Assembly: GCA_015075365.1 (NCBI GenBank) | Contig: JABTUN010000001.1 | Span: 868,001-932,000, forward strand | DNA from: Verrucomicrobiaceae bacterium | Lineage (GTDB): Bacteria > Verrucomicrobiota > Verrucomicrobiia > Verrucomicrobiales > Verrucomicrobiaceae | Length of the DNA: 64,000 nucleotides | Direction: 5' to 3' | Shown: positions 1-64,000 of the stretch, one piece after another | How positions within the stretch are numbered: the stretch's first letter is position 1 | How the letters are laid out: the number at the start of each line of letters is the position of its first letter | Program-made: the position numbers and the translations under genes | Notes under the pieces: generated by a model | Told to the model about the DNA's origin: nothing | Seen by the model: the letters and a program-made list of their open reading frames with translations, nothing else | Database searches by the model: none

Positions 1-192
1 AAGGACGGCGGGGCGCAGCACGAGGACTGGTCGATGGTGGCGCTCGGCACGCTTGTTTCGGCGATTTCGGCCTTCATTGTGGTGAAATGGCTGATTCGAT
101 TCGTACAGTCCCACACTTTCAACGGCTTTGCCTGGTATCGCATCGCGCTCGGCGTGGCGCTGCTGGCGTGGGCCACTTTTGGAAACCTCTGA
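1..192 (+). CDS. uppP: Undecaprenyl-diphosphatase UppP/BacA, C-terminal part
   Basis: The reading frame is open from the window edge and stops at 190-192; the N-terminus lies outside the window. The 63 visible residues contain two hydrophobic segments and the family's closing pattern (FVQSHTF, then YRIALGVALL). UppP is an integral membrane phosphatase that recycles undecaprenyl pyrophosphate, the lipid carrier for peptidoglycan, at the cytoplasmic membrane. The next gene starts 1 nt after the stop, so the two are probably co-transcribed. The catalytic residues are not visible here, so the call rests on the C-terminal pattern only. Confidence 0.75.
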   Translation, partial: KDGGAQHEDWSMVALGTLVSAISAFIVVKWLIRFVQSHTFNGFAWYRIALGVALLAWATFGNL

Positions 193-193
193 C

Positions 194-802
194 ATGTTGA
201 TCAAAGCACGAGCCTGGTTCAGGCGGTCGCTCTTCCAGACCTACCGCTTTTTGAAACACCCGCGGAAACTGCGGGACAGGCCGGTCATGCGCTGGTTTGC
301 CCGCCATTTTCTGGACAAGCGTGTGTGGAGACCCACGCAGCACACGTTTGCCGGCGGCATGGCGCTGGGCACTTTCATCACCCTGCAACTGCTGCCGATC
401 CAGATGCCCACGGCGACGATCCTGGCCGCGCTCTTCCGCGTGAACATCCCCATCGCCCTGGTGATGTGCTGGGTGAGCAATCCGGTGACCGTCCCTTTTC
501 TCGTCGCCGCGGAATACGCGGTCGGGAAATGGTTCCTGGCGCTCTACACCACGGTGCCCACCACGCCTTTCCCCGATCATCTGCCGGAGTCCGCGGTGGA
601 GGCATGGCTGGTGCTGAAGGAGCACGCGCCGGTGATGCTCATCGGCGGTCTCGTGCTGGGCGCGATCAGCGCCTTGGTGGCCTATGTGGGCACCTGGGGC
701 GCGTGGGAGGTGGGCCACCGCATGGAGGTAACGCGTAAGGCGCGCGCGCTGGCGGAGTCAAAAGCCGCTGCCGCCCCTGTGACTGAAAAGGCCGGAATTT
801 GA
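194..802 (+). CDS. DUF2062 membrane protein
   Basis: A protein of 202 residues from ATG 194, chosen because it follows the uppP stop directly; an upstream in-frame ATG at 128 would overlap uppP. Family-typical features are a basic N-terminus, the segment around residues 50-75 (HTFAGGMALGTF, then LLPIQMPTA), the WVSNPVT motif and a C-terminal hydrophobic stretch near residues 150-175. DUF2062 proteins are small membrane proteins of unknown biochemical role, often near envelope or lipid genes. The end is rich in Ala and Lys and probably cytoplasmic. Confidence 0.75.
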   Translation: MLIKARAWFRRSLFQTYRFLKHPRKLRDRPVMRWFARHFLDKRVWRPTQHTFAGGMALGTFITLQLLPIQMPTATILAALFRVNIPIALVMCWVSNPVTVPFLVAAEYAVGKWFLALYTTVPTTPFPDHLPESAVEAWLVLKEHAPVMLIGGLVLGAISALVAYVGTWGAWEVGHRMEVTRKARALAESKAAAAPVTEKAGI

Positions 803-890
803 GGCTTGCCAGGAATAAGGCGGCCTGCGCATGCTCGTACACAGAGCTGCCGGGCATCCCGGCGTTCCAAATCCAACAGCACCCACACCC

Positions 891-1049
891 ATGAAAGCAC
901 TCCTCTCCCTCGTCCTCGCCACCGCCGTCCTTGGCCTCACCAGTTGCGGCTCCTGCCCGCTGGCGGCGAAAAAGAAAGACTGCTGCTCCTCCGGCAGCGC
1001 CTGCTGCGACAGCAAGAAGACCTCCGACTGCAAGACCTGCAAGCATTAA
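891..1049 (+). CDS. Small Cys-rich lipoprotein
   Basis: A 52-residue protein. The start at 891 gives a hydrophobic signal ending in the lipobox LTSC, followed by a short Lys/Cys-rich mature part with CC, CC and CKTC. Eight cysteines in about 35 mature residues suggest metal binding or disulfides. Lipid attachment at the first Cys is inferred from the lipobox. An upstream in-frame ATG at 831 would add a non-hydrophobic leader and is less likely. A strong intrinsic terminator follows within 35 nt, so this is a single-gene unit. The function is unknown. Confidence 0.6.
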   Translation: MKALLSLVLATAVLGLTSCGSCPLAAKKKDCCSSGSACCDSKKTSDCKTCKH

Positions 1050-1081
1050 CGCAGCGGCCATTGACCCTCGAAGCGTCCACG

Positions 1082-1111
1082 AAGCCCGGAGCAGGCCTCC
1101 GGGCTTTTTTT
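1082..1111 (+). terminator. Intrinsic terminator after the lipoprotein gene
   Basis: A 10-bp GC-rich stem (1082-1091 with 1097-1106) with a 5-nt loop is followed by a run of seven T. It sits 33 nt after the stop of the small lipoprotein gene. Confidence 0.85.
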
Positions 1112-1209
1112 GCGCACGGCTGGGCTCGGCCTTTTTGCGCGAAGAACCTGAAAATTGAACGGATGCCGTGTAGGGCGGTCACAGCGTAGCCCCAACCACT
1201 GTCGAAACC

Positions 1210-1956
1210 ATGAAGGGATGCATACCACTCCTTGCCAGCCTTGCCGTCATCATTTTTGGCACGCTGGCACATGCGGTGGAAATTCTTGGCACGCCCCAGG
1301 TCCAGGCGACGGCCACGGGAGCCGTCATCACCTGGAAAACGGATGTCGAATGTGGCACACGGCTGAACTACGGCCTCAACGCGGCGCAGTTGAATCACAA
1401 GGCTGAGGGACCCGTCGCACGCGAGCATCAGGTCACCCTCGGCGGGCTCACGCCAGGCACGACCTATCACTTCAGCGCCGGCAGTGCGCGCACCCGCCTC
1501 GCCACGGGCAGCTTCAGTACCATAGGTGCCGCGCCCGCTGCCGCGCCACCACCGTCGATCGTGCGCCGCGTTCTGGATGTCCTGACGCCGGACCCGAAGC
1601 CCGCGCCCGCCGCCGCGCCCGCCGCCGCGCCTCCCAGCCGCGTCACCTGGGCAAATGTGGCGACTCTCCAGGACCACTTTGACCGTCATGGGAAGGACTT
1701 TGCCAGCCAGTCGCCCGACGACTATGCCGCGCAGGCCTGGCGCTTTCTCCAGCGCGCCCGCGCCGAATCCCTGCCGATGAAGCTCGACGCCACGGACGGC
1801 ACGCTGCGCGTTTTTGATCCCAAGACACGCGCCTTTGCCGCCTACAACGGCGCGGGCCGCACCAAGACCTTCTTCAAGCCTGAAAGCCCCGGCTACTGGC
1901 AGCGCCAGCCAGGCCGCCCGGTGAAGCCCGCTGAACTCCGCTTTTCCTCCCGCTGA
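1210..1956 (+). CDS. Secreted FN3-like protein with a toxin-like (BECR/CdiA-C type) C-terminal domain
   Basis: 248 residues. Residues 1-22 form a signal peptide ending in AHA. Residues 23-100 read as a fibronectin type III/purple-acid-phosphatase N-terminal fold (ITWKTD, then LTPGTTYHFS). A Pro/Ala linker of about 40 residues follows. The last 95 residues carry DHFDRHGKDF, DDYAAQAWRF, RVFDPKT, FAAYN, KTFFKP and RQPG. That ordered pattern resembles C-terminal RNase domains of polymorphic toxins of the BECR fold (CdiA-C tRNase-like). The family call is from memory of the pattern, and nuclease activity is inference. The downstream zinc-ribbon gene belongs to a type often seen as immunity genes, which fits a toxin/immunity pair. 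Confidence 0.5.
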   Translation: MKGCIPLLASLAVIIFGTLAHAVEILGTPQVQATATGAVITWKTDVECGTRLNYGLNAAQLNHKAEGPVAREHQVTLGGLTPGTTYHFSAGSARTRLATGSFSTIGAAPAAAPPPSIVRRVLDVLTPDPKPAPAAAPAAAPPSRVTWANVATLQDHFDRHGKDFASQSPDDYAAQAWRFLQRARAESLPMKLDATDGTLRVFDPKTRAFAAYNGAGRTKTFFKPESPGYWQRQPGRPVKPAELRFSSR

Positions 1957-1992
1957 TCCATGCCACGCCAACCCTCCACGAAGGAACCCCTC

Positions 1993-2310
1993 ATGAAAGA
2001 ACTCGAAAACACCTGCCCCGTTTGCGGCTACGACCAGCTCGCCGAGCCGGCACGCAACCGCACCGGCGGGGCGTCCATGGAGATCTGCCCCTGCTGCGGT
2101 TTTCAATTCGGCGTGACCGATGATGACAAAGGTCTGACCTATGATGAATACCGCCATGAGTGGATCACCACGGGCATGAAATGGGCGAGCAAGAGCCAGA
2201 AGCAGCCCAAAGGCTGGAATCCGCAGACCCAGCTGGGCAACCTGGCCCTTCTGGCCACGCGCAAGCGTGTGAAAGGCCGCCCGCCGCGCTTGTCCCTCCA
2301 GTACGCTTGA
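1993..2310 (+). CDS. CPCC-type zinc-ribbon protein, possible immunity protein
   Basis: About 105 residues from the ATG at 1993; an in-frame ATG at 1960 is also possible. Two Cys pairs (CPVC near residue 7, CPCC near residue 34) form a probable zinc ribbon. The pattern CCGFQFG, then YRHEWITTGMKW, then W-P-QL matches the Cys_rich_CPCC family. Members are small cytoplasmic proteins often found beside polymorphic toxins. It starts 36 nt after the toxin-like gene in the same orientation, consistent with an immunity role. That role is inferred from context only. Confidence 0.6.
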   Translation: MKELENTCPVCGYDQLAEPARNRTGGASMEICPCCGFQFGVTDDDKGLTYDEYRHEWITTGMKWASKSQKQPKGWNPQTQLGNLALLATRKRVKGRPPRLSLQYA

Positions 2311-2354
2311 ATCCACCTTACCGAGCAGCGCGCGAAAGCCCGGCCAGACCACCC

Positions 2355-2996
2355 TCACTGATGCGGATGCCAGCGGTAGTGGCCGGTAAGAGGAAACTCG
2401 AACAGCCGGTCCTCGCATTGCGGCCCCTGGCCGATGTTGTGAACGATCCACGGGCGTGCGCCTCCATCCGGCGCAGGAACGACGATGGCGATGTGCGGCA
2501 GCCTGCCCGCCACTGTGCAGGTGATGAGGTCGCCGGGCCGGTAGTCGCCTTCGTTCTGAGTAACAGGCAGGGAAGCGCCGCGGCGTTTGAAGAAGGTCTG
2601 CAAGTTCGGCACGCGGCGGTGGTCGATGTTTGAATCCGGCCGCGCAAGGCCCCAATGCTTTGGGTAGGAGGAGAAATTCCGCCGCATATCCTCGTGCACG
2701 AGCTTTTGCAGATCGTGGCCCAGCGCGCGGTAGCTGCGGATGACCTCGTCCGTGCAGACGCCTGTGCCGGCGGGCACATCTCCCCCTGGATACTCCAGCC
2801 GCACATAGGCAGGCTCGTAGCGCACAACCTGGTGCGTGCGGTCGAGCGCGGCATGCGCGAGCCGGGTGGCAAAACTGCCGTCGTCAGCCAAATGACGGCG
2901 CGCGGCCTCCGCCAGTTCCTTCGTAAACTGTCCGGTGGCGGCGGACCAGGAAAGAAAGATCGCAGGGGCGAGCAGGAGGGCGCGTATGTGTCTCAT
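2355..2996 (-). CDS. DUF1287 secreted protein
   Basis: 213 residues with an N-terminal signal peptide (cleavage near residues 20-22). Typical DUF1287 motifs run in order: YPGGDVP, GVCTDEVIRSYR, HEDM, then NIDHRRVPN, then YRPGDLITC, HIAIV and IVHNIGQG. The conserved Cys in GVCTDE and the His in LPHIAIV match the Cys/His arrangement of NlpC/P60-like papain folds, so a periplasmic peptidoglycan-related hydrolase is plausible but unproven for this family. It is transcribed away from the MFS gene, whose start is about 95 nt away. Confidence 0.8.
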   Translation of the reverse strand: MRHIRALLLAPAIFLSWSAATGQFTKELAEAARRHLADDGSFATRLAHAALDRTHQVVRYEPAYVRLEYPGGDVPAGTGVCTDEVIRSYRALGHDLQKLVHEDMRRNFSSYPKHWGLARPDSNIDHRRVPNLQTFFKRRGASLPVTQNEGDYRPGDLITCTVAGRLPHIAIVVPAPDGGARPWIVHNIGQGPQCEDRLFEFPLTGHYRWHPHQ

Positions 2997-3090
2997 CCGG
3001 CCCGTACTGTGGAGGCGGGAGGCGCGTTGTCAAAACGACGCACTTCGCGCTGGCCTCCGGCCGCCGGGTTTCGCTACACTCACCGTTTTC

Positions 3091-4383
3091 ATGCCCGACT
3101 CCTCCGCTCCCACCGCCGTCCGCCATCAAATCCTCGCCACCGCGACGGTCGTGGCCTTCCTGATGTACCTGGACCGCATCTGCCTGGCGCAGATCATCAG
3201 TTCCGACTCGTTTCAAAAGAGCATTCAACTCGGCCAGAACGAAATCGACTGGATCAAGGGCGCGTTTTTCTGGGCCTACGCGCTGTTTCAAGTGCCTGCC
3301 GGCTGGCTTAGCGACCGCTTCGGCGCGCGCATGCTCATCACGATCTACATTGCCGCGTGGTCATTGTTCACGGCGGCGACGAGCTTCGCCTGGGGGTTCT
3401 GGACCTTGTTCTTCGCCCGCCTGCTCTGCGGTCTGGCGGAGGCGGGCTACTACCCGGCAAGCAGCAGCCTGCTGACCCGCTGGGCGCATGTGGCCTCCCG
3501 CGGGCTGGCGAGCAGCTTCATCTCCTGGGGAGGACGCATCGGGGGTGCCCTGGCACCCTGGCTGACCGCATATGTGATCCTCACATCGGGCGACTGGCGC
3601 TACGCGGGCTGGATTTATGGCTTTGGCGGGCTGCTCGTCGCGGCGTGCTACTGGCTGGTGTTTCGCGAGCACCCACGCCTGCACCCGCGCTGCAACGACG
3701 CGGAGATCGCCCTGCTGGCGGAGGGGCGCGGCGACTTCCAGCCGCTGAAGAACCCGCCCCACCGTTTTCCATGGGCGGCGGCCTGCGGCAGCATGAACCT
3801 GTGGTTCGTCAACGCGGTGCAGTTCTTCACGAACATCGGCTGGGCCTTCCTCATTCTGTCCCTGCCGGACTATTTGAAAAAGGTGATGCATCTCGACGAC
3901 GCGGCATCCGGCTGGGTCACGACCGCGGCCCTCTTCATCGGCATCTCCGCGCTGCCCTTTGGCGGGATCGCCACGGACTGGATTTCCAAACGCCATGGAA
4001 AGCGCCTCGGTCGCATGCTACCGATGTCTGTGACGAAATTCGCCGCCGCCGCCTGCTACCTGCTGGCGCTCACGGCCGACTCGCCCTGGGGCATGGCGGT
4101 GACCTTTGGCCTGGTCACCTTTTTTGCCGACTTCGGCCTGCCGGCCATGTGGACGACGATGCAGGACATCAGCGGACGCCACCAGGCGCAGCTTTTCGGC
4201 TGGTCGAACATGTGGGGAAACTTCGGGGCCGCGCTGCTGCCCATTCTCTTCACGAAGGTCCTGCTGCTCTACGACACCAACCATGACTACCACGAGGGCG
4301 TGTGGCTTTGTGCGGGCGCCTTTGTGCTGGCAGGTGTCTTTGCGCTGTTCGTAAACGCGGAAAAACCGGTCACCGAATCGTGA
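3091..4383 (+). CDS. MFS transporter, anion:cation symporter-like
   Basis: 430 residues from ATG 3091, with about 12 hydrophobic segments. An earlier in-frame start would overlap the divergent DUF1287 gene and lacks coding character. The first helix has YLDRICLAQ; the loop after helix 2 carries the MFS signature GWLSDRFGARMLI, and the equivalent in the second half is ATDWISKRHGKR. This layout is typical of ACS-family carriers for organic anions such as hexuronates or galactonate. The substrate cannot be read from the sequence. A second MFS gene of similar type lies at 35.8-37.1 kb. Confidence 0.8.
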   Translation: MPDSSAPTAVRHQILATATVVAFLMYLDRICLAQIISSDSFQKSIQLGQNEIDWIKGAFFWAYALFQVPAGWLSDRFGARMLITIYIAAWSLFTAATSFAWGFWTLFFARLLCGLAEAGYYPASSSLLTRWAHVASRGLASSFISWGGRIGGALAPWLTAYVILTSGDWRYAGWIYGFGGLLVAACYWLVFREHPRLHPRCNDAEIALLAEGRGDFQPLKNPPHRFPWAAACGSMNLWFVNAVQFFTNIGWAFLILSLPDYLKKVMHLDDAASGWVTTAALFIGISALPFGGIATDWISKRHGKRLGRMLPMSVTKFAAAACYLLALTADSPWGMAVTFGLVTFFADFGLPAMWTTMQDISGRHQAQLFGWSNMWGNFGAALLPILFTKVLLLYDTNHDYHEGVWLCAGAFVLAGVFALFVNAEKPVTES

Positions 4384-4389
4384 TCCGCA

Positions 4390-4755
4390 TCAAAACTGGC
4401 CCGTGTTGAGCAGCACCAGCGTGCATGACTCCTCGCAGCCGATGCCCGCCGCTTGTAGAGCGTGCGCCAGGTCTGGATTTTCAGCACCAGGATTGAAAAT
4501 CACCCGCCGCGGACGCAGGGCGACAAGATCCTCCCTCATCCCCGCGGAAATCGCCGCGCCGACATACATCGTCACCGTGTCCACCGGACCGCTGATGGCA
4601 CGCAAACCCGGCGTGACCGGCACGCCTTCGATCTCCGCCAGTTTTGGATGCACCGGCACCACCGCGTGGCCGTGCTTCTGAAGCAAAAGCAGCGCCTTGT
4701 GGCTGTAGCGTTCCGGATTGTCACTGGCACCGACGATGACGACTCTCTCACTCAT
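4390..4755 (-). CDS. CoA-binding domain protein (YccU-like)
   Basis: 121 residues with a Rossmann-type CoA-binding fold: VVIVGASDNPERYSH at the N-terminus, VPVHPKL, GPVDTVTMYV, RRVIFNPGAENP and GCEESCTLVLL at the end. Proteins of this size consist of the CoA-binding domain alone, as in YccU. The function is unknown, with binding of CoA or a similar nucleotide presumed. The stop lies 6 nt from the convergent MFS gene, so the two share a very short 3' junction. Confidence 0.8.
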   Translation of the reverse strand: MSERVVIVGASDNPERYSHKALLLLQKHGHAVVPVHPKLAEIEGVPVTPGLRAISGPVDTVTMYVGAAISAGMREDLVALRPRRVIFNPGAENPDLAHALQAAGIGCEESCTLVLLNTGQF

Positions 4756-4797
4756 GCCGAATCCATGCCACCGTACGGCGGTTGTTCCAGCCCGTTT

Positions 4798-5280
4798 TCA
4801 CTCCCCGATCCACACCGGCGTTCCTTCCGGCACCAGGTCGAAAAGCTCGATCACCTCGCGGTTCCGCATGCGTACACAGCCATGGCTGCCCGGGCGGCCG
4901 ATGCCCTGCTCGTCATTGGTGCCATGGATGTAGATGTAGCGCTGGAAGGTGTTCGCGTTCCTCGCCTCCAGCCCGTGCAGCCAGAGGATGCGTGTCAGCA
5001 CGAGATCTGTCCTGCTCTCCATCCCGGGTGTCCACAGGCCGGCGGGCTGCCTGGATTTGAAAATGGTGCCGCATTCCGCCCCCGCGCCGTGTTTCTCCTT
5101 CACGATGAACCTGCCCGGCGGTGTCTTGTTGCTGCCCTCGGTGAATCCAATGCCAAACTTCGAGGTGGAGCAGTCCCATTCCCTCACCAGCCGCGGGCCG
5201 TCAAACAACCGCAGCTTTTGCGTGCCGATGCTGACTTCGATGCGTGGCTGGGAGAGGCTCATGCCGTCTCCATGCCCCAA
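4798..5280 (-). CDS. L,D-transpeptidase (YkuD domain)
   Basis: 160 residues; the start could also be the Met at residue 7. The YkuD catalytic signature is present: IYIHGTNDEQ followed about 10 residues later by GSHGCVRM, with His and Cys as catalytic residues. The enzyme makes 3-3 peptidoglycan cross-links or attaches proteins to stem peptides. No signal peptide is visible in this short form, so export is unclear. It lies 42 nt upstream of the CoA-binding gene on the same strand and may be co-transcribed with it. Confidence 0.85.
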   Translation of the reverse strand: MGHGDGMSLSQPRIEVSIGTQKLRLFDGPRLVREWDCSTSKFGIGFTEGSNKTPPGRFIVKEKHGAGAECGTIFKSRQPAGLWTPGMESRTDLVLTRILWLHGLEARNANTFQRYIYIHGTNDEQGIGRPGSHGCVRMRNREVIELFDLVPEGTPVWIGE

Positions 5281-5293
5281 ATCCGTCCAGAGA

Positions 5294-6655
5294 TCAAATC
5301 AGCTCCGGCATCGGCGACCAGCCGTCCACGAGATACTGTGGACGTCCGGTGAGGTCGTTGAGCGTTGTCTTGACCGTGTCGATGCCCATGAACTGGTAGA
5401 GCGAGGCAAACACCTCGCCGAAGTGCACCGGGCGCTCTGTGGGCTCACCGCCCAGCTTGTCAGTGGCACCAATGACCTGTCCCGTGCGGAATCCACCGCC
5501 TGCAAGCAACGCGCCACCGACACGGGGCCAATGATCACGGCCGCCGTCCTTGTTCACGATCGGCGTGCGACCAAACTCACCCCAGGCGACAACCGCGACG
5601 TCTTTGTCGAGCCCGCGCTCGTGCAAATCCTCCACCAGCGCGCTCATGCCTTGATCGAACAGCGGCAGATGACGCAGCAACTGCGGATAGTTGTTGTCGT
5701 GGAAGTCCCAGCGACCGAAATTCAACGTCACCACGCGCGCACCGGCCTCGACGAGCCGTCGGGCGAGCAGAAAGTGCTCCAGATTCAGCGGCGCGCCGTC
5801 GCCGTAGTTTTTCGGATCGCCTTTGCCGTAGCGTTCGCGCGTTTTGACGGTCTCCTTGCCCAAGTCGAGCGCGGCGAGGAGTTTGCTGCTCGTCAGCACG
5901 TTGAGCGCCTGCTGGTTGAAGGCGTCCATGCTGCCGACGAGGCCGCTGGCGTCGAGTTCGCGGCGGAAGTTGTCGAAACCATCGAGCAGCGAGCGGCGGT
6001 CTTCGAGCCGGTCGAGCGTGATGCCGTTGAGCTGCAAGTCCTCCACGCCTGCTCCATTCGGGCGGAAGGCCGCATGCGTGTTGCCGCAATACCCCGGATG
6101 CCCTGGCGAGCCATACGGCGGATGCCCGGCCTTCGGCGCGAGGCCCACAAAGGCGGGCACCGCCGGATCAGCCTGACCGTGGAGCTTGGAAATCACAGAG
6201 CCGAACGAAGGCGGGTCGGAAAGGCGGCCCACGGGAGCTGCGCCGCCGTTCGGAGGCGGTGGCTTGCCGGTGTAGCAGATGAAGCTGTCGTGCGCGCCGT
6301 TCGGACTGCCATACATGCTCCGGATCGGCACCAGCTTGTCCATGATCTTCGCCAGACGCGGCGCGTGCTCCGAGATGTGGATGCCAGGCACGGCCGTTTT
6401 GATGGGTTTGTAGGGGCCGCGAATTTCCAACGGCGCGTCCATCTTCAGATCATACATGTCCTGATGCGGCGGCGCGCCGCACAGGTAGATCATGATGACC
6501 GACTTGAAGCTGCGGCCTGTCCTTGCCTCCGCCTCCGCCTTCAGCAGCTCCGGCAGCGACAGCCCGCCCATGGCGAGACCGCCGATGCGCAGAAAGTCAC
6601 GACGCGAGACGCCGTCGCAGAATTTGCCGTGGGATTTGCCGGAGAGGGTGAGCAT
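5294..6655 (-). CDS. DUF1501 Tat-exported protein
   Basis: 453 residues from the Met at 6655, chosen because it gives a Tat signal (SRRDFLRIGG about 20 residues in) and avoids overlap with the divergent gene. DUF1501 features include VIMIYLCGAPPHQDMYDLK, EHAPRLAKIMDK, GYCG, the GEFGRTP motif and GGRDHWP. DUF1501 proteins have an alkaline-phosphatase/sulfatase-like fold and are expanded in Planctomycetes and Verrucomicrobia, often beside DUF1549/DUF1553 haem proteins. Here the partner gene is 37 kb away. Periplasmic, substrate unknown. Confidence 0.9.
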   Translation of the reverse strand: MLTLSGKSHGKFCDGVSRRDFLRIGGLAMGGLSLPELLKAEAEARTGRSFKSVIMIYLCGAPPHQDMYDLKMDAPLEIRGPYKPIKTAVPGIHISEHAPRLAKIMDKLVPIRSMYGSPNGAHDSFICYTGKPPPPNGGAAPVGRLSDPPSFGSVISKLHGQADPAVPAFVGLAPKAGHPPYGSPGHPGYCGNTHAAFRPNGAGVEDLQLNGITLDRLEDRRSLLDGFDNFRRELDASGLVGSMDAFNQQALNVLTSSKLLAALDLGKETVKTRERYGKGDPKNYGDGAPLNLEHFLLARRLVEAGARVVTLNFGRWDFHDNNYPQLLRHLPLFDQGMSALVEDLHERGLDKDVAVVAWGEFGRTPIVNKDGGRDHWPRVGGALLAGGGFRTGQVIGATDKLGGEPTERPVHFGEVFASLYQFMGIDTVKTTLNDLTGRPQYLVDGWSPMPELI

Positions 6656-6680
6656 GGGGACGCAAAAATAAGCAGCGAAC

Positions 6681-7727
6681 ATGCCGGAACTATCAGCAAA
6701 GCCGCGTTTAGTGGCGGCCATGTGCCGCACATTGCTCTGCTTGATCGTCCACGCCTCCGTCCTTGTCTCGGCTGACTTGGAGTGGTCCCAACTCCCGCCG
6801 ATCCCCGATCCGCGCGGTTTCGCCGGCAGCTTCGCCGGTGTGAGCAACGGCGCGCTCATCGTGGCCGGCGGCACACATTTCATCGACAGGATGCCCTGGG
6901 AAGGCGGCACAAAGCTCTGGTATGACACGATCCATGTGCTCGACAAACCGGACGGCCGGTGGCGCGTGCTCGGCAGGCTGCCCAAGCCCAACGGCTACGG
7001 CGTGAGCATCACCACACCCGAGGGACTCGTCATCGTGGGCGGCGGAAACGCCACGCAGCACCTCCGCGACGTCTTCTGGCTCGACAACAACGTCGCGCTG
7101 CCGCCACTGCCCAAGCCCTGCGCTTTCATGAGCGGCTGCGTGCTCGATGACGTGATCTACATTGCCGGCGGCATCGAAACACCAAATGCGACCAGCGCCA
7201 TGAACACCTTCTGGTCGCTGCATCTGAAAAAACTCGGCGCGCAGTGGCAGGAACTGCCCCCCTGCCCCGGCAAGCCGCGCATCCTGAGCTGCATGGCCGC
7301 CGCAAACGGCGCAGTTCACCTTTTCAGCGGCGCGGCGCTCAGCGCCGGTCCCGATGGAAAACCCGTGCGCGAATGGCTGAACGACGCCTGGAGCTACAAA
7401 CCGGCCTCAGGATGGCAAAAGCTGCCCGAAATGCCCCGAGTGGCCGTCGCGGCTCCGAATCCGGCCCCGGTGATCGACGGAAAAATCCTCATCATCGGCG
7501 GCGATGACGGCGCGAACGCGAATTTCGAGCCCAAATCAAAGCATCCGGGCTTCCCACGCTCCATTCTGGCCTTTGAAACCCAAACACAAACATGGTCCGA
7601 AGCCGGCGAAGTGCCCTTTTCACTCGTCACGACCAACGCGGTGCCCTGGAACGGCCTAATCATCATCCCCGGCGGCGAATCCCGCCCCGGCGTGAGATCG
7701 CCGCAGGTGTGGAATGCAGCGCGCTGA
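6681..7727 (+). CDS. Kelch-repeat protein, cyclically permuted mutarotase/NanM-like
   Basis: 348 residues; the Met at 6720 is a better start because the next residues form a signal peptide ending in VSA. Repeated Kelch blades are visible (LIVAGGTHF, LVIVGGGNA, IYIAGGIET, HLFSGAA, ILIIGGDDG, IIIPGGES), giving a six-bladed propeller. N-acetylneuraminate epimerases (NanM) have this organisation, including an early WEGG-type motif (here MPWEGGTKLWYD). A secreted sugar epimerase is therefore likely. It is divergent from DUF1501, with about 25-65 nt between starts. Confidence 0.8.
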   Translation: MPELSAKPRLVAAMCRTLLCLIVHASVLVSADLEWSQLPPIPDPRGFAGSFAGVSNGALIVAGGTHFIDRMPWEGGTKLWYDTIHVLDKPDGRWRVLGRLPKPNGYGVSITTPEGLVIVGGGNATQHLRDVFWLDNNVALPPLPKPCAFMSGCVLDDVIYIAGGIETPNATSAMNTFWSLHLKKLGAQWQELPPCPGKPRILSCMAAANGAVHLFSGAALSAGPDGKPVREWLNDAWSYKPASGWQKLPEMPRVAVAAPNPAPVIDGKILIIGGDDGANANFEPKSKHPGFPRSILAFETQTQTWSEAGEVPFSLVTTNAVPWNGLIIIPGGESRPGVRSPQVWNAAR

Positions 7728-7769
7728 GACAGACTCGCTCCTGGCATTCGGCTGGCCGACTTCCCATGG

Positions 7770-8192
7770 CTAGGACGTCCTGGTGTTGCATTTTGCTGGA
7801 GTGAGCCGCCCGGCCAGAAAGTCATCCAAACGAGGATTGATCCACCGGGCAAAGATGCCGTGATACCAGGGAGAACGCAGTTGCAGCCAGAGCACGATGA
7901 GAGTAGCCGGCGTTTGCATCAGCAGCGGTGACAGCCAGCCCGTGTAGCCTGATGCCAGATGTGCGCCGACGAGGATCACAAACACCGCGGCCCATGCCAG
8001 TTCGAGCCTCCGCCAGACGAGGAAGACGTTGCAGAAGAGGAAGAAGTGTCCCAGCGCCATCGGAACGATCCACCAGAGCGGAAATGCCTTGTTGCGAAGC
8101 CAGAGCGCCACCGAAGTTCCGCCGATCAAAACCAGCGTATCGATCACCGATAGGCGAAAACCGTGCATTCTTGCTCGTGGAAGCTGTTCCAT
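7770..8192 (-). CDS. Small integral membrane protein of unknown family
   Basis: About 140 residues from the Met at 8192, which starts just after the macro-domain gene stops at 8197. Four hydrophobic segments are visible (near LSVIDTLVLIGG, PLWWIVPMALGHFFLF, ELAWAAVFVILV and PATLIVLWLQL). The C-terminus ends in a charged tail. The short spacing suggests it is the last gene of the minus-strand NAD/ADP-ribose cluster. I do not recognise the family. Confidence 0.6.
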   Translation of the reverse strand: MEQLPRARMHGFRLSVIDTLVLIGGTSVALWLRNKAFPLWWIVPMALGHFFLFCNVFLVWRRLELAWAAVFVILVGAHLASGYTGWLSPLLMQTPATLIVLWLQLRSPWYHGIFARWINPRLDDFLAGRLTPAKCNTRTS

Positions 8193-8196
8193 TTCA

Positions 8197-8697
8197 TCAA
8201 GCCTCCAGAAGAGATTCATACCGCGCCCTGTCCGCAGCACTAAAGCAGCAGAAGATCACGGTTTGGATGGAGGACGGTGTTTGCAAGAAGGCCCGCACGC
8301 TCTCCACGGCAATTTGCGCCGCTTGATCCGCCGGGAAGAGATACACGCCGGTCGAGATGCACGGGAAGGCAATGCTTTGCAGGCCTGCATCGGCGGCGAG
8401 GCGCAGGGAGTTCGTGTAGCAGGCGCGAAGTTTGTCTGCCTCGCCGCTTTTGCCGTCGTTCCAGATGGGGCCGACGGTGTGGATGATGTGTCGCGCTTTG
8501 AGGCGATATCCCTTCGTGATTTTCGCCTCGCCGGTGCGGCAGCCGTTCAGTAAACGACACTCGGCGAGCAGTTCCGGCCCGGCCGCGCGATGAATCGCGC
8601 CATCCACGCCGCCACCACCGAGCAGGGAGGAGTTGGCGGCGTTCACGATGGCATCGACGTTGAGCTGGGTGATGTCGGCTTGAAGAGTTTGGAGCAT
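8197..8697 (-). CDS. Macro-domain ADP-ribose hydrolase/deacetylase
   Basis: 166 residues, the length of stand-alone macro domains. Diagnostic motifs are [23 protein letters not shown] at the N-terminus, [19 protein letters not shown] and a phosphate-binding loop [12 protein letters not shown]. The Asn of NAAN and the Asp of GGVDGA match the MacroD/YmdB-type active site, so removal of ADP-ribose from proteins or hydrolysis of O-acetyl-ADP-ribose is expected. It sits 27 nt downstream of an ADP-ribosylglycohydrolase gene in a cluster headed by an NrtR-like regulator. Confidence 0.9.
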
Positions 8698-8724
8698 AGA
8701 AGTTATGAATCAGTGATTCGTGAA

Positions 8725-9648
8725 TCAGTGAGTCGTCAGACAAAGGTTCAGAGGCTCGCGTGAGGTCAGCCACTCGTGAGGTATTCCTTCACGACCGGTG
8801 CGCAGCGCAACTATGCCGCCCACAATGGCGCAATTGGTGTCGCAGTCTCCGTCGCCTTCGAGGGTGGCGAACATGGCTTCTTGGTAGTCGTCGAGATGGC
8901 GTGTGGCGCACCACAGAGCAAAAGGCACGGTGTCCGGTGCGGTGACGAGAAACCCTGAACCGAGGATGCGCGCGGCATTCTCGGGTGACATCTCCAGCGG
9001 CACCAAACGCGCCTTACGGATGCCTTCGAGTGTTTCTCCAGCGGGTGTCTGGCTCAAAACGGCGCTCCAAACCTGCTCACGCGCTGTTTGCAGCTCCGAA
9101 GCGCGGGAATTCCACACGGCACCCGCAGCCAGGGAGACCGCCACACTGCCTGCGATGCCTTCCGCGTGTGAATGAGTCACTACGGATGACAAAGTGCTCT
9201 GCGGGGCGATCTGCGCGGGTTCATCCGCGAACCAGGCCCCGAGCGGCGCGGAGCGCATGGCGCTACCGTTGCCCTTCGAGCCTCTTCCGTTGAATACGTT
9301 CGCGGAAGTCGTTCGCCAGCTCTCTCCAGCGGCGATTTGCTCCAACTGCATCCGCGCTCCTTTGCCGTATCCGCGACCTGGGTCGGCCTGATAACGCTCC
9401 ACAAACCGCCGTGCGAGTGAATCACATGCAATCTGCCCATTTGCGTTCAGTTCCTCGACAATTGCGAGTGCCATTTGCGTGTCGTCGGTGTGCCACCAAG
9501 GCCCGGAGGGCAGTCCACGCTTCTCCACAACGCTTCGCGCCGAACGCGCGCAGGTTGAAAGCATCTGTCCGAAGGCATCGCCGACCGACAAGCCGTCGAG
9601 GGAGACAAGTGCACGTTCGAGACGGTCGTGGTGTTCAGCTAAATTCAT
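8725..9648 (-). CDS. ADP-ribosylglycohydrolase (DraG/ARH family)
   Basis: 307 residues. N-terminal GLSVGDAFG and HTDDTQMALAI (the TDD metal ligands near residue 55) are the ARH signature. GRGSKGNGSAMR in the middle and a GDCDTNCAIVGGIVAL stretch near the C-terminus supply the remaining Mg ligands. The family removes ADP-ribose from Arg or Ser side chains, or acts on other ADP-ribose adducts. The stop codon of the upstream gene overlaps its start by 4 nt, so the two are translationally coupled. Substrate unknown. Confidence 0.9.
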   Translation of the reverse strand: MNLAEHHDRLERALVSLDGLSVGDAFGQMLSTCARSARSVVEKRGLPSGPWWHTDDTQMALAIVEELNANGQIACDSLARRFVERYQADPGRGYGKGARMQLEQIAAGESWRTTSANVFNGRGSKGNGSAMRSAPLGAWFADEPAQIAPQSTLSSVVTHSHAEGIAGSVAVSLAAGAVWNSRASELQTAREQVWSAVLSQTPAGETLEGIRKARLVPLEMSPENAARILGSGFLVTAPDTVPFALWCATRHLDDYQEAMFATLEGDGDCDTNCAIVGGIVALRTGREGIPHEWLTSREPLNLCLTTH

Positions 9649-9992
9649 GGGAATCGTTGCGTGACCTCGATGAGGCCGATGATGTGTTGATTGAACTCTT
9701 CGAGTTCTCCCGCAGGCACCCAGAGTTCGCGGTGCATGCTGCCACCCACGACTTGTTCGGTGAAACGGCTGAGGTAGTCAGCATCGACCGCGAAGCGGGT
9801 GACGAAGCCGGAGCCGGAGGCGGGCACATTCCAGTTGCGGGCGATCTGGATGGCATACTCCTCGTTCATCACCGGATAAAAGATCGGCTGGTCGGGCAGG
9901 CGGGGCGGAAAAGCTTTCCAGCCGCTTTGCTCAATCAAAGCGAGTTCTTCGGGGCCGACGGGGCGGAAGAGAGTGATGGAGTTTTGATTCAT
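9645..9992 (-). CDS. ADP-ribosylation/crystallin J1-like small protein
   Basis: 115 residues from the Met at 9992, chosen because the upstream extension overlaps the sirtuin gene. Recognisable pattern: ITLFRPVGPEELALI near the start, AFPPRLP, FYPVMNEEYA and SGFVTRF. Proteins of this form are annotated as ADP-ribosylation/crystallin J1 and are usually found beside ADP-ribosylglycohydrolases; no catalytic role is established. It overlaps the glycohydrolase gene by 4 nt and starts 12 nt after the sirtuin stop, so it is clearly part of the operon. Confidence 0.7.
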   Translation of the reverse strand: MNQNSITLFRPVGPEELALIEQSGWKAFPPRLPDQPIFYPVMNEEYAIQIARNWNVPASGSGFVTRFAVDADYLSRFTEQVVGGSMHRELWVPAGELEEFNQHIIGLIEVTQRFP

Positions 9993-10003
9993 GGAGTGGT
10001 GAA

Positions 10004-10726
10004 TCAGTGAGTGTGCCGAAGAAGTGAATCCACCCAAGCGGTGACGGTTTGGGTGGCGGGGCCAGGGATGAACTCGTCGAAGACGCCGTCGCTGGATTCG
10101 AGATTGAATTCGATGCAGCGGGCACCTCGGGATCGGGCGATGTGGACGAAGTTGGCGGCGGGATAGACGAGGCCGCTCGTGCCGATGGCGGCGAAGAGCG
10201 TGGCGTTGCGAGTACGGGCATCCAGTTCTTCGAGGAAGAGCGGTGTCTCACCAAACCACACCACGTGAGGCCGCAGTTTGCCTGTGGAATGGCATGCAGG
10301 ACAGACCGAGGCCTGATCGAGATCGTGACGACACTCGTGGATCGCGCCGCAGTGCGTGCAGCGGCTTTTCAGCAGCTCGCCGTGGATGTGCCAGACCTCG
10401 GGGGAACCACCGCGTTCGTGGAGGTCGTCGATGTTTTGGCTGATGAGCGTGACGCGGCCGGAATACTCTTTTTGAAGCCTCGCGATGGCTTTGTGGGCTG
10501 CGTTGGGCTCTTTGCTGAGAAGAACTTGGCGACGTTCGTTGTAGAAGCGCTGCACCACATGCGGCTGCGCTCGAAATGCCTGAGGAGTGGCAAGCTCAGT
10601 GATGTCGCGTCCCTCCCAGAGGCCACCGGGGCCGCGGAACGTGGGGATGCCGCTTTCGGCGGAGACACCAGCGCCGGTCAGAATGACGATGTGAGCGTTT
10701 TTGGATGCTTTTGTGTTCGTGCTCAT
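10004..10726 (-). CDS. cobB: Sirtuin, NAD-dependent protein deacylase
   Basis: 240 residues, the normal length for bacterial class II/III sirtuins. The Rossmann motif GAGVSAESGIPTFRG lies near residue 18, SQNIDDLHER near residue 94, and the catalytic His is in WHIHGEL. A zinc-binding module has Cys in CTHCG and CPACHS, followed by RPHVVWFGE. The reaction removes acyl groups from lysine using NAD+ and releases O-acyl-ADP-ribose, a substrate for macro-domain proteins such as the one downstream. It follows the NrtR-like gene by 6 nt. Confidence 0.93.
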   Translation of the reverse strand: MSTNTKASKNAHIVILTGAGVSAESGIPTFRGPGGLWEGRDITELATPQAFRAQPHVVQRFYNERRQVLLSKEPNAAHKAIARLQKEYSGRVTLISQNIDDLHERGGSPEVWHIHGELLKSRCTHCGAIHECRHDLDQASVCPACHSTGKLRPHVVWFGETPLFLEELDARTRNATLFAAIGTSGLVYPAANFVHIARSRGARCIEFNLESSDGVFDEFIPGPATQTVTAWVDSLLRHTH

Positions 10727-10732
10727 GGCGAG

Positions 10733-11416
10733 TCAGATTTCAAACAGGAAGCCCTTCTTTTTGAGTCGTTCGTATTTCACGGGATCAAAGCGGAAGAGCT
10801 GCGCGGGGCGGTGCGGGCCTTCCTGGTGCTTTTCTTTGAGGGGGATGAGGAGGTCGTAGGAGAGGGCTTTTTTGCGGAAGTTGCGCTTGTCGAGGGGCTC
10901 GCCGAGGACGGCCTCGTAGAGGCGCTGGAGCTGGGTGAGGGTGAATTTCTGCGGGAGCAGCTCGAAGCCGATGGGCTGGTAGGTGAGCTTGCCGCGGAGG
11001 CGGGTGAGCGCGGTGGCGAGGATGTCGGCGTGGTCGAAGGCGAGCGGCGGGAGGTCGCTGACGGGGAACCATTTCGCCTCGGCGGCATCGGTGGCGGCGG
11101 TGACGGCGCTGGGTTTGACGAGCGCAAACCACGCGACGCTGACGACGCGCTCGCGCGGGTCGCGTTTCACGCTGCCAAAGGTGTAAAGCTGCTCCAGGAA
11201 GACCTCTTTGAGGCCGGTCTCCTCCTCCAGCTCGCGGCGGGCGGCTTCTTCGAGGGTTTCCTCGACGCGGACGAAGCCGCCCGGCAGCGCCCAGCGATCG
11301 CGGAAGGGCTCCAGGCCACGGCGAATGAGCAGGACCTGCAATTCACCGCCATCAAAGCCGAAGACGACACAATCAACGGTGAGGGCGGCGCGCGGGTATT
11401 CGTAAGTGTGAGGCAT
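10733..11416 (-). CDS. nrtR: NrtR-type Nudix/winged-helix regulator of NAD metabolism
   Basis: 227 residues. The N-terminal half is a Nudix domain with a complete-looking Nudix box (GGF, then a RELEEETG core, residues about 45-68). The C-terminal half (residues about 145-227) is the winged-helix domain with [12 protein letters not shown] and NFRKKAL, typical of NrtR. NrtR represses NAD biosynthesis or salvage genes and is released by ADP-ribose. It is the first gene of an operon with sirtuin, J1-like, ARH and macro genes, so the operon is probably controlled by ADP-ribose. A palindrome overlaps its start codon. Confidence 0.85.
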
Positions 11417-11432
11417 ACACTATTAAAGTGTA
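11416..11432. promoter_or_regulatory. Palindromic operator, probable NrtR autoregulatory site
   Basis: The 17-bp sequence has perfect 6-bp arms (TACACT and AGTGTA) around an ATTAA centre. It touches the nrtR start codon on the minus strand. NrtR regulators usually bind A/T-centred palindromes at their own promoters, so this is the obvious candidate. Binding is inferred. Confidence 0.65.
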
Positions 11433-11584
11433 AATCACACACGAAGGCAAGCGGGGATTTTTTCCGCAGGCGGTGGAGGGGTGGAGAAATGGAGTGCTGG
11501 TGGGCGCAAGCGGGCTAAGAGGGCTAAGAGGGCCAGGATTGGCCTCGATACTCTGTGAGCCGCCGCTTCACGATTCTGGAAGGC

Positions 11585-12934
11585 TCAAACCAGCTTCCAC
11601 GGCCCGCGCATGGGGCGTGTCTGCATGGCGGCGGCCTCGGGGTCGTCGAGGATTTGTTCCTTGGCCGGGTCCCAGCGGAGTTTTTCCCGCTGGAGTCGCA
11701 AGGCGATGTTCGCGAGGTGGGCGATGGTGATGCTTCGGTGGGCGTATTCGATCGGCGCGGCCGTTTTGGCTCCGTCTTGGATGGCGTCAATGAAATTGCG
11801 GAAGTGGTCTTTGCTTTCGTAGAGGCGCACATCGCTCTCGGCAAGCGGTTTGCGGAGTTCGAGGGGCTTGATGTCGAGCTTGCCACGGGCGCAGAGGATG
11901 GTGCCGAGCTCTCCCTCAAAGCTGATGCCAGCACCGAAGTCCTGCTTGTCCTTCACGCGGACGGTGGTGCCATCGGCATAGCGGTAGGCGAAGTCGAATT
12001 TCGGCACGGTATTGTAGAGGCTGCCGGGCGCGGGCCACTCGGCCTTAAGATCGAAGAATTCAACCGGCCCGCTCTCATCCATGCCGAGCGCCCATTGAAC
12101 GATGTCGAGGTGGTGGGCGCCGAAGTCGGTGATGTTCCCGCCGCTGTAATCGAAGAACCAGCGCCAGTTCGAGTGCAGCCGGGCCGGGCAAAACGGAGCC
12201 TCAGGCGCGGGGCCGAGCCACAGGTCGTAATTCAGCCCCTCAGGCACGGGCGTGGGCTTGGTTTGTGAGGCGCAGCCGTTGTTGTCACGGTTGTCGCTGG
12301 CGAGCCCGACGCGGATCTGCTTTAGCTTGCCGATCTTGCCGTTGCGGACGTATTCGGCGGCCATGCGGAAATGCACATCACTGCGCTGCTGGCTGCCGGT
12401 CTGCCACACGACGCCGCTTTGACGCACGACATCACTCATGAAGCGCCCCTGCTCGATGGTGAGGCTGAGCGGCTTCTCGCAGTAGATGTGCCTCTTGGCC
12501 CGCGCCGCGGCGACGGCCTGCAAGGCATGCCAGTGGTCCGGTGTGGCGATCTGCACGGCATCGACGTCTTCACGAGCGAGCACCTCGCGGAAGTCCTCGT
12601 GCACCGCACAGCCCGTGGTGCCGTAAGATTTGTCCACCAAGCGACGCGCAGGCTCGCGACCAAAGGTGCCGGCCTTTTTGGTGAGGTTCTTATTGTAGCG
12701 GCTGGACTCGCGCTCGACATCACACACGGCGATGACCTGAACGCGCGGGTCGTTGAGGAAGTTTTTCACCACATCGGTGCCACGTCCTCCGCAGCCGATC
12801 AGAGCCAGCGTGGTGCGGTTGGATGGAGCCACCGCGCCGTCTTTGCCGAGCGCGGAGGAGGGGATAATCGTCGGAAAACCGAGCGCCGCGCCTGCGGCGG
12901 AGCATTGCTGGAGGAAATGGCGGCGGGATGTCAT
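11585..12934 (-). CDS. Tat-exported Gfo/Idh/MocA oxidoreductase
   Basis: 449 residues from the Met at 12934, chosen because the Tat motif SRRHFLQQ begins two residues later. The N-terminal NAD(P)-binding Rossmann domain shows LALIGCGGRGTD, then the EKPLSL motif with catalytic-site Lys near residue 150. The C-terminal part has GGNITDFGAHHLDIVQWALG and YEGRRGTI-type elements replaced by FEGELGTI. This secreted subgroup is heavily expanded in Planctomycetes and Verrucomicrobia and probably acts on sugars. It stands alone, divergent from the next gene. Confidence 0.88.
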   Translation of the reverse strand: MTSRRHFLQQCSAAGAALGFPTIIPSSALGKDGAVAPSNRTTLALIGCGGRGTDVVKNFLNDPRVQVIAVCDVERESSRYNKNLTKKAGTFGREPARRLVDKSYGTTGCAVHEDFREVLAREDVDAVQIATPDHWHALQAVAAARAKRHIYCEKPLSLTIEQGRFMSDVVRQSGVVWQTGSQQRSDVHFRMAAEYVRNGKIGKLKQIRVGLASDNRDNNGCASQTKPTPVPEGLNYDLWLGPAPEAPFCPARLHSNWRWFFDYSGGNITDFGAHHLDIVQWALGMDESGPVEFFDLKAEWPAPGSLYNTVPKFDFAYRYADGTTVRVKDKQDFGAGISFEGELGTILCARGKLDIKPLELRKPLAESDVRLYESKDHFRNFIDAIQDGAKTAAPIEYAHRSITIAHLANIALRLQREKLRWDPAKEQILDDPEAAAMQTRPMRGPWKLV

Positions 12935-13084
12935 GACCCGGTCTAAAACGGTGCCAGAAGGCGCGGTTCTTGCCCTGAGAGTTCCCCCGAAGGCCCAGCC
13001 AGCCTTTACAAAAAGAATGTTGACGAATCCTGGCAAAAATGACTAGCCTGGCGACGTTATCCGCGCGCAACCGCCCTACACGCC

Positions 13085-13807
13085 ATGAAAACAAGCATCC
13101 GTTTCTTCCTGTGCGTCCTTCTGGCCCTCCAGACCATCGACGCCCGTGAATTCACCGACCTCCAAGGCCGGAAAATCGAAGCCGAGATCATTTCCGCCAC
13201 CGCCACGCAAGCCACGCTCAAGCGCGCCGCGGACAACCGTCTGATCAACGTCCCCGTGACGGCTTTCTCGGACGCCGACCAGAAGTTCATCCAGGACTTC
13301 GCCCTCGCGAACCAGAAATACAGCTTCGAGGTGGCCTACACCAAAAAGAAGCTCGACGCGGCAAAGCAGCGCAGCGGCCCGGAAACCTTCATCACCGAGC
13401 GCTGGGCCTATCGCATCGATCTGAAGAACCGTGTGCCGGCCGACCTCGCCGACCTGCGCGTCGATTACTGGCTCTTCATGAAGGGTGACGAAGGCAAGGG
13501 CAAGGGCAGCGCCCGCGTGCAGAGCTCCGGCTCGCAAAAACTCGCCCTCGTCAAAGGCTCGACGACCACCTCCTTCGAAACTTCCCCCATCGAGCTGAGC
13601 AAGACCAAGCTCGACGGCGGCTACTACTACACTGACGGCTCTCGCCAAAACTACGGCGATGCCGTGGGCGGCATCGCCATCCGCGTCTTTGACAAAAACG
13701 ACAAGGAGGTCTTCAAATACGCCACGAAAGACGATCTCTTCGCCGCCGCTGTCGGCAGGCCGAAAGCCGGCGGCTCCAACTCCGCAAGCACCTCCTCGCC
13801 GAAGTAA
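13085..13807 (+). CDS. Secreted protein with an SHD1-like N-terminal domain
   Basis: 240 residues with a signal peptide ending near residue 20. The mature N-terminus (REFTDLQGRKIEAEI, TLKR, NVPVTAFSDADQKFI) matches the short SHD1-like domain common in secreted PVC proteins. Residues 80-220 form an unassigned domain with SFEVAYTKKK, ERWAYRIDLKNR, YWLFMKG, and a YYYTDGSRQNYGDAVGGIAIRVF stretch. The end is a Gly/Ser tail. Function unknown, probably periplasmic. An intrinsic terminator follows. Confidence 0.65.
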   Translation: MKTSIRFFLCVLLALQTIDAREFTDLQGRKIEAEIISATATQATLKRAADNRLINVPVTAFSDADQKFIQDFALANQKYSFEVAYTKKKLDAAKQRSGPETFITERWAYRIDLKNRVPADLADLRVDYWLFMKGDEGKGKGSARVQSSGSQKLALVKGSTTTSFETSPIELSKTKLDGGYYYTDGSRQNYGDAVGGIAIRVFDKNDKEVFKYATKDDLFAAAVGRPKAGGSNSASTSSPK

Positions 13808-13825
13808 CTGCCGGTCACTCCACCC

Positions 13826-16800
13826 TTGAATTCCACCACGCCGGGCCGCATAGGCCCGGCGTTTCTTTTGCACTCCGCCAAACGAGCTGCCTCACGCCTG
13901 TCCAAACCGCCTCCATCGCGTGCGCGGGGGGATGCGCTTGGACTGGTGGATCTGGTGCTGTCTAAAAAGGAGTTCAAAACGCGGACGGTGCTCGATCACA
14001 TCGCGCCGCAGGCCTTTGGGTTTGCGACGGCGTTGCTGGTGCGGCGTTTGGAGAAGGAAAAGCGGCGCGTGTGGATTCTGTGCCCGGATGTCAAAACGCA
14101 GGACCATGTGCATGCGGAGCTGGGCGTGTGGCAGTGCCCGGCGCTGTATTTTCCGCGGCTCGGGCACATCGTGGAAGGTGCGCTCGCCGATCCGGAAGTG
14201 CTCGCGGAGCGTACCGCCGTGCTCAGTCGCATGTTGGAGGGCGAATCGCCCGTGCTGGTGCTCTGCGCGGACAGTCTCGACGAGCCTGCGCCGGATCTCG
14301 CGGAGATCACGGAGCAGAAACGCATGCTCAAAGTCGGCGAGAAACTTGATGTCGAAATCCTGCTCAAAGAGCTGACGGAGGCCGGTTACGAGCGTGTGCC
14401 GGTCGTCACCGAGCGCGGCCAGTTTGCGCGTCGCGGCGGCATCGTGGACTTTTTCTCGTGGCAGGCCGAGGAACCGCTGCGCCTGGAGTTCTTCGACGAC
14501 GAACTGGAGTCCATCCGCGCCTTCGATCTGCACAATCAGTCGTCGATTCGTCGTCTCGACAGCGCCGGCGTCATTTTGACGATGAACGACGGCTCCGATG
14601 AAGGCGGATGTGTTCGAGGTCATCTTCATCAAGACGATTTCATCATCCAAATCGAAGGCGAAGAGCCTTCTCAAGCCCACGCACGCATCCTCAGCGGCGC
14701 GGCGGAGGTCGAGGGGATGGAGGACTACTCGGCGGCCATTCACGAGAATCCGCTCGGTGTTTTCGATGCATCGGATTTCGTGCTGCATGAGGCGCGGCGG
14801 GAGCTTTTTGCGCGTCAGATCGCGGAATGGCACAAGGCAGGCTGGCGCACGGTCATCTTCTTCCACAACGAGGCCGAGCGGGAGCGCTTCAACGAGTTGC
14901 AGAGCAAACTGCCGTCGTCGGTCGAGACGAAGCTGGGGCTGCTGTATCGCGGTTTCACCATTCCGGCGGCCAAACTGGCCGTTTTGACCGGCGCGGAGAT
15001 TTTTGGCCGTCATCAGCACATCCGCCGCGTGCGCGGATCGAAGCTCGATGAGGCCGAAACGCTCCGCAAAGCCCGCGATGTGCTTAGTGAGCTGCGCGAG
15101 GGCGATCTCGTCGTTCACGCGGAGCATGGCATCGGCCGCTACGCGGGCATCGAGGTGCGTGAGGGTGGCAAAAAGGAGGAGGTGCTCGTTTTGCACTACG
15201 CGGACAGCGCGAAGCTTTTCGTGCCGCTCGCGCATGTGCATCTCGTGTCGCGCTACGTCGGCGTCGGCGGCAAAGCACCGTCGCTCAGCAAGCTCACCGA
15301 GACGCGTTGGAAAAAAACACGCGCCACCGCCGAGAAGAGCGTCGAGGACTTCGCGAAACGCATGCTCAGTGTCGCGGCGGAACGTCAGACGCTGAAGGCC
15401 TACTCGCATCCGCCGGACACGAAATGGCAGGTGGAGTTCGAGGAGTCGTTTTTGTATCGCGAAACGCCCGATCAGCTCCGCAGCGCCGAGGAGATCAAAC
15501 GCGACATGGAGGCCGAAAAGCCGATGGATCGCCTCCTGTGCGCCGATGTCGGCTTTGGAAAGACCGAGGTGGCGATTCGCGCCGCGTTCAAAGCGGTCAT
15601 GGGAGGTCGTCAGGTCGCTATTTTGGTTCCGACGACCGTTTTGGCCCGCCAGCACTGGGAAAACATCCGCCAGCGCATGAGCGAGTTCCCCGTGACTGTC
15701 GAAATGCTCTGCCGCCTCACGCCGGCGAACAAAGAACGCGAGATCGTCAAAGGCATCAGCGAAGGCACGGTCGATATCGTCGTCGGCACGCATCGCGTCA
15801 TCTCGAAGGACGTGCGCTTTAAGAATCTCGGCCTCGCGGTGATCGACGAGGAGCAGCGCTTCGGCGTAAAGCACAAAGAAAAATTTAAAGACCTCTTCCG
15901 CCTCGTCGATGTGCTCACGCTGAGCGCCACACCCATTCCGCGCACGCTTTACCTCGCTTTGATGGGCATGCGCGACATGAGCACCATCGAAACGCCGCCG
16001 CCGAACAAGCAGGCCGTGCAGACGCAAATCTGCCCGTATGACGAACGCGTCATCAAACAGGCCATCGACACCGAGATCGAGCGCGGCGGACAGGTTTTCT
16101 TCCTCCACAACCGCGTCGCCACCATCGAAAAGGTCGCGCAGCGCATCCGCGAGCTCTGTCCGAAGTCGCGGGTGCTCGTCGGTCACGGCCAGATGGACAG
16201 CGAGCTGCTGGAGGACATCATGCACACCTTCGTCGATGGCGAGGCGGATGTGCTCGTGTGCACCACGATCATCGAAAGTGGCGTCGATATCCCAAACGCG
16301 AACACCATCATCATCGACCGCGCCGATCGCTTCGGTTTGGCCGATTTGTATCAGCTCCGCGGCCGTGTGGGCCGCGGCGGCGTGCAAGCTCACGCGTATC
16401 TGCTTCTCCCACGCGATGCCGTCACGGCGGGCGATGCCCGCAAACGCGTGAACGCCATCAAGCAATACGCCGGTCTCGGCAGCGGCTTCAAAATCGCCCT
16501 GCGCGACCTCGAAATTCGCGGCGCGGGCAATTTGCTCGGCACCGAGCAAAGTGGCCACATCGCCGCCATCGGCTTCGATTTGTACTGTCAGATGCTCAAA
16601 CAAAGCGTCGCGAGGATGCAGGGCCGCCGTGTCGCACGTCCCGTCGAGGTCGGACTGCGTGCCGACTTCCTCGTCATGAGCGAGGCGCTGATGCTCCAAG
16701 CCGCGAAAGGTGCCACGCCCGCGTTTTTGCCCTCCACCTTCATCGAAGACGCCAAAATGCGCATCACCGCCTATCGCCAGCTCGGCGAAATCATGACGCG

Positions 16801-17065
16801 CAAGGAGCTCGACGAGCTCGAAGGCCAGTGGCGCGATCAATTCGGCGAAAAACTCCCCCACGCCGTCACGAATCTGCTCACCTGCGCCTCCATCCGCCTC
16901 GCCGCCGCCCACGCCGGCATCGTTGATGTGGAAATCAAAGAGCGGAAGCTGATGCTCACGCGGAATGGCAAGCTCGTGATGGTGCAGGGCAAGTTCCCGC
17001 GTTTAAACTCCCCGCTGGGTCACAAACAGCTCGAAGAAGCGCTGGAACTGATCCGCAGTCTTTAA
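13826..17065 (+). CDS. mfd: Transcription-repair coupling factor Mfd
   Basis: Up to 1079 residues. The intrinsic terminator of the previous gene lies within the first 15 codons of this frame, so a start such as the GTG at 13946 is more likely than 13826. Domains in order: UvrB-homology region (residues 40-380), RNA polymerase interaction domain (GDLVVHAEHGIGRY near 425), superfamily 2 helicase/translocase with Walker A DVGFGKTE near 572, the DEEQ box near 671 and motif VI QLRGRVGR near 850, then the C-terminal TRCF domain. Mfd removes stalled RNA polymerase at lesions and recruits UvrA. Slightly shorter than the E. coli protein, otherwise complete. Confidence 0.95.
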   Translation: MNSTTPGRIGPAFLLHSAKRAASRLSKPPPSRARGDALGLVDLVLSKKEFKTRTVLDHIAPQAFGFATALLVRRLEKEKRRVWILCPDVKTQDHVHAELGVWQCPALYFPRLGHIVEGALADPEVLAERTAVLSRMLEGESPVLVLCADSLDEPAPDLAEITEQKRMLKVGEKLDVEILLKELTEAGYERVPVVTERGQFARRGGIVDFFSWQAEEPLRLEFFDDELESIRAFDLHNQSSIRRLDSAGVILTMNDGSDEGGCVRGHLHQDDFIIQIEGEEPSQAHARILSGAAEVEGMEDYSAAIHENPLGVFDASDFVLHEARRELFARQIAEWHKAGWRTVIFFHNEAERERFNELQSKLPSSVETKLGLLYRGFTIPAAKLAVLTGAEIFGRHQHIRRVRGSKLDEAETLRKARDVLSELREGDLVVHAEHGIGRYAGIEVREGGKKEEVLVLHYADSAKLFVPLAHVHLVSRYVGVGGKAPSLSKLTETRWKKTRATAEKSVEDFAKRMLSVAAERQTLKAYSHPPDTKWQVEFEESFLYRETPDQLRSAEEIKRDMEAEKPMDRLLCADVGFGKTEVAIRAAFKAVMGGRQVAILVPTTVLARQHWENIRQRMSEFPVTVEMLCRLTPANKEREIVKGISEGTVDIVVGTHRVISKDVRFKNLGLAVIDEEQRFGVKHKEKFKDLFRLVDVLTLSATPIPRTLYLALMGMRDMSTIETPPPNKQAVQTQICPYDERVIKQAIDTEIERGGQVFFLHNRVATIEKVAQRIRELCPKSRVLVGHGQMDSELLEDIMHTFVDGEADVLVCTTIIESGVDIPNANTIIIDRADRFGLADLYQLRGRVGRGGVQAHAYLLLPRDAVTAGDARKRVNAIKQYAGLGSGFKIALRDLEIRGAGNLLGTEQSGHIAAIGFDLYCQMLKQSVARMQGRRVARPVEVGLRADFLVMSEALMLQAAKGATPAFLPSTFIEDAKMRITAYRQLGEIMTRKELDELEGQWRDQFGEKLPHAVTNLLTCASIRLAAAHAGIVDVEIKERKLMLTRNGKLVMVQGKFPRLNSPLGHKQLEEALELIRSL
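13839..13869 (+). terminator. Intrinsic terminator of the SHD1-like gene
   Basis: A perfect 9-bp GC stem (13839-13847 with 13853-13861), loop GCATA and a T-rich tail. It lies inside the longest possible mfd frame, which argues that mfd translation starts downstream of it. Confidence 0.85.
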
Positions 17066-17075
17066 CTCTCCACTT

Positions 17076-17975
17076 ATGAAACACACTCTTCTCTCTACTG
17101 CTATGCTTCTTGTGCTGGCCTCCTGCGGCCGTGAATCGCCGTCCGGCGTCGAAACGAAGGCGAACGGCAAGCCGCAAGTGCTCGTCGCCAATTATCCGCT
17201 GAAGTATTTCGCGGAGCGTATCGGCGGCAGCGCGGTGGACGTGGTGTTTCCGGCGCCGGGGGATGAAGATCCGGCGTTTTGGCAGCCGGATGACGCGGCG
17301 GTGGCGAAGTTTCAGTCGGCGGATGTCATTCTCATGAATGGAGCGACCTACTCGAAGTGGGCGGAGAAGGTCACGCTTCCGCAATCGAAGCTGGTGGACA
17401 CTTCGGCCGGCTTCAAAGCGCAGTTCATCGAGATCAAAGCCGAATCGACGCACAGCCACGGCCCGGGCGGCGAGCACAGTCACAGCGGAACGGCCTTCAC
17501 GACGTGGATCGACCTCACGCAGGCGATTCAGCAAGCGGAGGCGGTCAAAACGGCGCTGGTGAAATTTGCGCCGGAGGCGGAGGCGAACTTCGCGAAGCTC
17601 AAAGCGGACCTGGAGGCGCTGGATGCGCGTTTGACGGCCGTGGGCAAGCGAATCGCGAATGCGCCGTTGGTGGCGTCGCATCCGGTGTATCACTACTTTG
17701 CGCGTCGTTACGCGCTGAACCTGCAAAGCGTGCTCTGGGAGCCAGAAACGGTGCCGGATGACAAGGCGATGGAAGAGCTCAAGGGCATCCTGGCGAAGCA
17801 TCCGGCGAAGTGGATGCTGTGGGAAGGCGAACCAGCCAAGGAAAGCGTGGCGAAGCTCGATGCCATCGGCGTGAAGAGCCTTGTCGTCGATCCCTGCGGG
17901 AATGTGCCGGATGCGGGCGACTTTTTGAACGTGATGAAGGCCAATGTGGAGGCTCTCGAAAAGGCATTTCCTTGA
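17076..17975 (+). CDS. znuA: Zinc/manganese ABC transporter substrate-binding lipoprotein (ZnuA-like)
   Basis: 299 residues. The N-terminal lipobox is VLASC at about residue 19. Cluster A-I family features: NYPLKYFAERIGG near residue 47, MNGATYSKW near residue 88, a His-rich loop (HSHGPGGEHSHSG, residues about 127-139) typical of zinc binders, and HPVYHYFARRY with a metal ligand near residue 208. It captures Zn2+ in the periplasm for an ABC importer. No permease or ATPase genes follow in this window, so partners must be elsewhere. It starts 11 nt after mfd. Confidence 0.85.
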   Translation: MKHTLLSTAMLLVLASCGRESPSGVETKANGKPQVLVANYPLKYFAERIGGSAVDVVFPAPGDEDPAFWQPDDAAVAKFQSADVILMNGATYSKWAEKVTLPQSKLVDTSAGFKAQFIEIKAESTHSHGPGGEHSHSGTAFTTWIDLTQAIQQAEAVKTALVKFAPEAEANFAKLKADLEALDARLTAVGKRIANAPLVASHPVYHYFARRYALNLQSVLWEPETVPDDKAMEELKGILAKHPAKWMLWEGEPAKESVAKLDAIGVKSLVVDPCGNVPDAGDFLNVMKANVEALEKAFP

Positions 17976-18044
17976 GGAGGTCGAGTTCTAGGGATGAAAA
18001 GCCAGCCGCGAATCATGGGGTTAAGTAAAATATACATTTCTCTA

Positions 18045-18354
18045 TTGACGGCCTAATAAGACTGTGGCAGACTTCGTTTACCTTCACTACAAGCCATGAA
18101 CACCAACCGGACACAACTTAACTCAACCAAGCGCTTCGAGCGTCAGGGAGAGATTTTGGTCGCCGGTCTCGGTCGTCACTTGAGTGACCATGGTAAAAGA
18201 CTGATGCCCGCCTACCCGGCCTGCGACTGGAGCCTCTCCATAAACCAACCCCATCACGAGCAGGGCGAATTTGCGCCCACCTAGCCTCCAAAGGCCAGTT
18301 TTCCGAAGGAAGCCCTGCTCGCCCACTCCAAGGCGGCAGGGCTTCTTCTTTTTC
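18045..18354 (+). ncRNA. Possible small transcript between znuA and the tRNA island
   Basis: A TTGACG hexamer at 18045-18050 could serve as a -35 box, although the -10 is weak, and a strong intrinsic terminator closes the unit. Within it, small perfect hairpins are visible (CGCT-TCG-AGCG near 18131; GTCAC-TTGA-GTGAC near 18175). A 62-codon ORF (18096-18284) is present but has no clear ribosome binding site and no recognisable product. It could be a small RNA or a small protein gene. Low certainty. Confidence 0.3.
18309..18354 (+). terminator. Strong intrinsic terminator
   Basis: A 10-bp stem (18309-18318 with 18336-18345), extended by an inner 4-bp stem CGCC/GGCG, is followed by a tail with eight T in ten bases. 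Confidence 0.85.
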
Positions 18355-18446
18355 CCCGTCCAGTTTCGAGATCCAACCTCAACCCCATTTCATCCGACCC
18401 TTTTGAACCCATCCGCGGCCTGACCGCCGCAACCCCTCACAGCACG

Positions 18447-18482
18447 AAAAAACCCCGGCATCGACTGCAATCGACACCGGGG
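18447..18482 (-). terminator. Intrinsic terminator on the minus strand
   Basis: CCCCGG/CCGGGG closes an inner TCGA/TCGA stem; on the minus strand the hairpin is followed by TTTTTT (complement of 18447-18452). Confidence 0.8.
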
Positions 18483-18580
18483 CCAGGCCGCCAGGCAGAC
18501 TCCGGGAGGAGCCGTTTTGAGACACCAAGCAAGGACCTGAGAGCAGGTTTGCACCCTCCACCCGAATGTCAACCATGACA
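18447..18580 (-). ncRNA. Candidate minus-strand small RNA with its own terminator
   Basis: Read on the minus strand, a TTGACA hexamer near 18571 is followed by about 120 nt with two hairpins (ACCTG-CTCT-CAGGT and a CTCC/GGAG stem) and then a two-part terminator hairpin (18453-18482) with six T. No ORF is convincing, and no conserved SRP, 6S or tmRNA signature is present. It points away from the tRNA array, marking the array's left boundary. Confidence 0.4.
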
Positions 18581-18779
18581 GCCATCGAATACGCAAAGTT
18601 CTTATGCCAAGGCGAGGAACGAGGGGGATTTTTGTCCCAATTTCACAGAACCAAACGGCTTCCCTGGGAGGTGTGCCACAAACACCGAAACATCCGCCGT
18701 GAAACACCTGCGGGTGCGACGCCAGCGATGGACTGACACAGCTCCATCCCGCGCGTGGCAGCGGTGTTCGTTCTTTATT

Positions 18780-18813
18780 GGCAGATCGCCCCTCAAAATG
18801 GGGCCGATCTGCC
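18780..18813 (+). ncRNA. tRNA minihelix-like hairpin (acceptor plus T-arm shape)
   Basis: Arms of about 13 bp with a single bulge close a 7-nt loop (TCAAAAT). The 7-bp outer helix GCAGATC/GATCTGC is followed by CA. Stem length and loop size match an acceptor/T-arm minihelix. May be an array fossil or a tRNA mimic. Confidence 0.4.
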
Positions 18814-18898
18814 ATCCAAGGGCACAGAGGGCGGCAAATAGTGGCCTGACTCTGGGGAGAGTGTGTGGTGGTGTGGCCGCCTCTGTGCCCTTGGATGG
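18812..18898. repeat. 23-bp inverted repeat
   Basis: Arms 18812-18835 and 18876-18898 are complementary over 23 bp with one bulged base; the loop is about 40 nt. No transposase or terminal duplications are seen, so this is either a long RNA hairpin or a MITE-like remnant. Confidence 0.75.
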
Positions 18899-18950
18899 TA
18901 GAACGCAGATTTTCCAATGTGGTGCAGCCGTCCCGGCTGTTCCCAAACAT

Positions 18951-19025
18951 ACGGCGGTGGCAGACAAGCAATGCACGGGCCTCCAAAACCCGAAAATGTG
19001 GGCGCGATACCCACCCGTCGTGCCA
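18951..19025 (+). tRNA. tRNA-Trp (CCA), divergent
   Basis: Acceptor ACGGCGG/CCGTCGT, discriminator G, encoded CCA. Anticodon loop CTCCAAA with a C-A mismatch at 31-39. T-arm GTGGG/CCCAC with loop CGCGATA, so positions 54-56 are CGC instead of TTC. The D-arm is reduced to 3 bp and its loop lacks GG (it has AAGCA). A cloverleaf forms, but the canonical elbow cannot. Confidence 0.8.
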
Positions 19026-19040
19026 TTTCAAAACAAGAAC

Positions 19041-19131
19041 GCGGCGGTAGATCGCTAAAGAGGCGACCACCCGGGCTGTAACCCCGACGCTCTTCGGAGC
19101 CAGCACGGAGCATTACCGTGACGCCGCACCC
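19041..19131 (+). tRNA. tRNA-Tyr (GTA), class II
   Basis: Acceptor GCGGCGG/ACGCCGC (last pair mismatched), discriminator A followed by CCC instead of CCA. Anticodon loop CTGTAAC. Long variable arm GCTC-TTCG-GAGC as expected for Tyr. T-arm CACGG/CCGTG with loop AGCATTA (G55 C56). Confidence 0.75.
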
Positions 19132-19135
19132 CTTT

Positions 19136-19224
19136 CATGGAGCGCATGCGCCATGCCCGGCACGACAGAGGATCACCACGCCACAGGTTAGGCGGGTAGG
19201 TCGTGTCACCGCATGCGCTTCATG
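19136..19224 (+). ncRNA. 89-nt long hairpin RNA inside the tRNA array
   Basis: A 15-bp basal stem (19136-19150 with 19210-19224, one G-U) encloses an asymmetric internal loop (10 nt against 4), a 6-bp CACGAC/GTCGTG helix and an apical ACC-A-CGCC/GGCG-GGT stem. It replaces a tRNA in the series and is followed by the usual CCA-TTTCA junction. No tRNA fold fits. The long stem with an asymmetric loop recalls Y RNAs, but that is only a shape similarity. Confidence 0.55.
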
Positions 19225-19237
19225 GCCCATTTCAAAT

Positions 19238-19309
19238 GGCAGGGAGAGCCAGCGCTCCAGCATGTCTCATACGCATGCTTCGCCGGTGCAACTCCGGCCC
19301 CTGCATCCA
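19238..19309 (+). tRNA. tRNA-Met (CAT), divergent
   Basis: Acceptor GGCAGGG/CCCTGCA with a G-A mismatch at position 1-72, discriminator T, CCA. Anticodon loop CTCATAC. Very small D-loop (CAGC) closed by GAGC/GCTC. T-loop TGCAACT. An unpaired 1-72 end is reminiscent of initiator tRNA, and a tRNA-Ile(CAT) identity cannot be excluded. Confidence 0.7.
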
Positions 19310-19315
19310 TTCAAA

Positions 19316-19391
19316 GGTCGTGAAGAAGAACAGCAGACTCGCCTCCTTGTCAGGGAGGAGACAGCGGGGGCAGCACCCGTCGCGACCGCCA
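19316..19391 (+). tRNA. tRNA-Asp (GTC)
   Basis: Acceptor GGTCGTG/CGCGACC, discriminator G, CCA. Anticodon stem CCTCC/GGAGG with loop TTGTCAG. T-loop GGCAGCA (G55 C56). D-arm weakly paired, its loop containing AACAGCA rather than GG. Confidence 0.8.
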
Positions 19392-19399
19392 ATTTCCAA

Positions 19400-19475
19400 G
19401 GGCTCGTAGTGATAGAAGGCAGCACGGCCGGCTTGCACCCGGCAAGCGACGGAGCGTTACCGTCCGAGTCCACCA
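19400..19475 (+). tRNA. tRNA-Ala (TGC)
   Basis: Acceptor GGGCTCG/CGAGTCC with a G-T at the third pair, discriminator A, CCA. Anticodon stem GCCGG/CCGGC, loop CTTGCAC. T-arm GACGG/CCGTC with loop AGCGTTA (G55 C56). The D-loop contains AGGCAG. Confidence 0.8.
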
Positions 19476-19483
19476 TTTTAGAA

Positions 19484-19557
19484 TCCTCGGTGATCTAGCA
19501 GTAGGATGCCGCTCTGTTAAAGCGGCTGCGTTGGTGCGAATCCAACCTGAGGAGCCA
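19484..19557 (+). tRNA. tRNA-Asn (GTT)
   Basis: Acceptor TCCTCGG/CTGAGGA, discriminator G, CCA. Anticodon stem CCGCT/AGCGG, loop CTGTTAA. D-stem ATCT/GGAT with loop AGCAGTA. T-arm GTTGG/CCAAC with loop TGCGAAT (T55 replaced by G). One of the best-formed members of the divergent class. Confidence 0.88.
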
Positions 19558-19567
19558 GTTTCAAGAT

Positions 19568-19648
19568 GCCCACAAGGTGTAACGGAGAGTCTGCACGCAC
19601 CGCTTCTAACGGTAGAGGTTCCAGGTTCGAGTCCTGGTGTGGGTTCCA
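19568..19648 (+). tRNA. tRNA-Arg (TCT), canonical elbow
   Basis: Acceptor GCCCACA/TGTGGGT, discriminator T, CCA. Anticodon loop CTTCTAA. The D-loop keeps GG (AACGGAG), and the T-arm CCAGG/CCTGG has the normal loop TTCGAGT. One of three array tRNAs that keep both GG and TTC. Confidence 0.85.
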
Positions 19649-19660
19649 TTTTTCAAAGAC

Positions 19661-19815
19661 GGAGCACGTCCGGCATAGACGAGGAAACGGTCCCGAAAAC
19701 CGCTGCGCCATAGCACGGCGTCCAGAGTGCAACGGCTAGCGCGATAGCGCATCATTTCAGTCGCGGAGCGCATTTAGCATAGCCGCAGGAGCGGCAATTC
19801 TCTGGTGCTCCGCCA
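19661..19815 (+). tRNA. tRNA-Ser (CGA) with a 65-nt T-loop insertion
   Basis: Acceptor GGAGCAC/GTGCTCC (perfect), discriminator G, CCA. Anticodon loop CCCGAAA, so position 33 is C. Class II variable arm CGCC/GGCG. T-stem CAGAG (19723-19727) pairs with CTCTG (19800-19804), but between TGCAA and TT of the T-loop lies an insertion at about 19733-19797. GCAA flanks the insertion on both sides. Removing it restores the 7-nt loop TGCAATT. Whether it is spliced is unknown. Confidence 0.75.
19733..19797 (+). other. T-loop insertion (intron-like) in tRNA-Ser
   Basis: 65 nt beginning CGGCTAGCGCGATAGCGC, with a GCGC-GATA-GCGC hairpin and terminal complementarity CGGCTA/TAGCCG. A clear homologue sits at the same T-loop position of tRNA-Leu(GAG) at 23630-23696. 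Too small for a group I or II intron. Confidence 0.65.
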
Positions 19816-19823
19816 CTTTTCAT

Positions 19824-19897
19824 CCCTCCGTAGCTCAACAGCAGAGCACCCGCCCGATAAGCGGGAGACCGTGGCGCGACACCACGCCGAGGGACCA
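19824..19897 (+). tRNA. tRNA-Ile (GAT)
   Basis: Acceptor CCCTCCG/CCGAGGG with one C-C mismatch, discriminator A, CCA. D-stem GCTC/GAGC, loop AACAGCA. Anticodon stem CCCGC/GCGGG, loop CCGATAA, so position 33 is C rather than T. T-arm CGTGG/CCACG with loop CGCGACA. Confidence 0.8.
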
Positions 19898-19906
19898 ATC
19901 TCCAAA

Positions 19907-19981
19907 CGCTGGATGGCTCAGACAGATGAGCGGCGGGTTGAAAATCCGCAGAGGTTGGCGCGCTACCAACTCCAGCGACCA
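19907..19981 (+). tRNA. tRNA-Phe (GAA)
   Basis: Perfect acceptor CGCTGGA/TCCAGCG, discriminator A, CCA. D-stem GCTC/GAGC with loop AGACAGAT (no GG). Anticodon loop TTGAAAA. T-arm GTTGG/CCAAC with loop CGCGCTA (G55 C56). Confidence 0.83.
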
Positions 19982-19988
19982 CTTCATC

Positions 19989-20119
19989 GCGGCATTGATG
20001 TAACAGCAACATGCCTGTCTTCCAAACAGAGTATGTCGGTGCAGTTGCCTTCGGCTACGCCAAATGGCTTCGCATTGAGTATTGCGCTACCGCGCATGGC
20101 GTTCCGACATGCCGCACCA
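19989..20119 (+). tRNA. tRNA-Gly (TCC) with a 57-nt T-loop insertion
   Basis: Perfect acceptor GCGGCAT/ATGCCGC, discriminator A, CCA. D-stem ATGT/ACAT with loop AACAGCA. Anticodon loop CTTCCAA. T-stem GTCGG (20035-20039) and CCGAC (20104-20108) are separated by TGCA, an insertion (about 20044-20100) and GTT; a GTT occurs at both edges of the insertion. The inserted sequence differs from the Ser/Leu pair but also has a CGGCTA followed by short hairpins. Confidence 0.75.
20044..20100 (+). other. T-loop insertion (intron-like) in tRNA-Gly
   Basis: 57 nt with small hairpins (GCC-TTC-GGC, GCC-AAAT-GGC). It shares only a CGGCTA-CGC core with the Ser/Leu insertions, so it may be a distant or independent insertion at nearly the same T-loop position. 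Confidence 0.6.
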
Positions 20120-20127
20120 AATTCGAA

Positions 20128-20204
20128 GCTCTCAAAGTGTAAGAGCCATGCACGCCACTTTGCGAAGGTGGAAGCTCGAGGTGCAAGTCCTCGTGAGAGC
20201 ACCA
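20128..20204 (+). tRNA. tRNA-Arg (GCG)
   Basis: Perfect acceptor GCTCTCA/TG A-G-A-G-C complement at 20194-20200, discriminator A, CCA. Anticodon stem CCACT/GGTGG, loop TTGCGAA. D-loop long with GAGCC, no GG. T-arm CGAGG/CCTCG with loop TGCAAGT. Confidence 0.8.
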
Positions 20205-20288
20205 GTCATTAATGACGAATGATGAAATCCGAATGACGAATGGCCTGCATTTCCATGCTTCGTCATTCGTCATTCGTCATTCCTCCCT
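20205..20288. repeat. Low-complexity palindrome between tRNA genes
   Basis: Arms near 20211-20242 and 20254-20281 are built from degenerate copies of GAATGAC/GTCATTC and are mutually complementary. It forms a long hairpin, lies in a spacer that is otherwise about 10 nt long, and holds no gene. Confidence 0.7.
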
Positions 20289-20364
20289 GCCCCTGTGGCC
20301 GACTGAGAAAGGCACCGATCTCGTAAATCGGATCATGTGAGCGCAAATCTCACCGGGGGAGCCA
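20289..20364 (+). tRNA. tRNA-Thr (CGT)
   Basis: Acceptor GCCCCTG/CGGGGGA with a G-A first pair, discriminator G, CCA. D-stem GCC/GGC. Anticodon stem CCGAT/ATCGG, loop CTCGTAA. T-arm GTGAG/CTCAC with loop CGCAAAT. Confidence 0.8.
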
Positions 20365-20372
20365 TTTCAAAC

Positions 20373-20448
20373 ACCCTGCATGTTGTAACAGAAAGCATTC
20401 CTCGTTGTGAACGAGGCGGTGCCGGTGCGACTCCGGCTGTGGGAACCA
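20373..20448 (+). tRNA. tRNA-His (GTG), imperfect acceptor
   Basis: Anticodon stem CCTCG/CGAGG with loop TTGTGAA and T-arm GCCGG/CCGGC with loop TGCGACT are clear; discriminator A and CCA are present. The acceptor pairs only if one T is bulged (CCC-GCA with TGTGGG), so the 5' end is uncertain. Confidence 0.65.
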
Positions 20449-20457
20449 TTTCATCCT

Positions 20458-20532
20458 CGTGCGCAAGGCAAAGAGCCGAGCCAGCGGTCTGCAACACCGC
20501 ATTACCCAGTGCGAGCCTGGGGCGCACGTCCA
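20458..20532 (+). tRNA. tRNA-Cys (GCA)
   Basis: Perfect acceptor CGTGCGC/GCGCACG, discriminator T, CCA. Anticodon stem GCGGT/ACCGC, loop CTGCAAC. D-stem GGC/GCC with a loop containing GAGCC. T-arm CCCAG/CTGGG with loop TGCGAGC. Confidence 0.85.
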
Positions 20533-20540
20533 CTTTTCAT

Positions 20541-20616
20541 CGGATACGAGAGAGCCAGCGAACTCACTTGGTTTGGGACCAAGAGGCGCCCGGGGCAGCA
20601 CCGGGGTATCCGACCA
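20541..20616 (+). tRNA. tRNA-Pro (TGG)
   Basis: Perfect acceptor CGGATAC/GTATCCG, discriminator A, CCA. Anticodon stem CTTGG/CCAAG, loop TTTGGGA. D-loop contains CCAGCG, no GG. T-arm CCCGG/CCGGG with loop GGCAGCA. Confidence 0.85.
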
Positions 20617-20622
20617 TTTCAT

Positions 20623-20694
20623 TGGTCTGTAGCTCAGTGGTAGAGCATCAGGCTCATAACCTGAAGCGCGCTGGTTCGAATCCAGCCGGACCGA
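20623..20694 (+). tRNA. tRNA-Met (CAT), canonical elbow, no encoded CCA
   Basis: Acceptor TGGTCTG/CGGACCG, discriminator A. D-stem GCTC/GAGC with loop AGTGGTA. Anticodon stem TCAGG/CCTGA, loop CTCATAA. T-arm GCTGG/CCAGC with loop TTCGAAT. It looks like an ordinary bacterial tRNA and lacks the CCA found on its neighbours; tRNA-Ile(CAT) is an alternative. Confidence 0.9.
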
Positions 20695-20808
20695 TTATTC
20701 AAAAGCGTAGAGCAGAGCGCAAAGAGCAGAGAGTCCAAACCATCGTCAAAGCACGCGATGAACTCGTTGGGAACTCTTCGCTCTAAGCCCCTAGCCCTTC
20801 GCTCATTT
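20695..20808. repeat. Low-complexity inverted repeat spacer
   Basis: Two arms rich in GAGCAGAG-like and CTCTTCGC-like motifs are roughly complementary, giving one long imperfect hairpin. No gene is seen in these 114 nt. Confidence 0.55.
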
Positions 20809-20884
20809 AGCCCTGTAGCTCAAACAGCAGAGCATGCGCCTTTGAAGCGCAGAGTTGATGGTGCAAGTCCATCCAGGGCCGCCA
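20809..20884 (+). tRNA. tRNA-Gln (TTG)
   Basis: Acceptor AGCCCTG/CAGGGCC (first pair A-C), discriminator G, CCA. D-stem GCTC/GAGC, loop AAACAGCA. Anticodon stem TGCGC/GCGCA, loop CTTTGAA. T-arm GATGG/CCATC with loop TGCAAGT. Confidence 0.87.
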
Positions 20885-20891
20885 ATTTCAT

Positions 20892-20967
20892 GCCCAAGTA
20901 GTCCAACAGCAGAGATAACCGTCTCAGAAGCGGTCAAGTGCGGGTGCAAGTCCCGCCTTGGGCACCA
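20892..20967 (+). tRNA. tRNA-Leu (CAG) with a short variable arm
   Basis: Perfect acceptor GCCCAAG/CTTGGGC, discriminator A, CCA. Anticodon stem ACCGT/GCGGT, loop CTCAGAA. The variable loop is only 5 nt (CAAGT), whereas bacterial tRNA-Leu normally has a long arm. D-loop AACAGCA; T-arm GCGGG/CCCGC with loop TGCAAGT. Confidence 0.85.
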
Positions 20968-21036
20968 TTCATCGCGAAGAACGACCGGCAAAGCAGGCTA
21001 ACTCGATGCTCTTTGCCCTTCGCTCGACGCTTCTTG
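20968..21036. repeat. Low-complexity inverted repeat spacer
   Basis: Arms near 20974-20997 and 21008-21034 (GCGAAGAACGACCGGCAAAG against CTTTGCCC and GACGCTTCTT) are complementary over most of their length. No gene. Confidence 0.5.
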
Positions 21037-21112
21037 GCTCCCGTAGCTCAATGTATAGAGCGCCGCGCTTCGAACGCGGAGGTTGAGGGCGGAAATCCTT
21101 CCGGGAGTGCTA
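21037..21112 (+). tRNA. tRNA-Arg (TCG)
   Basis: Acceptor GCTCCCG/CGGGAGT, discriminator G, followed by CTA instead of CCA. D-stem GCTC/GAGC with loop AATGTATA. Anticodon stem CCGCG/CGCGG, loop CTTCGAA. T-arm GAGGG/CCTTC with loop CGGAAAT, the only array T-loop lacking C56. Confidence 0.8.
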
Positions 21113-21123
21113 TTTTAACGTAG

Positions 21124-21168
21124 CACGAGTTTTCCAACTCGTGGCTGAACGAACTGGAAAGTTCGTTC
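21124..21168 (+). other. Paired hairpins with complementary loops
   Basis: Hairpin 1: CACGAGTT-TTCC-AACTCGTG (21124-21143). Hairpin 2: a perfect 9-bp stem 21147-21155/21160-21168 closing loop GGAA. The tetraloops TTCC and GGAA are exact complements and could kiss. Confidence 0.7.
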
Positions 21169-21174
21169 GACAAA

Positions 21175-21268
21175 GGAACACCAACCGGACCAGCGAGCCG
21201 GGACTCGGTGCTAACGAGATCGTGCCGCCAACGCGCGGCATGAGGAGCATGTCCTCGGCGTTCCGCCA
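21175..21268 (+). tRNA. tRNA-Ser (GCT), class II
   Basis: Acceptor GGAACAC/GCGTTCC with one A-C mismatch, discriminator G, CCA. D-stem CCGG/CCGG with loop ACCAGCGAG. Anticodon loop GTGCTAA. Long variable arm TGCCGC/GCGGCA. T-arm TGAGG/CCTCG with loop AGCATGT. Confidence 0.78.
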
Positions 21269-21280
21269 TTTTCGAGGTGA

Positions 21281-21300
21281 CACAGACACTCCTGTCTGTG
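21281..21300. repeat. REP-like hairpin (ACTCCT loop)
   Basis: CACAGAC-ACTCCT-GTCTGTG, a perfect 7-bp stem. The same ACTCCT-loop element recurs at 22365 and, inside a gene, at 38731. It lies in the leader of the RNA ligase gene. Confidence 0.7.
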
Positions 21301-21331
21301 ATTCAGCTCAGCACAAAAACCACACAGTGCC

Positions 21332-22357
21332 ATGAAACGCAAACTTGCCTCCATCCAGAGCGTCCTCGCCATCGACCCGATCGCGAATGCAGATGCCATC
21401 GAGCTGGCCCGCATCCAGGGATGGCAGTGCGTGGTGAAAAAAGGCGAGTTCCGCGTGGGCGATGCCGGGGTCTTCTTCGAGATCGACTCGGTGCCTCCCG
21501 ATGACGAGCGATTCGCCTTCCTTTGGCGTCCGAAAGACGGCTCCATGGTTGCTCAGCCAGCGAATTTTCGTCTGCGCACGCTCCGCCTTCGCGGGATGCT
21601 CTCGCAGGGGCTCCTCATGCCGCTCGCGCAGTTCCCGGAGATTCCATCCGGCCTGACCACGGGCTCCGATGTCACGGAAATCCTCCGCATTACGAAGTGG
21701 GAGCCGCAAATCCCGCTCAACGATGAAGTGGACGGCCCCTTCCTCCCCGGTGTGCCCAAAACGGACGAAATGCGTGTGCAGAGCGTTCCCGAAGTGCTCA
21801 CCGAGATCGCAGGAAAGCCCTACGTCATCACCGTGAAGTGCGACGGCACTTCCGCCACCTACGGCATGAACCGCCAGACCGGCGTCTTCACCGTTTGTGG
21901 CCGGAATTGGAGCATTAAACGCGGCACCAATGCCTACTGGCATGCTGCGGAGAAATACGGCCTCGAAGCCCTGCTCGGGCGATTCCCTCAATGGATCATC
22001 CAGGCCGAGCTTGTCGGCCCCGGCATTCAAAAGAACCGCCTCGGCCTCAAAGGCATCGAGTTGCGTGTCTTCAATGTCTATGACCAGGAAAGAGGCCGCT
22101 ACCTCGATCACGACGAAGCTGCCGCCATGCTCGCGACACACGGCCTTCCCATGGTCGATGTGCTGGAACGCGGTGAAAGCTTCGCGCATGATCAGGCATC
22201 TCTGCTTGCCCTTGCTGAAGGGTTTTATCCCGGCACGCAAAACGAGCGCGAAGGCCTCGTCATCCGTCCCCAAACGGAAACGCACAGCCTCGTGCTCGGC
22301 GGCCGTCTTTCGTTCAAGGCTATCAGCAATCGCTTCCTCCTCAAAGGCGGCGATTGA
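21332..22357 (+). CDS. ATP-dependent RNA ligase, DraRnl (Rnl5) type
   Basis: 341 residues, matching the DraRnl family. An N-terminal OB-like domain (residues 1-155) precedes the nucleotidyltransferase domain. Motif I is KCDGTSATYG with the adenylated Lys near residue 171; motif III is ELRVFNVYD; motif IV EGLVIRP near residue 309; motif V LSFKAISNRFLLK at the end. DraRnl seals 3'-OH/5'-PO4 nicks in RNA, preferring an RNA strand on the 3'-OH side. It is embedded in the tRNA array in the same orientation, so array tRNAs are plausible substrates (inference). Start ATG 21332 follows a REP-like hairpin. Confidence 0.88.
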   Translation: MKRKLASIQSVLAIDPIANADAIELARIQGWQCVVKKGEFRVGDAGVFFEIDSVPPDDERFAFLWRPKDGSMVAQPANFRLRTLRLRGMLSQGLLMPLAQFPEIPSGLTTGSDVTEILRITKWEPQIPLNDEVDGPFLPGVPKTDEMRVQSVPEVLTEIAGKPYVITVKCDGTSATYGMNRQTGVFTVCGRNWSIKRGTNAYWHAAEKYGLEALLGRFPQWIIQAELVGPGIQKNRLGLKGIELRVFNVYDQERGRYLDHDEAAAMLATHGLPMVDVLERGESFAHDQASLLALAEGFYPGTQNEREGLVIRPQTETHSLVLGGRLSFKAISNRFLLKGGD

Positions 22358-22364
22358 TCAGTGA

Positions 22365-22432
22365 TGCAGACACTCCTGTCTGCATGTGCCTCAGGAAACG
22401 AAGCCTCCAAAAGGCAGACAAGAGTGTCCGCC
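22365..22432. repeat. REP-like element, two inverted ACTCCT-loop hairpins
   Basis: TGCAGAC-ACTCCT-GTCTGCA (22365-22384) is followed by an inverted, slightly decayed copy GGCAGAC-AAGAGT-GTCCGCC (22412-22432). Outer flanks AGTGA and TCACT match the copy at 38727-38790. Confidence 0.75.
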
Positions 22433-22454
22433 TCACTTCAAACCAAACCATTTC

Positions 22455-23190
22455 AATCAACGGGCCGTCGGTCCCGCGAGGAAACTCGAAAACCGATGGG
22501 GGCATGGCCCCGACAGCCGGTGTGAGCCGGTCAGAGGCGAAGGTGCCTGAAAACCTTCGCGCCGTGAGTCATCACGGACAGCCCATGCAAGCCCAGGCCT
22601 CCCGCGAAAGCGAGCGATCACGGCTCCCAAGCCGTGGTCGTCATGGCGATGCAGGTATCGTGGAAAGAACGGCGGCTCAGATGCCCGGAAACGGGGAACA
22701 TCAGCCGCTGGAGAGTAACGGGTGGTGCCGACCTCACGATGAACCAGCCTGCGAACCAGCATGGCCAAGGGTAGTGCCAGCCATCCGAGCCTTGTCGGCA
22801 AGGGTGATGGCGCAGAGCGAGAGGCTCCGGCCGCAGCGATGCGGACGTGGTCTTGAGACTCCGTCGAGTAACCGGCAGGTGAAAGGCAGACGGTGTGTGG
22901 CATTTCGCAGCCCAAAAGGCGGCGACAACCACTGGACACACGCATCGTCGCAGGTTTGCAGCTCCTCGGAAGAGCATCTGACTACGAATCAGATTCCAAA
23001 CGCAAAGAGGTGTCCGGTGTGACGAGCCAAATAGCTCAATCCTCCAGCCAGGTTGGCAATGGAGGCACCCGAGGGCCGCAAGCCCGGAGGTGTCGGTGTG
23101 AATCCGCACATAAGGGGCAGCTCCCCTGAACGGCCCAAAAGGTCGGTGGTAGGTGCAGCGCCGAGAATCGTCACGCGACAAGTGAAACGC
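22455..23190 (+). ncRNA. Candidate large structured RNA within the tRNA array
   Basis: About 730 nt without a convincing ORF and dense in stable hairpins. Examples are a cloverleaf-like unit near 22503-22595 (GCATGGC/CCCATGC ends, CCGG/CCGG arm, 8-bp stem with an 8-nt loop containing TGA) and a 10-11 bp helix around 22614-22641. A three-part hairpin GCGGCT/AGCCGC, GATG/CATC, CCCG-GAAA-CGGG lies at 22672-22708, and AGGGG/CCCCT near 23113. The tRNA-Arg-like element at 22945 lies inside it. Giant ornate RNAs such as GOLLD and ROOL are known from phage tRNA clusters, so a similar RNA is possible; no family motif was matched. Confidence 0.4.
22945..23029 (+). tRNA. tRNA-Arg (ACG)-like, no normal T-arm
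   Basis: Ends TCGTCGC/GTGACGA pair over 7 bp, followed by G and CCA. D-arm GCTC/GAGC and anticodon arm TCTGA/TCAGA with loop CTACGAA are clear. In place of a T-arm, GTTTG (22954-22958) pairs with CAAAC (22997-23001), closing a truncated two-arm structure. A degenerate tRNA or a tRNA mimic. Confidence 0.5.
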
Positions 23191-23328
23191 CACACTTCAA
23201 CAAAGGCAGCTATGCTGTTCGACCTCGTTCGACGGGGTGGATACGAGCCGAACCATCGGCCGCAAACCGATGGATAATGGCTCCAAGGGAGCAGCACGCG
23301 AGGTGTAGTCTCAGCCCTCGCCCACATT
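23030..23328 (+). other. Structured tRNA-like stretch, unassigned
   Basis: No ORF. Hairpins include CCTCC/GGAGG with inner GCC/GGC (23041-23064), GGGC-CGCAA-GCCC near 23073, and a 7-bp CCATCGG/CCGATGG stem closing a 7-nt loop CCGCAAA (23254-23274) that looks like an over-long anticodon arm. It is followed by GCTCC-AAG-GGAGC. A GCCACACTTCAA junction near 23191 resembles array spacers. Probably decayed or atypical tRNA genes. Confidence 0.35.
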
Positions 23329-23479
23329 CTGGCATGGAGCGTGGAGTCACGGCGGCTCCATCATCTTGCTCGTGCTCTTGCTCTTCATCTCCCATCTCTG
23401 CTCCAGGATAGAGTGTGAGTAAGATCACGAGCATGAGCAAGAATCAGCCGTCCTCATCGGCCTCACGCTCCATGCCAGC
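23329..23479. repeat. Composite 150-bp palindrome
   Basis: The outer arms CTGGCATGGAGCGTG (23329-23343) and its perfect complement (23465-23479) enclose inner low-complexity arms rich in TTGCTCGTGCTC and GAGCATGAGCAA. No gene. Same style as the other tRNA-spacer palindromes but longer. Confidence 0.75.
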
Positions 23480-23485
23480 TTTCAT

Positions 23486-23562
23486 GACCCTGTCGTCTAA
23501 CTGGCCAAGACATCCGACTTTCTATCGGATCACTGCGGGTTCGAATCCCGCCGGGGTTGCCA
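23486..23562 (+). tRNA. tRNA-Glu (TTC), canonical elbow
   Basis: Acceptor GACCCTG/CGGGGTT, discriminator G, CCA. D-stem GTCT/AGAC with loop AACTGGCCA. Anticodon stem TCCGA/TCGGA, loop CTTTCTA. T-arm GCGGG/CCCGC with loop TTCGAAT. Confidence 0.9.
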
Positions 23563-23570
23563 TTTTTCAT

Positions 23571-23714
23571 GCTCATGTAGTCCAATCAGCAGAGACACGA
23601 CGTTGAGATCGTCGCCAGTGCGGGTGCGAGCGGCTAAGCGCGATAGCGCGTTGTCATGAGGCGCGGAGCAGACTTGGCACAGCGGCAGGAGCCGCAATCC
23701 CGCTGTGAGCACCA
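23571..23714 (+). tRNA. tRNA-Leu (GAG), short variable arm, 67-nt T-loop insertion
   Basis: Acceptor GCTCATG/TGTGAGC, discriminator A, CCA. Anticodon stem CGACG/CGTCG, loop TTGAGAT. Variable loop 5 nt. T-stem GCGGG (23620-23624) pairs with CCCGC (23699-23703); after TGCGA an insertion (about 23630-23696) precedes AT. Excision would give the loop TGCGAAT, identical to tRNA-Asn. D-loop contains AATCAGCAGA. Confidence 0.75.
23630..23696 (+). other. T-loop insertion (intron-like) in tRNA-Leu
   Basis: Homologous to the tRNA-Ser insertion at 19733-19797: shared CGGCTA(A)GCGCGATAGCGC, CGCGGAGC, and GCAGGAGC blocks in the same order. Ends GCGGCT/AGCCGC can pair. Same insertion site, after the fifth T-loop base. 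Confidence 0.65.
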
Positions 23715-23717
23715 ATT

Positions 23718-24095
23718 TCAAAATGTGATCTTCTTTTCTGGGACAATGATGACGCTTTGATCGGGAACTGCGACATCCGGCTTACCCGTCTCGATGTTGA
23801 TCACTCGCTCTTGCATCACTTGCCCCTCCCAATTGCTGCGGCCAGTCCGAGTAACAAGACGCACTTGCCTCAAGTTAGCGAATGGGGTGCCACCACCCAA
23901 ATTCGCTAAAGATTGCCGGACGGTCAGCCCAGCTTTCCACGGAACGGCACCTTGAGTCGCAGTCTGCCCCAGGACCATCACCGTCCCCTTATTGGCTGGT
24001 TCGATGGTCCATCTCGGCTCACGAGATGAGCAGGAGGTCAGCAAAACACCAGCAACGATTCCCAAGGAAACAGTACAACAAGATATACGGCTCAT
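23718..24095 (-). CDS. Small lipoprotein with an SLBB-like domain
   Basis: 125 residues, the only protein gene on the minus strand within the array. A signal sequence ends in the lipobox LLTSC near residue 21. The mature part has GTVMVLGQTATQGAVPWKAGLTVRQSLANLGG, followed by LRQVRLVTRTG and VPDQSVIIVPEK. This resembles the SLBB domain of polysaccharide export lipoproteins (beta-grasp, soluble ligand binding). Outer-membrane or periplasmic location is likely. It converges on tRNA-Leu(GAG), whose CCA ends 3 nt from its stop. Its place among RNA genes suggests later insertion. Confidence 0.6.
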   Translation of the reverse strand: MSRISCCTVSLGIVAGVLLTSCSSREPRWTIEPANKGTVMVLGQTATQGAVPWKAGLTVRQSLANLGGGTPFANLRQVRLVTRTGRSNWEGQVMQERVINIETGKPDVAVPDQSVIIVPEKKITF

Positions 24096-24142
24096 GCCTT
24101 ATCTTGCCACGAGCGGCCAATCAGCCGCAACACACGAATTTT

Positions 24143-24217
24143 CGGTCCAAAGCTTAGACAGCGAAGCAGCCGGCTTTTAACCGGCATAGCAGGGTGCATG
24201 TCCCTGTGGATCGACCA
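24143..24217 (+). tRNA. tRNA-Lys (TTT)
   Basis: Acceptor CGGTCCA/TGGATCG, discriminator A, CCA. D-stem GCTT/AAGC with loop AGACAGCG. Anticodon stem GCCGG/CCGGC, loop CTTTTAA. T-arm CAGGG/CCCTG with loop TGCATGT. Confidence 0.87.
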
Positions 24218-24222
24218 TTTAC

Positions 24223-24296
24223 CGCCCGTTGGTGAAACAGCATCACGTCTGGCTTACATCCAGAAATCGGAGGCGCACATCCTTCACGGGCGACCA
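24223..24296 (+). tRNA. tRNA-Val (TAC)
   Basis: Perfect acceptor CGCCCGT/ACGGGCG, discriminator A, CCA. D-stem GTGA/TCAC with loop AACAGCA. Anticodon stem TCTGG/CCAGA, loop CTTACAT. T-arm GGAGG/CCTTC with loop CGCACAT. Confidence 0.87.
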
Positions 24297-24300
24297 CACC

Positions 24301-24436
24301 TTTGCGGCAGCGAGAGCGGAGTTCCTTCGTAGCTCATCGGTAGAGCACTTGCTTGAAACAAGATGTAGCAGGTTCAAATCCTGCCGAGAGGCCGGGAAAC
24401 CGGCTTTTCAACACTTCGTTCACCTTTCTCCGCAAA
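24301..24436 (+). ncRNA. Y-RNA-like gene 1, containing a complete cloverleaf
   Basis: Outer stem TTTGCGG (24301-24307)/CCGCAAA (24430-24436), then the conserved 5' CAGCGA and 3' ACCTTTCT internal-loop strands. Inside lies a full cloverleaf (24323-24392): D-arm GCTC-ATCGGTA-GAGC, anticodon stem CTTG/CAAG with loop CTTGAAA (TGA, Ser), short variable loop, T-arm GCAGG/CCTGC with loop TTCAAAT, and an imperfect acceptor. A GCCGG-GAAA-CCGGC hairpin follows. No CCA. A stand-alone reading would be tRNA-Ser(TGA). Confidence 0.6.
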
Positions 24437-24444
24437 AACCATCT

Positions 24445-24541
24445 TCTGAGGCAGCGAGGTCGGGGATACTCCGGTAACCAATGGGTTCAACTCCCATCAT
24501 CCTGGCAACAGGGTGAAGCCCCGACTGCTTTCCTCCTCAGA
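24445..24541 (+). ncRNA. Y-RNA-like gene 2, permuted tRNA-like module
   Basis: Outer stem TCTGAGG (24445-24451)/CCTCAGA (24535-24541), conserved 5' CAGCGA and 3' CTTTCCT, inner stem GTCGGGG/CCCCGAC. Inside, a T-arm ATGGG-TTCAACT-CCCAT is followed directly by CATCCTG-GCAA-CAGGGTG, an acceptor-like 7-bp helix capped by a GNRA loop. The order is that of a circularly permuted tRNA, as in bacterial YrlA RNAs. Confidence 0.65.
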
Positions 24542-24560
24542 TTCTTTTTCCAAAACCTTT

Positions 24561-24696
24561 TCGCGGCAGTGAAGACAGGATTTCTTCGCTCCACACCAAA
24601 CTGAAGTGCGGTTGCCCTGAGTGGGGATCGGCGAAAGCCGGTTCCGGGTTCGATTCCCGGCGATCTCAGTTAGAGCCTGTCTGCTTTTCTCCGCGA
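24561..24696 (+). ncRNA. Y-RNA-like gene 3
   Basis: Outer stem TCGCGG (24561-24566)/CCGCGA (24691-24696), conserved 5' CAGTGA and 3' GCTTTTCT, inner stem AGACAGG/CCTGTCT. The distal part has GATCG/CGATC enclosing a GAAA-capped hairpin and a canonical T-arm CCGGG-TTCGATT-CCCGG (24644-24660). No anticodon arm is present. Confidence 0.62.
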
Positions 24697-24705
24697 TTCT
24701 TTTCC

Positions 24706-24732
24706 AACCGCAGCTCTCACGAGCTTTGCGGT
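24706..24732 (+). other. Hairpin between Y-like genes 3 and 4
   Basis: ACCGCA-GCTC-TCAC-GAGC-TT-TGCGGT, 10 bp with a TT bulge, followed by CACTTTT. It could terminate or process the upstream RNA. Confidence 0.5.
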
Positions 24733-24735
24733 CAC

Positions 24736-24885
24736 TTTTGGGGCAGTGAGATCAGAGATACTTCGAATGAAAATCGACTGGTCGCAGGTTCGAGTCCTGC
24801 TCGCCCGACCTTACCGGGCGGTAGCTCAGTGGTAGAGCAGTTGGATGCTCACGCATCCTTTCTCAGGTCACTTTTCTCCCCAAAA
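24736..24885 (+). ncRNA. Y-RNA-like gene 4, YrlA-type permuted tRNA module
   Basis: Outer stem TTTTGGGG (24736-24743)/CCCCAAAA (24878-24885), conserved 5' CAGTGA and 3' TTTTCT, and an inner helix of about 12 bp starting GTGA/TCAC. The distal module is T-arm GCAGG-TTCGAGT-CCTGC, acceptor TCGCCCG closed by loop ACCTTAC onto CGGGCGG, then D-arm GCTC-AGTGGTA-GAGC and a GGATGC-TCAC-GCATCC hairpin. That is a tRNA with its ends joined and opened at the anticodon stem, the architecture described for YrlA Y RNAs. The Ro60 gene starts 123 nt downstream. Confidence 0.75.
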
Positions 24886-24898
24886 CCAAAGTGGTGCA

Positions 24899-24974
24899 GG
24901 GCTTCAGCCCGCGCCGATAACGCCATCCCGAACGATCACAAATCACCATGGGATATCATCACGGGCTAAAGCCC
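24899..24974. repeat. Inverted REP pair upstream of the Ro60 gene
   Basis: GGGCT-TC-AGCCC (24899-24910) and GGGCT-AA-AGCCC (24963-24974) are each palindromic and face each other. A common intergenic palindrome type; no function is implied. Confidence 0.65.
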
Positions 24975-25008
24975 ATGACTACTTTTCACAACCACCCAAA
25001 CCAACACC

Positions 25009-26436
25009 ATGAAATTCAACTTCCTCAAGAAACGACCACGCGCTGACACGCTCAACCTCGCGGGTGGCGAGGCGTTCACGGAGACGCCGAAGCTCGAGCT
25101 CGCCTCGATCATGCTCACGTCGATGCTCAAAGACGAGTTCTACCGCACGGCCGATGCCACGGCGAATCGCGTCAAAGAGCTCATCGCGCAGATGAGCGAC
25201 AAGCGTTTCGCTGCGAAGGCCGCGCTGTATGCCCGCAAAGAGGCCGGCATGCGCAGCGTGAGCCACCTCACGGCCGCCGAGCTCGCCAAAAGCGTGAAGG
25301 GCGAGGCGTGGACGGCGCGGTTTTACGATCGTGTCGTGCATCGTCCCGATGACGCCATCGAGATCCTCGCGTGCTACCGCGGTGCGCATGGCAAAGTGAT
25401 TCCGAATTCGCTCAAAAAGGGCCTCGGCCGCGCTCTCGCGCGTTTCGACGAGTATCAGCTCGCGAAATACCGCAAGGACCGCGCCGAGCTCTCGCTGGTC
25501 GATGTCGTGAACCTCGTTCACCCGCCTGCCACGGAGGCTCTGGGCAAGCTCGTCAAAGGCACGCTCGCTCCGGCGGAAACGTGGGAAACCAAACTCACGC
25601 AGGCCGGTGCCGCCGCGGAAAATGACGACGATCTCGCCGAGCGGAAACGCGAAGCCTGGTCGGAACTCATCTGCACGCGGAAGATCGGCTACTTCGCCCT
25701 GCTGCGAAACCTGCGCAACGTGCTCGAATCCGCTCCGGAGGCCGTCGATGCCGCGCTGGCGATGCTGCGCGATGAAAAACTCATCCGCAAATCGCTCGTG
25801 CTTCCATTCCGCTTCCAGACGGCGCTCGATGCCGTGCAGGACAGCCATCTGCCACGTGCCGCCGATGCGCTCGCGGCCCTCAGCGATGCCGTGGACCTCT
25901 CGCTCGCGAACGTGCCGACTTTCCCAGGCCGCACGCTCATCGCGCTCGATGGTTCCGGCTCCATGGTGGGCCGTCCGCTGCAAATGGGGTCCCTCTTTGC
26001 CGCCACGCTGCTCAAGGCCAACGACGCCGACGTGCTCCTCTTCAGCAATGACGCCAACTACGTCACGCTGAACAAGCGCGACAGCACGCTCAGCCTCGCG
26101 AAGTGGCTGCAAGGCCAGGCGCAGGCCGCCGGCACCGATTTCCACTCCATCTTCCAGCGCGCCAACCGCGCGTATGACCGTGTGATCATCCTCTCTGACA
26201 TGCAGGGCTGGATGGGACACCATGCGCCGGTGGACACGTTCCGCCGCTGGAAGGAGCGCCACCGCTGCGATCCGAAAGTGTTCAGCTTCGACCTGAACGG
26301 TTACGGCTCCCTGCAGTTCCCGGAGCGCCAGGTTTGCTGCCTGGCCGGTTTCAGCGACAAAACGCTCGAATCCCTGAAACTGCTCGATGCCGACCCAGGC
26401 GCGCTGATCCGCGTGATCGAGGCTGTGGAGCTGTGA
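25009..26436 (+). CDS. rsr: Ro60/Rsr homologue (TROVE plus vWA domain)
   Basis: 475 residues. Residues 1-300 form the TROVE ring of HEAT-like repeats (ETPKLELASIMLTSMLKDEFYR, ARKEAGMRSVSHLTAAELA, LLRNLRNVLE). Residues about 305-475 form a vWA domain with a complete MIDAS: DGSGSM near residue 313, the Thr in GTDFHS and the Asp in ILSDMQGW. Ro60 binds Y RNA on its outer surface and 3' ends of misfolded RNAs through its central hole, and with PNPase acts in RNA decay. Four Y-like genes lie directly upstream, so this is very likely their partner. Shorter than the human protein, normal for bacteria. Confidence 0.92.
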   Translation: MKFNFLKKRPRADTLNLAGGEAFTETPKLELASIMLTSMLKDEFYRTADATANRVKELIAQMSDKRFAAKAALYARKEAGMRSVSHLTAAELAKSVKGEAWTARFYDRVVHRPDDAIEILACYRGAHGKVIPNSLKKGLGRALARFDEYQLAKYRKDRAELSLVDVVNLVHPPATEALGKLVKGTLAPAETWETKLTQAGAAAENDDDLAERKREAWSELICTRKIGYFALLRNLRNVLESAPEAVDAALAMLRDEKLIRKSLVLPFRFQTALDAVQDSHLPRAADALAALSDAVDLSLANVPTFPGRTLIALDGSGSMVGRPLQMGSLFAATLLKANDADVLLFSNDANYVTLNKRDSTLSLAKWLQGQAQAAGTDFHSIFQRANRAYDRVIILSDMQGWMGHHAPVDTFRRWKERHRCDPKVFSFDLNGYGSLQFPERQVCCLAGFSDKTLESLKLLDADPGALIRVIEAVEL

Positions 26437-26454
26437 GGAGTCGCGGTCGCGGAG

Positions 26455-26510
26455 TGGTGGAGTTTTGGAGTGATAGGCCTCGGCCTGTCACTTCAGGCTC
26501 CACCGCTTCG
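26455..26510. repeat. Palindrome downstream of the Ro60 gene
   Basis: Arms GTGGTGGAGTTTTGGAGTGA and the approximate complement ending GGCTCCACCGC meet at GGCCTCGGCC. About 18 of 23 positions pair. Possibly terminates the Ro60 transcript, but no T-run follows. Confidence 0.5.
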
Positions 26511-26580
26511 GGGCCATCATTTAGGCTGACTGGCGACCGCTTGCGCATTTTCACGGAACGTGGCAAAATCTCATCAAACA

Positions 26581-26835
26581 ATGAATCTCTCACCGACAAC
26601 CCCTCAGGTCATTGATCCGAAAGAACTGCGTCCGCTGCTTCATGCGGAGCTGGACAAGCTCTCGGATGATTATCTTGCCCCCGCTCGCCAGTTGATCTTG
26701 GAGATCCAAATGCAGCAGGTTCTCGAAGAACTCGACGACGCGGCCGACCAAGCCCGTGCTGCGGGCCGAATGACACCTGAAAGGATCGCCAAGGCCATCG
26801 CTGATCATCGAGCCGCTCATCCCTATCGCCGCTGA
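26581..26835 (+). CDS. Antitoxin-like small protein upstream of a PIN toxin
   Basis: 84 residues from the Met at 26581; a start at 26560 is also open. Mostly acidic and helical (ELRPLLHAELDKL, LILEIQMQQVLEELDDAADQARAAG), ending in a basic HRAAHPYRR. No DNA-binding motif is obvious. Its TGA overlaps the ATG of the PIN-domain gene (TGATG), the coupling typical of VapBC-like toxin-antitoxin pairs. Antitoxin identity is inferred from position. Confidence 0.6.
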   Translation: MNLSPTTPQVIDPKELRPLLHAELDKLSDDYLAPARQLILEIQMQQVLEELDDAADQARAAGRMTPERIAKAIADHRAAHPYRR

Positions 26836-27266
26836 TGGTTGTCTGCATCGACACGAATGTAGTCATGGGCATGTTCGGCCGCACGGCTCCATGGCTGCGA
26901 CTCCGGCAAGGCTTGCTGGCCGGTGAATTCGTCTGGGCACTCTCCAATGAGATCCTCCTGGAATACGAAGAAATCGCCGCACGTGAGATGGGCGCTGCCC
27001 ACGGGGCTCAAGTCGGCCTCTTCATCGAACTTGCCCGCCAGAGCCGTGGATGCATCCAGCTCATCACCCCGGAGTTTCGCTTTCAAACCATCCCCCACGA
27101 CGTGGACGACGACAAATTCGCCGACTGCGCCATCTGCGCCCACGCGGATTTTGTCATCACCCTCGACAAGCACTTCCAGCCCATGAAAGGCGCCGGCTAC
27201 AAACCGCAGCCGATCACGCCCGAGGAGTTCATCAGTCGCTTTTTGAAGCCCCGAGGCACGCCTTAG
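26835..27266 (+). CDS. PIN-domain RNase toxin (VapC-like, COG1569 type)
   Basis: 143 residues. PIN acidic residues are visible: Asp in CIDTNVVM near residue 6, Glu in LSNEILLEYEEI near residue 41, then DVDDDKFADCAICAHADFVITLDKHF with the paired Asp near residues 92-101. The closing pattern PITPEEFISRF is typical of the putative toxin, PIN family. Such enzymes cut RNA, and several VapC toxins cut tRNA, which matters next to a tRNA/Ro60/RtcB island. Start ATG overlaps the antitoxin stop by 1 nt. Confidence 0.8.
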   Translation: MVVCIDTNVVMGMFGRTAPWLRLRQGLLAGEFVWALSNEILLEYEEIAAREMGAAHGAQVGLFIELARQSRGCIQLITPEFRFQTIPHDVDDDKFADCAICAHADFVITLDKHFQPMKGAGYKPQPITPEEFISRFLKPRGTP

Positions 27267-27267
27267 C

Positions 27268-27399
27268 TGGTTGCCTTTGCCCGCGGAGCCGTGCGTCACC
27301 CGGACCACGCCACCATCGTGCTTCACGACTGGTGCCGTGTGCTCATGAACGAGGAAAACAAGGCCCAAGGTCGCCAAAACCTGGCCTTCCTCGACTGAT
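27268..27399 (+). pseudogene. C-terminal gene fragment
   Basis: An open frame without a start, ending in TGA at 27397-27399, reads VRHPDHATIVLHDWCRVLMNEE and then NLAFLD. It looks like the tail of a larger protein whose front part is missing, but I cannot name the family. The rest of the 223-nt gap (27267-27489) holds nothing else I can support. Confidence 0.4.
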
Positions 27400-27489
27400 T
27401 CGACCCAACGCGTTCACCCAACTCGCGCGTGCGGCATGCTGAAAGGTGTGCCGCACGCGTTTTGGTGCCGGATGAACTAGGGCCACTAC

Positions 27490-28095
27490 TCACCACAGTC
27501 GGCAACGAGCCAAGGCTTGGGGACCATCTAGCCTCCAGGCCGTTCCAAGAGTGCCAATGAGGTCGAATTCGAAACGAGTTATGTTGCCTACGAGGTGAAT
27601 CAACGATTCGAAATTGTTGCCACACGGGTTTTCTTGGTGTGGCGTTTTTCGCCACTCCCATTTCCCATCTTCCTTTTTTATAACATCATCCAAATAAAGT
27701 CGAACGGTCGCGCAGAGAAAACGAAGAGTTAGCATTGCTCGTTGTTGGCGTCTGATCTGTAGATCGTCTGCATCGCAAGCGATAGTCCAATCCAAAAACC
27801 TGTCTGATCCCAGATCAGACAGCAAGGTCACCTCAATTTCGTTATCGTCCGGGTTTGGTGGAAACCACATTCCCAAGCATTCCACCTTATTTTGCACGAA
27901 GGCGTGGACCTCCTCTTCCTGAGAAAACACACGCAGTCGCACTCGGTCTCCGTAGTCGGTGGTCCAAAACAACAAATCAGGAAATCGTTCAGATAAGGGC
28001 TTCACAACTTCGCCAAGGTAGGTCCACCACTTGGAGTTAGCATCGCCATCAAAACTGCCCGAGGAAGGGTACATTAGCACATATGAGTATCGCAT
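27490..28095 (-). CDS. Hypothetical protein, less GC-rich than its neighbours
   Basis: 201 residues, Trp- and Asp-rich (KWWTYLGEVVKPLSERFPDLLFWTTDYGDRVRLRVF; LGMWFPPNPDDNEIEVTLLSDLG). Base composition is visibly less GC-rich than the surroundings, suggesting recent acquisition. No signal peptide or membrane segment. The central part has several alternating hydrophobic strands and the C-terminal third looks helical. I do not recognise the family. It lies between the PIN gene and rtcB on the opposite strand. Confidence 0.55.
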   Translation of the reverse strand: MRYSYVLMYPSSGSFDGDANSKWWTYLGEVVKPLSERFPDLLFWTTDYGDRVRLRVFSQEEEVHAFVQNKVECLGMWFPPNPDDNEIEVTLLSDLGSDRFLDWTIACDADDLQIRRQQRAMLTLRFLCATVRLYLDDVIKKEDGKWEWRKTPHQENPCGNNFESLIHLVGNITRFEFDLIGTLGTAWRLDGPQALARCRLW

Positions 28096-28238
28096 AGCGA
28101 TGCACGTTACTGAGTCGCTTTAGCAAGCAACATGCATTTCAAATCCGAACGAACACCGCTGCCGGGTCCCTCGTGCCCATTTCTCACCTTCCACGACTCC
28201 ATCACTCCATTCCTCCAACTCTCCACCCACTCACCACC

Positions 28239-29657
28239 ATGAAACCGAGGGACCTCATCCGACTTGGCGTGCCGCAGGGCGCGGCGATCCAGTCTGGCAT
28301 GGACTTCATCGCGAAGTTCATGGCGCAGGGTGGGGAATCGACGCGGCTGGAGGACGAGCTGGGCGCGATCATCGCGAAGCCGGAATCGTTTCTCGGCGAT
28401 CCACTGCGCGAGGTGTTTGCGCGGGATCTGTATGCGCCGGCTTACAAACAGCGCGATGTCCTCGCGCCTTGGGCGCAGTGGGGCTCCGGGCTCGAAGCAC
28501 AGGCGGTGCAGCAGATGGCGAACGCTTGTGCGCTGCCGGTGGCGGTCGCGGGAGCGCTCATGCCGGATGCGCATGTGGGCTACGGGCTGCCGATCGGCGG
28601 CGTGCTGGCCACGGAAGGCTGCGTGATCCCTTACGCCGTGGGCGTGGACATCGCGTGCCGCATGCGGCTCTCGGTTTATGATCGCAAAGCGAGCACCATC
28701 GCGGGTCAGAAGGACCGCCTGGCAAACATCCTCGAAAGCGAGACCTGCTTTGGCATGGGCGGCGCGTTCAAGGAGAAGCGCCAGCACGAGATCATGGACG
28801 AGGACTGGTCCGTTTCGCCCATCACGCGACGCTTCAAAGACAAAGCCTACGCGCAGCTCGGTTCGAGCGGCTCTGGGAATCACTTTGTCGAGTTCGGTGC
28901 CTTTGACGTGGATGCGGAGCAGTCCGCCGCGCTGAAGGAGAGCGGTTTTGACCTGCCACCGGGTGATTACCTTGCGCTGCTGAGCCACAGCGGCTCGCGC
29001 GGCACGGGAGCGCAGGTGTGCCAGCACTACAGCCGCATCGCGATGGATCGTCGCTACGATCTGCCGAAGGAGCTGAAGCACCTCGCGTGGCTCACCTTTG
29101 AGGAAGAAGCGGGCCAGGAATACTGGGCCGCCATGAACCTCATGGGCCGCTACGCCGCCGCGAACCACGCGCTCATCCACAAACGCATCGCGAAGAAAGT
29201 CGGCGCTCATGTCGTGCTCGACATCGAGAACCATCACAACTTCGCGTGGAAGGAAACGCACGTCGTGAACGGCGCGGAGCGCGAGGTCATCGTGCACCGC
29301 AAAGGCGCGACGCCTGCCGGTGCCGGTGTGCTCGGGGTCATCCCCGGCTCCATGGCCACGCCCGGCTACGTCGTGCGTGGCAAAGGCAAAGCGGAGTCAC
29401 TGAACAGCGCCTCGCACGGCGCAGGTCGTGTGATGAGCCGTTCCGCAGCGAAGCAGAGCTTTACCTGGAGCGCCGTGAAAAAGCAGCTCGCCGCCGCCGG
29501 CGTCGAACTCCTCAGCGCCGGCATCGACGAAGTGCCCGGCGTGTACAAAGACATCCACAGCGTCATGGCCGCGCAGACCGACCTCGTGGATGTGCTCGGC
29601 GAGTTTCGTCCGCGCATCGTGAAGATGTGCCCGCCTGGGGAACAGGCGGAGGATTGA
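28239..29657 (+). CDS. rtcB: RNA ligase RtcB
   Basis: 472 residues from ATG 28239; an upstream in-frame ATG at 28173 would add 22 non-conserved residues. RtcB signatures in order: MPDAHVGYGLPIGGV, VGVDIACRM (metal-binding Asp/Cys), GSSGSGNHFVEFG, SHSGSRGTG, the HNF and E pair of the third metal site, and SASHGAGRVMSR with the guanylylated His near residue 391. It joins 2',3'-cyclic phosphate (or 3'-phosphate) ends to 5'-OH ends using GTP and Mn2+, the ends left by most tRNA-cutting toxins. Variant residues (IACRM rather than the common IGCGM) place it in a divergent RtcB branch. No RtcA or RtcR gene is visible. Confidence 0.93.
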   Translation: MKPRDLIRLGVPQGAAIQSGMDFIAKFMAQGGESTRLEDELGAIIAKPESFLGDPLREVFARDLYAPAYKQRDVLAPWAQWGSGLEAQAVQQMANACALPVAVAGALMPDAHVGYGLPIGGVLATEGCVIPYAVGVDIACRMRLSVYDRKASTIAGQKDRLANILESETCFGMGGAFKEKRQHEIMDEDWSVSPITRRFKDKAYAQLGSSGSGNHFVEFGAFDVDAEQSAALKESGFDLPPGDYLALLSHSGSRGTGAQVCQHYSRIAMDRRYDLPKELKHLAWLTFEEEAGQEYWAAMNLMGRYAAANHALIHKRIAKKVGAHVVLDIENHHNFAWKETHVVNGAEREVIVHRKGATPAGAGVLGVIPGSMATPGYVVRGKGKAESLNSASHGAGRVMSRSAAKQSFTWSAVKKQLAAAGVELLSAGIDEVPGVYKDIHSVMAAQTDLVDVLGEFRPRIVKMCPPGEQAED

Positions 29658-29687
29658 AACGCGGAGGCCATCAGCCGCGGTGCGATG

Positions 29688-29767
29688 TTCTCGGTTCACG
29701 GTTCTCAGTTCGCTGTTTGTCTCTCGAAGAAAGCAAAACCGCGAACCGGGAACTGAGAACCGCGAAT
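29688..29767. repeat. Low-complexity palindrome between rtcB and the HNH gene
   Basis: Arms with GGTTCTCAGTTC (29700-29711) and GAACTGAGAACC (29750-29761), each embedded in degenerate repeats of the same words, form a long imperfect hairpin. Confidence 0.6.
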
Positions 29768-29802
29768 TTCCCTGCAGAACACCCCAAACCTTCATTTTTG
29801 TC

Positions 29803-30387
29803 ATGAACGACCAACTCACCAAAACCACCGTCCTCGTGCTCAACCGCAACTGGCAGGCCATTGGCGTGAAAACGCCGATGGAGGCCTTCAGCATGATCGC
29901 GGGTGGCGCGGCGACAGCGCTCGACATCGAAACGGGCGGTCACATTCGGCCCGTGACCTGGGCGGAGTGGCTCATGCTGCCTGTGCGCGAGGGCGACAAC
30001 GTCATCGGCACCGTCAAAGGGCCGGTGCGCGTGCCTGCGGTGCTCGTTTTGGCGAAATTCGACAAGGTGCCCAAAAAGCGCCCGAAGTTCGGCGTGCGCG
30101 GCATTTGGGAACGCGATGGCGGTGTGTGCCAATACACCGGCCGCAAGCTCCGCGCCGGCGAAGGCAACATCGACCACGTCGTGCCGCTTTCTCGCGGCGG
30201 ACCGACCTCATGGGAAAACTGCGTCCTCGCCGACAAACGCGTGAACAGCCACAAAGGCTCCAAACTGCCTGAAGAAGCTGGTTTGAAGCTGATGCGTCGT
30301 CCCACCGTGCCGCGCGAGGTGCCTGTGACGCTGCTGATCAAGAACACGCACCGCGTGCGGGAGTGGGAGATGTTCCTGTCGGAATGA
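29803..30387 (+). CDS. HNH endonuclease
   Basis: 194 residues from ATG 29803; the longer frame from 29680 covers a palindromic repeat and is unlikely to be coding. N-terminal VLVLNRNWQAIGVKTPMEA is typical of a bacterial HNH subfamily. The HNH core is VCQYTGRKL, then NIDHVVPLSRGGPTSWENCVLADKRVNSHKGSK (residues about 110-155), with the catalytic His in IDHV and the Asn/His following. DNA cleavage is expected. It lies 145 nt after rtcB in the same orientation and closes with a strong terminator, so it may end the island transcript. Confidence 0.85.
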   Translation: MNDQLTKTTVLVLNRNWQAIGVKTPMEAFSMIAGGAATALDIETGGHIRPVTWAEWLMLPVREGDNVIGTVKGPVRVPAVLVLAKFDKVPKKRPKFGVRGIWERDGGVCQYTGRKLRAGEGNIDHVVPLSRGGPTSWENCVLADKRVNSHKGSKLPEEAGLKLMRRPTVPREVPVTLLIKNTHRVREWEMFLSE

Positions 30388-30389
30388 CG

Positions 30390-30421
30390 AAGGCCGCCAA
30401 GGTTGACTTGGCGGCCTTTTT
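30390..30421 (+). terminator. Intrinsic terminator after the HNH gene
   Basis: A 12-bp stem (30390-30401 with 30407-30418), loop GTTGA, then five T. Marks the right end of the RNA-repair island. Confidence 0.9.
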
Positions 30422-30426
30422 CTGCC

Positions 30427-31761
30427 TCAGCGATACTCCACGAGGCCGTCGTAGCCGTGAACGAAGGGGATGCGGTGATCGAGATCGGCGAGGATCTGGC
30501 GGGTGAGGTTGTACTTTGAGTGAAGCGCGGCGTCGTCGTGATCTGGATCATGATGGACGGCGATCCACTTCTCGACCGCGGCCAGTTTGGTCAGCGCGCA
30601 GGCGCTGGCGAGGTTCGAGTGGCCCCAGCCGATTTTTTTCGGGTAGTCGGCAGGAAGGTACTGCGCCTCGTGGACGAGCAGATCGACACCTTCGACAAAA
30701 TGGATCACCGGCTCGTGCGGCACCACCACTTCGCTGTCGAGCGTGAGACCCACGGGGCTGCCGGTGTAGCCCTGGAGAAATTCGTTGTCCGGGATGAAGG
30801 CGACTTTCCAGCCATCATGCTCGATTTTGAAACCTACCGTGGCTCCCGGATGCTGGACGTATTCGCGGGTGATCTTCGCACCGCCGATGGTGACCGGTTT
30901 GTCGTCGAGAAAGACAAAGTTGATCTTAGCGGCGAGGTCCTCGCGCTGCACGGGGAAATAGTCGCGGTCGAGCTGGCCGACGAGGAGGGATTCGAGGTTC
31001 TTGCCGAAGCCGCGCTCGCCATAGACGGTGATTTCAAACCCAGGGACGTAAATCGGGACGAAGAAAGGAAATCCCTGGATGTGGTCCCAGTGCGTGTGGG
31101 TGATGAAGAGGTGGATGTGGCGCGGACCGTCCTTCAGCAGCGAGAGGCCCGCATCACGCAGGCCGGAACCGGCGTCGAAAAGGATGCGATCGTGTCCGGT
31201 GCAGAACTCGAAGCAGGTGGTGTTCCCGCCATGCTGGGCGTAGCGTCCGCCGGAGACGGGAATGGAGCCACGTGTGCCCCAAAACCGCGCGTGCGGCCGC
31301 CGCGTGTCCAGGACGGGGGCGTACAACTCCGTGGGGACAGCGCGGGCCGGACGGTCCGCCACGAGCGAGCAGCTCGCCGCGTTGCTGAAGAAGCTGTTGA
31401 GCTTCGCGAGAAGGACGTCCGGAGGAAAGGGCTTGATGAGAACATCAAGCGGGCCGCTTTGGCGGATATGCTTGAACTCCGTGGAGTAATCCTTGGCCGT
31501 CGTGATGACGACGGGGAGGTTTTCCGTGGCCGGATCGGCGCGAAGCGCGCGCAGGGCGTCGAGCCCGGTCATTTTTGGCATGATCAGGTCCAGCACAAGC
31601 AGGTCCGGCTTGAACGACGCCACTTTGTCGAGGCACTGCTCCCCGTCGTGGGCCACCTGTACCTCGTAGCCCGCCTTCTCCAGCGCATGGGAAAGCTGCA
31701 AGGCGATCGCACGCACGTCTTCGGCGAGCAGGATTTTCTTCTTCGGAGCTTGGCTGGGCAT
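30427..31761 (-). CDS. Response-regulator receiver fused to an MBL-fold hydrolase
   Basis: 444 residues from the Met at 31761; a much longer minus-strand frame upstream is an antisense shadow of the glgE-like gene. Residues 8-125 are a receiver domain (LLAEDVRA, LLVLDLIMPKMTG with phospho-Asp near residue 55, VVITTAKD, KPF). Residues about 160-440 are a metallo-beta-lactamase fold with RFWGTRGSIP, THTHWDHIQGFPFF and HEAQYLP. The hydrolase part resembles PhnP/phosphodiesterase-like enzymes. Phosphorylation probably controls hydrolase activity. The cognate kinase is not in the window. Confidence 0.85.
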   Translation of the reverse strand: MPSQAPKKKILLAEDVRAIALQLSHALEKAGYEVQVAHDGEQCLDKVASFKPDLLVLDLIMPKMTGLDALRALRADPATENLPVVITTAKDYSTEFKHIRQSGPLDVLIKPFPPDVLLAKLNSFFSNAASCSLVADRPARAVPTELYAPVLDTRRPHARFWGTRGSIPVSGGRYAQHGGNTTCFEFCTGHDRILFDAGSGLRDAGLSLLKDGPRHIHLFITHTHWDHIQGFPFFVPIYVPGFEITVYGERGFGKNLESLLVGQLDRDYFPVQREDLAAKINFVFLDDKPVTIGGAKITREYVQHPGATVGFKIEHDGWKVAFIPDNEFLQGYTGSPVGLTLDSEVVVPHEPVIHFVEGVDLLVHEAQYLPADYPKKIGWGHSNLASACALTKLAAVEKWIAVHHDPDHDDAALHSKYNLTRQILADLDHRIPFVHGYDGLVEYR

Positions 31762-31845
31762 CGGCCAAACGTGGCGCAAAGCCCGCGAGGCTCCAGCGGG
31801 ATTTTTCTCTTCCAAAATCCGATTCACGGCTATCCATGCGTTCCC

Positions 31846-33801
31846 ATGCCCGCCACTCACGCTCCCACTGTTGTCATCGAAAACTTCTACCCCTGCCTCG
31901 AAGGCGGCCGCCATCCGGTGAAGCGCGTGACCGGCGAGCCGCTCGACGTGTGGTGCGACATCTTCAAGGACGGCCACGATGTGATGAGCGCGGTGCTGCG
32001 CTGGCGTCTCGCGGGCTCGAAACGCTGGAGCGAGGCACCGATGAAGCTCGACAGCAACGACCGCTGGCACGGGACCTGTGCTTTTGAGAAGGCAGGCCGC
32101 TGGGAATACCTCGTCGAGGCCTGGGGCGATACGTTCCGCTCGTGGAAGATGACCTTCGCGGTGCGTGTGGCGGCCAAAGATCCCGATGTGCCCATCGAGG
32201 CCCGTGAGGGTGCCCGCCTGCTCAAAGAAGCCGCGGCACGGGCAAAGAAGGCCGGGGCCACCGCGGCGGCCTCGCAGATGCAGGAATGTGCCGATTTGCT
32301 GACCAAGGTGCCCGCGCAGGATATTCTCGAAGTGCTGCAATCCGACGAGATGCAGGCGTTGATGGATCAGTTCCCGGATCGAGAGCTTTCCACCGTCTCC
32401 ACCACCATGCAGGTCATCGTCGAGCGTGACCGGGCGCGGTTCTCGGCGTGGTATGAATTCTTCCCCCGCGGTGCCGAAGGCCGTGCGGACAAGCACAGCA
32501 CCTTCCGTGATTGCCTGGGCCGCCTCGACCACGCGGCGCACCTCGGCTTTGATGTGATCTACTTCCCGCCGATCCACCCCATCGGCATCACCGCCCGCAA
32601 AGGCAAAAACAACACGCTCACCGCGCTCGAGGGCGATGTGGGCAGCCCGTGGGCCATTGGCGGCCCGGCAGGCGGTCATCGCGCGGTGGAGCCGGCGCTC
32701 GGCACCATCGAGGACTTCAAATGGCTCGTCGGCGAAGCCAGCAAACGCGGCCTGGAGATCGCGCTCGACTTTGCCATCAACTGCTCGCCCGATCATCCCT
32801 ACGTCAAAGAGCATCCTGAGTGGTTTTACCAGCGTCCCGACGGCAGCATCCGCTACGCGGAAAATCCGCCAAAGAAGTATCAGGACATCTACCCGATCAA
32901 TTTCCACTGCGACGATTGGAAGGCGCTGTGGAAGGAACTCATCGACGTGGTGCAGTTCTGGGTCGATTGCGGCGTGAAGATCTTCCGCGTCGATAATCCG
33001 CACACGAAGCCCGTGGCCTTCTGGGAAGAACTCATCGGCACCATCCAGCGCAAGGACCCGGACGTGCTCTTCCTCGCCGAGGCCTTCACGAAGCCGAAGA
33101 TGATGCAGGTGCTCGGCAAAATCGGATTCACGCAGAGCTACACCTACTTCACCTGGCGTGAGAGCCGCGCGGAGCTGGAAGAATACGCTCGCGAGCTTTT
33201 CCATGGCGACATGCGCTGGTATTACCGCGCCAATTTCTGGCCGAACACGCCCGACATCCTGCCCGGCCACCTGCAACACGCCGGCCCGCAGATGTTCCGC
33301 ATCCGCGCCGCGCTCGCCGCCACCATGTCGAGCACCTGGGGCATGTACACCGGCTACGAACTCGGCGAAAACGAGCCCTATCCCGGCAAGGAGGAATACA
33401 ATCACAGCGAGAAGTACCAGCTCGTGCAGCGTGACTACAACAAGCCGGGCAACATCAACGGCTTCATCCGGAAGCTGAACCTCATCCGTCGCGACAACGC
33501 CGCGCTGCATCTCTACGACAACCTGCGCTTCCACGCCGCCGACCACGGCCAGATCATCAGCTACAGCAAGGCCACGCCGGACTTCAGCAACCGCATCCTC
33601 TGCGTCATCAACCTCGACGCGCACCACACCGCCGCCAGCATGGTGCATCTAGACCTCGCCGCGCTCGGTCTCGACGGCTCCAGGCCCTTCAAAGTCATCG
33701 ACCTGCTACATGGCGGCGCCTACGACTGGTGTGGCGCTGACAACTACGTCGAGCTGAAGCCGGAGGGCGTTTCGATGCATGTGTTCCGCGTCGAGCAGTG
33801 A
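31846..33801 (+). CDS. glgE: Maltosyltransferase GlgE-like (GH13)
   Basis: 651 residues from ATG 31846. The N-terminal domain (residues 1-110) is the GlgE N/S immunoglobulin-like module (VVIENFYPCLEGGRHPVKRV), followed by helical region RLLKEAAARAKK. The GH13 core has FDVIYFPPIHPIG, FAINCSPDHPYVKEHPEWF, the nucleophile Asp in IFRVDNPHTKP near residue 383, and the acid/base Glu in LFLAEAFTKP. It transfers maltose from maltose-1-phosphate to alpha-1,4-glucan. Partner genes (treS/pep2, glgB) are not in this window. Confidence 0.9.
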   Translation: MPATHAPTVVIENFYPCLEGGRHPVKRVTGEPLDVWCDIFKDGHDVMSAVLRWRLAGSKRWSEAPMKLDSNDRWHGTCAFEKAGRWEYLVEAWGDTFRSWKMTFAVRVAAKDPDVPIEAREGARLLKEAAARAKKAGATAAASQMQECADLLTKVPAQDILEVLQSDEMQALMDQFPDRELSTVSTTMQVIVERDRARFSAWYEFFPRGAEGRADKHSTFRDCLGRLDHAAHLGFDVIYFPPIHPIGITARKGKNNTLTALEGDVGSPWAIGGPAGGHRAVEPALGTIEDFKWLVGEASKRGLEIALDFAINCSPDHPYVKEHPEWFYQRPDGSIRYAENPPKKYQDIYPINFHCDDWKALWKELIDVVQFWVDCGVKIFRVDNPHTKPVAFWEELIGTIQRKDPDVLFLAEAFTKPKMMQVLGKIGFTQSYTYFTWRESRAELEEYARELFHGDMRWYYRANFWPNTPDILPGHLQHAGPQMFRIRAALAATMSSTWGMYTGYELGENEPYPGKEEYNHSEKYQLVQRDYNKPGNINGFIRKLNLIRRDNAALHLYDNLRFHAADHGQIISYSKATPDFSNRILCVINLDAHHTAASMVHLDLAALGLDGSRPFKVIDLLHGGAYDWCGADNYVELKPEGVSMHVFRVEQ

Positions 33802-33872
33802 TGCGGGCCGCAATTGAGAGGAGAAGTCTCCGCTCTTGAGCCGTATAGCTCGCTCTTCATACTCGAAACTGC

Positions 33873-35642
33873 ATGGAAGCCTGGATCGTCATCGGCCTGC
33901 TGGTCGTCGCCGTCGTCGCCTTTGCCACGGAGAAGATCTCGGTGGACCTGGTGACGCTGGGGATGCTGTGCGCGCTCGTTTTGACCGGCATTCTGCGGGT
34001 GGACCAGGCGTTCAGCGGCTTTGGGGACCGCGTGATCATCCTGCTGGCGGCGATCTTTGTGATCGGAGCTGCGCTGCGTGAGACCGGAGTGCTGGACACG
34101 CTGGGCAGCATGCTGGCGGCCTGCCTGGGCGGGCGTCCGCTGTGGCTGATGGCGGCGCTGATGGCGGTGGTGGCGGGCGTGTCAGCCTTCATGAACAACA
34201 CGACGGTCACAGCCGTCTTTGTGGGACCGGTGATCGGGCTGGCGAGGAAGGTGAGAGTCCCCCCTTCCCGCCTGCTGATGCCGCTGGCCTTTGCCTCGAT
34301 CCTGGGCGGCACCTGCACACTGATCGGCACCTCGACCAACGTGGCGGTGAGCGGCGCGATGACCAAGCTGGGCATGACGCCGCTGGAGATGTTTGAGTTC
34401 ACCAAGATCGGCATTGTCTGCGTGGCGGCAGGCATTTTGTACATGGCCTTCATTGGCGGGCGGCTGGTGCCGGAGCGGGACAGCGCCACGGACAAGGAAA
34501 GCGACATGATGCGCCAGTATCTGGCGGAGGTGGTGATCCTGGCGAACTCCCCGCTGATCGGACAAAAGGCTTTTGAGTCCGACTTTTCGGCTCTCGAGTT
34601 CCAGGTGCTGCGCATCCGTCGTAACGGCGTGACTTTTGACGCGGAGCCGCACGAGCGGTTTGTCGAGGGTGATGTCGTCCTGGTGGCGGGAAAGGTGGAG
34701 AACCTTATCAAAGTGAAAAAGATCGAGGGGATCGACATCCTGGAGGATGCGGTGTTGCGAAACTCGGGCGTTAAAATGCGGGATGCCCAGGTGGCGGAGG
34801 TGGTGCTGACACCACGCAGCAGCTATGTGGGCCGCTCCATGCGTGAGAGCCACTTCCGCCAGCGCACGGGGCTGTCCGTCATGGCGCTGATGCGCGGTGA
34901 CGCCTCGCTGATGCATCACATGGCGGATGAGGAGCTGCAGGCCGGGGACCTGCTTCTCCTGCAAGGGCCGGCGGAGCGCTTCAAGGCCTTTGAGGAGGCC
35001 GGGGAGATGGTGGTGATCAGCCAGCATCAGTTCAGCGCGGAGACAAGGCGCAAAGGGTTTGTTTTGCTGGGTGCGTTTGTCACCGCGGTGGCGGTGAGCA
35101 GCATCTGGCCGGAGTGGATTCCGGAGACGATCGCCTTCGTGCTGGTGGCGCTCATGGCCGTCTTCCTGCGCTGCATCAAGCTGGAGACCGCCTACGGAAA
35201 CATCGACTGGCGCCTGCTGATCCTCATCGGCGGCATGATGGCCTTTGGCGAGGCCATGCGCGGCTCCGGCGCGGCAGACATGATCGCCGAGTCCATCACC
35301 GGATGGATGGGGCCTTTCGGTGTCTTCGGAGTGTTTGCCGGGTTCTGCCTGCTGACCGTGATCCTGACCCAGCCGATGTCAAACGCGGCAGCCGCGCTCG
35401 TGGTGCTGCCGGTCGCGCTGGAGGCTGCGGCGGCGCTGGAGGCCAGCCAGCGCGCCTTTGCCATCGGCATCATGCTCAGCGCCTCGGTGAGCGTGCTCAC
35501 CCCCTTTGAGCCGAGCTGCATCCTCGTCTATGGGCCCGGCAAGTACCGCTTCTCCGACTTCATCAAGGTCGGCGGCGGGCTCACGCTGGTGATGCTGGCC
35601 GTCGTCCTGATCATGGTGCCGATGTTCTGGCCGCTGAAATAA
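33873..35642 (+). CDS. SLC13-family transporter with TrkA-C domains
   Basis: 589 residues. N-terminal transmembrane bundle (about 6 helices, residues 1-190) with the conserved FMNNTTVTAVFVGPV and GTCTLIGTSTNVAVSGAM motifs. Two cytosolic TrkA-C (RCK-C) domains follow (residues about 205-380; FEVQVLRIRRNG-like and VVLTPRSSYVGRSMRES), then a second bundle with QPMSNAAAALVVLP. This is the divalent anion:Na+ symporter (DASS) layout with regulatory RCK-C inserts, as in sulfate or dicarboxylate transporters. Substrate not determinable. Confidence 0.88.
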   Translation: MEAWIVIGLLVVAVVAFATEKISVDLVTLGMLCALVLTGILRVDQAFSGFGDRVIILLAAIFVIGAALRETGVLDTLGSMLAACLGGRPLWLMAALMAVVAGVSAFMNNTTVTAVFVGPVIGLARKVRVPPSRLLMPLAFASILGGTCTLIGTSTNVAVSGAMTKLGMTPLEMFEFTKIGIVCVAAGILYMAFIGGRLVPERDSATDKESDMMRQYLAEVVILANSPLIGQKAFESDFSALEFQVLRIRRNGVTFDAEPHERFVEGDVVLVAGKVENLIKVKKIEGIDILEDAVLRNSGVKMRDAQVAEVVLTPRSSYVGRSMRESHFRQRTGLSVMALMRGDASLMHHMADEELQAGDLLLLQGPAERFKAFEEAGEMVVISQHQFSAETRRKGFVLLGAFVTAVAVSSIWPEWIPETIAFVLVALMAVFLRCIKLETAYGNIDWRLLILIGGMMAFGEAMRGSGAADMIAESITGWMGPFGVFGVFAGFCLLTVILTQPMSNAAAALVVLPVALEAAAALEASQRAFAIGIMLSASVSVLTPFEPSCILVYGPGKYRFSDFIKVGGGLTLVMLAVVLIMVPMFWPLK

Positions 35643-35808
35643 ACCGTTTTCAGAACGAAGCTCTGAAATGACCGGCCAGCGCGGCGGCTTCAGTGGCACG
35701 GAAAGAGCGAGGAGGCTATTGGAGCGCTAGCTGGAGAGTGAATCACGCCGCCTTTGAAGCCGCCCCGCCGCCGGGAATCAGACAGACCTTTTGAAAACCG
35801 GTCCAGGA

Positions 35809-37053
35809 TCAGCCTTCCGTCTGCCGGGGGCGGATAAGCAGCACGATCCCCAGCGACACCACGCACACGAGGGAGAACACGCCGAAGATCGCGTTCAGCG
35901 GCACGCCGCGGTCGGTCATCGCACCAAATCCCCAGTCCGCCACGCCGCCGCACATCATGCTCACGAAGTTCATGATGCCGTAGCCCGTCGCGCGCAGTTC
36001 CGGCCGTGTGATCTGGCTCAGGATCGGCATGTTGTTGCAGTCAAAGAAGCCCCAGCCGATGCCAAACACCACCAGTGACGCGATGGCGAGGGCGAAGGAG
36101 TTCAGCCCCGGTGCGTTGCCCACGCCGTACATCGCCGGCACGATGAGCATCATGCCGATCGCGCTCACATAGATGCGCCCGCGCGCGCTTCGGCGCATCC
36201 AGCGGTCCGCCAGCCAGCCGCCAAACACGGCGGCCAGCAGCGCGGAGGCCTGCCAGTAGAGAGCGGCGGACACGCCCGCCTTCCCCTGGCTGATGTTGAA
36301 CGCCTTTTGCAGGATCGCCGGCATCCAGTCACGCACCACCCACGCAGCCAGCGCAGGCAGTGTGAAATAGAGGACGAGCAGGATGAAATTCCGGTTCGTC
36401 AGCAGTTCGCCGGCCGCTTGGGCAATCGTTGGTTTTCCAAGGGCAGTCGTTGCATCAATTCGACGCGGCGCATCACGCAGCAGGAGCAGCAGCGGCAGGG
36501 CGTACAGGATTCCGGCCAGCCCGGTGAAGTCGAACATGAAGCGCCAGCCCAGGTCCGGCGCGTCCGCCACGAAGCCCGCGAAACCACCGACCATCACGCC
36601 GCAGTAGATGCCCATCTGATGCACGCCCACCGCGCGGGAGCGTGTTCCGCCCGTGTGAAAGTCCGTGATCAGAGCGAGCGCCGCCGGGATGTAAAACGCC
36701 TCGCTGATGCCCATCGCCGTGCGCGCCCAGTACAGCTCCTGGAAGCTGCTCACATGCCCGGTGAGCCAGGTGATGAGCGACCACACAAACAAGCTGCCGC
36801 AGATCGTCAGCTTCCGGCTGAAGCGGTCCGCGATGTAGCCCCCGATCGGGCTGAAAATGGCATACACCCACTTGAACGAAGCCAGCATGTGGCCCCAGTT
36901 CTCCTCGCTGCCAATGTCCTTGATGTCGCCCATCACGGATACCTTCATCGAGGCGATCATCTGCCGGTCCAGGTAGTTTAGGAGCGCCACGGGGAACAGC
37001 AGCGCCACGACCGTCCACGCGTAGCGGCCCGGCGAGGTTGGGGAATCGTTCAT
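35809..37053 (-). CDS. MFS transporter, ACS/hexuronate-like
   Basis: 414 residues from the Met at 37053. About 12 membrane segments. First helix carries LNYLDRQMIA; the loop 2-3 signature is GGYIADRFSRKLTI; later GGWLADRWMRR. Loop and helix pattern (TAMGISEAFYIPAALALI, GIYCGVMVGGFAGFVAD) fits the anion:cation symporter family. The preceding 160 nt (35643-35808) hold no gene. It is divergent from the esterase gene with 128 nt between starts. Confidence 0.85.
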   Translation of the reverse strand: MNDSPTSPGRYAWTVVALLFPVALLNYLDRQMIASMKVSVMGDIKDIGSEENWGHMLASFKWVYAIFSPIGGYIADRFSRKLTICGSLFVWSLITWLTGHVSSFQELYWARTAMGISEAFYIPAALALITDFHTGGTRSRAVGVHQMGIYCGVMVGGFAGFVADAPDLGWRFMFDFTGLAGILYALPLLLLLRDAPRRIDATTALGKPTIAQAAGELLTNRNFILLVLYFTLPALAAWVVRDWMPAILQKAFNISQGKAGVSAALYWQASALLAAVFGGWLADRWMRRSARGRIYVSAIGMMLIVPAMYGVGNAPGLNSFALAIASLVVFGIGWGFFDCNNMPILSQITRPELRATGYGIMNFVSMMCGGVADWGFGAMTDRGVPLNAIFGVFSLVCVVSLGIVLLIRPRQTEG

Positions 37054-37181
37054 AAGCCCGCAGGGGAGCGCACAGGCCCAAACCGCGCAACTCCGAAGCC
37101 ATGACCATCCTTGCCGCGCCCATGACAAAGCCTTGTCATCCCGGCAATGCCGCCGCCCCGGTCTTCGTATCACCTGCCGCC

Positions 37182-38036
37182 ATGAAACACGTCCTCGCAC
37201 TCTGCCTGCTCCTCGCAGCCACCGCTTCCGCCCAACAGCCGAAAACCCTCCCCTATGTTGAAAACGGCCACGCGCGCCATGTGCTCGACATTTACGCGCC
37301 GGCGAACGCGAAGAACCTGCCCGTCGTGTTCTGGATTCACGGCGGCGGCTGGCAGCAAGGCGATAAATCCAGCGTGGACACCAAGCCGAAGTGGTTTCTC
37401 GACAAAGGCTTCGTCTTTGTCTCCACCAACTACCGCCTGCTGCCGGAGGTGGACATGGGCACGCTCATCCGTGACTGCGCGAAGTCCTTCGGCTGGGTGC
37501 AAAAACACATTGCCGAGCACGGCGGCGATCCGAAACGCGTGCTCGTCGGTGGTCACAGCGCCGGCGCGCAGCTCGCGGCGATCCTTTGCACGGATGACCG
37601 CTACTTGAAGGAGGTCGGCGCGGACTTCTCCAGCCTCATCGGCTGCCTGCCGGTCGATGGCGACACCTACAACATCCCGGCGATCATCGACGTGGCGGAG
37701 ACACGCGCACGCGTCCATGGCTTCCCGATGCCGAAATTCGGCCATCGTCTCAAGTTCGGCAACGATCCCGCTCTTCACAAAGACTTCTCTGCCGTGACGC
37801 ACGTCGCGAAGGGCAAGGGCATCCCTCCATTCCTCATCCTGCACGTCTCCAACCATCCGGACACGACCGCGCAGGCCGTTCACTTTGGAAACGTGCTCAA
37901 GGAGGCCGGCGTGCCCGTCACCGTGTTCGGCGCGAAGGACACCAACCACAGCAAGCTCAACGACGACCTCGGCCTCGCCGGTGATCCAGCCACGAAGGCG
38001 CTGGATGAGTTTGTCAGCCGTATCTTGAAGAACTAG
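37182..38036 (+). CDS. Secreted alpha/beta-hydrolase (esterase/lipase, carboxylesterase-like)
   Basis: 284 residues from ATG 37182, chosen because it starts a signal peptide ending ATASA. The mature protein has [10 protein letters not shown] (oxyanion hole), the nucleophile elbow [10 protein letters not shown] with Ser near residue 126, and DTNHSKLND near the end with the catalytic His. This is the BD-FAE/hormone-sensitive-lipase-like arrangement. A periplasmic esterase acting on acylated polysaccharides is plausible. It ends 5 nt before the large haem protein gene and is probably co-transcribed with it. Confidence 0.85.
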
Positions 38037-38041
38037 CCGCC

Positions 38042-41000
38042 ATGAAAATCCTCTGTGGCGTTCTTCTTTCTGCGGGACCTCTTCTGGCTGCCGAGCCCCT
38101 CTTCGACGGCAAAACCCTTCAAGGTTGGAACGGCAAGCCGGAGCATTGGCGTGTCGAGGACGGCGCCATCACCGGCGAAATTCCTGCCGACAAGCCGCTC
38201 AAGGGCAACGAATGGATCTTTTGGGATGGCGAGGTGCATGACTTCGACCTCACCGTCGAGTTTCGCATCACCGGCGGCCCCAGCGCGAACAGCGGCATCC
38301 AGTTTCGCTGCCAGCAGAGCCCGAATGGCCACGCCAGCGGCTATCAGGCCGATCTCGACCAGGGCGCGGTGTGGCTCGGCCGCATCTACGACGAGCATGG
38401 CCGTGCATTGATCTGTGAGCGCGGCTCGCGCGTGAGCATCGCGCCAGATGGTCGTCGGTGGACGGATGTGTTTGCAGAGCCAAAGAGCCTTCAAAGCGTC
38501 ATCAAGCCGGGCGAGTGGAACCAATACCGAATCACCGCCAGCGCCTCGCACGTCGAAGTGCGCGTGAACGACGTGCTCATGAGCGTGCTCGACGATCACG
38601 AGGCCAAATCAGCCGAATGGAGCGGCAAAATCGCCTTCCAGCTCCACAGCGGCCCGGGACCAGCGAGGATTCAGTTTCGCAATGTGCAGCTCACGCATCT
38701 CGGCAAAACGGCGATGCCAGTTCGGAGTGATGCGGGCACTCCTGCCCGCAATGAGAGCGCTCAAGTGCAGGCACGAGTGCCTGCATCACTTCCGCCGCCT
38801 GCGGAGCTGAATCTCGGCTTCGAGAAAGGCACGCTCGAAGGCTGGAAGGCCGAGGGTGATGCGTGGGAGAAGCAACCGGTCGAAGGTGACACCGTCGCAG
38901 CCCGCAAACGCGGCAACTCGCAGCACGCGGGCAAGTTCTGGCTGGGCGGCTACGAGCGCATCGGCGACAAAGGCACGGGCACGCTCACGTCGTCGGATTT
39001 TGTCGTGACGCATCCGTGGGCCAGTTTTCTCGTTGGAGCCGGTCGCGAGCCCAAAGTGGAGATTGTGACCGAAGAAGGCTCCCAAGTGCTTTTCAGTGCC
39101 AGTGGCGAAAATCGCGAGGACATGGCGCGAGTGGCCGTGAACCTCGAAAAGCATATCGGGAAGAAGATTTTCATCCGGATTACCGATTCGAGCCGCGGCG
39201 GCTGGGGCCACATCAACTTCGATGACTTCGTGTTTCACGCCGAGAAACCGAGTTTTGCCGCCAGCACGCTCACCATCAGCGGTGACCGCACGAAACGAGG
39301 CGATGAAAGCCCAGTGCTCTGGCATTTGCTGCCGAATCCATCGAAGGATCTGCCGGAGATGCGGGTGCAGGATGGTTTTCAGGTCGAGTTGATCGCGAAG
39401 GAGCCGGATGTGAAGCAGCCGATCGCGTTTTGCTTCGATGAGCGCGGGCGCATGTGGGTCGCGGAGGCGTTTTCGTATCCGAATCGCCAGCCCGAAGGCC
39501 AGGGGAAGGATCGCATCACCATCTTGGAGGATGCGGATGGAAACGGCAGCTTCGAGACGAAGAAGACCTTCTGCGAAGGGCTGAATCTCGTCAGCGGCAT
39601 CGAGGTGGGCTTTGGCGGCGTGTGGGTGGGGGCTGCGCCGTATTTGATGTTCATTCCGAAGGACGCAAACGACAAGGCGGGAGAGCCGAAGATCCTCCTC
39701 GACGGCTTCGGCTATCAAGACACGCACGAGACGCTGAACAGCTTCCTCTGGGGTCCGGACGGCTGGCTTTACGGCAATCAGGGTGTCTTCAACACGAGCG
39801 CCATCGGCAAGCCGGGCGCGGAGACGAAGGATCGCGTCACGATGCGCGCGGGGGTGTGGCGCTATCATCCGGTGCGGCATGTGTTTGAGGTGTTCTGCCA
39901 CGGCGGCTCGAACCAGTGGGGGCTCGACTACAACAGCAACGGCCATCTCTTCATGACGCACTGCCGCAGCTTTTGGGGCAAGGGCGGCACGACGCACGCC
40001 ATCCGCAACGGCCACTTCTGGAACCAGGCGAACGCGAATTATCCGTCCTTCGTCTCCGCCACCGCGCCGGACTTCGCGCCCGAGCTGCAAAACTATCTGC
40101 CCGCCTCCGCGCGATACGACAGCGGCGAGGGCGGCGCGGGCAAACCGGGCACGACCGCCGTGTATGGCGGCCACTCGCACGTCGGCACGATGATCTACAA
40201 CGGCGATAACTGGCCCACGATCTACCGCGACCATCTTTTCACGCACAATCTGCACGGTCATCAGCTCAATCATCAGCACATGGTCCGCACTGGCAGCGGC
40301 TACGAGACCTTCCACGCCGGCTACGACCTGCTTTACAGCTCCGCACCCGACTACATCCCCGTCGATCTCCAAACCGGCCCCGACGGTGCCGTCTATGTCA
40401 TCGACTGGACCGACACCCAGCACTGCCACAACCCCGACGACGAAAAATGGGACCGCAGCAACGGGCGCATCTACCGCATCTCGTGGAAGGAGACATACAA
40501 GCCGGTGAAGGTGCCGAAATGGTATCCCAGCGAGTGGCTTGAACAAATGCTGAGGATCGATGGCACCCTGTTTTCGACTGGCAAGATCAGAGAGCTTGCC
40601 GATATCGATTCAGATTGGAGTGCGCGCATGGCCCGGAGGGTGATTTGGGAGGCCATTGGCGGAGGCCCTGAGCCAGTGCGTAACATGCTTGCTCATATGC
40701 TCGCGAAAACAGATCACCCTTCCCGGGATCGTGACATCAAACTCACCACGCTCTGGATTGCTGATGATGTATTTAGCAACGCGGCTTGGATGATGGAGTA
40801 CATGGCGGAGAAATTGAAGGATGAAGACGACATTATCCGCTCCTGGACCATTCAACTCGCCACGGAAGAGGCCGGGAAATCCAAACTCAGCTCCGAGACG
40901 CTTCTCAAACTCGCGCAAACCGATCCCTCTCCCACCGTGCGCCTCGCGCTGGCATCGGCGTTGCCAAATCTGGATGCGAAGACGGTATGGGAGGTCGCTT

Positions 41001-42259
41001 CGGCGCTGGCGATGCATGGTGAGGACAAGGATGACCGCTTTTTGCCGAAGATGATCTGGTTTGGACTCGCGCGGGTCATTGAGCAGGATTGGGCGCGCGG
41101 TCTGGCGTTGGCGGAGAAGACGCCGATGCCTTCGCTGGCCGATTCGATCCGCTGGTTCGCCGGAAAGAGCGCCGAAGGCCGCGAGGCGCTGGTGAAGACG
41201 CTGAAAACGACGCGGGATCTGAAGCTGCTGACGTTTTCGTTGAAGGATGAGGCCAGTGTGCCAATGCCCCAAAGTTGGCCGGAACTTCGAGAGAAGATAT
41301 TTTTCAATGAGGGGCGAGCGGCGCTTGGAGATATCACCACATTGAACGTCATCTTTGGCGATAAATCAGTGCATGCAGCGGTTCGTAAAGTGCTCGCTGA
41401 TGCTTCGGGAACGATGGAGCAACGTCGTTGGGCATTCGATCTGCTCAAACGAGTCGGCGATACCGAATCGATACCGATCTTCGCGAAACTGCTCGACGAG
41501 CCTGCGTTCACCACGGCGGTGATTCCGCTGCTTTCGCGCTCGAATGATCCAGCCACCGCCTTGACCCTGCTTGAGCGTTTTGACCAACTCGACCCTGCCA
41601 ACCGCATTGCAGCACTCGGCGTGTTCACGAGCCGCGCGGAACTCGCGAAACCGCTGCTGGAGGCCGTGAAGGCCGGCAGCTTCGACAAGAAGCACCTCAG
41701 CAGCCTGCAAATCCGTCAGATGCGCAATTTGAACCACGCGGAGATCAACACGCTGCTCGACGCGACGTGGGGCAAGGTGAACGAATCGAGCGCCGCAGCG
41801 AAGGCGAGCATCGCGAAGCTCAAGAAAGCCTACGAATCCGCTCCGCTGTGGGCCTTCAATGCGAAGTCGGGCGAGCAGACCTTCCAGCAGCTCTGCGCCG
41901 TGTGCCACTCGATGGGCGGCGTGGGCGGCAAACTCGGTCCTGATCTCGCCGGATCGTGGCGCAACGGCCTCGACTACTTTTTGGAGAACATCATCGACCC
42001 GAACGCCGTCGTCGGAGACAACTTCCAGCTCCACGTGTTGACCAAGAAGGACGGCAGCGTCGTCTCCGGCGTCATCGAGCAGGAAACGGACACCGCCATC
42101 ACCGCGCGCACCGTGACTGAAAGCGTCGTCATCTCGAAATCCGATCTCAAAGAGCGCCAGAAGACTCCCGTTTCGCTGATGCCCCCGGGTTTGCTCGAAG
42201 CGCTGCCGGAGCGGAAGGCGCTGGAACTGCTGAAGTATCTGCTGAGCAGGCGGGAGTGA
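38042..42259 (+). CDS. DUF1080 and PVC-type haem-binding dehydrogenase with HEAT repeats and cytochrome c end
   Basis: 1405 residues. Signal peptide 1-18. Residues about 18-220: DUF1080 (LamG-like; PLFDGKTLQGWNG). A linker at residues 229-250 (SDAGTPARNESAQVQARVPA) is encoded by a REP-like palindrome. Residues about 255-405: a second jelly-roll domain. Residues about 440-830: the membrane-bound dehydrogenase beta-propeller of PVC bacteria (FCFDERGRMWVAEAFSYP). Residues 900-1230: HEAT-like repeats. Near residue 1284 CAVCH binds haem c, followed by GPDLAGSW and IIDPNAVVGDNF typical of the terminal haem domain. Likely a periplasmic quinone-independent sugar dehydrogenase; substrate unknown. Confidence 0.88.
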   Translation: MKILCGVLLSAGPLLAAEPLFDGKTLQGWNGKPEHWRVEDGAITGEIPADKPLKGNEWIFWDGEVHDFDLTVEFRITGGPSANSGIQFRCQQSPNGHASGYQADLDQGAVWLGRIYDEHGRALICERGSRVSIAPDGRRWTDVFAEPKSLQSVIKPGEWNQYRITASASHVEVRVNDVLMSVLDDHEAKSAEWSGKIAFQLHSGPGPARIQFRNVQLTHLGKTAMPVRSDAGTPARNESAQVQARVPASLPPPAELNLGFEKGTLEGWKAEGDAWEKQPVEGDTVAARKRGNSQHAGKFWLGGYERIGDKGTGTLTSSDFVVTHPWASFLVGAGREPKVEIVTEEGSQVLFSASGENREDMARVAVNLEKHIGKKIFIRITDSSRGGWGHINFDDFVFHAEKPSFAASTLTISGDRTKRGDESPVLWHLLPNPSKDLPEMRVQDGFQVELIAKEPDVKQPIAFCFDERGRMWVAEAFSYPNRQPEGQGKDRITILEDADGNGSFETKKTFCEGLNLVSGIEVGFGGVWVGAAPYLMFIPKDANDKAGEPKILLDGFGYQDTHETLNSFLWGPDGWLYGNQGVFNTSAIGKPGAETKDRVTMRAGVWRYHPVRHVFEVFCHGGSNQWGLDYNSNGHLFMTHCRSFWGKGGTTHAIRNGHFWNQANANYPSFVSATAPDFAPELQNYLPASARYDSGEGGAGKPGTTAVYGGHSHVGTMIYNGDNWPTIYRDHLFTHNLHGHQLNHQHMVRTGSGYETFHAGYDLLYSSAPDYIPVDLQTGPDGAVYVIDWTDTQHCHNPDDEKWDRSNGRIYRISWKETYKPVKVPKWYPSEWLEQMLRIDGTLFSTGKIRELADIDSDWSARMARRVIWEAIGGGPEPVRNMLAHMLAKTDHPSRDRDIKLTTLWIADDVFSNAAWMMEYMAEKLKDEDDIIRSWTIQLATEEAGKSKLSSETLLKLAQTDPSPTVRLALASALPNLDAKTVWEVASALAMHGEDKDDRFLPKMIWFGLARVIEQDWARGLALAEKTPMPSLADSIRWFAGKSAEGREALVKTLKTTRDLKLLTFSLKDEASVPMPQSWPELREKIFFNEGRAALGDITTLNVIFGDKSVHAAVRKVLADASGTMEQRRWAFDLLKRVGDTESIPIFAKLLDEPAFTTAVIPLLSRSNDPATALTLLERFDQLDPANRIAALGVFTSRAELAKPLLEAVKAGSFDKKHLSSLQIRQMRNLNHAEINTLLDATWGKVNESSAAAKASIAKLKKAYESAPLWAFNAKSGEQTFQQLCAVCHSMGGVGGKLGPDLAGSWRNGLDYFLENIIDPNAVVGDNFQLHVLTKKDGSVVSGVIEQETDTAITARTVTESVVISKSDLKERQKTPVSLMPPGLLEALPERKALELLKYLLSRRE
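38727..38790. repeat. REP-like palindrome inside a coding sequence
   Basis: TGCGGGC-ACTCCT-GCCCGCA (38731-38750) and TGCAGGC-ACGAGT-GCCTGCA (38766-38785), flanked by AGTGA and TCACT. Same family as 22365-22432 and 21281-21300, here in frame between two domains. Confidence 0.8.
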
Positions 42260-42321
42260 CGAATAACGAGCGTGGTGGAGATTCGCCTTGCCGTTTGAAG
42301 GCCGGAGGAGTTCAATCCGGC

Positions 42322-43047
42322 ATGAAAACGCTTTCATTCGCAGTTTGCTTGGTGCTGTCGGTGACCGGAGGTGCTGTTTGCGGGGCGGAGAGCTTGCTTG
42401 ATGAACCGGTTCTCGATTCGCTGCGGATTGTGGAGGATCCGGACGGTTACACGAACGTCAGATCGGGGCCGTCCACGAAGTCGAAGGTCGTTGGGAAGGT
42501 CTTGTCCGGCGCTGTGGTGGCCATTGAGCCGGAGCAGCAGGGGGACTGGGCGCTGCTGTACTTCCACGACACCACGGAAGAGTCCCGCTACATTCACAGC
42601 AGCCGCCTGAAGTCTGTGAAGTCATGGAAACAACATGCGGTGACGAAGGCGGACGCGGACAACATGTCCGGCGTGCTTTCACGGCAGGGGTTTGAGGCAC
42701 GTGTGCAAGCACTGCCGTTTGTGGCGAAGGATCATCGGATCACGCGCGACAAGCAGGGGATGCACAAAGTGGATGGCGAGTGGCCTTGGGGCAGAGATGG
42801 CGATCTCCCCGCTTTCTCGCTCTCGCTGGCGGTCACCCAGGGTGGAAGGGCGGTCCCAATTCCCAAAGAGGCGACGAATCATCTCTACGAGCCATCCATG
42901 GACACGATGGTGCTGGTGACGCCCGGCGACCCTGCGCAGCATGCGTTGCTGGTGATGCTGAACGGCGATGGTGCCGGCGGCTACTGTGTGGTGTGGGCTT
43001 TCCAAGCGGGCAAGTATCGTGGCCGCGCCGTATTCAGCCCGTTCTGA
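42322..43047 (+). CDS. Secreted protein with a bacterial SH3 domain
   Basis: 241 residues from ATG 42322, which starts a signal peptide ending near residue 23. Residues about 35-100 form an SH3b domain (GYTNVRSGPSTKSKVVGKVLSGAVVAIEP, DWALLYF, RYIHSSRLK). The C-terminal half (residues 120-241) has a distinct domain with FVAKDHRITRD, AFSLSLAVTQGGRAVPIPKEA and ALLVMLNGDGAGGYCVVWAF, which I do not recognise. Probably cell-wall associated. It follows the large haem gene by about 60 nt in the same orientation. Confidence 0.65.
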   Translation: MKTLSFAVCLVLSVTGGAVCGAESLLDEPVLDSLRIVEDPDGYTNVRSGPSTKSKVVGKVLSGAVVAIEPEQQGDWALLYFHDTTEESRYIHSSRLKSVKSWKQHAVTKADADNMSGVLSRQGFEARVQALPFVAKDHRITRDKQGMHKVDGEWPWGRDGDLPAFSLSLAVTQGGRAVPIPKEATNHLYEPSMDTMVLVTPGDPAQHALLVMLNGDGAGGYCVVWAFQAGKYRGRAVFSPF

Positions 43048-43130
43048 GCGAAATCCGGCGCAAAACGGATAGCGGCATGTGCATCGCGGGTGTTGCCGGC
43101 CTGTGAGTGGCGGGCTAGCATCGGTGCGTC

Positions 43131-43544
43131 ATGTCTGAAGCCATCGCCAACCGTCGTTTTGTCACCGCTGCTGAAAAAGTGGACTTTCTCTCGCCCTGGA
43201 CGCTCGAAGAGTGGCTGTGCCGTGGCGACATCGTGAACAACGAGCACCTCATGATGGTGCGCGCGAACATGGAGCCGGGCCGCAGCCATCCATTCCACTC
43301 GCACCCGACGCGCGAGGAGCTGATCTACGTGATCTCCGGCAAGGCGGAGCAGTGGGTGGGCAAGCAGAAGAAGCTGCTGGGCCCCGGAGACATGGCCTTC
43401 ATCCCGATGGGCGAGGTCCATGGGACGTGGAATGCCGGCGACGAGACGCTCGTGTTTCTCGCGATCTTGTCTCCAGCCAAGGCGGACGAACCGGGCATCG
43501 TGGACCACAGCGAAGAAGAGCCGTGGAAGTCGCTGCGGAGCTGA
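43131..43544 (+). CDS. Cupin domain protein
   Basis: 137 residues. A single conserved barrel with metal-binding motif 1 SHPFHSHPTREELIYVISGKAEQWVG and motif 2 PGDMAFIPMGEVHGTWN. The His and Glu ligands are all present, so a metal site is expected. No signal peptide. Single-domain cupins of this size act as isomerases, dioxygenases or sugar-binding proteins; the reaction cannot be read here. It converges on the DUF1549/1553 gene. Confidence 0.8.
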   Translation: MSEAIANRRFVTAAEKVDFLSPWTLEEWLCRGDIVNNEHLMMVRANMEPGRSHPFHSHPTREELIYVISGKAEQWVGKQKKLLGPGDMAFIPMGEVHGTWNAGDETLVFLAILSPAKADEPGIVDHSEEEPWKSLRS

Positions 43545-43650
43545 TCTGCATGCCTGGAAAGCCGGGTTGCCCCCGATATTCCGGGTCATTCGACAGAATG
43601 AGGCATTGCAAGCACCGCACAGGGGATCGGGCGGACCGCTTTGGAACACC

Positions 43651-46600
43651 TCACTGCAGATAGAAGAACTCATTCGAGTTCAACAGCGCGTGGCAGAGAT
43701 CGGTAAGCGCCTCGCGATTAGGATCCAGCACGCCGCTGGCTTTCGTTGGCACGGCGCTGGATTCCCAGCTCCAGCGGGATTCTTTTGGCGCTTTGAGCAT
43801 GGTGGCGGCCTGATCGGCCGAGATGTCGGCGACGCAGGTGGGATCGCTGTTCACGGTCCAGCTCATAAGCCTGCCAGCATCGAGTTTTCCCGCACGGAGG
43901 GCCACGCGGGCGATGGCACCGTCCCACAGGCTGCGCTTGTCCGTCTCACGGCCGCCGACGAAGAGGGCGCGGTCCTTGTTGACATAACCACCGACGATTT
44001 GATGTGGCACGGTGACCGTCTGCATCGTCGCGGCAGGATCGCTCAAATCACGCGCATAGAAGGTGACGGTGCCGCCAAAGTTCTGACCGGGTGCGGGATG
44101 GTTGTCGAGGCTTGCGGCGATGTAATAAGGCTTCCCGACCGGGATGCGGATGTCCGAGGCGACCACCTCATAGGCAGGACTGCCCTGAAAGTCGAAGCCG
44201 TTGAGCTGGACGATGAGATTGTTCGGCTTGTGGGCGGATTTCTCGCTCGTGACGCCGAGAGACCAGCCGGGGGCGGACTTGTCGTTGTTCCAGCGCGACG
44301 CGATGGTTCGCACGCTGGCATCGGGATAGAGCGATTTCAGCAGCACGACCGACTCGATGGCGAACTGCTCCCCTTCGAGCTTTCCTTCGAGGTTCACGCG
44401 CAGTTTTTCGTTCGGGGTGCCAGGCTGGAGCAGGAGTGTCCTCGTGGTGCGCGCGGCGGGATTCGGCCCGAAGAACTTTTGCGCATCCGCCAGAGGTGTG
44501 GCGGCAGGCGGAGGCGGCGGGGCCTCTTTTTGGATCTGCACGCGCTGCTGCTTCACGAAGGCGAGCGCCCCGGCGATCTCCTCCGCGGTCGGCGTGCGTG
44601 AAAAGGCGAGCTGGAAGGCGGCAGCGGCGCGTTTCGCCTCATTCGCCGGATGCTCCTTCATCAGGCGGGCCGCCATGGCACGCGCGCGGTCGAGCGGCCA
44701 GTCGCCATTGACCATGAGGAGGCTCTGCGTGGCCGTGGTGGTGGCCTGACGCTCCGGCGTGCTCTGGAAGCCGGGCGGCGCGTCGAGGCTGGCGAGGAAT
44801 TCATCCGGCGTGTTGCGCATCTTGCGCAGGTAGATGCTGCGACGCGGCTTGGATTTCTCGACGCCTTCCCCGCCCATGGTGAGATCGAGCTCGCCGCTGG
44901 CCGCGAGCATGGAATCGCGCGCCTGCTCCGCATCGAGACGACGTGGCGGGAAACGCCAGAGAAGCCGGTTGTCGGGGTCTTTGAGCAGCGCGTCTTTGTT
45001 GCTCGTGGTGCTCTGCTGGTACGTGGCGCTGGTCATGATAAGCCGGTGCAGCGTCTTCAATTTCCACCCGCTCTTGATGAACTCGCTGGCGAGCCAGTCG
45101 AGCAGCTCGGGATGCGAAGGTTTGTCGCCGAGGCGGCCGAAGTCGCTGGCGGTGGTGCTGAGGCCCTTGCCGAAATGATACTGCCACACGCGGTTCACAA
45201 TGACACGCGCGGTGAGCGGGTTCTGCGCGCTGGCGAGCCAGTTTGCCAGCACGGTGCGGCGGCCGGTGGTGGGCGCGCCGGGCTTTGGCGCGGGGATTTC
45301 AGCGTCACCCGGGTCGAGAATGGTCAGGAATCCTGGCGTGGTGGTCACCTCGCCCGCTTTGCGCGTCACAAACTTCGTGATGGGTGGCTGCGGCCCGGTT
45401 TCGCCAATCGCGTGAAGCGGACGGACCGGTTTCGGCTTCAAGTGGTCAAACTCGGCGAGTTTTGCCTGCGCCTCGCGATACTGCGTGGCCTCCGGCTCCT
45501 TCAGCTTGTCCGCCTTGTAGCGCTCCCGCTCGAAATAGACCTGCCTGCCCGCGAGCTGGACGATCTGCTCCTCGTAGGGGGTGCGCTGCTCGCGCGGCTT
45601 GGCGAACATGGCCTGGATTTCCTCCGGGAACTTCGTGATCGCGTTCCTTTGTGCTCCGGCGATCTTTGGCTCGACGATGGCGTCGATGATGGCGCGAGGC
45701 TCCTTCGTGGCCTCCTCCCAAATCTTGAGCTTCGCGTGGTATTCGTCGATCTGGGCCTGCGTGGCGTTGAGCTTGTCCTCCGGCCAGGTGATGTTCGAGA
45801 GGAAGGCCTGGAGGCGGTAATAGTCCTTTTGCAGGATGGGATCGAACTTGTGGTCGTGGCACTGCGCGCACTGGACGCTGAGGCCCATGAAGACGTCCGC
45901 CGTCACATCAGTGACCTCGTTCATAATGAGCTTCCACTGCCCCTCGGAGTCGCGCTGGTTGTACTCATAGATCGTGTGGCGCAGGAAGCCGGTGGCGGTG
46001 AGCAGGTCCAGGTCGTCCGCGGTCTGCGGCACCGTTTTCCCCTGCGCGTAAAGCAGCTCGTCACCGGCGATCTGCTCGCGCACGAACTGGTCGTAGGGCT
46101 TGTCGTTGTTCAGCGAGCGCACGACGTAATCGCGATACGGCCACACGTTCGGCCGGTAGGCGTCGAGGCGGTAGCCTTCGCTCTCCGCGTAGCGCACGAG
46201 GTCGAGCCAGTGCTGCGCCCAGCGCTCGCCATAGCGAGGGGATTCGAGCAGGCGGTCGATCAGCTTCGCATGGGCGTCCGACTTGCTGGACACGTCCGAC
46301 ACAAACGCCGCCACTTCCTCGGGTGTCGGAGGAACGCCTGTGAGATCAAACGATGCCCGCCGGATGAAAGCCACCGGATCAGCCGATGCGGAAGGCTTCA
46401 GTCCATTTTCAGCCAGCTTCGCCTGGATGAACGCGTCAATGGGATTGCCGCGGTTTCCGTTCCAAGTTCCAGGTTTCAAGTTGTCCTTCGAGGCGGCCGT
46501 TCCGGCACTTGAAACTGAAAACCTGAAACTCGGAACTTCCGGCCTTTTCACCGGCTGAAACGCCCACCATTTCTTGTCCTCCTCCGTGATGTCGCCCGGT

Positions 46601-46983
46601 TTGCGGGCCGGTTTCGCCGCGGCGGCCTCCGCCTCCGGCCACGGAGCACCCATGGCGATCCATTTCTTCAAGGCATCGATCTTCGCGGCCGGCAGCTTGC
46701 CATCCGGCGGCATCTCCATGTCCGGGTCCTCGTAATTGACGAGCTTGATGAGCAAAGATGCATCCGGCTTGTGCGGGACGATGGCGGGACCGCTTTCGCC
46801 GCCCTGGAGGATGTAGGGCAGGTTGTCGAGACGCAGGCCGCCCTTGTGCTTCTGCGGGCCATGGCACTCCTGGCAGGACTCGACCAGCAACGGACGCACT
46901 TCCTTCTCGAAAAACCTCAACGACTCCGCATCCGGCGCGGCGACGGCGGCAGTGGCGGACAACAGAAGAAGGGCGCGTGTCAT
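43651..46983 (-). CDS. PSD1/DUF1549/DUF1553 protein with planctomycete-type cytochrome c and LamG
   Basis: 1110 residues with a signal peptide (cleavage near residue 16). The planctomycete cytochrome c domain has ESCQECHGP (haem CxxCH at residues 37-41). A short insertion near residues 150-175 is encoded by a low-complexity palindrome. DUF1549 follows (NPIDAFIQAKLAENGLKP, GVPPTPEEV, YGERWAQHWLDLVRYAESEGY), then DUF1553 (TARVIVNRVWQYHFGKGL, HPELLDWLASEF), then a LamG/concanavalin-like domain near 890-1050 inserted before the end. These proteins are PVC-specific, periplasmic and usually paired with DUF1501; no partner is adjacent here. Confidence 0.9.
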   Translation of the reverse strand: MTRALLLLSATAAVAAPDAESLRFFEKEVRPLLVESCQECHGPQKHKGGLRLDNLPYILQGGESGPAIVPHKPDASLLIKLVNYEDPDMEMPPDGKLPAAKIDALKKWIAMGAPWPEAEAAAAKPARKPGDITEEDKKWWAFQPVKRPEVPSFRFSVSSAGTAASKDNLKPGTWNGNRGNPIDAFIQAKLAENGLKPSASADPVAFIRRASFDLTGVPPTPEEVAAFVSDVSSKSDAHAKLIDRLLESPRYGERWAQHWLDLVRYAESEGYRLDAYRPNVWPYRDYVVRSLNNDKPYDQFVREQIAGDELLYAQGKTVPQTADDLDLLTATGFLRHTIYEYNQRDSEGQWKLIMNEVTDVTADVFMGLSVQCAQCHDHKFDPILQKDYYRLQAFLSNITWPEDKLNATQAQIDEYHAKLKIWEEATKEPRAIIDAIVEPKIAGAQRNAITKFPEEIQAMFAKPREQRTPYEEQIVQLAGRQVYFERERYKADKLKEPEATQYREAQAKLAEFDHLKPKPVRPLHAIGETGPQPPITKFVTRKAGEVTTTPGFLTILDPGDAEIPAPKPGAPTTGRRTVLANWLASAQNPLTARVIVNRVWQYHFGKGLSTTASDFGRLGDKPSHPELLDWLASEFIKSGWKLKTLHRLIMTSATYQQSTTSNKDALLKDPDNRLLWRFPPRRLDAEQARDSMLAASGELDLTMGGEGVEKSKPRRSIYLRKMRNTPDEFLASLDAPPGFQSTPERQATTTATQSLLMVNGDWPLDRARAMAARLMKEHPANEAKRAAAAFQLAFSRTPTAEEIAGALAFVKQQRVQIQKEAPPPPPAATPLADAQKFFGPNPAARTTRTLLLQPGTPNEKLRVNLEGKLEGEQFAIESVVLLKSLYPDASVRTIASRWNNDKSAPGWSLGVTSEKSAHKPNNLIVQLNGFDFQGSPAYEVVASDIRIPVGKPYYIAASLDNHPAPGQNFGGTVTFYARDLSDPAATMQTVTVPHQIVGGYVNKDRALFVGGRETDKRSLWDGAIARVALRAGKLDAGRLMSWTVNSDPTCVADISADQAATMLKAPKESRWSWESSAVPTKASGVLDPNREALTDLCHALLNSNEFFYLQ
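46453..46540. repeat. Low-complexity palindrome inside the DUF1549/1553 gene
   Basis: Arms around 46459-46482 (CCAAGTTCCAGGTTTCAAGTT) and 46507-46540 (AACTGAAAACCTGAAACTCGG and flanks) are complementary with mismatches. It adds about 28 residues between the cytochrome c and DUF1549 domains. Confidence 0.65.
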
Positions 46984-47096
46984 GGTTTGGGGGCTGAAAA
47001 GGACGCTGGAGCGTCATTTTGGACAAAAACCGTGTCCAAAGCCAGCCCGCAGCGCCCTGTTGTGTACGATTGCCCCGTCCGTGATGTTTCCCCGCC

Positions 47097-47627
47097 ATGC
47101 CTGACACCGACCGCACCCAGGAATTCCTCGAACTGCTCACGCACCATGACCGTGCGCTGGGCGTCTATGTTTACAGCCTGGTGCAGGACCCGCATGACGC
47201 GGACGACATCCTGCAGCAGACAAAGATGATCCTGTGGCGCTGCTTCGATCAGTTCGAGACGGGCACCAACTTCCTGGCCTGGGCGCGGAAGACGGCCTTT
47301 CACCAGGTGCTCACCTATCGCCGGCAGAAGAAACGCGAGGCCACGCCGCTGAGCGATGAAATCCTGGAACTGCTGCACGACGAGGTTTCCAAACTTAGTG
47401 ACAGCGGCGACCGCCGCCGCGACGCGCTGCGCCAGTGCGTGGCGAAGCTGCCCGCCGCGCACCGCCAGCTGGTGACGCTGCGTTATTATGAAGACATGGA
47501 GATCGACGGAGTGGCGGAGCGCATCCGCAGCACCGCCGGGGCGGTGTATCGCGCGCTGAGCCGCATCCGCATGAACCTCATGTCGTGCGTCGAAAAAGAA
47601 CTCCAACTGGAGGGAGCCGGAGCATGA
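47097..47627 (+). CDS. ECF RNA polymerase sigma factor
   Basis: 176 residues with sigma region 2 (HDRALGVYVYSLVQDPHDADDILQQTKMILWRCFDQFETGTNFLAWARKTAF, residues about 15-75) and region 4 (LPAAHRQLVTLRYYEDMEIDGVAERI). This form belongs to the Rhodopirellula/Verrucomicrobium sigma family. Its stop overlaps the ATG of the FecR-like gene (ATGA), so the pair is translationally coupled. No anti-sigma of the RsiW type is present; the FecR-like partner probably controls it. Confidence 0.9.
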   Translation: MPDTDRTQEFLELLTHHDRALGVYVYSLVQDPHDADDILQQTKMILWRCFDQFETGTNFLAWARKTAFHQVLTYRRQKKREATPLSDEILELLHDEVSKLSDSGDRRRDALRQCVAKLPAAHRQLVTLRYYEDMEIDGVAERIRSTAGAVYRALSRIRMNLMSCVEKELQLEGAGA

Positions 47628-49039
47628 AACCTGCCGATCAATTCCGCCTGCTGGAACTGTCCGAGCGTTACGCAGACCAAAAACTGGACGCGGAAGAGAT
47701 TTTTGCGCTGGAGGCCGAGCTGCGTGAGTCCGCCGAGGCGCGCGCCTTTTTCGCGAAGGCGCTGCATCAGCGCGCGGAGCTGTGTTTTGACGATTCCTGG
47801 CACTCGCAGGCCATGGTGGAGGCAAAACCGGCCGCGAAGCCGGTTTGGTGGCGCCATGCCATCACGGCTGCTGCCGCGGCATGCGTGACGTTTGGCATCT
47901 TCTGGCTGCAAAGCACTCGTGACGGCACGGTGGCGACGCTGATCCGTTCCCAGCAGTGCCAGTGGGCCGGCAGCAGCCTGCCCACGGTCGAGGGCGCGCG
48001 CTTAAAGCCGGGCATGCTGGATTTGATCGAGGGTCTCGCCGTGCTGCGTTTTGACAGCGGCGCGGAACTCGTCCTGGAGGCTCCCGCGACGGTGGAAGTG
48101 CTCGACGCGATGAATTGCAAGCTGCGCCGTGGCACGCTGGTGGCGGAGGTCCCGCCGCAGGCGAAGGGTTTCAGCATCGACACCAAGGACGCGAAGGTGA
48201 TCGACTGGGGCACGAAATTCGGCGTGAGCGCGGATGACGACGGCAAGTACATGGTGCGCGTTCTCGAAGGCCTCGTCGAGGTCGAGGACAAGAACACGCC
48301 CGGCTCCAAGAAGCTCGAAAAAGGCCAGGGTTTGGACCGTGGCTGGTCGAAGAGCCAGCTCCAGCCTGCCGCCGGTGACACGCCGGAGCCCAGCCGCTGG
48401 CAGCCTGCCACCGTGATCGACGCGGGCGATGGCTGGCAGGCCATCACGACCGCATTCGGCCGCGGACGGGACAGCTACATCCAGGCAGGCCAGAAGCCGA
48501 CGCCGGAGTTTGGCAAGCATCCCTTCGTTCGCGTGAAGTGGACCACCGGCAAGCCGGAGCTCAACCGCAAGGCCTATCTGGCCTTCGATTTGAGCCAGTT
48601 CACCGGCCGCCAGATCGAGGACGCGGAGCTGGTGCTCACCATCGAGCCCAGCGAGCTGGGTTTCGCCAGCTTCGTGCCGGACAGCACCTTCGCCGTGTAT
48701 GGCGTGATCGACGAAAACGAGGACGCGTGGGCCGAAAACGATCTGTCCTGGCAAAACGCCCCCGCGCACGATGCCGCGCAAGCAGAGCTCAACCAGCCTG
48801 TGGCCTCGAAGGTCAGGCTCCTCGGTAAATTCGAGATCGCACAGGGCATCAACCGCGGCACGCGCAAGCTGCGCGGGAAGAACCTGGTCGATTTTCTGCG
48901 CACGGACACCAATCAGACCGCCACCCTCATCATCTGCCGCGAAACCGACGAAACGGCCGACAGCGGCCTCGTGCATGCGTTTGCCACCAAAGAAAACGGC
49001 ACGCGCTCCGCTCCAATGCTGCGGGTGAAGGTGAGGTGA
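47624..49039 (+). CDS. FecR-like protein with a DNRLRE-type C-terminal domain
   Basis: 471 residues from ATG 47624, overlapping the sigma stop by 4 nt. The N-terminal cytosolic segment (RLLELSERYADQKLDAEEIFALEAELRESAEARAFF, residues 1-50) is anti-sigma-like. One transmembrane helix lies near residues 70-90. Residues about 100-235 form the FecR domain (GLAVLRFDSGAELVLEAPATVEVL, KGFSIDTKDAKVIDWGTKFGV). The C-terminal part (residues about 260-470) is a jelly-roll DNRLRE-like domain. A membrane anti-sigma or sensor that could link surface signals to the coupled sigma factor. Confidence 0.82.
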   Translation: MKPADQFRLLELSERYADQKLDAEEIFALEAELRESAEARAFFAKALHQRAELCFDDSWHSQAMVEAKPAAKPVWWRHAITAAAAACVTFGIFWLQSTRDGTVATLIRSQQCQWAGSSLPTVEGARLKPGMLDLIEGLAVLRFDSGAELVLEAPATVEVLDAMNCKLRRGTLVAEVPPQAKGFSIDTKDAKVIDWGTKFGVSADDDGKYMVRVLEGLVEVEDKNTPGSKKLEKGQGLDRGWSKSQLQPAAGDTPEPSRWQPATVIDAGDGWQAITTAFGRGRDSYIQAGQKPTPEFGKHPFVRVKWTTGKPELNRKAYLAFDLSQFTGRQIEDAELVLTIEPSELGFASFVPDSTFAVYGVIDENEDAWAENDLSWQNAPAHDAAQAELNQPVASKVRLLGKFEIAQGINRGTRKLRGKNLVDFLRTDTNQTATLIICRETDETADSGLVHAFATKENGTRSAPMLRVKVR

Positions 49040-49043
49040 TGCA

Positions 49044-50822
49044 TCACGCCGCCAGCGGCGCGTCGAACCAGCGGTCGTGCTCCTTGATGAGGTCGATGAG
49101 GCGCTCGACGGCCTCTTCCTCAGGGATGTTGAACTTCACGGCGGTCTTGCCGACATAGAGATTGATCTTGCCGGGAGCGCCGCCGACGTAGCCGAAGTCA
49201 GCGTCCGCCATTTCGCCCGGGCCGTTCACAATGCAGCCCATGACGGCGATGCGCACGCCCTTGAGATGGCCGGTGGCGGCGCGGATTTTCTGCGTGGTCG
49301 TCTGCAGGTTGAAGAGCGTGCGTCCGCAGCTCGGACAGGCGACGTAGTCCGTCTTGAAAATGCGCACGCCGGCGGCCTGCAAAATGTTGTAGCTGATGCG
49401 CAGGCTCTGCCCAGGAGCCTCTTCTCCGTTCACGATCACCGCGTCGCCGATGCCATCGCAGAGGAGCGAGCCGATGTTAGTGGCCGCGGTGAGCAGATTC
49501 TCGGTGAAGTCGCCGGCACCACCTGCCTGGAACGTGTCCTTGAGGAGGATGGGATGCTTTTTGTCGATCCTGGCCGCAAGAAGGCGGAAGGCGGCGATGA
49601 CGGGCAGGTTCAGACCGTCCTGGATGGAAACGAGCCTTGCTTCCGCGGAGGTGTTGAGGCTGGCGATGGCGGAATCGTCGCGCGGGTCGATTTCGAGCAC
49701 GCCGCTGTCTTCGATGACAACCTCGGGCTTGTAGTCGCCCAGCTTGTCCATCTTGTGCGCGACGGCGTCCCATTTTTTGCGCGTGGTGAACACAGGGACG
49801 GTTTCGTGGCCGCCTGTTTTGATGCCGTTGATCGTGAGCACCTGGGATTCACGGCGCACGTAGTCAAACGGGTCATAACTGACCGGCGGGACGTTTTCGA
49901 TCCGCTCGAAGCGTGCCGGCAGACCTTCGTTATAGGGCTTCACCAGTTGCTGGGCGACAGGGATTTCGAAAATGGCGTCCTCGGTCAAGGAGACGCGCAC
50001 CGTGTCACCGATGCCATCGGCCAAAAGCGAGCCGATGCCGATGGCGCTCTTGATGCGACCGTCCTCGCCATCGCCAGCCTCGGTGACGCCGAGGTGAATG
50101 GGGTAGTTCCAATCGGAGCCGAGCTGGTTGAGATGAGCCACCAGCAGGCGGTAGGCCTCAATCATGACCTTGGGGTTGCTGGCTTTCATCGAGAAGAGAA
50201 AGTTGTGATACCCCTGGGCGCGGGCGATGCGGGCGAATTCGAGCGCGCTCTCGACCATGCCGAGCGGTGTGTCTCCCCACCGGTTCATGATTCGGTCGCT
50301 GAGGGAGCCGTGGTTGGTGCCAATGCGCATGGCGCGGCCGAGGCGGATGCATTCCTTCACGAGCGGGACGAACTGCTCCTCCATGTAGGCGACCTCGGCG
50401 GCGTACTCCTCGTCCGTGTACTCTTTGACGGCGAATTTCTTCTTGTCGGCGTAGTTGCCGGGGTTCACGCGGACTTTTTCGACCCATTTGACGGCCTCCA
50501 TGGCGGCGTCAGGCTTGAAATGGATGTCGGCGACGAGTGGAACGTCGCAGCCGGCGGCGCGGATGCCGTCACGGATGTGCTGGAGGTTTTCGGCAATGAC
50601 GCGGGTCTGCGCGGTGACGCGGACGATCTGGCAGCCGGCCTCAGCGAGGGCGAGGGCCTCCTTCACGCAAGCTGCCGCGTCTCGCGTGTCACTGGTGAGC
50701 ATGCTCTGGACGACGACAGGCGCGCCGCCGCCAATCTGGACCTTGCCGACCATGACCGGACGCGTCTCACGGCGCTGGTAGTTGTACAAATCGGGGCAGT
50801 AACGGAGCAAGGGGGAGGTCAT
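49044..50822 (-). CDS. ispG: 4-hydroxy-3-methylbut-2-enyl diphosphate synthase IspG (long form)
   Basis: 592 residues, the three-domain long form found in Chlamydiae, Bacteroidetes and plants. N-terminal TIM barrel (RRETRPVMVGKVQIGGGAPVVVQSM, LVADIHFKP, RVNPGN), an extra insert domain (residues about 270-430), and a C-terminal reductase-like domain with the [4Fe-4S] Cys in CPSCGRTLF and in MGCIVNGPGEM. It converts 2-C-methylerythritol 2,4-cyclodiphosphate to HMBPP, the penultimate step of the MEP pathway. It converges on the FecR gene with 4 nt between stops. Confidence 0.95.
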   Translation of the reverse strand: MTSPLLRYCPDLYNYQRRETRPVMVGKVQIGGGAPVVVQSMLTSDTRDAAACVKEALALAEAGCQIVRVTAQTRVIAENLQHIRDGIRAAGCDVPLVADIHFKPDAAMEAVKWVEKVRVNPGNYADKKKFAVKEYTDEEYAAEVAYMEEQFVPLVKECIRLGRAMRIGTNHGSLSDRIMNRWGDTPLGMVESALEFARIARAQGYHNFLFSMKASNPKVMIEAYRLLVAHLNQLGSDWNYPIHLGVTEAGDGEDGRIKSAIGIGSLLADGIGDTVRVSLTEDAIFEIPVAQQLVKPYNEGLPARFERIENVPPVSYDPFDYVRRESQVLTINGIKTGGHETVPVFTTRKKWDAVAHKMDKLGDYKPEVVIEDSGVLEIDPRDDSAIASLNTSAEARLVSIQDGLNLPVIAAFRLLAARIDKKHPILLKDTFQAGGAGDFTENLLTAATNIGSLLCDGIGDAVIVNGEEAPGQSLRISYNILQAAGVRIFKTDYVACPSCGRTLFNLQTTTQKIRAATGHLKGVRIAVMGCIVNGPGEMADADFGYVGGAPGKINLYVGKTAVKFNIPEEEAVERLIDLIKEHDRWFDAPLAA

Positions 50823-50957
50823 GACGGGCAGTTAGAATGCCGGAACGGCGGCGGGGCGCAAACGGGAAGCCGGGGGAGATGCAGGTGATGGTGCTTCGTT
50901 GATGCCGACCGGAAGCTCTAATTATTTAGCATTTCCAGATTATTAAGGACAAATTTC

Positions 50958-50985
50958 TTGATTCCATAGCCAATAAAAATAGAAT
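50958..50985 (+). promoter_or_regulatory. Probable sigma-70 promoter of the giant surface protein gene
   Basis: TTGATT at 50958-50963 and TAGAAT at 50980-50985, spaced by 16 nt, inside the only strongly AT-rich island of this region (about 50920-51005). The ATG lies about 140 nt downstream. Confidence 0.55.
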
Positions 50986-51126
50986 CTGCTATATTATTTA
51001 TAAATACCATGATAAACCAGCGCCGTGTCCTTCCCTGCCGTCCGCCTGCCGGAGCAGGCTGGTCTGTTCTCCGCCACCTCCGCTCTTTAGCGCCCATGAA
51101 GCTTGATTTGAACCGCTGACTCCTCC

Positions 51127-54100
51127 ATGCGCCGGACGCTCCGCCACTTTGTGCTCAGCATGGCAGCGATTGCTGCCAGCGGAGGAGCCATGGCGCAAAA
51201 CACCACCGTTCTGGACTACGAGTTTGGCAGCACAAGCACCTTTGTGATGACACCCACCACACGGCACAACAACGTGGTGCCGGGAGATCCTCTGCTGTGG
51301 GCGGGCAACCAGATGGCCTCCGTCCCGCGCTTCAACACCAGCGGCAACAGCGGTGGCTTCGTGGAATACAACAACTGGCCGATGAGCGAAACCGGCGCAG
51401 GCACTTGGGCGACGGGGACACGCACAAGCCTAAACCCGACTCTAGCGGGGCCGACGCTGTGGACGCGCTTCACCTTGGGACCAAACAGCTCCTTCACGCT
51501 CAGCAATGCCACGGTGCAGTTCCGTTACCAGCGCACGTCAAGCACAGCGCCGCGCAACGTGCGCGCCTGCCTCACCTGGTTTGACGGGAGCACCTACCGC
51601 CGACGCTACTCGGCCACGACCAACCTTTCGACCAGCACAAGCACATCGAGCTGGCAGTCGGCCTTCAACGTGAGGATCGGCGGAACAGGTTCTGCCGGTG
51701 ACGCGTTGCCGACAGGGAGTGCGATGAGCGGGAAAACCTTCCTGCTGGAGGTCCAGTTCTTTGGAGGCACCAGCGCCAGCAACAAAATTCATGTCGATGA
51801 TGTGATGTTCCTGGCGGACTCCGCCGTAACAGGGGCCGCGGGGTGGGTCACGCCGGCCGCGCTGCCTGCGGCGGAGAGGAACAGGCCGTACTTCACCCGT
51901 TTGCAGGCTGGCAGCGGCAATGTGTCGTCATACACCTATTCACTCACCTCCGGCACGCTGCCGAGCGGCCTGAGCCTGAGCAATGGCAATATCCTTGGCA
52001 CGCCCACTGGCACGGCGGGCAACTATACGTTCACCATCCGCGCCTCGACCGGCGGCGCCACGACAGACCGGAATTTCAGCCTGACACTGAACAACACGGC
52101 GGCCGGGCCAACGGGAGCCAATCTGGCCGTCTGGAGCTTTGACTCGGACACAGGCGCCGAAACGCTCACCGGGCCGAGCACGATGTCCGCCAGCCTCAAG
52201 GAGGTGACGTGGGGCTTTGACAAGCAAAACTCGATCCTGCCCAGCCTGCATGTGGAGGGCACCGCGGCGGCCAGCAGCACACCGATCACGCCAGATCGAT
52301 CCAGTTCCGGCGACATGCGGGCCTTTTCCGGTTGGGAAGCAGGGGAAGGCTACACCGCCACGCGCAACAGCCTGCTGCATGTGGTGGATGCAGGCAGCGG
52401 CACGACGAACTGGCGCTTTCATGTGACCCCGGTGGAGAACACGGGCTCCATTCCCCCCACCTCCTATGTGACGTCAGGTGAGCCAAACGTGCTACAGTTC
52501 TCGATGACATTCCGGGCCACAGCAGCGGGGAATCTGCATGCATTCAAGGCGGACATGCTGCGCTGGTTGAGGGACAACATGAGCTCCGACGGCACGCTGG
52601 GCCCGCGCTACGCGCGGCTTTACGCCTACTACACCAATGACGCGGGAACGGTGCAGCGGTGGACCGGCGACACGATCGACATCAACGCGGTCTATTACCA
52701 GGCGATGCAAAACGCGAACCAGAGCCAGTTCCGTACCTTCTGGTGGGATCTGAGCAGTCTGGACGCCGCCATCAATGCCACCACGGCCAAGTATTCAAAC
52801 CGGAAGGTGGCGTTTGAACTCTACCATTATTACGAGCACGGCCAGGACTCCTACCTCGCACCGGCGGTGCTGCTGGATGACGTGGCCGTGACCGGGGACT
52901 TTGTGGCTCCAACACTTTCGGTCGGCAATCTGGTGTGGGAAGACCTCAACTACAACGGGCTGAAGGACGCCTCGGAGCCGGGCCTGGCAGGCGCGCAGGT
53001 GGAACTGTTCACGCCCGGGGCAGACAATGCCATCGGCGGCACGGGGGCAAACGCGGACACGAAGGTGGGCACCACGATCACCACGACGGCCACGGGCGCG
53101 TACACCTTTTCAGTGCTCGACCCCGGGACCTACTATGTGAGGGTCACGCCGCCGGCCACGCATGTGATCACCGGCGGGGCTCCGGACACCGAGGACAACG
53201 GCCAAGACAACGACAACAACGGCATGCAGCCCGGCGGACGTGGCACGCCGCTGTATTCGCCAGTCATCAACCTCGCCGTGAACGCGGAACCCACCGATGA
53301 CGGCGACACGGACAACCTCACCGACTACAGCGTCGATTTCGGCATCTGCCGCGGACTAGGCGTGGGGAACCTGGTCTTCATCGACAACGACGACTCGGGC
53401 CATTTCAACGCGGGCGACAGCGGCGTCAGCGGCGCGAAGGTGCAGTTGTTCGACTCGAACAACAACCTCGTCGCCACGACGACCACGAGCACCGCCACGA
53501 CCATCACCGGCTTCCAGGTGCGGCAGGTGAAAAGCTCCACCGATGTGCGGAACTACACCCAGGCGATGGAGGCCATCAACGGCACGAACCAGACGGATTC
53601 GTGGCTCGGAACGGCCACACGCATCAACTATCTCGAATCCGGCGGCACGGACGGGCGTTACACCAGCGGAAACTCTGCCTTCCCCGATGGTGTTTCGAGC
53701 AACTTTGTGGTGCGCGCCACCGGCACGGTCACCATCCCGAGCTCCGGCACCTGGACCTTTGGCATGACGCTGGACGACGGCGGGCGGCTGCGGGTGAACA
53801 ACCAGGACGTGATCGTCGATGAGGCGGGGCTGCACAGCGTGGCGGACCGCCTCGGCCGGATCACGCTGAACGCGGGCACTTATCCCATCGAAATGGTCTA
53901 TTGGGGCGTGAATGCCGGCAGCGTTGAGCTGTATGCGCGGAGCGGCTCCTACACGAGCTGGAGCACCAGTTTCAAACTCGTGGGTGACACGGGAAATGGC
54001 GGCCTGGCGGTCTCCCACAGCGACAGCGCCACTGGCGGGCGCTACCTCATCGACGGGCTGGCCGCAGGGAACTACTATGTGAAGATTCCAGCCAGCGAGT

Positions 54101-57100
54101 TCCTCACCGGGAAGCCGCTTTACGGTTACAAGTCGGTCCGCAACGGGACGCCAGCCTACTCGCTGCTGGATGACGACAGCGGCATCAACGGTTCCGACAA
54201 TGGAATCGACGCCCCGGCGCCCGGTGCCACTGGCGTACGCACCAGCACCTTCAGCCTGGCCCCTGGCGCGGAGCCGACGGGCGGCAGCGGGGAAACCGGG
54301 ACGGGAAGCACCAGCGATGATGCCACGGACGCGGACACGGACCTGACCGTGGACCTGGGTTTCCACACCGAGCAGGAGGGCTGCTTTTATGTGCGGATCA
54401 TCGACACGGACCGCGACGGCGTGCCGCTTATCCAGCGGCTGGACGGCTCCACGCAGAGCGCGAATCTCCTGTTTGGAGGAGCCATCGCCAACATTGACCA
54501 TGCGCAGTTCTCATATGACACGCGCTCCCAGCGGCTGGACGTGCAATACATCTTCCACCAGTGGACGGGGAAGAAGGTGCGCGGGTTTTATCTGGTGCTC
54601 ACGGACGCGCCGACGCCCGCCTACGAAAACACGGCAGCCATCATGTATGTGGATGTGTACGATCGCGCATCCCCGAAGGTTACGGTGATGAAATACCAGG
54701 GACCGGAGGGCGGCCAGACCAGCTATGTGACACCCGGCCAGCTCCTGGAGAGCAGCATCACGAATCCGAACTTCTGCACCATCAACGTGGTGGAGTCCGG
54801 ATCGTCACTCACTGTCACCATCGGAGCGGACATGAGCCGGGTGAACAATGGCAACCTGTGGACCAGCTACGGTGTCAATCCCGCGAACTGGGGCGGCATG
54901 GTCATGGGCAAAAACGCCGGCATCTGGTGCCATGCGTACGACCTGTCCGGCGCGCCGGCCTACAACTCCGAAGGAAAGCTCACCTCCTGGCCGCGTCGCA
55001 GCCCGGATTCCTCCTGGTGGAACTACCTGAGCACCTACAACGCGCAGACGATCACCACGGAGAGCCCGTGCGGCACGATCATGACCATCGGCAACATGGT
55101 TTTTGACGACGCGGACGACAATGGCGTCTTCACCGCGGGCGAGGGCGTGGACAACGTGCTCGTCTATCTCTTCACCGAAGGCAAAAACCCGCTGGTGGAC
55201 ACGCCCGCCGCCGCGGTGCTCACCACCGGCGGTGGACAGTATGCCTTCACCGGCCTGAGCACCGGCCGCTATTTCGTCCACATCCCGCCCTCGGAGTTTC
55301 AGGCCGGCGGCCCGCTGTTTGGCAAGGTTTCGGTCCCCGATTCTGGCGATGACGCCGCGGCGGACGACCATGTGGACGAAAACGGCATCGACGCCGCCTT
55401 CCCTGCCGTCACAGGCATCAGCACGAGCGTCATCGTGCTCACGGAGAACGGGGAACCGTCCGACACGGTGGAAGCCGGGGCGTTTGGTGATTCCGACAAC
55501 GACGACGACAACAATGGCGACCTGACGGCGGACCTGGGCTTCCGCGATGGCGCGAATCTTACACTCGGGAACCTCGTCTGGAACGACACCAACGGCAACG
55601 GCACCAAGCAAAGCGGAGAGCCGGGCGTTTCCGGTGTCATCGTGGATTTGTTCACGCCGGGCGATGACGATGCCATCGGCGGCACCGGCTCGGCCGCGGA
55701 CATGCTGGTGGCCACGACCACGACGAACGCATCCGGCAGCTACAGCTTCAGCATACCGTCCCCAGGCCGGTACTATGTGCGCGTGACGCCTCCGTCCGCG
55801 CTGCCGGCCACCACGAGAAATGTCGTCACCGCCGATGACGGCAACGACGACGACAACAACGGCGCGCAGCCCGGCGGGGAGTTCACTTTCATCTACAGCC
55901 CCGTGATCACGCTCACGGAGAATGGAGAGCCGGGCACCGGCGGGGCGACAGGCGTCGAAAACACCATCGACTTCGGCCTGCGCACGGCGCAGAAGCTCAG
56001 CGTTGGCAACCTGGTCTTCCTCGACAACAACAACAACGGCCGTTACGACAGCGGAGACGGCGGTGTGGGCGGCGTGCGCGTGCAGTTGTTCAACACCTCC
56101 AATGTCCTGCTCCAGGAAACGAGCACCGTGGCGCCGGCGCAGCTCCCCGGCTGGCGCTTCCAGCAGGCAAAGGCCTCCGTGGCCGTGCAGTCGATCGCCA
56201 CGGCGGAGGCGGTCATGCTGGGCACGAACCGCAGCTCGTTCTGGACAGGCACGACCAACTTCATCAACCATGTGACCAGCAGCAGCAACAACGGCTGGCA
56301 GGACTACGGGCACGCCGGCAACGGCAGGCTGCTGCCGAACGGCAGCATGGAAAATGTCGTCGTGCTGGGGATCGGCACACTGAACATCCCCGTGGGGGAC
56401 AACTACAGCTTCATCATCAACACGGATGACGGCGGCCGGCTGAAGATCGACGGCAGCCAGCTCATCGTGGATGACGGCACACACGCCTCCCGGGACGCGG
56501 CCGGCAGCCTGGTGCTCTCCGCCGGACCACACAGCATCGAATTCCTCGGCTATGAGAACACCGGCGGCGGCGGCTTCGAGGTGTGGGCAAAGCGCGGCAT
56601 CCAGACGACCTGGGACGAGGGCTTCCGGCTCATTGGTGACACCGGGAACGGCGGCCTGGAGGTGACCTACCCCGGCAGCGCGCCGGATACCGGGCGCTAC
56701 CGCTTCAACAACATCGACCCAGGCTCCTATTATGTGAAAATCCCCAGCACGGAGTTCGGCGCTGGAGGCCCCCTGGAGGGACGCTTGTCCTTTGTGCAGT
56801 CCACGCCTCCCTCGGATGATCAAAAGGACGACAACAGCACCAGCGGCAGCGCGGACAGCGGTGTGGACGCGGCAAAGCCTGCGATCAGCGGCATCTCCAG
56901 CCACACCTTCGCCCTTGGCACTGGAGTCGAGCCGGCCGGCAGCGCTGAAAGCGGCTTCTTCGGTTCCGAGGACGACGCGGCAGACACGAACGGGGACATG
57001 ACCATCGACTTCGCCTTCGACGGCACCAGGCAGGTCGTGGCCGGCTGCTACCGCTTCAACATGAAGGACCTGGACAAGAACTGCAATTTCAGCGCGGTGG

Positions 57101-60100
57101 AGGAGATCGATCCGGACCAGGGGTGGGACTTCGGCTACAACAATGGGAACAACGGCCCCTTCTTCTATTTCACCGACTGGGACATGCTGTTTGACGCGGA
57201 CAAGGACCGCCTCACCATGGACGTGACCTTCGAGCAGGTGAACGGCAAAAAGGTGGACTCCTTCTGGATCTGCGTCACGCCCGGCCCCGCGCCGCACACA
57301 GACAACTCAGCCATCATTTATGTCAACGGCATCAACCGCGGAGCGCCCAGGCTGTCGGTTTACAAGTACACGACGTCGCTCGGGGAGGAGAGCTGGAAGA
57401 CCAGCTCCAACTGCCTGCTCACCACCGCAGGCAACGGCATCAACGCCTCGGACGTGCTGAACCTGAGCGTGACGGAGACGGGCGCGAACGTGCGCTTCAA
57501 GTTCACCCTCAGCACCGCGCGCATCAACAACGCGAACAACTGGTCCGTCGTGACCAACAAGTCCGCCTGGGTCGGCGCCAAGTTCTACAGCCGGGCCGGT
57601 GTCTGGTTCCACCCGATGGACAACAGCAGCACCTGGACCTATGACAGCGCCGGACGCATCACCGCGGCGGACACTGGCTGGCCAAACCAGGGCTGGCTGG
57701 ACACGGACGAGGCGGGCACCTACTCGATCCGCACGGAGCTCTGCCCCACGCTCACGGTCGGAGACAGCGTGTGGAACGATCAGAACAACAACGGCGTGAA
57801 GGAAGCGGGCGAGGCGGGCATCGACGGCGTGTTCCTGGAACTGTGGACGCCCGGCACGAACGGCACGCGGGAGAACGGCGGCGGTGACGATGTGAAGATC
57901 GCGGACGTGGTCAGCTTCAACAGCGGCTTCTACCAGTTCGAGGACATCCTGGCCGGTGTCTATTATGTCCGCATTCCCAATCCTCCAGCCTCCTTTCCGC
58001 TGGCCTCCAGCATCGTCACGACCACGGACAACAGCGTGAACAACGACAACAACGGCGCGCAGACCGGCGGACAGGACACGGCCATCCTTTCGCCGTTGTT
58101 CACGCTGACCGTCGGCGCGGAGCCTGGTGGCGTGGGCTCGAACGAGGATACCATGGACTTCGGCCTGCGCGTGGTGCCGACGACGGATTTCGGTGACTGG
58201 AACGGCACCGGCGCGGCGACACTGACGACCACCAGCACGGCGAACAACCTGCTGCGCCTCGGTGCCACGGTGGACGTGGAGCCGACCATCACCCCCAACG
58301 CGGCGGCGACCGGGGATGACACGCTGAACACCGGCAGCGCGGATGACGAGGATGGTGTCACGATGCCGTTGAACATCACGCAAGGGGCCATCGTGACGCT
58401 CCCTGTCTCCGTCTTCAATAACACGGGAGACACGGCCTACCTGCATTCCTGGATCGATTTCGACAATGACGGCACCCTGGCCAACAATGTCATCAGCCTC
58501 GGTGGCGAGCGGCTCGGCGCGGTCATTCCTGTTTCCAGCAGCGCGTCCATGCAGACCGTGAACGTGACCTTCCAGGCTCCGGTGACGGCCAGCATCGGCA
58601 CGCAGCGCGGTGTGCGCTTCCGTCTGACCAACCTGGCCGGCACCACGCCGACCGGCGTCTCCGGCACGGGCGAGATCGAGGACTATGTGGTGGGCTTCGT
58701 GGCCCCCACACTCGATTTCGGCGACCACGAGGACCTGGCGGACGCTTCGAGCACGCGGAATGGCAGCCTGCGACTGGGCGCGCTGGTCGATGCGGAGGGC
58801 GCGGCCACAAAAAATGCCGCCGCCAACGGTGACGACACCACGGACAGCGATGACGAGGACGGTGTGACGATCCCGCAGATGACCGCCGGCCAGCCGGTGG
58901 TCGTGCAGGTGAATGTGACGAACAGCACGGGCTCCACGGCCTACCTGAACGCGTGGTTTGACTTCAATGACAACGGCGTGCTCACCGACGCGGGCGAGCA
59001 GATCGCCACCAACGTGAGCGTCACCTCGGGCACGAGCAATGGCACGGTCAATCTCAGCTTCACCGTGCCCGCGGCGGCGGTGACGACCTCCAGCGTGGCC
59101 GCGCGCTTCCGCCTGACCAACAACACCACTCCTGGCAGCACCGGAGCCTCCGGCACCGGCGAGGTGGAGGACTACGCGGTCACCATCCTGAACGCGACGA
59201 CGGACTCCGGTGACTTCAGCGGTTTCGCCAACGCGGTGAACACCGCCAGCTCGAACCTGCGCCTCGGCGCGCTCGTCGATGCAGAGTACACCGCCACGAC
59301 GAACGCCACCGCCACCGGCGACGACCTGGCGGGCAATGACGACGAGGACGGCGTGACCCTGCCGGCCCTGACAGCAGGCGCTCCAGCCAGCGCAACCTTT
59401 GTCGTGACCAACGTGACGGGCTCCACGGCCTATCTGAACGCCTGGATCGACTTCAACAACAACGGCTCCGCCGCGGACACGGGCGAGCAGATCGCCACCA
59501 ACCTGCCGATCTCCAACGGAGCTAACAATTCGACCCAGAATCTCTCCATCAACGTGCCTGCCGCGGCCGTGACAGGCACCAACCTGGGCGTGCGCTTCCG
59601 CCTCACGACCAACATGAACCCCGGCTTCGGCACCGTTGGCGGTGTGGGCGAGGTAGAGGACTATGTGGTCAACATCGCCGCGCCAACGACGGATTTCGGG
59701 GATTTGACGTTGTTCGGGCACGCCAGCAGCACCCAGAGCAGCGGCCTGCGCCTCGGCGCGCTCATTGACACGGAATACACACCCACCACCAACACCACGG
59801 CGACCGGTGATGACACCACGGGCGTGGATGACGAGGACGCGGTGACCATCTCCCCGATGATCGCCGGCGGGCCGGGCTCCTTCCCGGTGCTGGTGACGAA
59901 CACCACCGGCTCCACGGCCTATTTGAACGCGTGGATCGACTACAACGGCAACGGTGTGCTCACCGACGCGGGCGAGCAGGTGGCCACGAACGTGGCCATC
60001 CCCACGGACTCCAACAACATCACCCAGACGCTGAACTTCACCGTGGCTCCCGCCGCGCTGACCGGGGTGAACCTCGGCGCGCGCTTCCGTCTCACCAGCA

Positions 60101-63100
60101 CCAGCGGTGCCGCGCCCACCGGACACGTCGGCAATGGCGAGGTGGAGGACTATGTGCTGATCCTGACCGCGCCGACGACGGACTTCGGTGACTTCAGCGG
60201 CTTCGCTGACGCCTCGCAGGGCGTGAACCCGTCCCTGCGCATTGGCACGTCAGTGGACGCGGAGTACGAGGCGGAAAAGAACGCCACCGCCACCGGGGAT
60301 GACACCACGGGCACGGATGACGAGGACGGCGTGGCAATGCCGTCCATGACAGCGGGCCAGACGGTCGTCATCCCGGTCACGGTGACCAACACCACCGGAG
60401 CGCCGGGCTATCTCAACGCGTGGATGGATTTCAACAACAACGGCCTGCTCACGGACAACGGGGAGTTTATCGCGGAGAACACACCGGTGCCCACGGGCAC
60501 GGTCAACGGCGTCGTGAACATCACGGTCACCGTGCCTGCCACAGCGGCCACCGGGGTGAATGTGGGCACGCGTTTCCGCCTTTCCGCGCCCAGCGGCCTC
60601 GGCCCCACGGGCGCGAACGGTCTCGCGGGTGAAATCGAGGACCACGCCGTCGTCATCGCCGCGCCAACGACGGATTTCGGCGACTTCAACGGTTTTGCGG
60701 ACGCCAGCAGCCTCATGGTGCCCGCGTTGCGCCTCGGAGCGCTGGTGGACACCGAGTATCTGGTGACAAAAAACGCCACGGCCACCGGTGACGACACCCG
60801 TGGCGTCGATGACGAGGACGGCGTGGTCTTCCCGTCCCTCACCGCGGGGCAGTCCCTCTCGCTGCCGGTGCAGGTGACAAACACCGGTGCCTCAACGGCC
60901 TACCTGAACGCCTGGATCGACTACAACAACAACGGCGTGCTGACCGACGCGGGCGAGCAGTTCGCCACGAATGTGATCGTGCCCGCTGGATCGAACAATG
61001 TCACGCTCAACCTGCCGGTGACCATTCCAGACGAGGCCGCCACGGGTGTGAACCTGGGCACCCGCTTCCGCCTGACGCATGTCACGGGCGCGCCGCCCGC
61101 TGGCGCGTTCGGCAATGGCGAGGTGGAAGACCACCTGGTGAGCATCGCGGCCCCGACGCAGGATTTTGGCGATTTCAGCGGCTTTGCCTCCGCGTCGAAC
61201 GGCGCGAACAGCGGCCTGCGCATGGGCACGCTGGTGGACGCGGAGTTTGCCGTCACAGGCAACAGCGCCGCCACGGGTGACGACACGCAAGGCCAGGATG
61301 ACGAGGACGGTGTGACCCTCCCGGCGATGACGGCCGGCGGCGCGTATAACGTGCCGGTTGTGGTGACCAACACGCTGGGCTCCACGGCCTATTTGAATGC
61401 CTGGATCGACTTTAACAACAACGGCCTGCTCACTGATCCGGGCGAGCTGGTGATCGCGGACACGCTGGTGCCCAACGGCACGACGAATGCCACGCTGAAC
61501 ATGCTGGTCAGCGTGCCGCCCGCCGCTGTGACGGGCGTGAATCTGGGCGCGCGCTTCCGCCTGACGAGCGTCACCACGCCGGGCCCCACGGGCACGGACG
61601 GCGGAACGGGCGAGGTGGAGGATTATGTCCTGAACATCGCCGCGCCGACAACCGACTTTGGAGACTATAGCGGCTTTGCGTCGGCCAGCAGCACGCGCCT
61701 TGTGGACCTGCGGCTCGGAGCGCTCACGGACACGGAATTCGCGGCCACCTCCAACAGCACGGCCACAGGAGACGATAATGCCGGCGTCGATGACGAGGAC
61801 GGCGTGACGCTGCCGCCGCTCACCGCCGGCGGGCCGGCCACGATACAGGTCGTGGTGACGAACAACACCGGCTCCACGGCCTATCTCAATGGCTGGATCG
61901 ACTACAACCACAACGGCCTGCTTACCAATCCGGGCGAGCAGATTGCCACCGACATCGCCATTCCCTCCGGCGTGACGGGTTCGACGCAAAATCTTGTCAT
62001 CACCGTGCCACCGACGGCGGCTCAGGGGGTGAACTTGGGTGCTCGCTTCCGCCTGACGACCACCAGCGGCACCCTGCCGACCGGAGTGGCGGCGGAGGGC
62101 GAGGTGGAGGACTATATGGTCAACATCGCCACGCCACCGAGCGACTTTGGCGACTTCAACGGCTTCGCGGACGCGCTCTCGACACGCAATCCGGGCATCG
62201 TGATCGGCACGCTGGTGGACACCGAGTTCGCCGCAACGCGCAACTCCCTGGCGACGGGTGACGACCTGAACGGGGACGATGATGAGGACGGTGTGACGAT
62301 TCCCGCGATGACCGCGGGCGCGCCGGCGGTGCTGCCGGTGGTGGTGACGAACACCACGGCCGCACCAGCCTACCTGAACGTCTGGATCGACTACAACAAC
62401 AACGGCCAGCTCACCGACACAGGCGAGCAAGTGGCTGTGAACACGCCCGTGCCCGCGGGAACCAGCGCCGCGACGCAGAATGTCTCCTTCACCGTGCCCG
62501 CGACCGCGGTGACAGGCGCCAACCTGGGCATCCGCGTGCGCCTGACCTCCACGGCCAGCCCGGCGCCCATCGGAGCCGCCGGTGAGGGCGAGGTGGAGGA
62601 CCACATCGTGAACATTGCCGTGCCGACGACCGATTTCGGCGACTGGGCCGGCGCGGCGGACGCCTCCAGCACGCACTCCAACAATGTGCGCATGGGCGCC
62701 CTGGTGGATCCTGAGTTCGCCTCCACCCGGAACGCCTCCGCCAACGGTGACGACACCACCGGCAGTGATGACGAGGACGGCGTGACGATTCCCACGCTCA
62801 CGCGCGGCGCGTCTTCGACCGTGGTCGTCACAGTGACCAATCTGAGCGGTGAGGTGACCTGCCTGAACGCCTGGATCGACTTCAACGCGGACGGCGACTT
62901 CACGGACAGCGGCGAACAGATCGCCGCGGACATCCTCATTCCCGACGGCACCAACGCGCTGGCGCAAAACATCACCGTGAACACACCCGCGGACGCCGTT
63001 CCGGGAAATCGAGGCGCGCGTTTCCGCCTCTCCTCCACGACAAGTCCCGGGCCAGTGGGGCACAGCGGCACGGGCGAGGTGGAGGATCATCTGGCGGTGG

Positions 63101-64000
63101 TGAACTGCCCGGTGCTGACGGTGACCACGGAAAGCCTGGCGGCGGGACGCGCGGGCACGGCTTACAGCCAGAGCTTGTCCGGCGGCGGCGGCCTGATGCC
63201 CTACACCTGGTCAGTCGCCTCCGGCACGCTGCCGGGCGGCCTCACGCTGAGCAGCGGCGGCCTGATCAGCGGCACGCCGGCGGCCAGCAATGGCGCGGGC
63301 GTGCCCGTGACGCTGCGTTTCACGGATTCCTGGGGCTGCACCACCACAAAGGCGTTCAATTTGAAGATCTGCCCGGTGATCACCTTGACCGCGCCGCCGC
63401 TGGCCGCGGCCACGGTCACGCTGCCTTATTCCCAGACCATCACCGCCATCGGCGGAGCCGCGCCTTATGTACATGCGGTCACCAGCGGCGCGCTGCCGGA
63501 CGGATTGACGCTCAGCCCGGCGGGCGTGCTCAGCGGCACGCCCACCTCACGCGCCACGGCCACCTTCACCGTCACCGCCACGGATGCGAACGGATGCACC
63601 GGCTCCCAGTCCTACACGATCACGCCGGCGTGCCCGGTGATCACGGTGGGACCAGCCACGCTGCCGAACGGCACGGTGGGCAGCGCCTACGCGCAAACGA
63701 TCACCGCCACGGGCGGTACCACGCCGCATGTCTTCGCGGTCACAGCGGGCGCGCTGCCGGACGGTCTCACGTTCACCAGCACAGGCACCCTGAGCGGCAC
63801 TCCGACCTCCATCGCCTCCCAAACTTTCACCGTCACCGCCACGGACGCGCTGGGCTGCACGGGCACGCGCACCTACACGATCGTGCCGGACCCGAACACG
63901 GACTTTGGCGACTTCTCGGGCTTCGGAATGGCCTCCAACACCTTTGTGCCCGGCCTGCGTCTCGGCGCGCTGCTGGATGTGGAGGGAACGGCCACGCCGA
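51127..64000 (+). CDS. Giant secreted surface protein (Cna-B/SdrD, PA14, GEVED, Ig-like), 3' end outside window
   Basis: Frame 1 is open from ATG 51127 to the window end, more than 4,290 codons; I checked frame continuity at many points and saw no stop. Signal peptide 1-24 (ends AMAQ). Residues about 246-323: putative Ig domain. About 598-738, 1318-1475, 1478-1620 and 2211-2348: Cna-B/SdrD-like modules (VGNLVWEDLNYNG; YYVRVTPP). About 745-1078 and 1625-1965: SdrD-like modules each interrupted by a PA14 domain. About 2354-3992: ten GEVED repeats of about 163 residues (DFGDFSGFADA, DDEDGVT, STAYLNAWIDFNNNG, GEVEDYV). About 3994-4252: three Ig-like repeats, then an eleventh GEVED. Asp-rich repeats suggest Ca2+ binding. 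Probably a surface adhesin. Confidence 0.88.
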   Translation, partial: MRRTLRHFVLSMAAIAASGGAMAQNTTVLDYEFGSTSTFVMTPTTRHNNVVPGDPLLWAGNQMASVPRFNTSGNSGGFVEYNNWPMSETGAGTWATGTRTSLNPTLAGPTLWTRFTLGPNSSFTLSNATVQFRYQRTSSTAPRNVRACLTWFDGSTYRRRYSATTNLSTSTSTSSWQSAFNVRIGGTGSAGDALPTGSAMSGKTFLLEVQFFGGTSASNKIHVDDVMFLADSAVTGAAGWVTPAALPAAERNRPYFTRLQAGSGNVSSYTYSLTSGTLPSGLSLSNGNILGTPTGTAGNYTFTIRASTGGATTDRNFSLTLNNTAAGPTGANLAVWSFDSDTGAETLTGPSTMSASLKEVTWGFDKQNSILPSLHVEGTAAASSTPITPDRSSSGDMRAFSGWEAGEGYTATRNSLLHVVDAGSGTTNWRFHVTPVENTGSIPPTSYVTSGEPNVLQFSMTFRATAAGNLHAFKADMLRWLRDNMSSDGTLGPRYARLYAYYTNDAGTVQRWTGDTIDINAVYYQAMQNANQSQFRTFWWDLSSLDAAINATTAKYSNRKVAFELYHYYEHGQDSYLAPAVLLDDVAVTGDFVAPTLSVGNLVWEDLNYNGLKDASEPGLAGAQVELFTPGADNAIGGTGANADTKVGTTITTTATGAYTFSVLDPGTYYVRVTPPATHVITGGAPDTEDNGQDNDNNGMQPGGRGTPLYSPVINLAVNAEPTDDGDTDNLTDYSVDFGICRGLGVGNLVFIDNDDSGHFNAGDSGVSGAKVQLFDSNNNLVATTTTSTATTITGFQVRQVKSSTDVRNYTQAMEAINGTNQTDSWLGTATRINYLESGGTDGRYTSGNSAFPDGVSSNFVVRATGTVTIPSSGTWTFGMTLDDGGRLRVNNQDVIVDEAGLHSVADRLGRITLNAGTYPIEMVYWGVNAGSVELYARSGSYTSWSTSFKLVGDTGNGGLAVSHSDSATGGRYLIDGLAAGNYYVKIPASEFLTGKPLYGYKSVRNGTPAYSLLDDDSGINGSDNGIDAPAPGATGVRTSTFSLAPGAEPTGGSGETGTGSTSDDATDADTDLTVDLGFHTEQEGCFYVRIIDTDRDGVPLIQRLDGSTQSANLLFGGAIANIDHAQFSYDTRSQRLDVQYIFHQWTGKKVRGFYLVLTDAPTPAYENTAAIMYVDVYDRASPKVTVMKYQGPEGGQTSYVTPGQLLESSITNPNFCTINVVESGSSLTVTIGADMSRVNNGNLWTSYGVNPANWGGMVMGKNAGIWCHAYDLSGAPAYNSEGKLTSWPRRSPDSSWWNYLSTYNAQTITTESPCGTIMTIGNMVFDDADDNGVFTAGEGVDNVLVYLFTEGKNPLVDTPAAAVLTTGGGQYAFTGLSTGRYFVHIPPSEFQAGGPLFGKVSVPDSGDDAAADDHVDENGIDAAFPAVTGISTSVIVLTENGEPSDTVEAGAFGDSDNDDDNNGDLTADLGFRDGANLTLGNLVWNDTNGNGTKQSGEPGVSGVIVDLFTPGDDDAIGGTGSAADMLVATTTTNASGSYSFSIPSPGRYYVRVTPPSALPATTRNVVTADDGNDDDNNGAQPGGEFTFIYSPVITLTENGEPGTGGATGVENTIDFGLRTAQKLSVGNLVFLDNNNNGRYDSGDGGVGGVRVQLFNTSNVLLQETSTVAPAQLPGWRFQQAKASVAVQSIATAEAVMLGTNRSSFWTGTTNFINHVTSSSNNGWQDYGHAGNGRLLPNGSMENVVVLGIGTLNIPVGDNYSFIINTDDGGRLKIDGSQLIVDDGTHASRDAAGSLVLSAGPHSIEFLGYENTGGGGFEVWAKRGIQTTWDEGFRLIGDTGNGGLEVTYPGSAPDTGRYRFNNIDPGSYYVKIPSTEFGAGGPLEGRLSFVQSTPPSDDQKDDNSTSGSADSGVDAAKPAISGISSHTFALGTGVEPAGSAESGFFGSEDDAADTNGDMTIDFAFDGTRQVVAGCYRFNMKDLDKNCNFSAVEEIDPDQGWDFGYNNGNNGPFFYFTDWDMLFDADKDRLTMDVTFEQVNGKKVDSFWICVTPGPAPHTDNSAIIYVNGINRGAPRLSVYKYTTSLGEESWKTSSNCLLTTAGNGINASDVLNLSVTETGANVRFKFTLSTARINNANNWSVVTNKSAWVGAKFYSRAGVWFHPMDNSSTWTYDSAGRITAADTGWPNQGWLDTDEAGTYSIRTELCPTLTVGDSVWNDQNNNGVKEAGEAGIDGVFLELWTPGTNGTRENGGGDDVKIADVVSFNSGFYQFEDILAGVYYVRIPNPPASFPLASSIVTTTDNSVNNDNNGAQTGGQDTAILSPLFTLTVGAEPGGVGSNEDTMDFGLRVVPTTDFGDWNGTGAATLTTTSTANNLLRLGATVDVEPTITPNAAATGDDTLNTGSADDEDGVTMPLNITQGAIVTLPVSVFNNTGDTAYLHSWIDFDNDGTLANNVISLGGERLGAVIPVSSSASMQTVNVTFQAPVTASIGTQRGVRFRLTNLAGTTPTGVSGTGEIEDYVVGFVAPTLDFGDHEDLADASSTRNGSLRLGALVDAEGAATKNAAANGDDTTDSDDEDGVTIPQMTAGQPVVVQVNVTNSTGSTAYLNAWFDFNDNGVLTDAGEQIATNVSVTSGTSNGTVNLSFTVPAAAVTTSSVAARFRLTNNTTPGSTGASGTGEVEDYAVTILNATTDSGDFSGFANAVNTASSNLRLGALVDAEYTATTNATATGDDLAGNDDEDGVTLPALTAGAPASATFVVTNVTGSTAYLNAWIDFNNNGSAADTGEQIATNLPISNGANNSTQNLSINVPAAAVTGTNLGVRFRLTTNMNPGFGTVGGVGEVEDYVVNIAAPTTDFGDLTLFGHASSTQSSGLRLGALIDTEYTPTTNTTATGDDTTGVDDEDAVTISPMIAGGPGSFPVLVTNTTGSTAYLNAWIDYNGNGVLTDAGEQVATNVAIPTDSNNITQTLNFTVAPAALTGVNLGARFRLTSTSGAAPTGHVGNGEVEDYVLILTAPTTDFGDFSGFADASQGVNPSLRIGTSVDAEYEAEKNATATGDDTTGTDDEDGVAMPSMTAGQTVVIPVTVTNTTGAPGYLNAWMDFNNNGLLTDNGEFIAENTPVPTGTVNGVVNITVTVPATAATGVNVGTRFRLSAPSGLGPTGANGLAGEIEDHAVVIAAPTTDFGDFNGFADASSLMVPALRLGALVDTEYLVTKNATATGDDTRGVDDEDGVVFPSLTAGQSLSLPVQVTNTGASTAYLNAWIDYNNNGVLTDAGEQFATNVIVPAGSNNVTLNLPVTIPDEAATGVNLGTRFRLTHVTGAPPAGAFGNGEVEDHLVSIAAPTQDFGDFSGFASASNGANSGLRMGTLVDAEFAVTGNSAATGDDTQGQDDEDGVTLPAMTAGGAYNVPVVVTNTLGSTAYLNAWIDFNNNGLLTDPGELVIADTLVPNGTTNATLNMLVSVPPAAVTGVNLGARFRLTSVTTPGPTGTDGGTGEVEDYVLNIAAPTTDFGDYSGFASASSTRLVDLRLGALTDTEFAATSNSTATGDDNAGVDDEDGVTLPPLTAGGPATIQVVVTNNTGSTAYLNGWIDYNHNGLLTNPGEQIATDIAIPSGVTGSTQNLVITVPPTAAQGVNLGARFRLTTTSGTLPTGVAAEGEVEDYMVNIATPPSDFGDFNGFADALSTRNPGIVIGTLVDTEFAATRNSLATGDDLNGDDDEDGVTIPAMTAGAPAVLPVVVTNTTAAPAYLNVWIDYNNNGQLTDTGEQVAVNTPVPAGTSAATQNVSFTVPATAVTGANLGIRVRLTSTASPAPIGAAGEGEVEDHIVNIAVPTTDFGDWAGAADASSTHSNNVRMGALVDPEFASTRNASANGDDTTGSDDEDGVTIPTLTRGASSTVVVTVTNLSGEVTCLNAWIDFNADGDFTDSGEQIAADILIPDGTNALAQNITVNTPADAVPGNRGARFRLSSTTSPGPVGHSGTGEVEDHLAVVNCPVLTVTTESLAAGRAGTAYSQSLSGGGGLMPYTWSVASGTLPGGLTLSSGGLISGTPAASNGAGVPVTLRFTDSWGCTTTKAFNLKICPVITLTAPPLAAATVTLPYSQTITAIGGAAPYVHAVTSGALPDGLTLSPAGVLSGTPTSRATATFTVTATDANGCTGSQSYTITPACPVITVGPATLPNGTVGSAYAQTITATGGTTPHVFAVTAGALPDGLTFTSTGTLSGTPTSIASQTFTVTATDALGCTGTRTYTIVPDPNTDFGDFSGFGMASNTFVPGLRLGALLDVEGTATP

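Follow-up and report, generated by a model that had tools for sequence, protein, structure and literature searches.

We analysed a window of 64,000 nucleotides from the chromosome of a Verrucomicrobiaceae bacterium. Twenty-five tRNA genes covering all 20 amino acids lie between positions 18951 and 24296, the same number that an earlier note on this DNA had counted, and their neighbours are a GOLLD RNA, Y-like RNAs, and genes for Ro60, RtcB, an RNA ligase and an HNH protein. Nineteen of the 25 scored at least 20 in a cloverleaf finder that is blind to the D and T loops and whose best match in 61.6 kb of null sequence was 17.5. The other six were called otherwise: Tyr and Ser(GCT) have low scores, and four came from other sources, namely ARAGORN, a long-T-loop finder and annotation by eye. 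The features are as follows.

18951..19025, +, tRNA-Trp(CCA), D loop ACAAGCA, T loop CGCGATA
19041..19128, +, tRNA-Tyr(GTA), long variable arm, T loop AGCATTA, score 17.3
19238..19309, +, tRNA-Met(CAT), short D loop, T loop TGCAACT, called by ARAGORN
19316..19391, +, tRNA-Asp(GTC), D loop AACAGCAG, T loop GGCAGCA
19400..19475, +, tRNA-Ala(TGC), D loop TAGAAGGCA, T loop AGCGTTA, G3-U70 kept
19484..19557, +, tRNA-Asn(GTT), D loop AGCAGTA, T loop TGCGAAT
19568..19648, +, tRNA-Arg(TCT), canonical GG and TTC
19661..19815, +, tRNA-Ser(CGA), long T-loop insert, annotated by eye, insert-free relatives in homologous loci L045 and L062
19824..19897, +, tRNA-Ile(GAT), D loop AACAGCA, T loop CGCGACA
19907..19981, +, tRNA-Phe(GAA), D loop AGACAGAT, T loop CGCGCTA
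19989..20119, +, tRNA-Gly(TCC), long T-loop insert, annotated by eye
20128..20204, +, tRNA-Arg(GCG), D loop AAGAGCCAT, T loop TGCAAGT
20289..20364, +, tRNA-Thr(CGT), D loop ACTGAGAA, T loop CGCAAAT
20374..20448, +, tRNA-His(GTG), D loop AACAGAAA, T loop TGCGACT
20458..20532, +, tRNA-Cys(GCA), D loop AAGAGCCG, T loop TGCGAGC
20541..20616, +, tRNA-Pro(TGG), D loop GCCAGCGA, T loop GGCAGCA
20623..20694, +, tRNA-Met(CAT), canonical GG and TTC, no encoded CCA
20809..20884, +, tRNA-Gln(TTG), D loop AAACAGCA, T loop TGCAAGT
20892..20967, +, tRNA-Leu(CAG), 5-nt variable loop, D loop AACAGCAG, T loop TGCAAGT
21037..21109, +, tRNA-Arg(TCG), D loop AATGTATA, T loop CGGAAAT, base 56 is G
21175..21268, +, tRNA-Ser(GCT), long variable arm, T loop AGCATGT, score 16.3
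21332..22357, +, RNA ligase of the DRB0094 family (TIGR02306, 175.5 bits, cut-off 151)
22888..23317, +, GOLLD RNA (159.1 bits, gathering 150)
23486..23562, +, tRNA-Glu(TTC), canonical GG and TTC
23571..23714, +, tRNA-Leu(GAG), long T-loop insert, called by the long-T-loop finder
24143..24217, +, tRNA-Lys(TTT), D loop AGACAGCG, T loop TGCATGT
24223..24296, +, tRNA-Val(TAC), D loop AACAGCA, T loop CGCACAT
24302..24880 (approximate limits), +, about four Y-like RNAs with canonical TTC T arms
24754-24868, +, YrlA match in the last Y-like RNA (41 bits, gathering 69)
25009..26436, +, Ro60-type TROVE protein
26835..27266, +, PIN_3 domain protein, found in 1 of 39 named rewired loci
28173..29657, +, RtcB ligase
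29680..30387, +, HNH protein, true start probably an inner ATG

Base 55 of the T loop is G in 22 of the 25 window tRNAs, and the remaining three, Arg(TCT), Met at 20623 and Glu, carry TTC together with a D-loop GG. As the earlier note had reported, positions 54-56 read NGC in 21 genes and TTC in these three; Arg(TCG) has CGG. For the D loop, its list of replacement motifs reduces to a simpler rule, A18-G19 in place of G18-G19. Read from the genes, the elbow has undergone a joint switch at two bases: G18 has become A and U55 has become G. Both Psi55 and G18 have been called universally conserved (PMC4810234, PMC7912444). Elsewhere in the genome the elbow is ordinary: 42 tRNAs, retrieved out of 45 matches that lie outside the array and exceed the family cut-off, all have TTC, and 41 have GG. 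The suggestion that G55 would escape modification by TruB is sound in principle, since there is no U at position 55, and a TruB gene is present in the genome.

A loop-blind cloverleaf search of the window and homologous loci gave 1278 tRNAs, or 1014 after identical ones were merged; all tallies leave out finder scores below 20, which drops 1 of the 20 window matches, and tRNAs with T-loop inserts. Among the 1014 distinct tRNAs, 740 have G55 and 270 have U55. A D-loop AG accompanies G55C56 in 611 and GG accompanies U55C56 in 257, AG is found with U55C56 once, and 53 G55C56 tRNAs have neither AG nor GG. None of the 83 U55 tRNAs of Verrucomicrobiota loci has AG without GG. For 418 tRNAs of the first 28 sources the Fisher p value was 4e-44, which overstates the coupling because related genes, here treated as independent, are not so. 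Nine Met genes that share an acceptor start and have near-identical stems comprise seven of the AACAG type with UGC, two with GG and UUC (those of the window and of locus L071), and no hybrids. Independent changes in the two loops, named beforehand as the refuting result, were sought in homologous arrays and are rare, and the joint switch holds across many of those arrays. The rewiring of the elbow is real, and far wider than the window alone reveals.

Where base 56 is not C, base 19 is mostly altered to match it, with G-C, U-A, A-U and C-G pairs all seen. For the 33 odd tRNAs of this kind, positions 18 and 19 were assigned post hoc, with a shuffle test as the blind check: in 12 of 23 distinct D/T combinations an A is followed by the partner of base 56, against a shuffled mean of 3.7, and none of 20,000 shuffles scored as high (D loops shorter than 6 nt are excluded from the 19-56 test). 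Seven of the 33 violate 19-56 pairing, five of them with 4-nt D loops. Bases 54 and 58 also covary, as U-A, G-G, A-U or C-A, sharing 1.02 bits. Very probably, then, a predicted A18-G55 contact takes the place of G18-Psi55, and the outward-facing Watson-Crick pair 19-56 is retained. The earlier note had envisaged an antiparallel kissing contact of 2-3 Watson-Crick base pairs between D-loop GC(A) and T-loop (N)GC. GCA is the most frequent triplet starting at G19 (69 of 268), as that arrangement would have it, but of the 262 G55C56 tRNAs whose loop is long enough and contains one AG only, 105 have C as base 20 and just 32 allow a third pair; changes at 56 are, moreover, answered at base 19, adjoining A18. 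Because base 20 is free, we reject the kissing contact as very improbable.

Compared with the canonical bacterial elbow (G18-Psi55, G19-C56, U54-A58), the rewired tRNAs share the cloverleaf, G53-C61, a purine at 57, a Watson-Crick 19-56 pair and a mostly encoded CCA, and differ in having A-G rather than G-U at 18-55 and in allowing G-G, A-U or C-A at 54-58. No A18-G55 tRNA set was described in the open-licence papers searched; older suppressor-tRNA selections of elbow variants may contain related pairs. PMC7609411 describes tRNA-Pyl and type II mitochondrial tRNAs as lacking G18-G19 and TPsiC, as the window set does, and yet translating, and says that they lack or replace the contact between D and T loops. 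Those are single species or organelle sets as presented there, whereas here a whole set on a bacterial chromosome is affected and 19-56 is kept by matched changes. The covariation of 18-55 and 19-56 in the rewired tRNAs runs contrary to the absence of D-T contact in the type II mitochondrial tRNAs, the contact itself being a prediction.

The G55 tRNAs have cloverleaves with standard stem lengths, and G53-C61 is present in 734 of the 740, while their loops depart from the canonical pattern, which has G18-G19 (D loop) and U54-U55-C56 (T loop). Identity elements are kept for Ala (G3-U70, 32/32), Cys (U73, 31/31), Asp (G73, 29/29), Asn (G73, 28/28) and Pro (C1-G72, 43/44), and also persist for Ile, Leu and Trp. 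Decay into pseudogenes would account for tRNA model scores below those of most other tRNAs of the genome and for the genes without CCA; it is rejected as most improbable because identity elements and matched base changes, like G53-C61, have been kept across a phylum. The rewired tRNAs likely still fold and work. Their core is weaker than that of the U55 class, with U8-A14 in 516 of 740 against 228 of 270, and A-U or G-C at 15-48 in 330 of 740 against 216 of 270. C33 occurs in 94 of the 740, position 73 is variable in the tRNAs for Glu, Phe, His, Gln, Arg and Thr, and most tRNA-Leu are without the long variable arm, 64 of 78 having a variable loop of 5 nt; because of these features, use in translation is not certain.

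The weaker core contacts, C33 and the short tRNA-Leu variable arms would equally suit tRNAs that are made and charged yet held outside translation as decoys, sensors or amino-acid donors, with an elbow that bars them from EF-Tu or the ribosome, and the staphylococcal cell-wall tRNA-Gly is a precedent for a tRNA serving outside translation. We regard this as unlikely, given that all 20 amino acids are represented in the window, that CCA is encoded in 622 of the 740, and that the 19-56 face touched by the ribosome is the part retained.

Several neighbours, namely Ro60, Y-like RNAs, RtcB and RNA ligase, belong to classes whose members bind or repair tRNA-like RNA. The most frequent neighbour is the HNH protein, in 32 of the 39 named rewired loci. 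RtcB is found in 17 and RNA ligase in 2, and the repair enzymes are therefore not constant partners; the PIN_3 protein, with its single occurrence, is not part of the core. Searches of the PADLOC defence libraries gave no match for Ro60, RtcB, the ligase or the PIN protein, and weak HNH-domain matches for the HNH protein. The YrlA matches (41, 41.5, 40.9 and 31.8 bits) all fall below the gathering score of 69, with tRNA-like T and D arms visible. Across 120 candidate starts, the Y-like T arms read TTC in 62 and NGC in 8, and were not readable in the remainder. Y-like RNAs that mimic the canonical elbow would fit array tRNAs that evade the locus's own Ro60/Y-RNA machine, as would the presence of Ro60 beside all 39 named rewired loci, which had been picked via Ro60. 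Such evasion nevertheless seems improbable to us: the rewired arrays L062, L063 and L066 have no Ro60 in the fetched stretch, and canonical arrays also occur at Ro60 loci.

In a Ro60 tree of 58 hand-picked rows, from which rows containing a stop were excluded, all 26 rewired loci fall in one Verrucomicrobiota Ro60 group. Named strains with G55 tRNAs include Chthoniobacter flavus Ellin428 and Brevifollis gellanilyticus. Ro60-linked tRNA arrays from other phyla have canonical elbows. L065, a GOLLD array from the same order, has the canonical elbow in 7 of 8 genes. The single Ro60 group is what would be expected of one founding change followed by compensatory drift, without benefit, in a cell that relied on its own tRNAs. 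We give this little weight, as 19 anticodons are found in both elbow states (two of them on doubtful U55 matches), similar arrays with canonical elbows persist in other phyla, and identity elements are retained. A phage origin of the rewired state was also considered and is not supported. The array's RNA ligase has no relative in viral contigs; the rewired D-arm/T-arm pattern, which covers one D-stem type only, occurs in 14 viral stretches, where the finder saw one rewired tRNA (L260); and among 61 viral loci with a Ro60 relative, rewired genes occur only in L188 (7 of 20). Neighbours with Pfam matches are chromosomal in kind, for example Mfd and ZnuA. GOLLD-linked tRNA arrays are known from phages, prophages and mycobacteria according to PMC12286853; ours likewise has a GOLLD RNA above the gathering score, and apparent differences are its neighbours of a chromosomal kind and its rewired elbows.

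We favour, with some reserve, the reading that Verrucomicrobiota chromosomes hold a second tRNA set, with A18-G55 for G18-Psi55, that would function when canonical elbows are attacked. Array transcripts would be made, folded into the L shape, charged and used in translation; canonical tRNAs would be cut or marked at the GG/TPsiC elbow, and the rewired set would go on working. The benefit would lie in removing U55/Psi55 and G18 as a handle for an agent targeting ordinary tRNAs; perhaps the set would aid cell survival under such attack. That escape is its actual function, as a spare set evading something that acts on canonical elbows, is a tentative proposal that we hold at somewhat under even chances; at the locus we identified no enzyme or nuclease that recognises the canonical elbow. 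More speculatively still, and rather doubtfully, the set may be a parallel, elbow-orthogonal translation kit, marked off by A18-G55 from cell and phage tRNAs and maintained by a Ro60/Y-RNA machine in which the Y RNAs mimic ordinary elbows, so that ordinary tRNAs would be sacrificed and the marked set would sustain translation.

Phage tRNAs with altered anticodon loops evade host tRNases, as PMC10264068 describes. The proposed idea is common to both, spare tRNAs altered so that a tRNA-cutting enzyme misses them, but there the change is in the anticodon loop and here it is in the elbow and on bacterial chromosomes. With the Ro60/Y RNA and RtcB/RNA-repair ligase systems of PMC7824862 and PMC7790460, the locus shares the combination, at a single site, of a TROVE protein, RtcB, an ATP-dependent RNA ligase and tRNA-like Y RNAs; unlike them, it joins these to a complete tRNA array whose elbow differs.

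The 740 distinct natural G55 tRNA genes, nearly always with position 18 matched, constitute a natural experiment on what the elbow requires. In ordinary tRNAs the 19-56 pair stacks on the ribosome and RNase P and the 18-55 pair carries the modification, two roles that the rewired set separates. It also supplies ready-made tRNAs unable to carry Psi55, and gives Ro60, Y RNA and GOLLD in bacteria a definite partner to test. The T-loop inserts were considered as a possible genome-wide repeat, which was rejected; apart from itself, the Leu(GAG) insert has a single good copy in the genome, and that copy belongs to this array too. A further Ser-like cloverleaf (24323-24392, score 16.0) lies inside a Y-like RNA and is not counted among the 25.

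Twenty-five tRNA genes covering all 20 amino acids lie on one strand of the window, between the Mfd and ZnuA genes and the gene for Ro60 (a TROVE protein), in an array broken by a DRB0094-family RNA ligase and a GOLLD RNA. The 3' side of the array carries, in order, about four Y-like RNAs, Ro60, a PIN protein, RtcB and an HNH protein. The genome is 6.9 Mb, and its Ro60 shares 96% identity with the Ro60 of a Prosthecobacter genome from a metagenome. A 14-bp inverted repeat (GCGCATGCG / CGCATGCGC, approximate) with an inner stem was seen between tRNA-Tyr and tRNA-Met; it is not a cloverleaf, and an Rfam search returned no match for it.

Window 29680-30387: HNH protein
Window 19131-19228: inverted-repeat element

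Because the usual programs reward TTC and GG, we wrote a cloverleaf finder that scores stems, spacing, anticodon-loop hints, base 8 and CCA and ignores the D and T loops. Its top score in 61.6 kb of null sequence was 17.5, and 19 window genes scored at least 20; the other six came from lower scores, ARAGORN, a long-T-loop finder or inspection by eye. Bases 54-56 read NGC in 21 of the 25, the count given in the earlier note, CGG in one and TTC in three. All three TTC tRNAs have D-loop GG, in agreement with the note. Elsewhere in the genome the family cut-off was passed by 45 matches; the 42 tRNAs fetched from among them have TTC in 42/42 and GG in 41/42.

A Ro60 relative (E up to 1e-10) was present in 49 of 141 genomes of the order and a GOLLD match in 10. 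A first set of 29 regions gave, with the window, 418 tRNAs by the finder; a second, around Ro60 relatives, comprised 80 named genome loci (the best 80 of 126) and 61 viral loci. The whole sample held 1278 tRNAs, 1014 of them distinct (G55 740, U55 270, other 4), its named loci being the best 80 of 126, as in all tallies over the sample that follow. The D loop and T loop switch together, as had been proposed from the window: the D-loop core was AG in 611 of 707 G55C56 tRNAs (GG 43, mostly AGG; neither 53) and GG in 257 of 261 U55C56 tRNAs (AG 1, neither 3). Within Verrucomicrobiota loci, GG without a preceding A occurred in 15/719 G55 tRNAs and AG without GG in 0/83 U55 tRNAs, and 19 anticodons were found in both elbow states, two resting on doubtful matches only. 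Elongator Met is the clearest case; among nine genes selected for their acceptor start and almost alike in their stems, seven combine an AACAG-type D loop with UGC and two combine GG with UUC. Bases 54 and 58 share 1.02 bits of mutual information, with U-A in 426, G-G in 108, A-U in 103 and C-A in 61 of the 740 G55 tRNAs, and thus the T-loop closing pair too has stand-ins. Base 60 was A in 97/108 G-G and 98/103 A-U loops, versus 22/61 C-A loops.

In the known elbow, as described in PMC4810234, base 19 pairs with 56, and base 18 inserts between 57 and 58 and contacts 55. Should the same arrangement apply here, 56 would have to be matched by the base that follows A18. Thirty-three G55 tRNAs with a base other than C at 56 were examined and, read after the fact, gave A18-U19/A56 (4), G18-U19/A56 (10, a single Arg-TCG lineage), U19/G56 (4), A18-C19/G56 (2), A18-A19/U56 (4), C18-A19/U56 (1) and G19/U56 (1); seven did not fit, namely Ile of L043, Cys of L050 and five Thr-TGT with 4-nt D loops. 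As this reading was made after the fact, a blind count was added: in 12 of 23 distinct combinations an A stood directly before the partner of 56, against a shuffled mean of 3.7, and 0 of 20,000 shuffles were as high; an earlier 5,000-shuffle run had reached 12 at its highest. Gly and Asn tRNAs of viral contig L188 (at 12192 and 12284) keep G18 and U55 and have A19-U56, a lone 19-56 swap. At the level of sequence, paired base swaps keep the predicted outer pair of the elbow. The earlier note had instead put forward an antiparallel kissing contact between D-loop GCA and T-loop TGC; this requires C at position 20, which was present in only 105 of 262, and the model was rejected.

Among named Verrucomicrobiota loci (47 within the best 80 of 126), 39 were rewired and 8 showed at most one tRNA; of the 33 named loci outside this phylum, none had two G55 tRNAs and 17 had at least two U55 tRNAs. 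A tree built from 58 Ro60 proteins places 26/26 rewired loci and four loci without a seen array in one Verrucomicrobiota group, with support (93/99) below the program's mark for firm. Eleven canonical loci (Bacteroidota, Acidobacteriota, Chloroflexota and one viral contig) fall outside it. G55 was found elsewhere in one Saprospiraceae Met and in 7/20 genes of L188, whose Ro60 is distant from this group. The GOLLD array L065, from the same order, is canonical in 7/8 genes, which counts against a simple phylum rule; it is possibly an early state of the elbow change. Its exception is His (ATGAGTT / TGCGAAT).

At the 39 rewired loci, all found by Ro60 and several on short contigs, neighbours were HNH (32/39), RtcB (17/39), RNA ligase (2/39) and PIN (1/39). 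The HNH protein, the commonest neighbour, also adjoins canonical L065. Rewired arrays L062, L063 and L066 have no Ro60 within the fetched stretch. Four Acido-Lenti-1-like RNA matches were seen in L062 (17453-18451), at 31-35 bits against a gathering threshold of 37. A loose pattern gave 120 Y-like RNA candidate starts, with a T arm of TTC in 62, NGC in 8 and none visible in 50; an NGC-type one in L097 has a D-like loop with AG as well.

Several identity elements were kept across the whole sample (its named loci the best 80 of 126): Ala G3-U70 in 32/32, Cys U73 in 31/31, Asp G73 in 29/29, Asn G73 in 28/28 and Pro C1-G72 in 43/44, with CCA encoded in 622/740 G55 tRNAs. Not every feature is that of a normal tRNA. 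Base 73 is not constant in Glu, Phe, His, Gln, Arg and Thr tRNAs, the tRNA-Leu variable loop is 5 nt in 64/78, and U8-A14 and 15-48 are weaker in the G55 than the U55 class. U33 is near-universal in tRNAs; C33 occurs in 94/740 G55 tRNAs, concentrated in Ile-GAT (25/37) and Leu-GAG (14/17).

The rewired tRNAs would probably fold and translate. They are presumably unable to carry Psi55 or Gm18, and would therefore evade an enzyme or nuclease that relies on these bases. Such a function, with a hypothetical attacker, is a tentative proposal that we lean slightly against. Ro60, the ligases and GOLLD would be part of the same emergency response. A parallel idea is the escape from anticodon nucleases proposed for phage tRNAs in PMC10264068. 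Single tRNAs without GG/TPsiC (tRNA-Pyl) and mitochondrial ones are already known (PMC7609411). No description of a whole tRNA set with a rewired elbow was found in the available portions of the literature searched, including PMC4810234, PMC7912444, PMC7609411, PMC12286853, PMC7824862 and PMC10264068.

Some array tRNAs have long T-loop inserts, which bring the loop to 65-81 nt; most of these lie beyond about base 59, and several end in CAAT.

Window 19661-19815: T-loop-insert tRNA
Window 19989-20119: T-loop-insert tRNA
Window 23571-23714: T-loop-insert tRNA
Other loci: L041, L045, L046, L049, L059, L061, L084, L099, L100, L128 and L135

The T loop bulges out at base 59-60, and so the inserts may be kept as a putative extra arm or be spliced by local ligases. 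The insert finder gave 20 matches in 1.16 Mb of Verrucomicrobiota loci and 1 in controls totalling 1.39 Mb.
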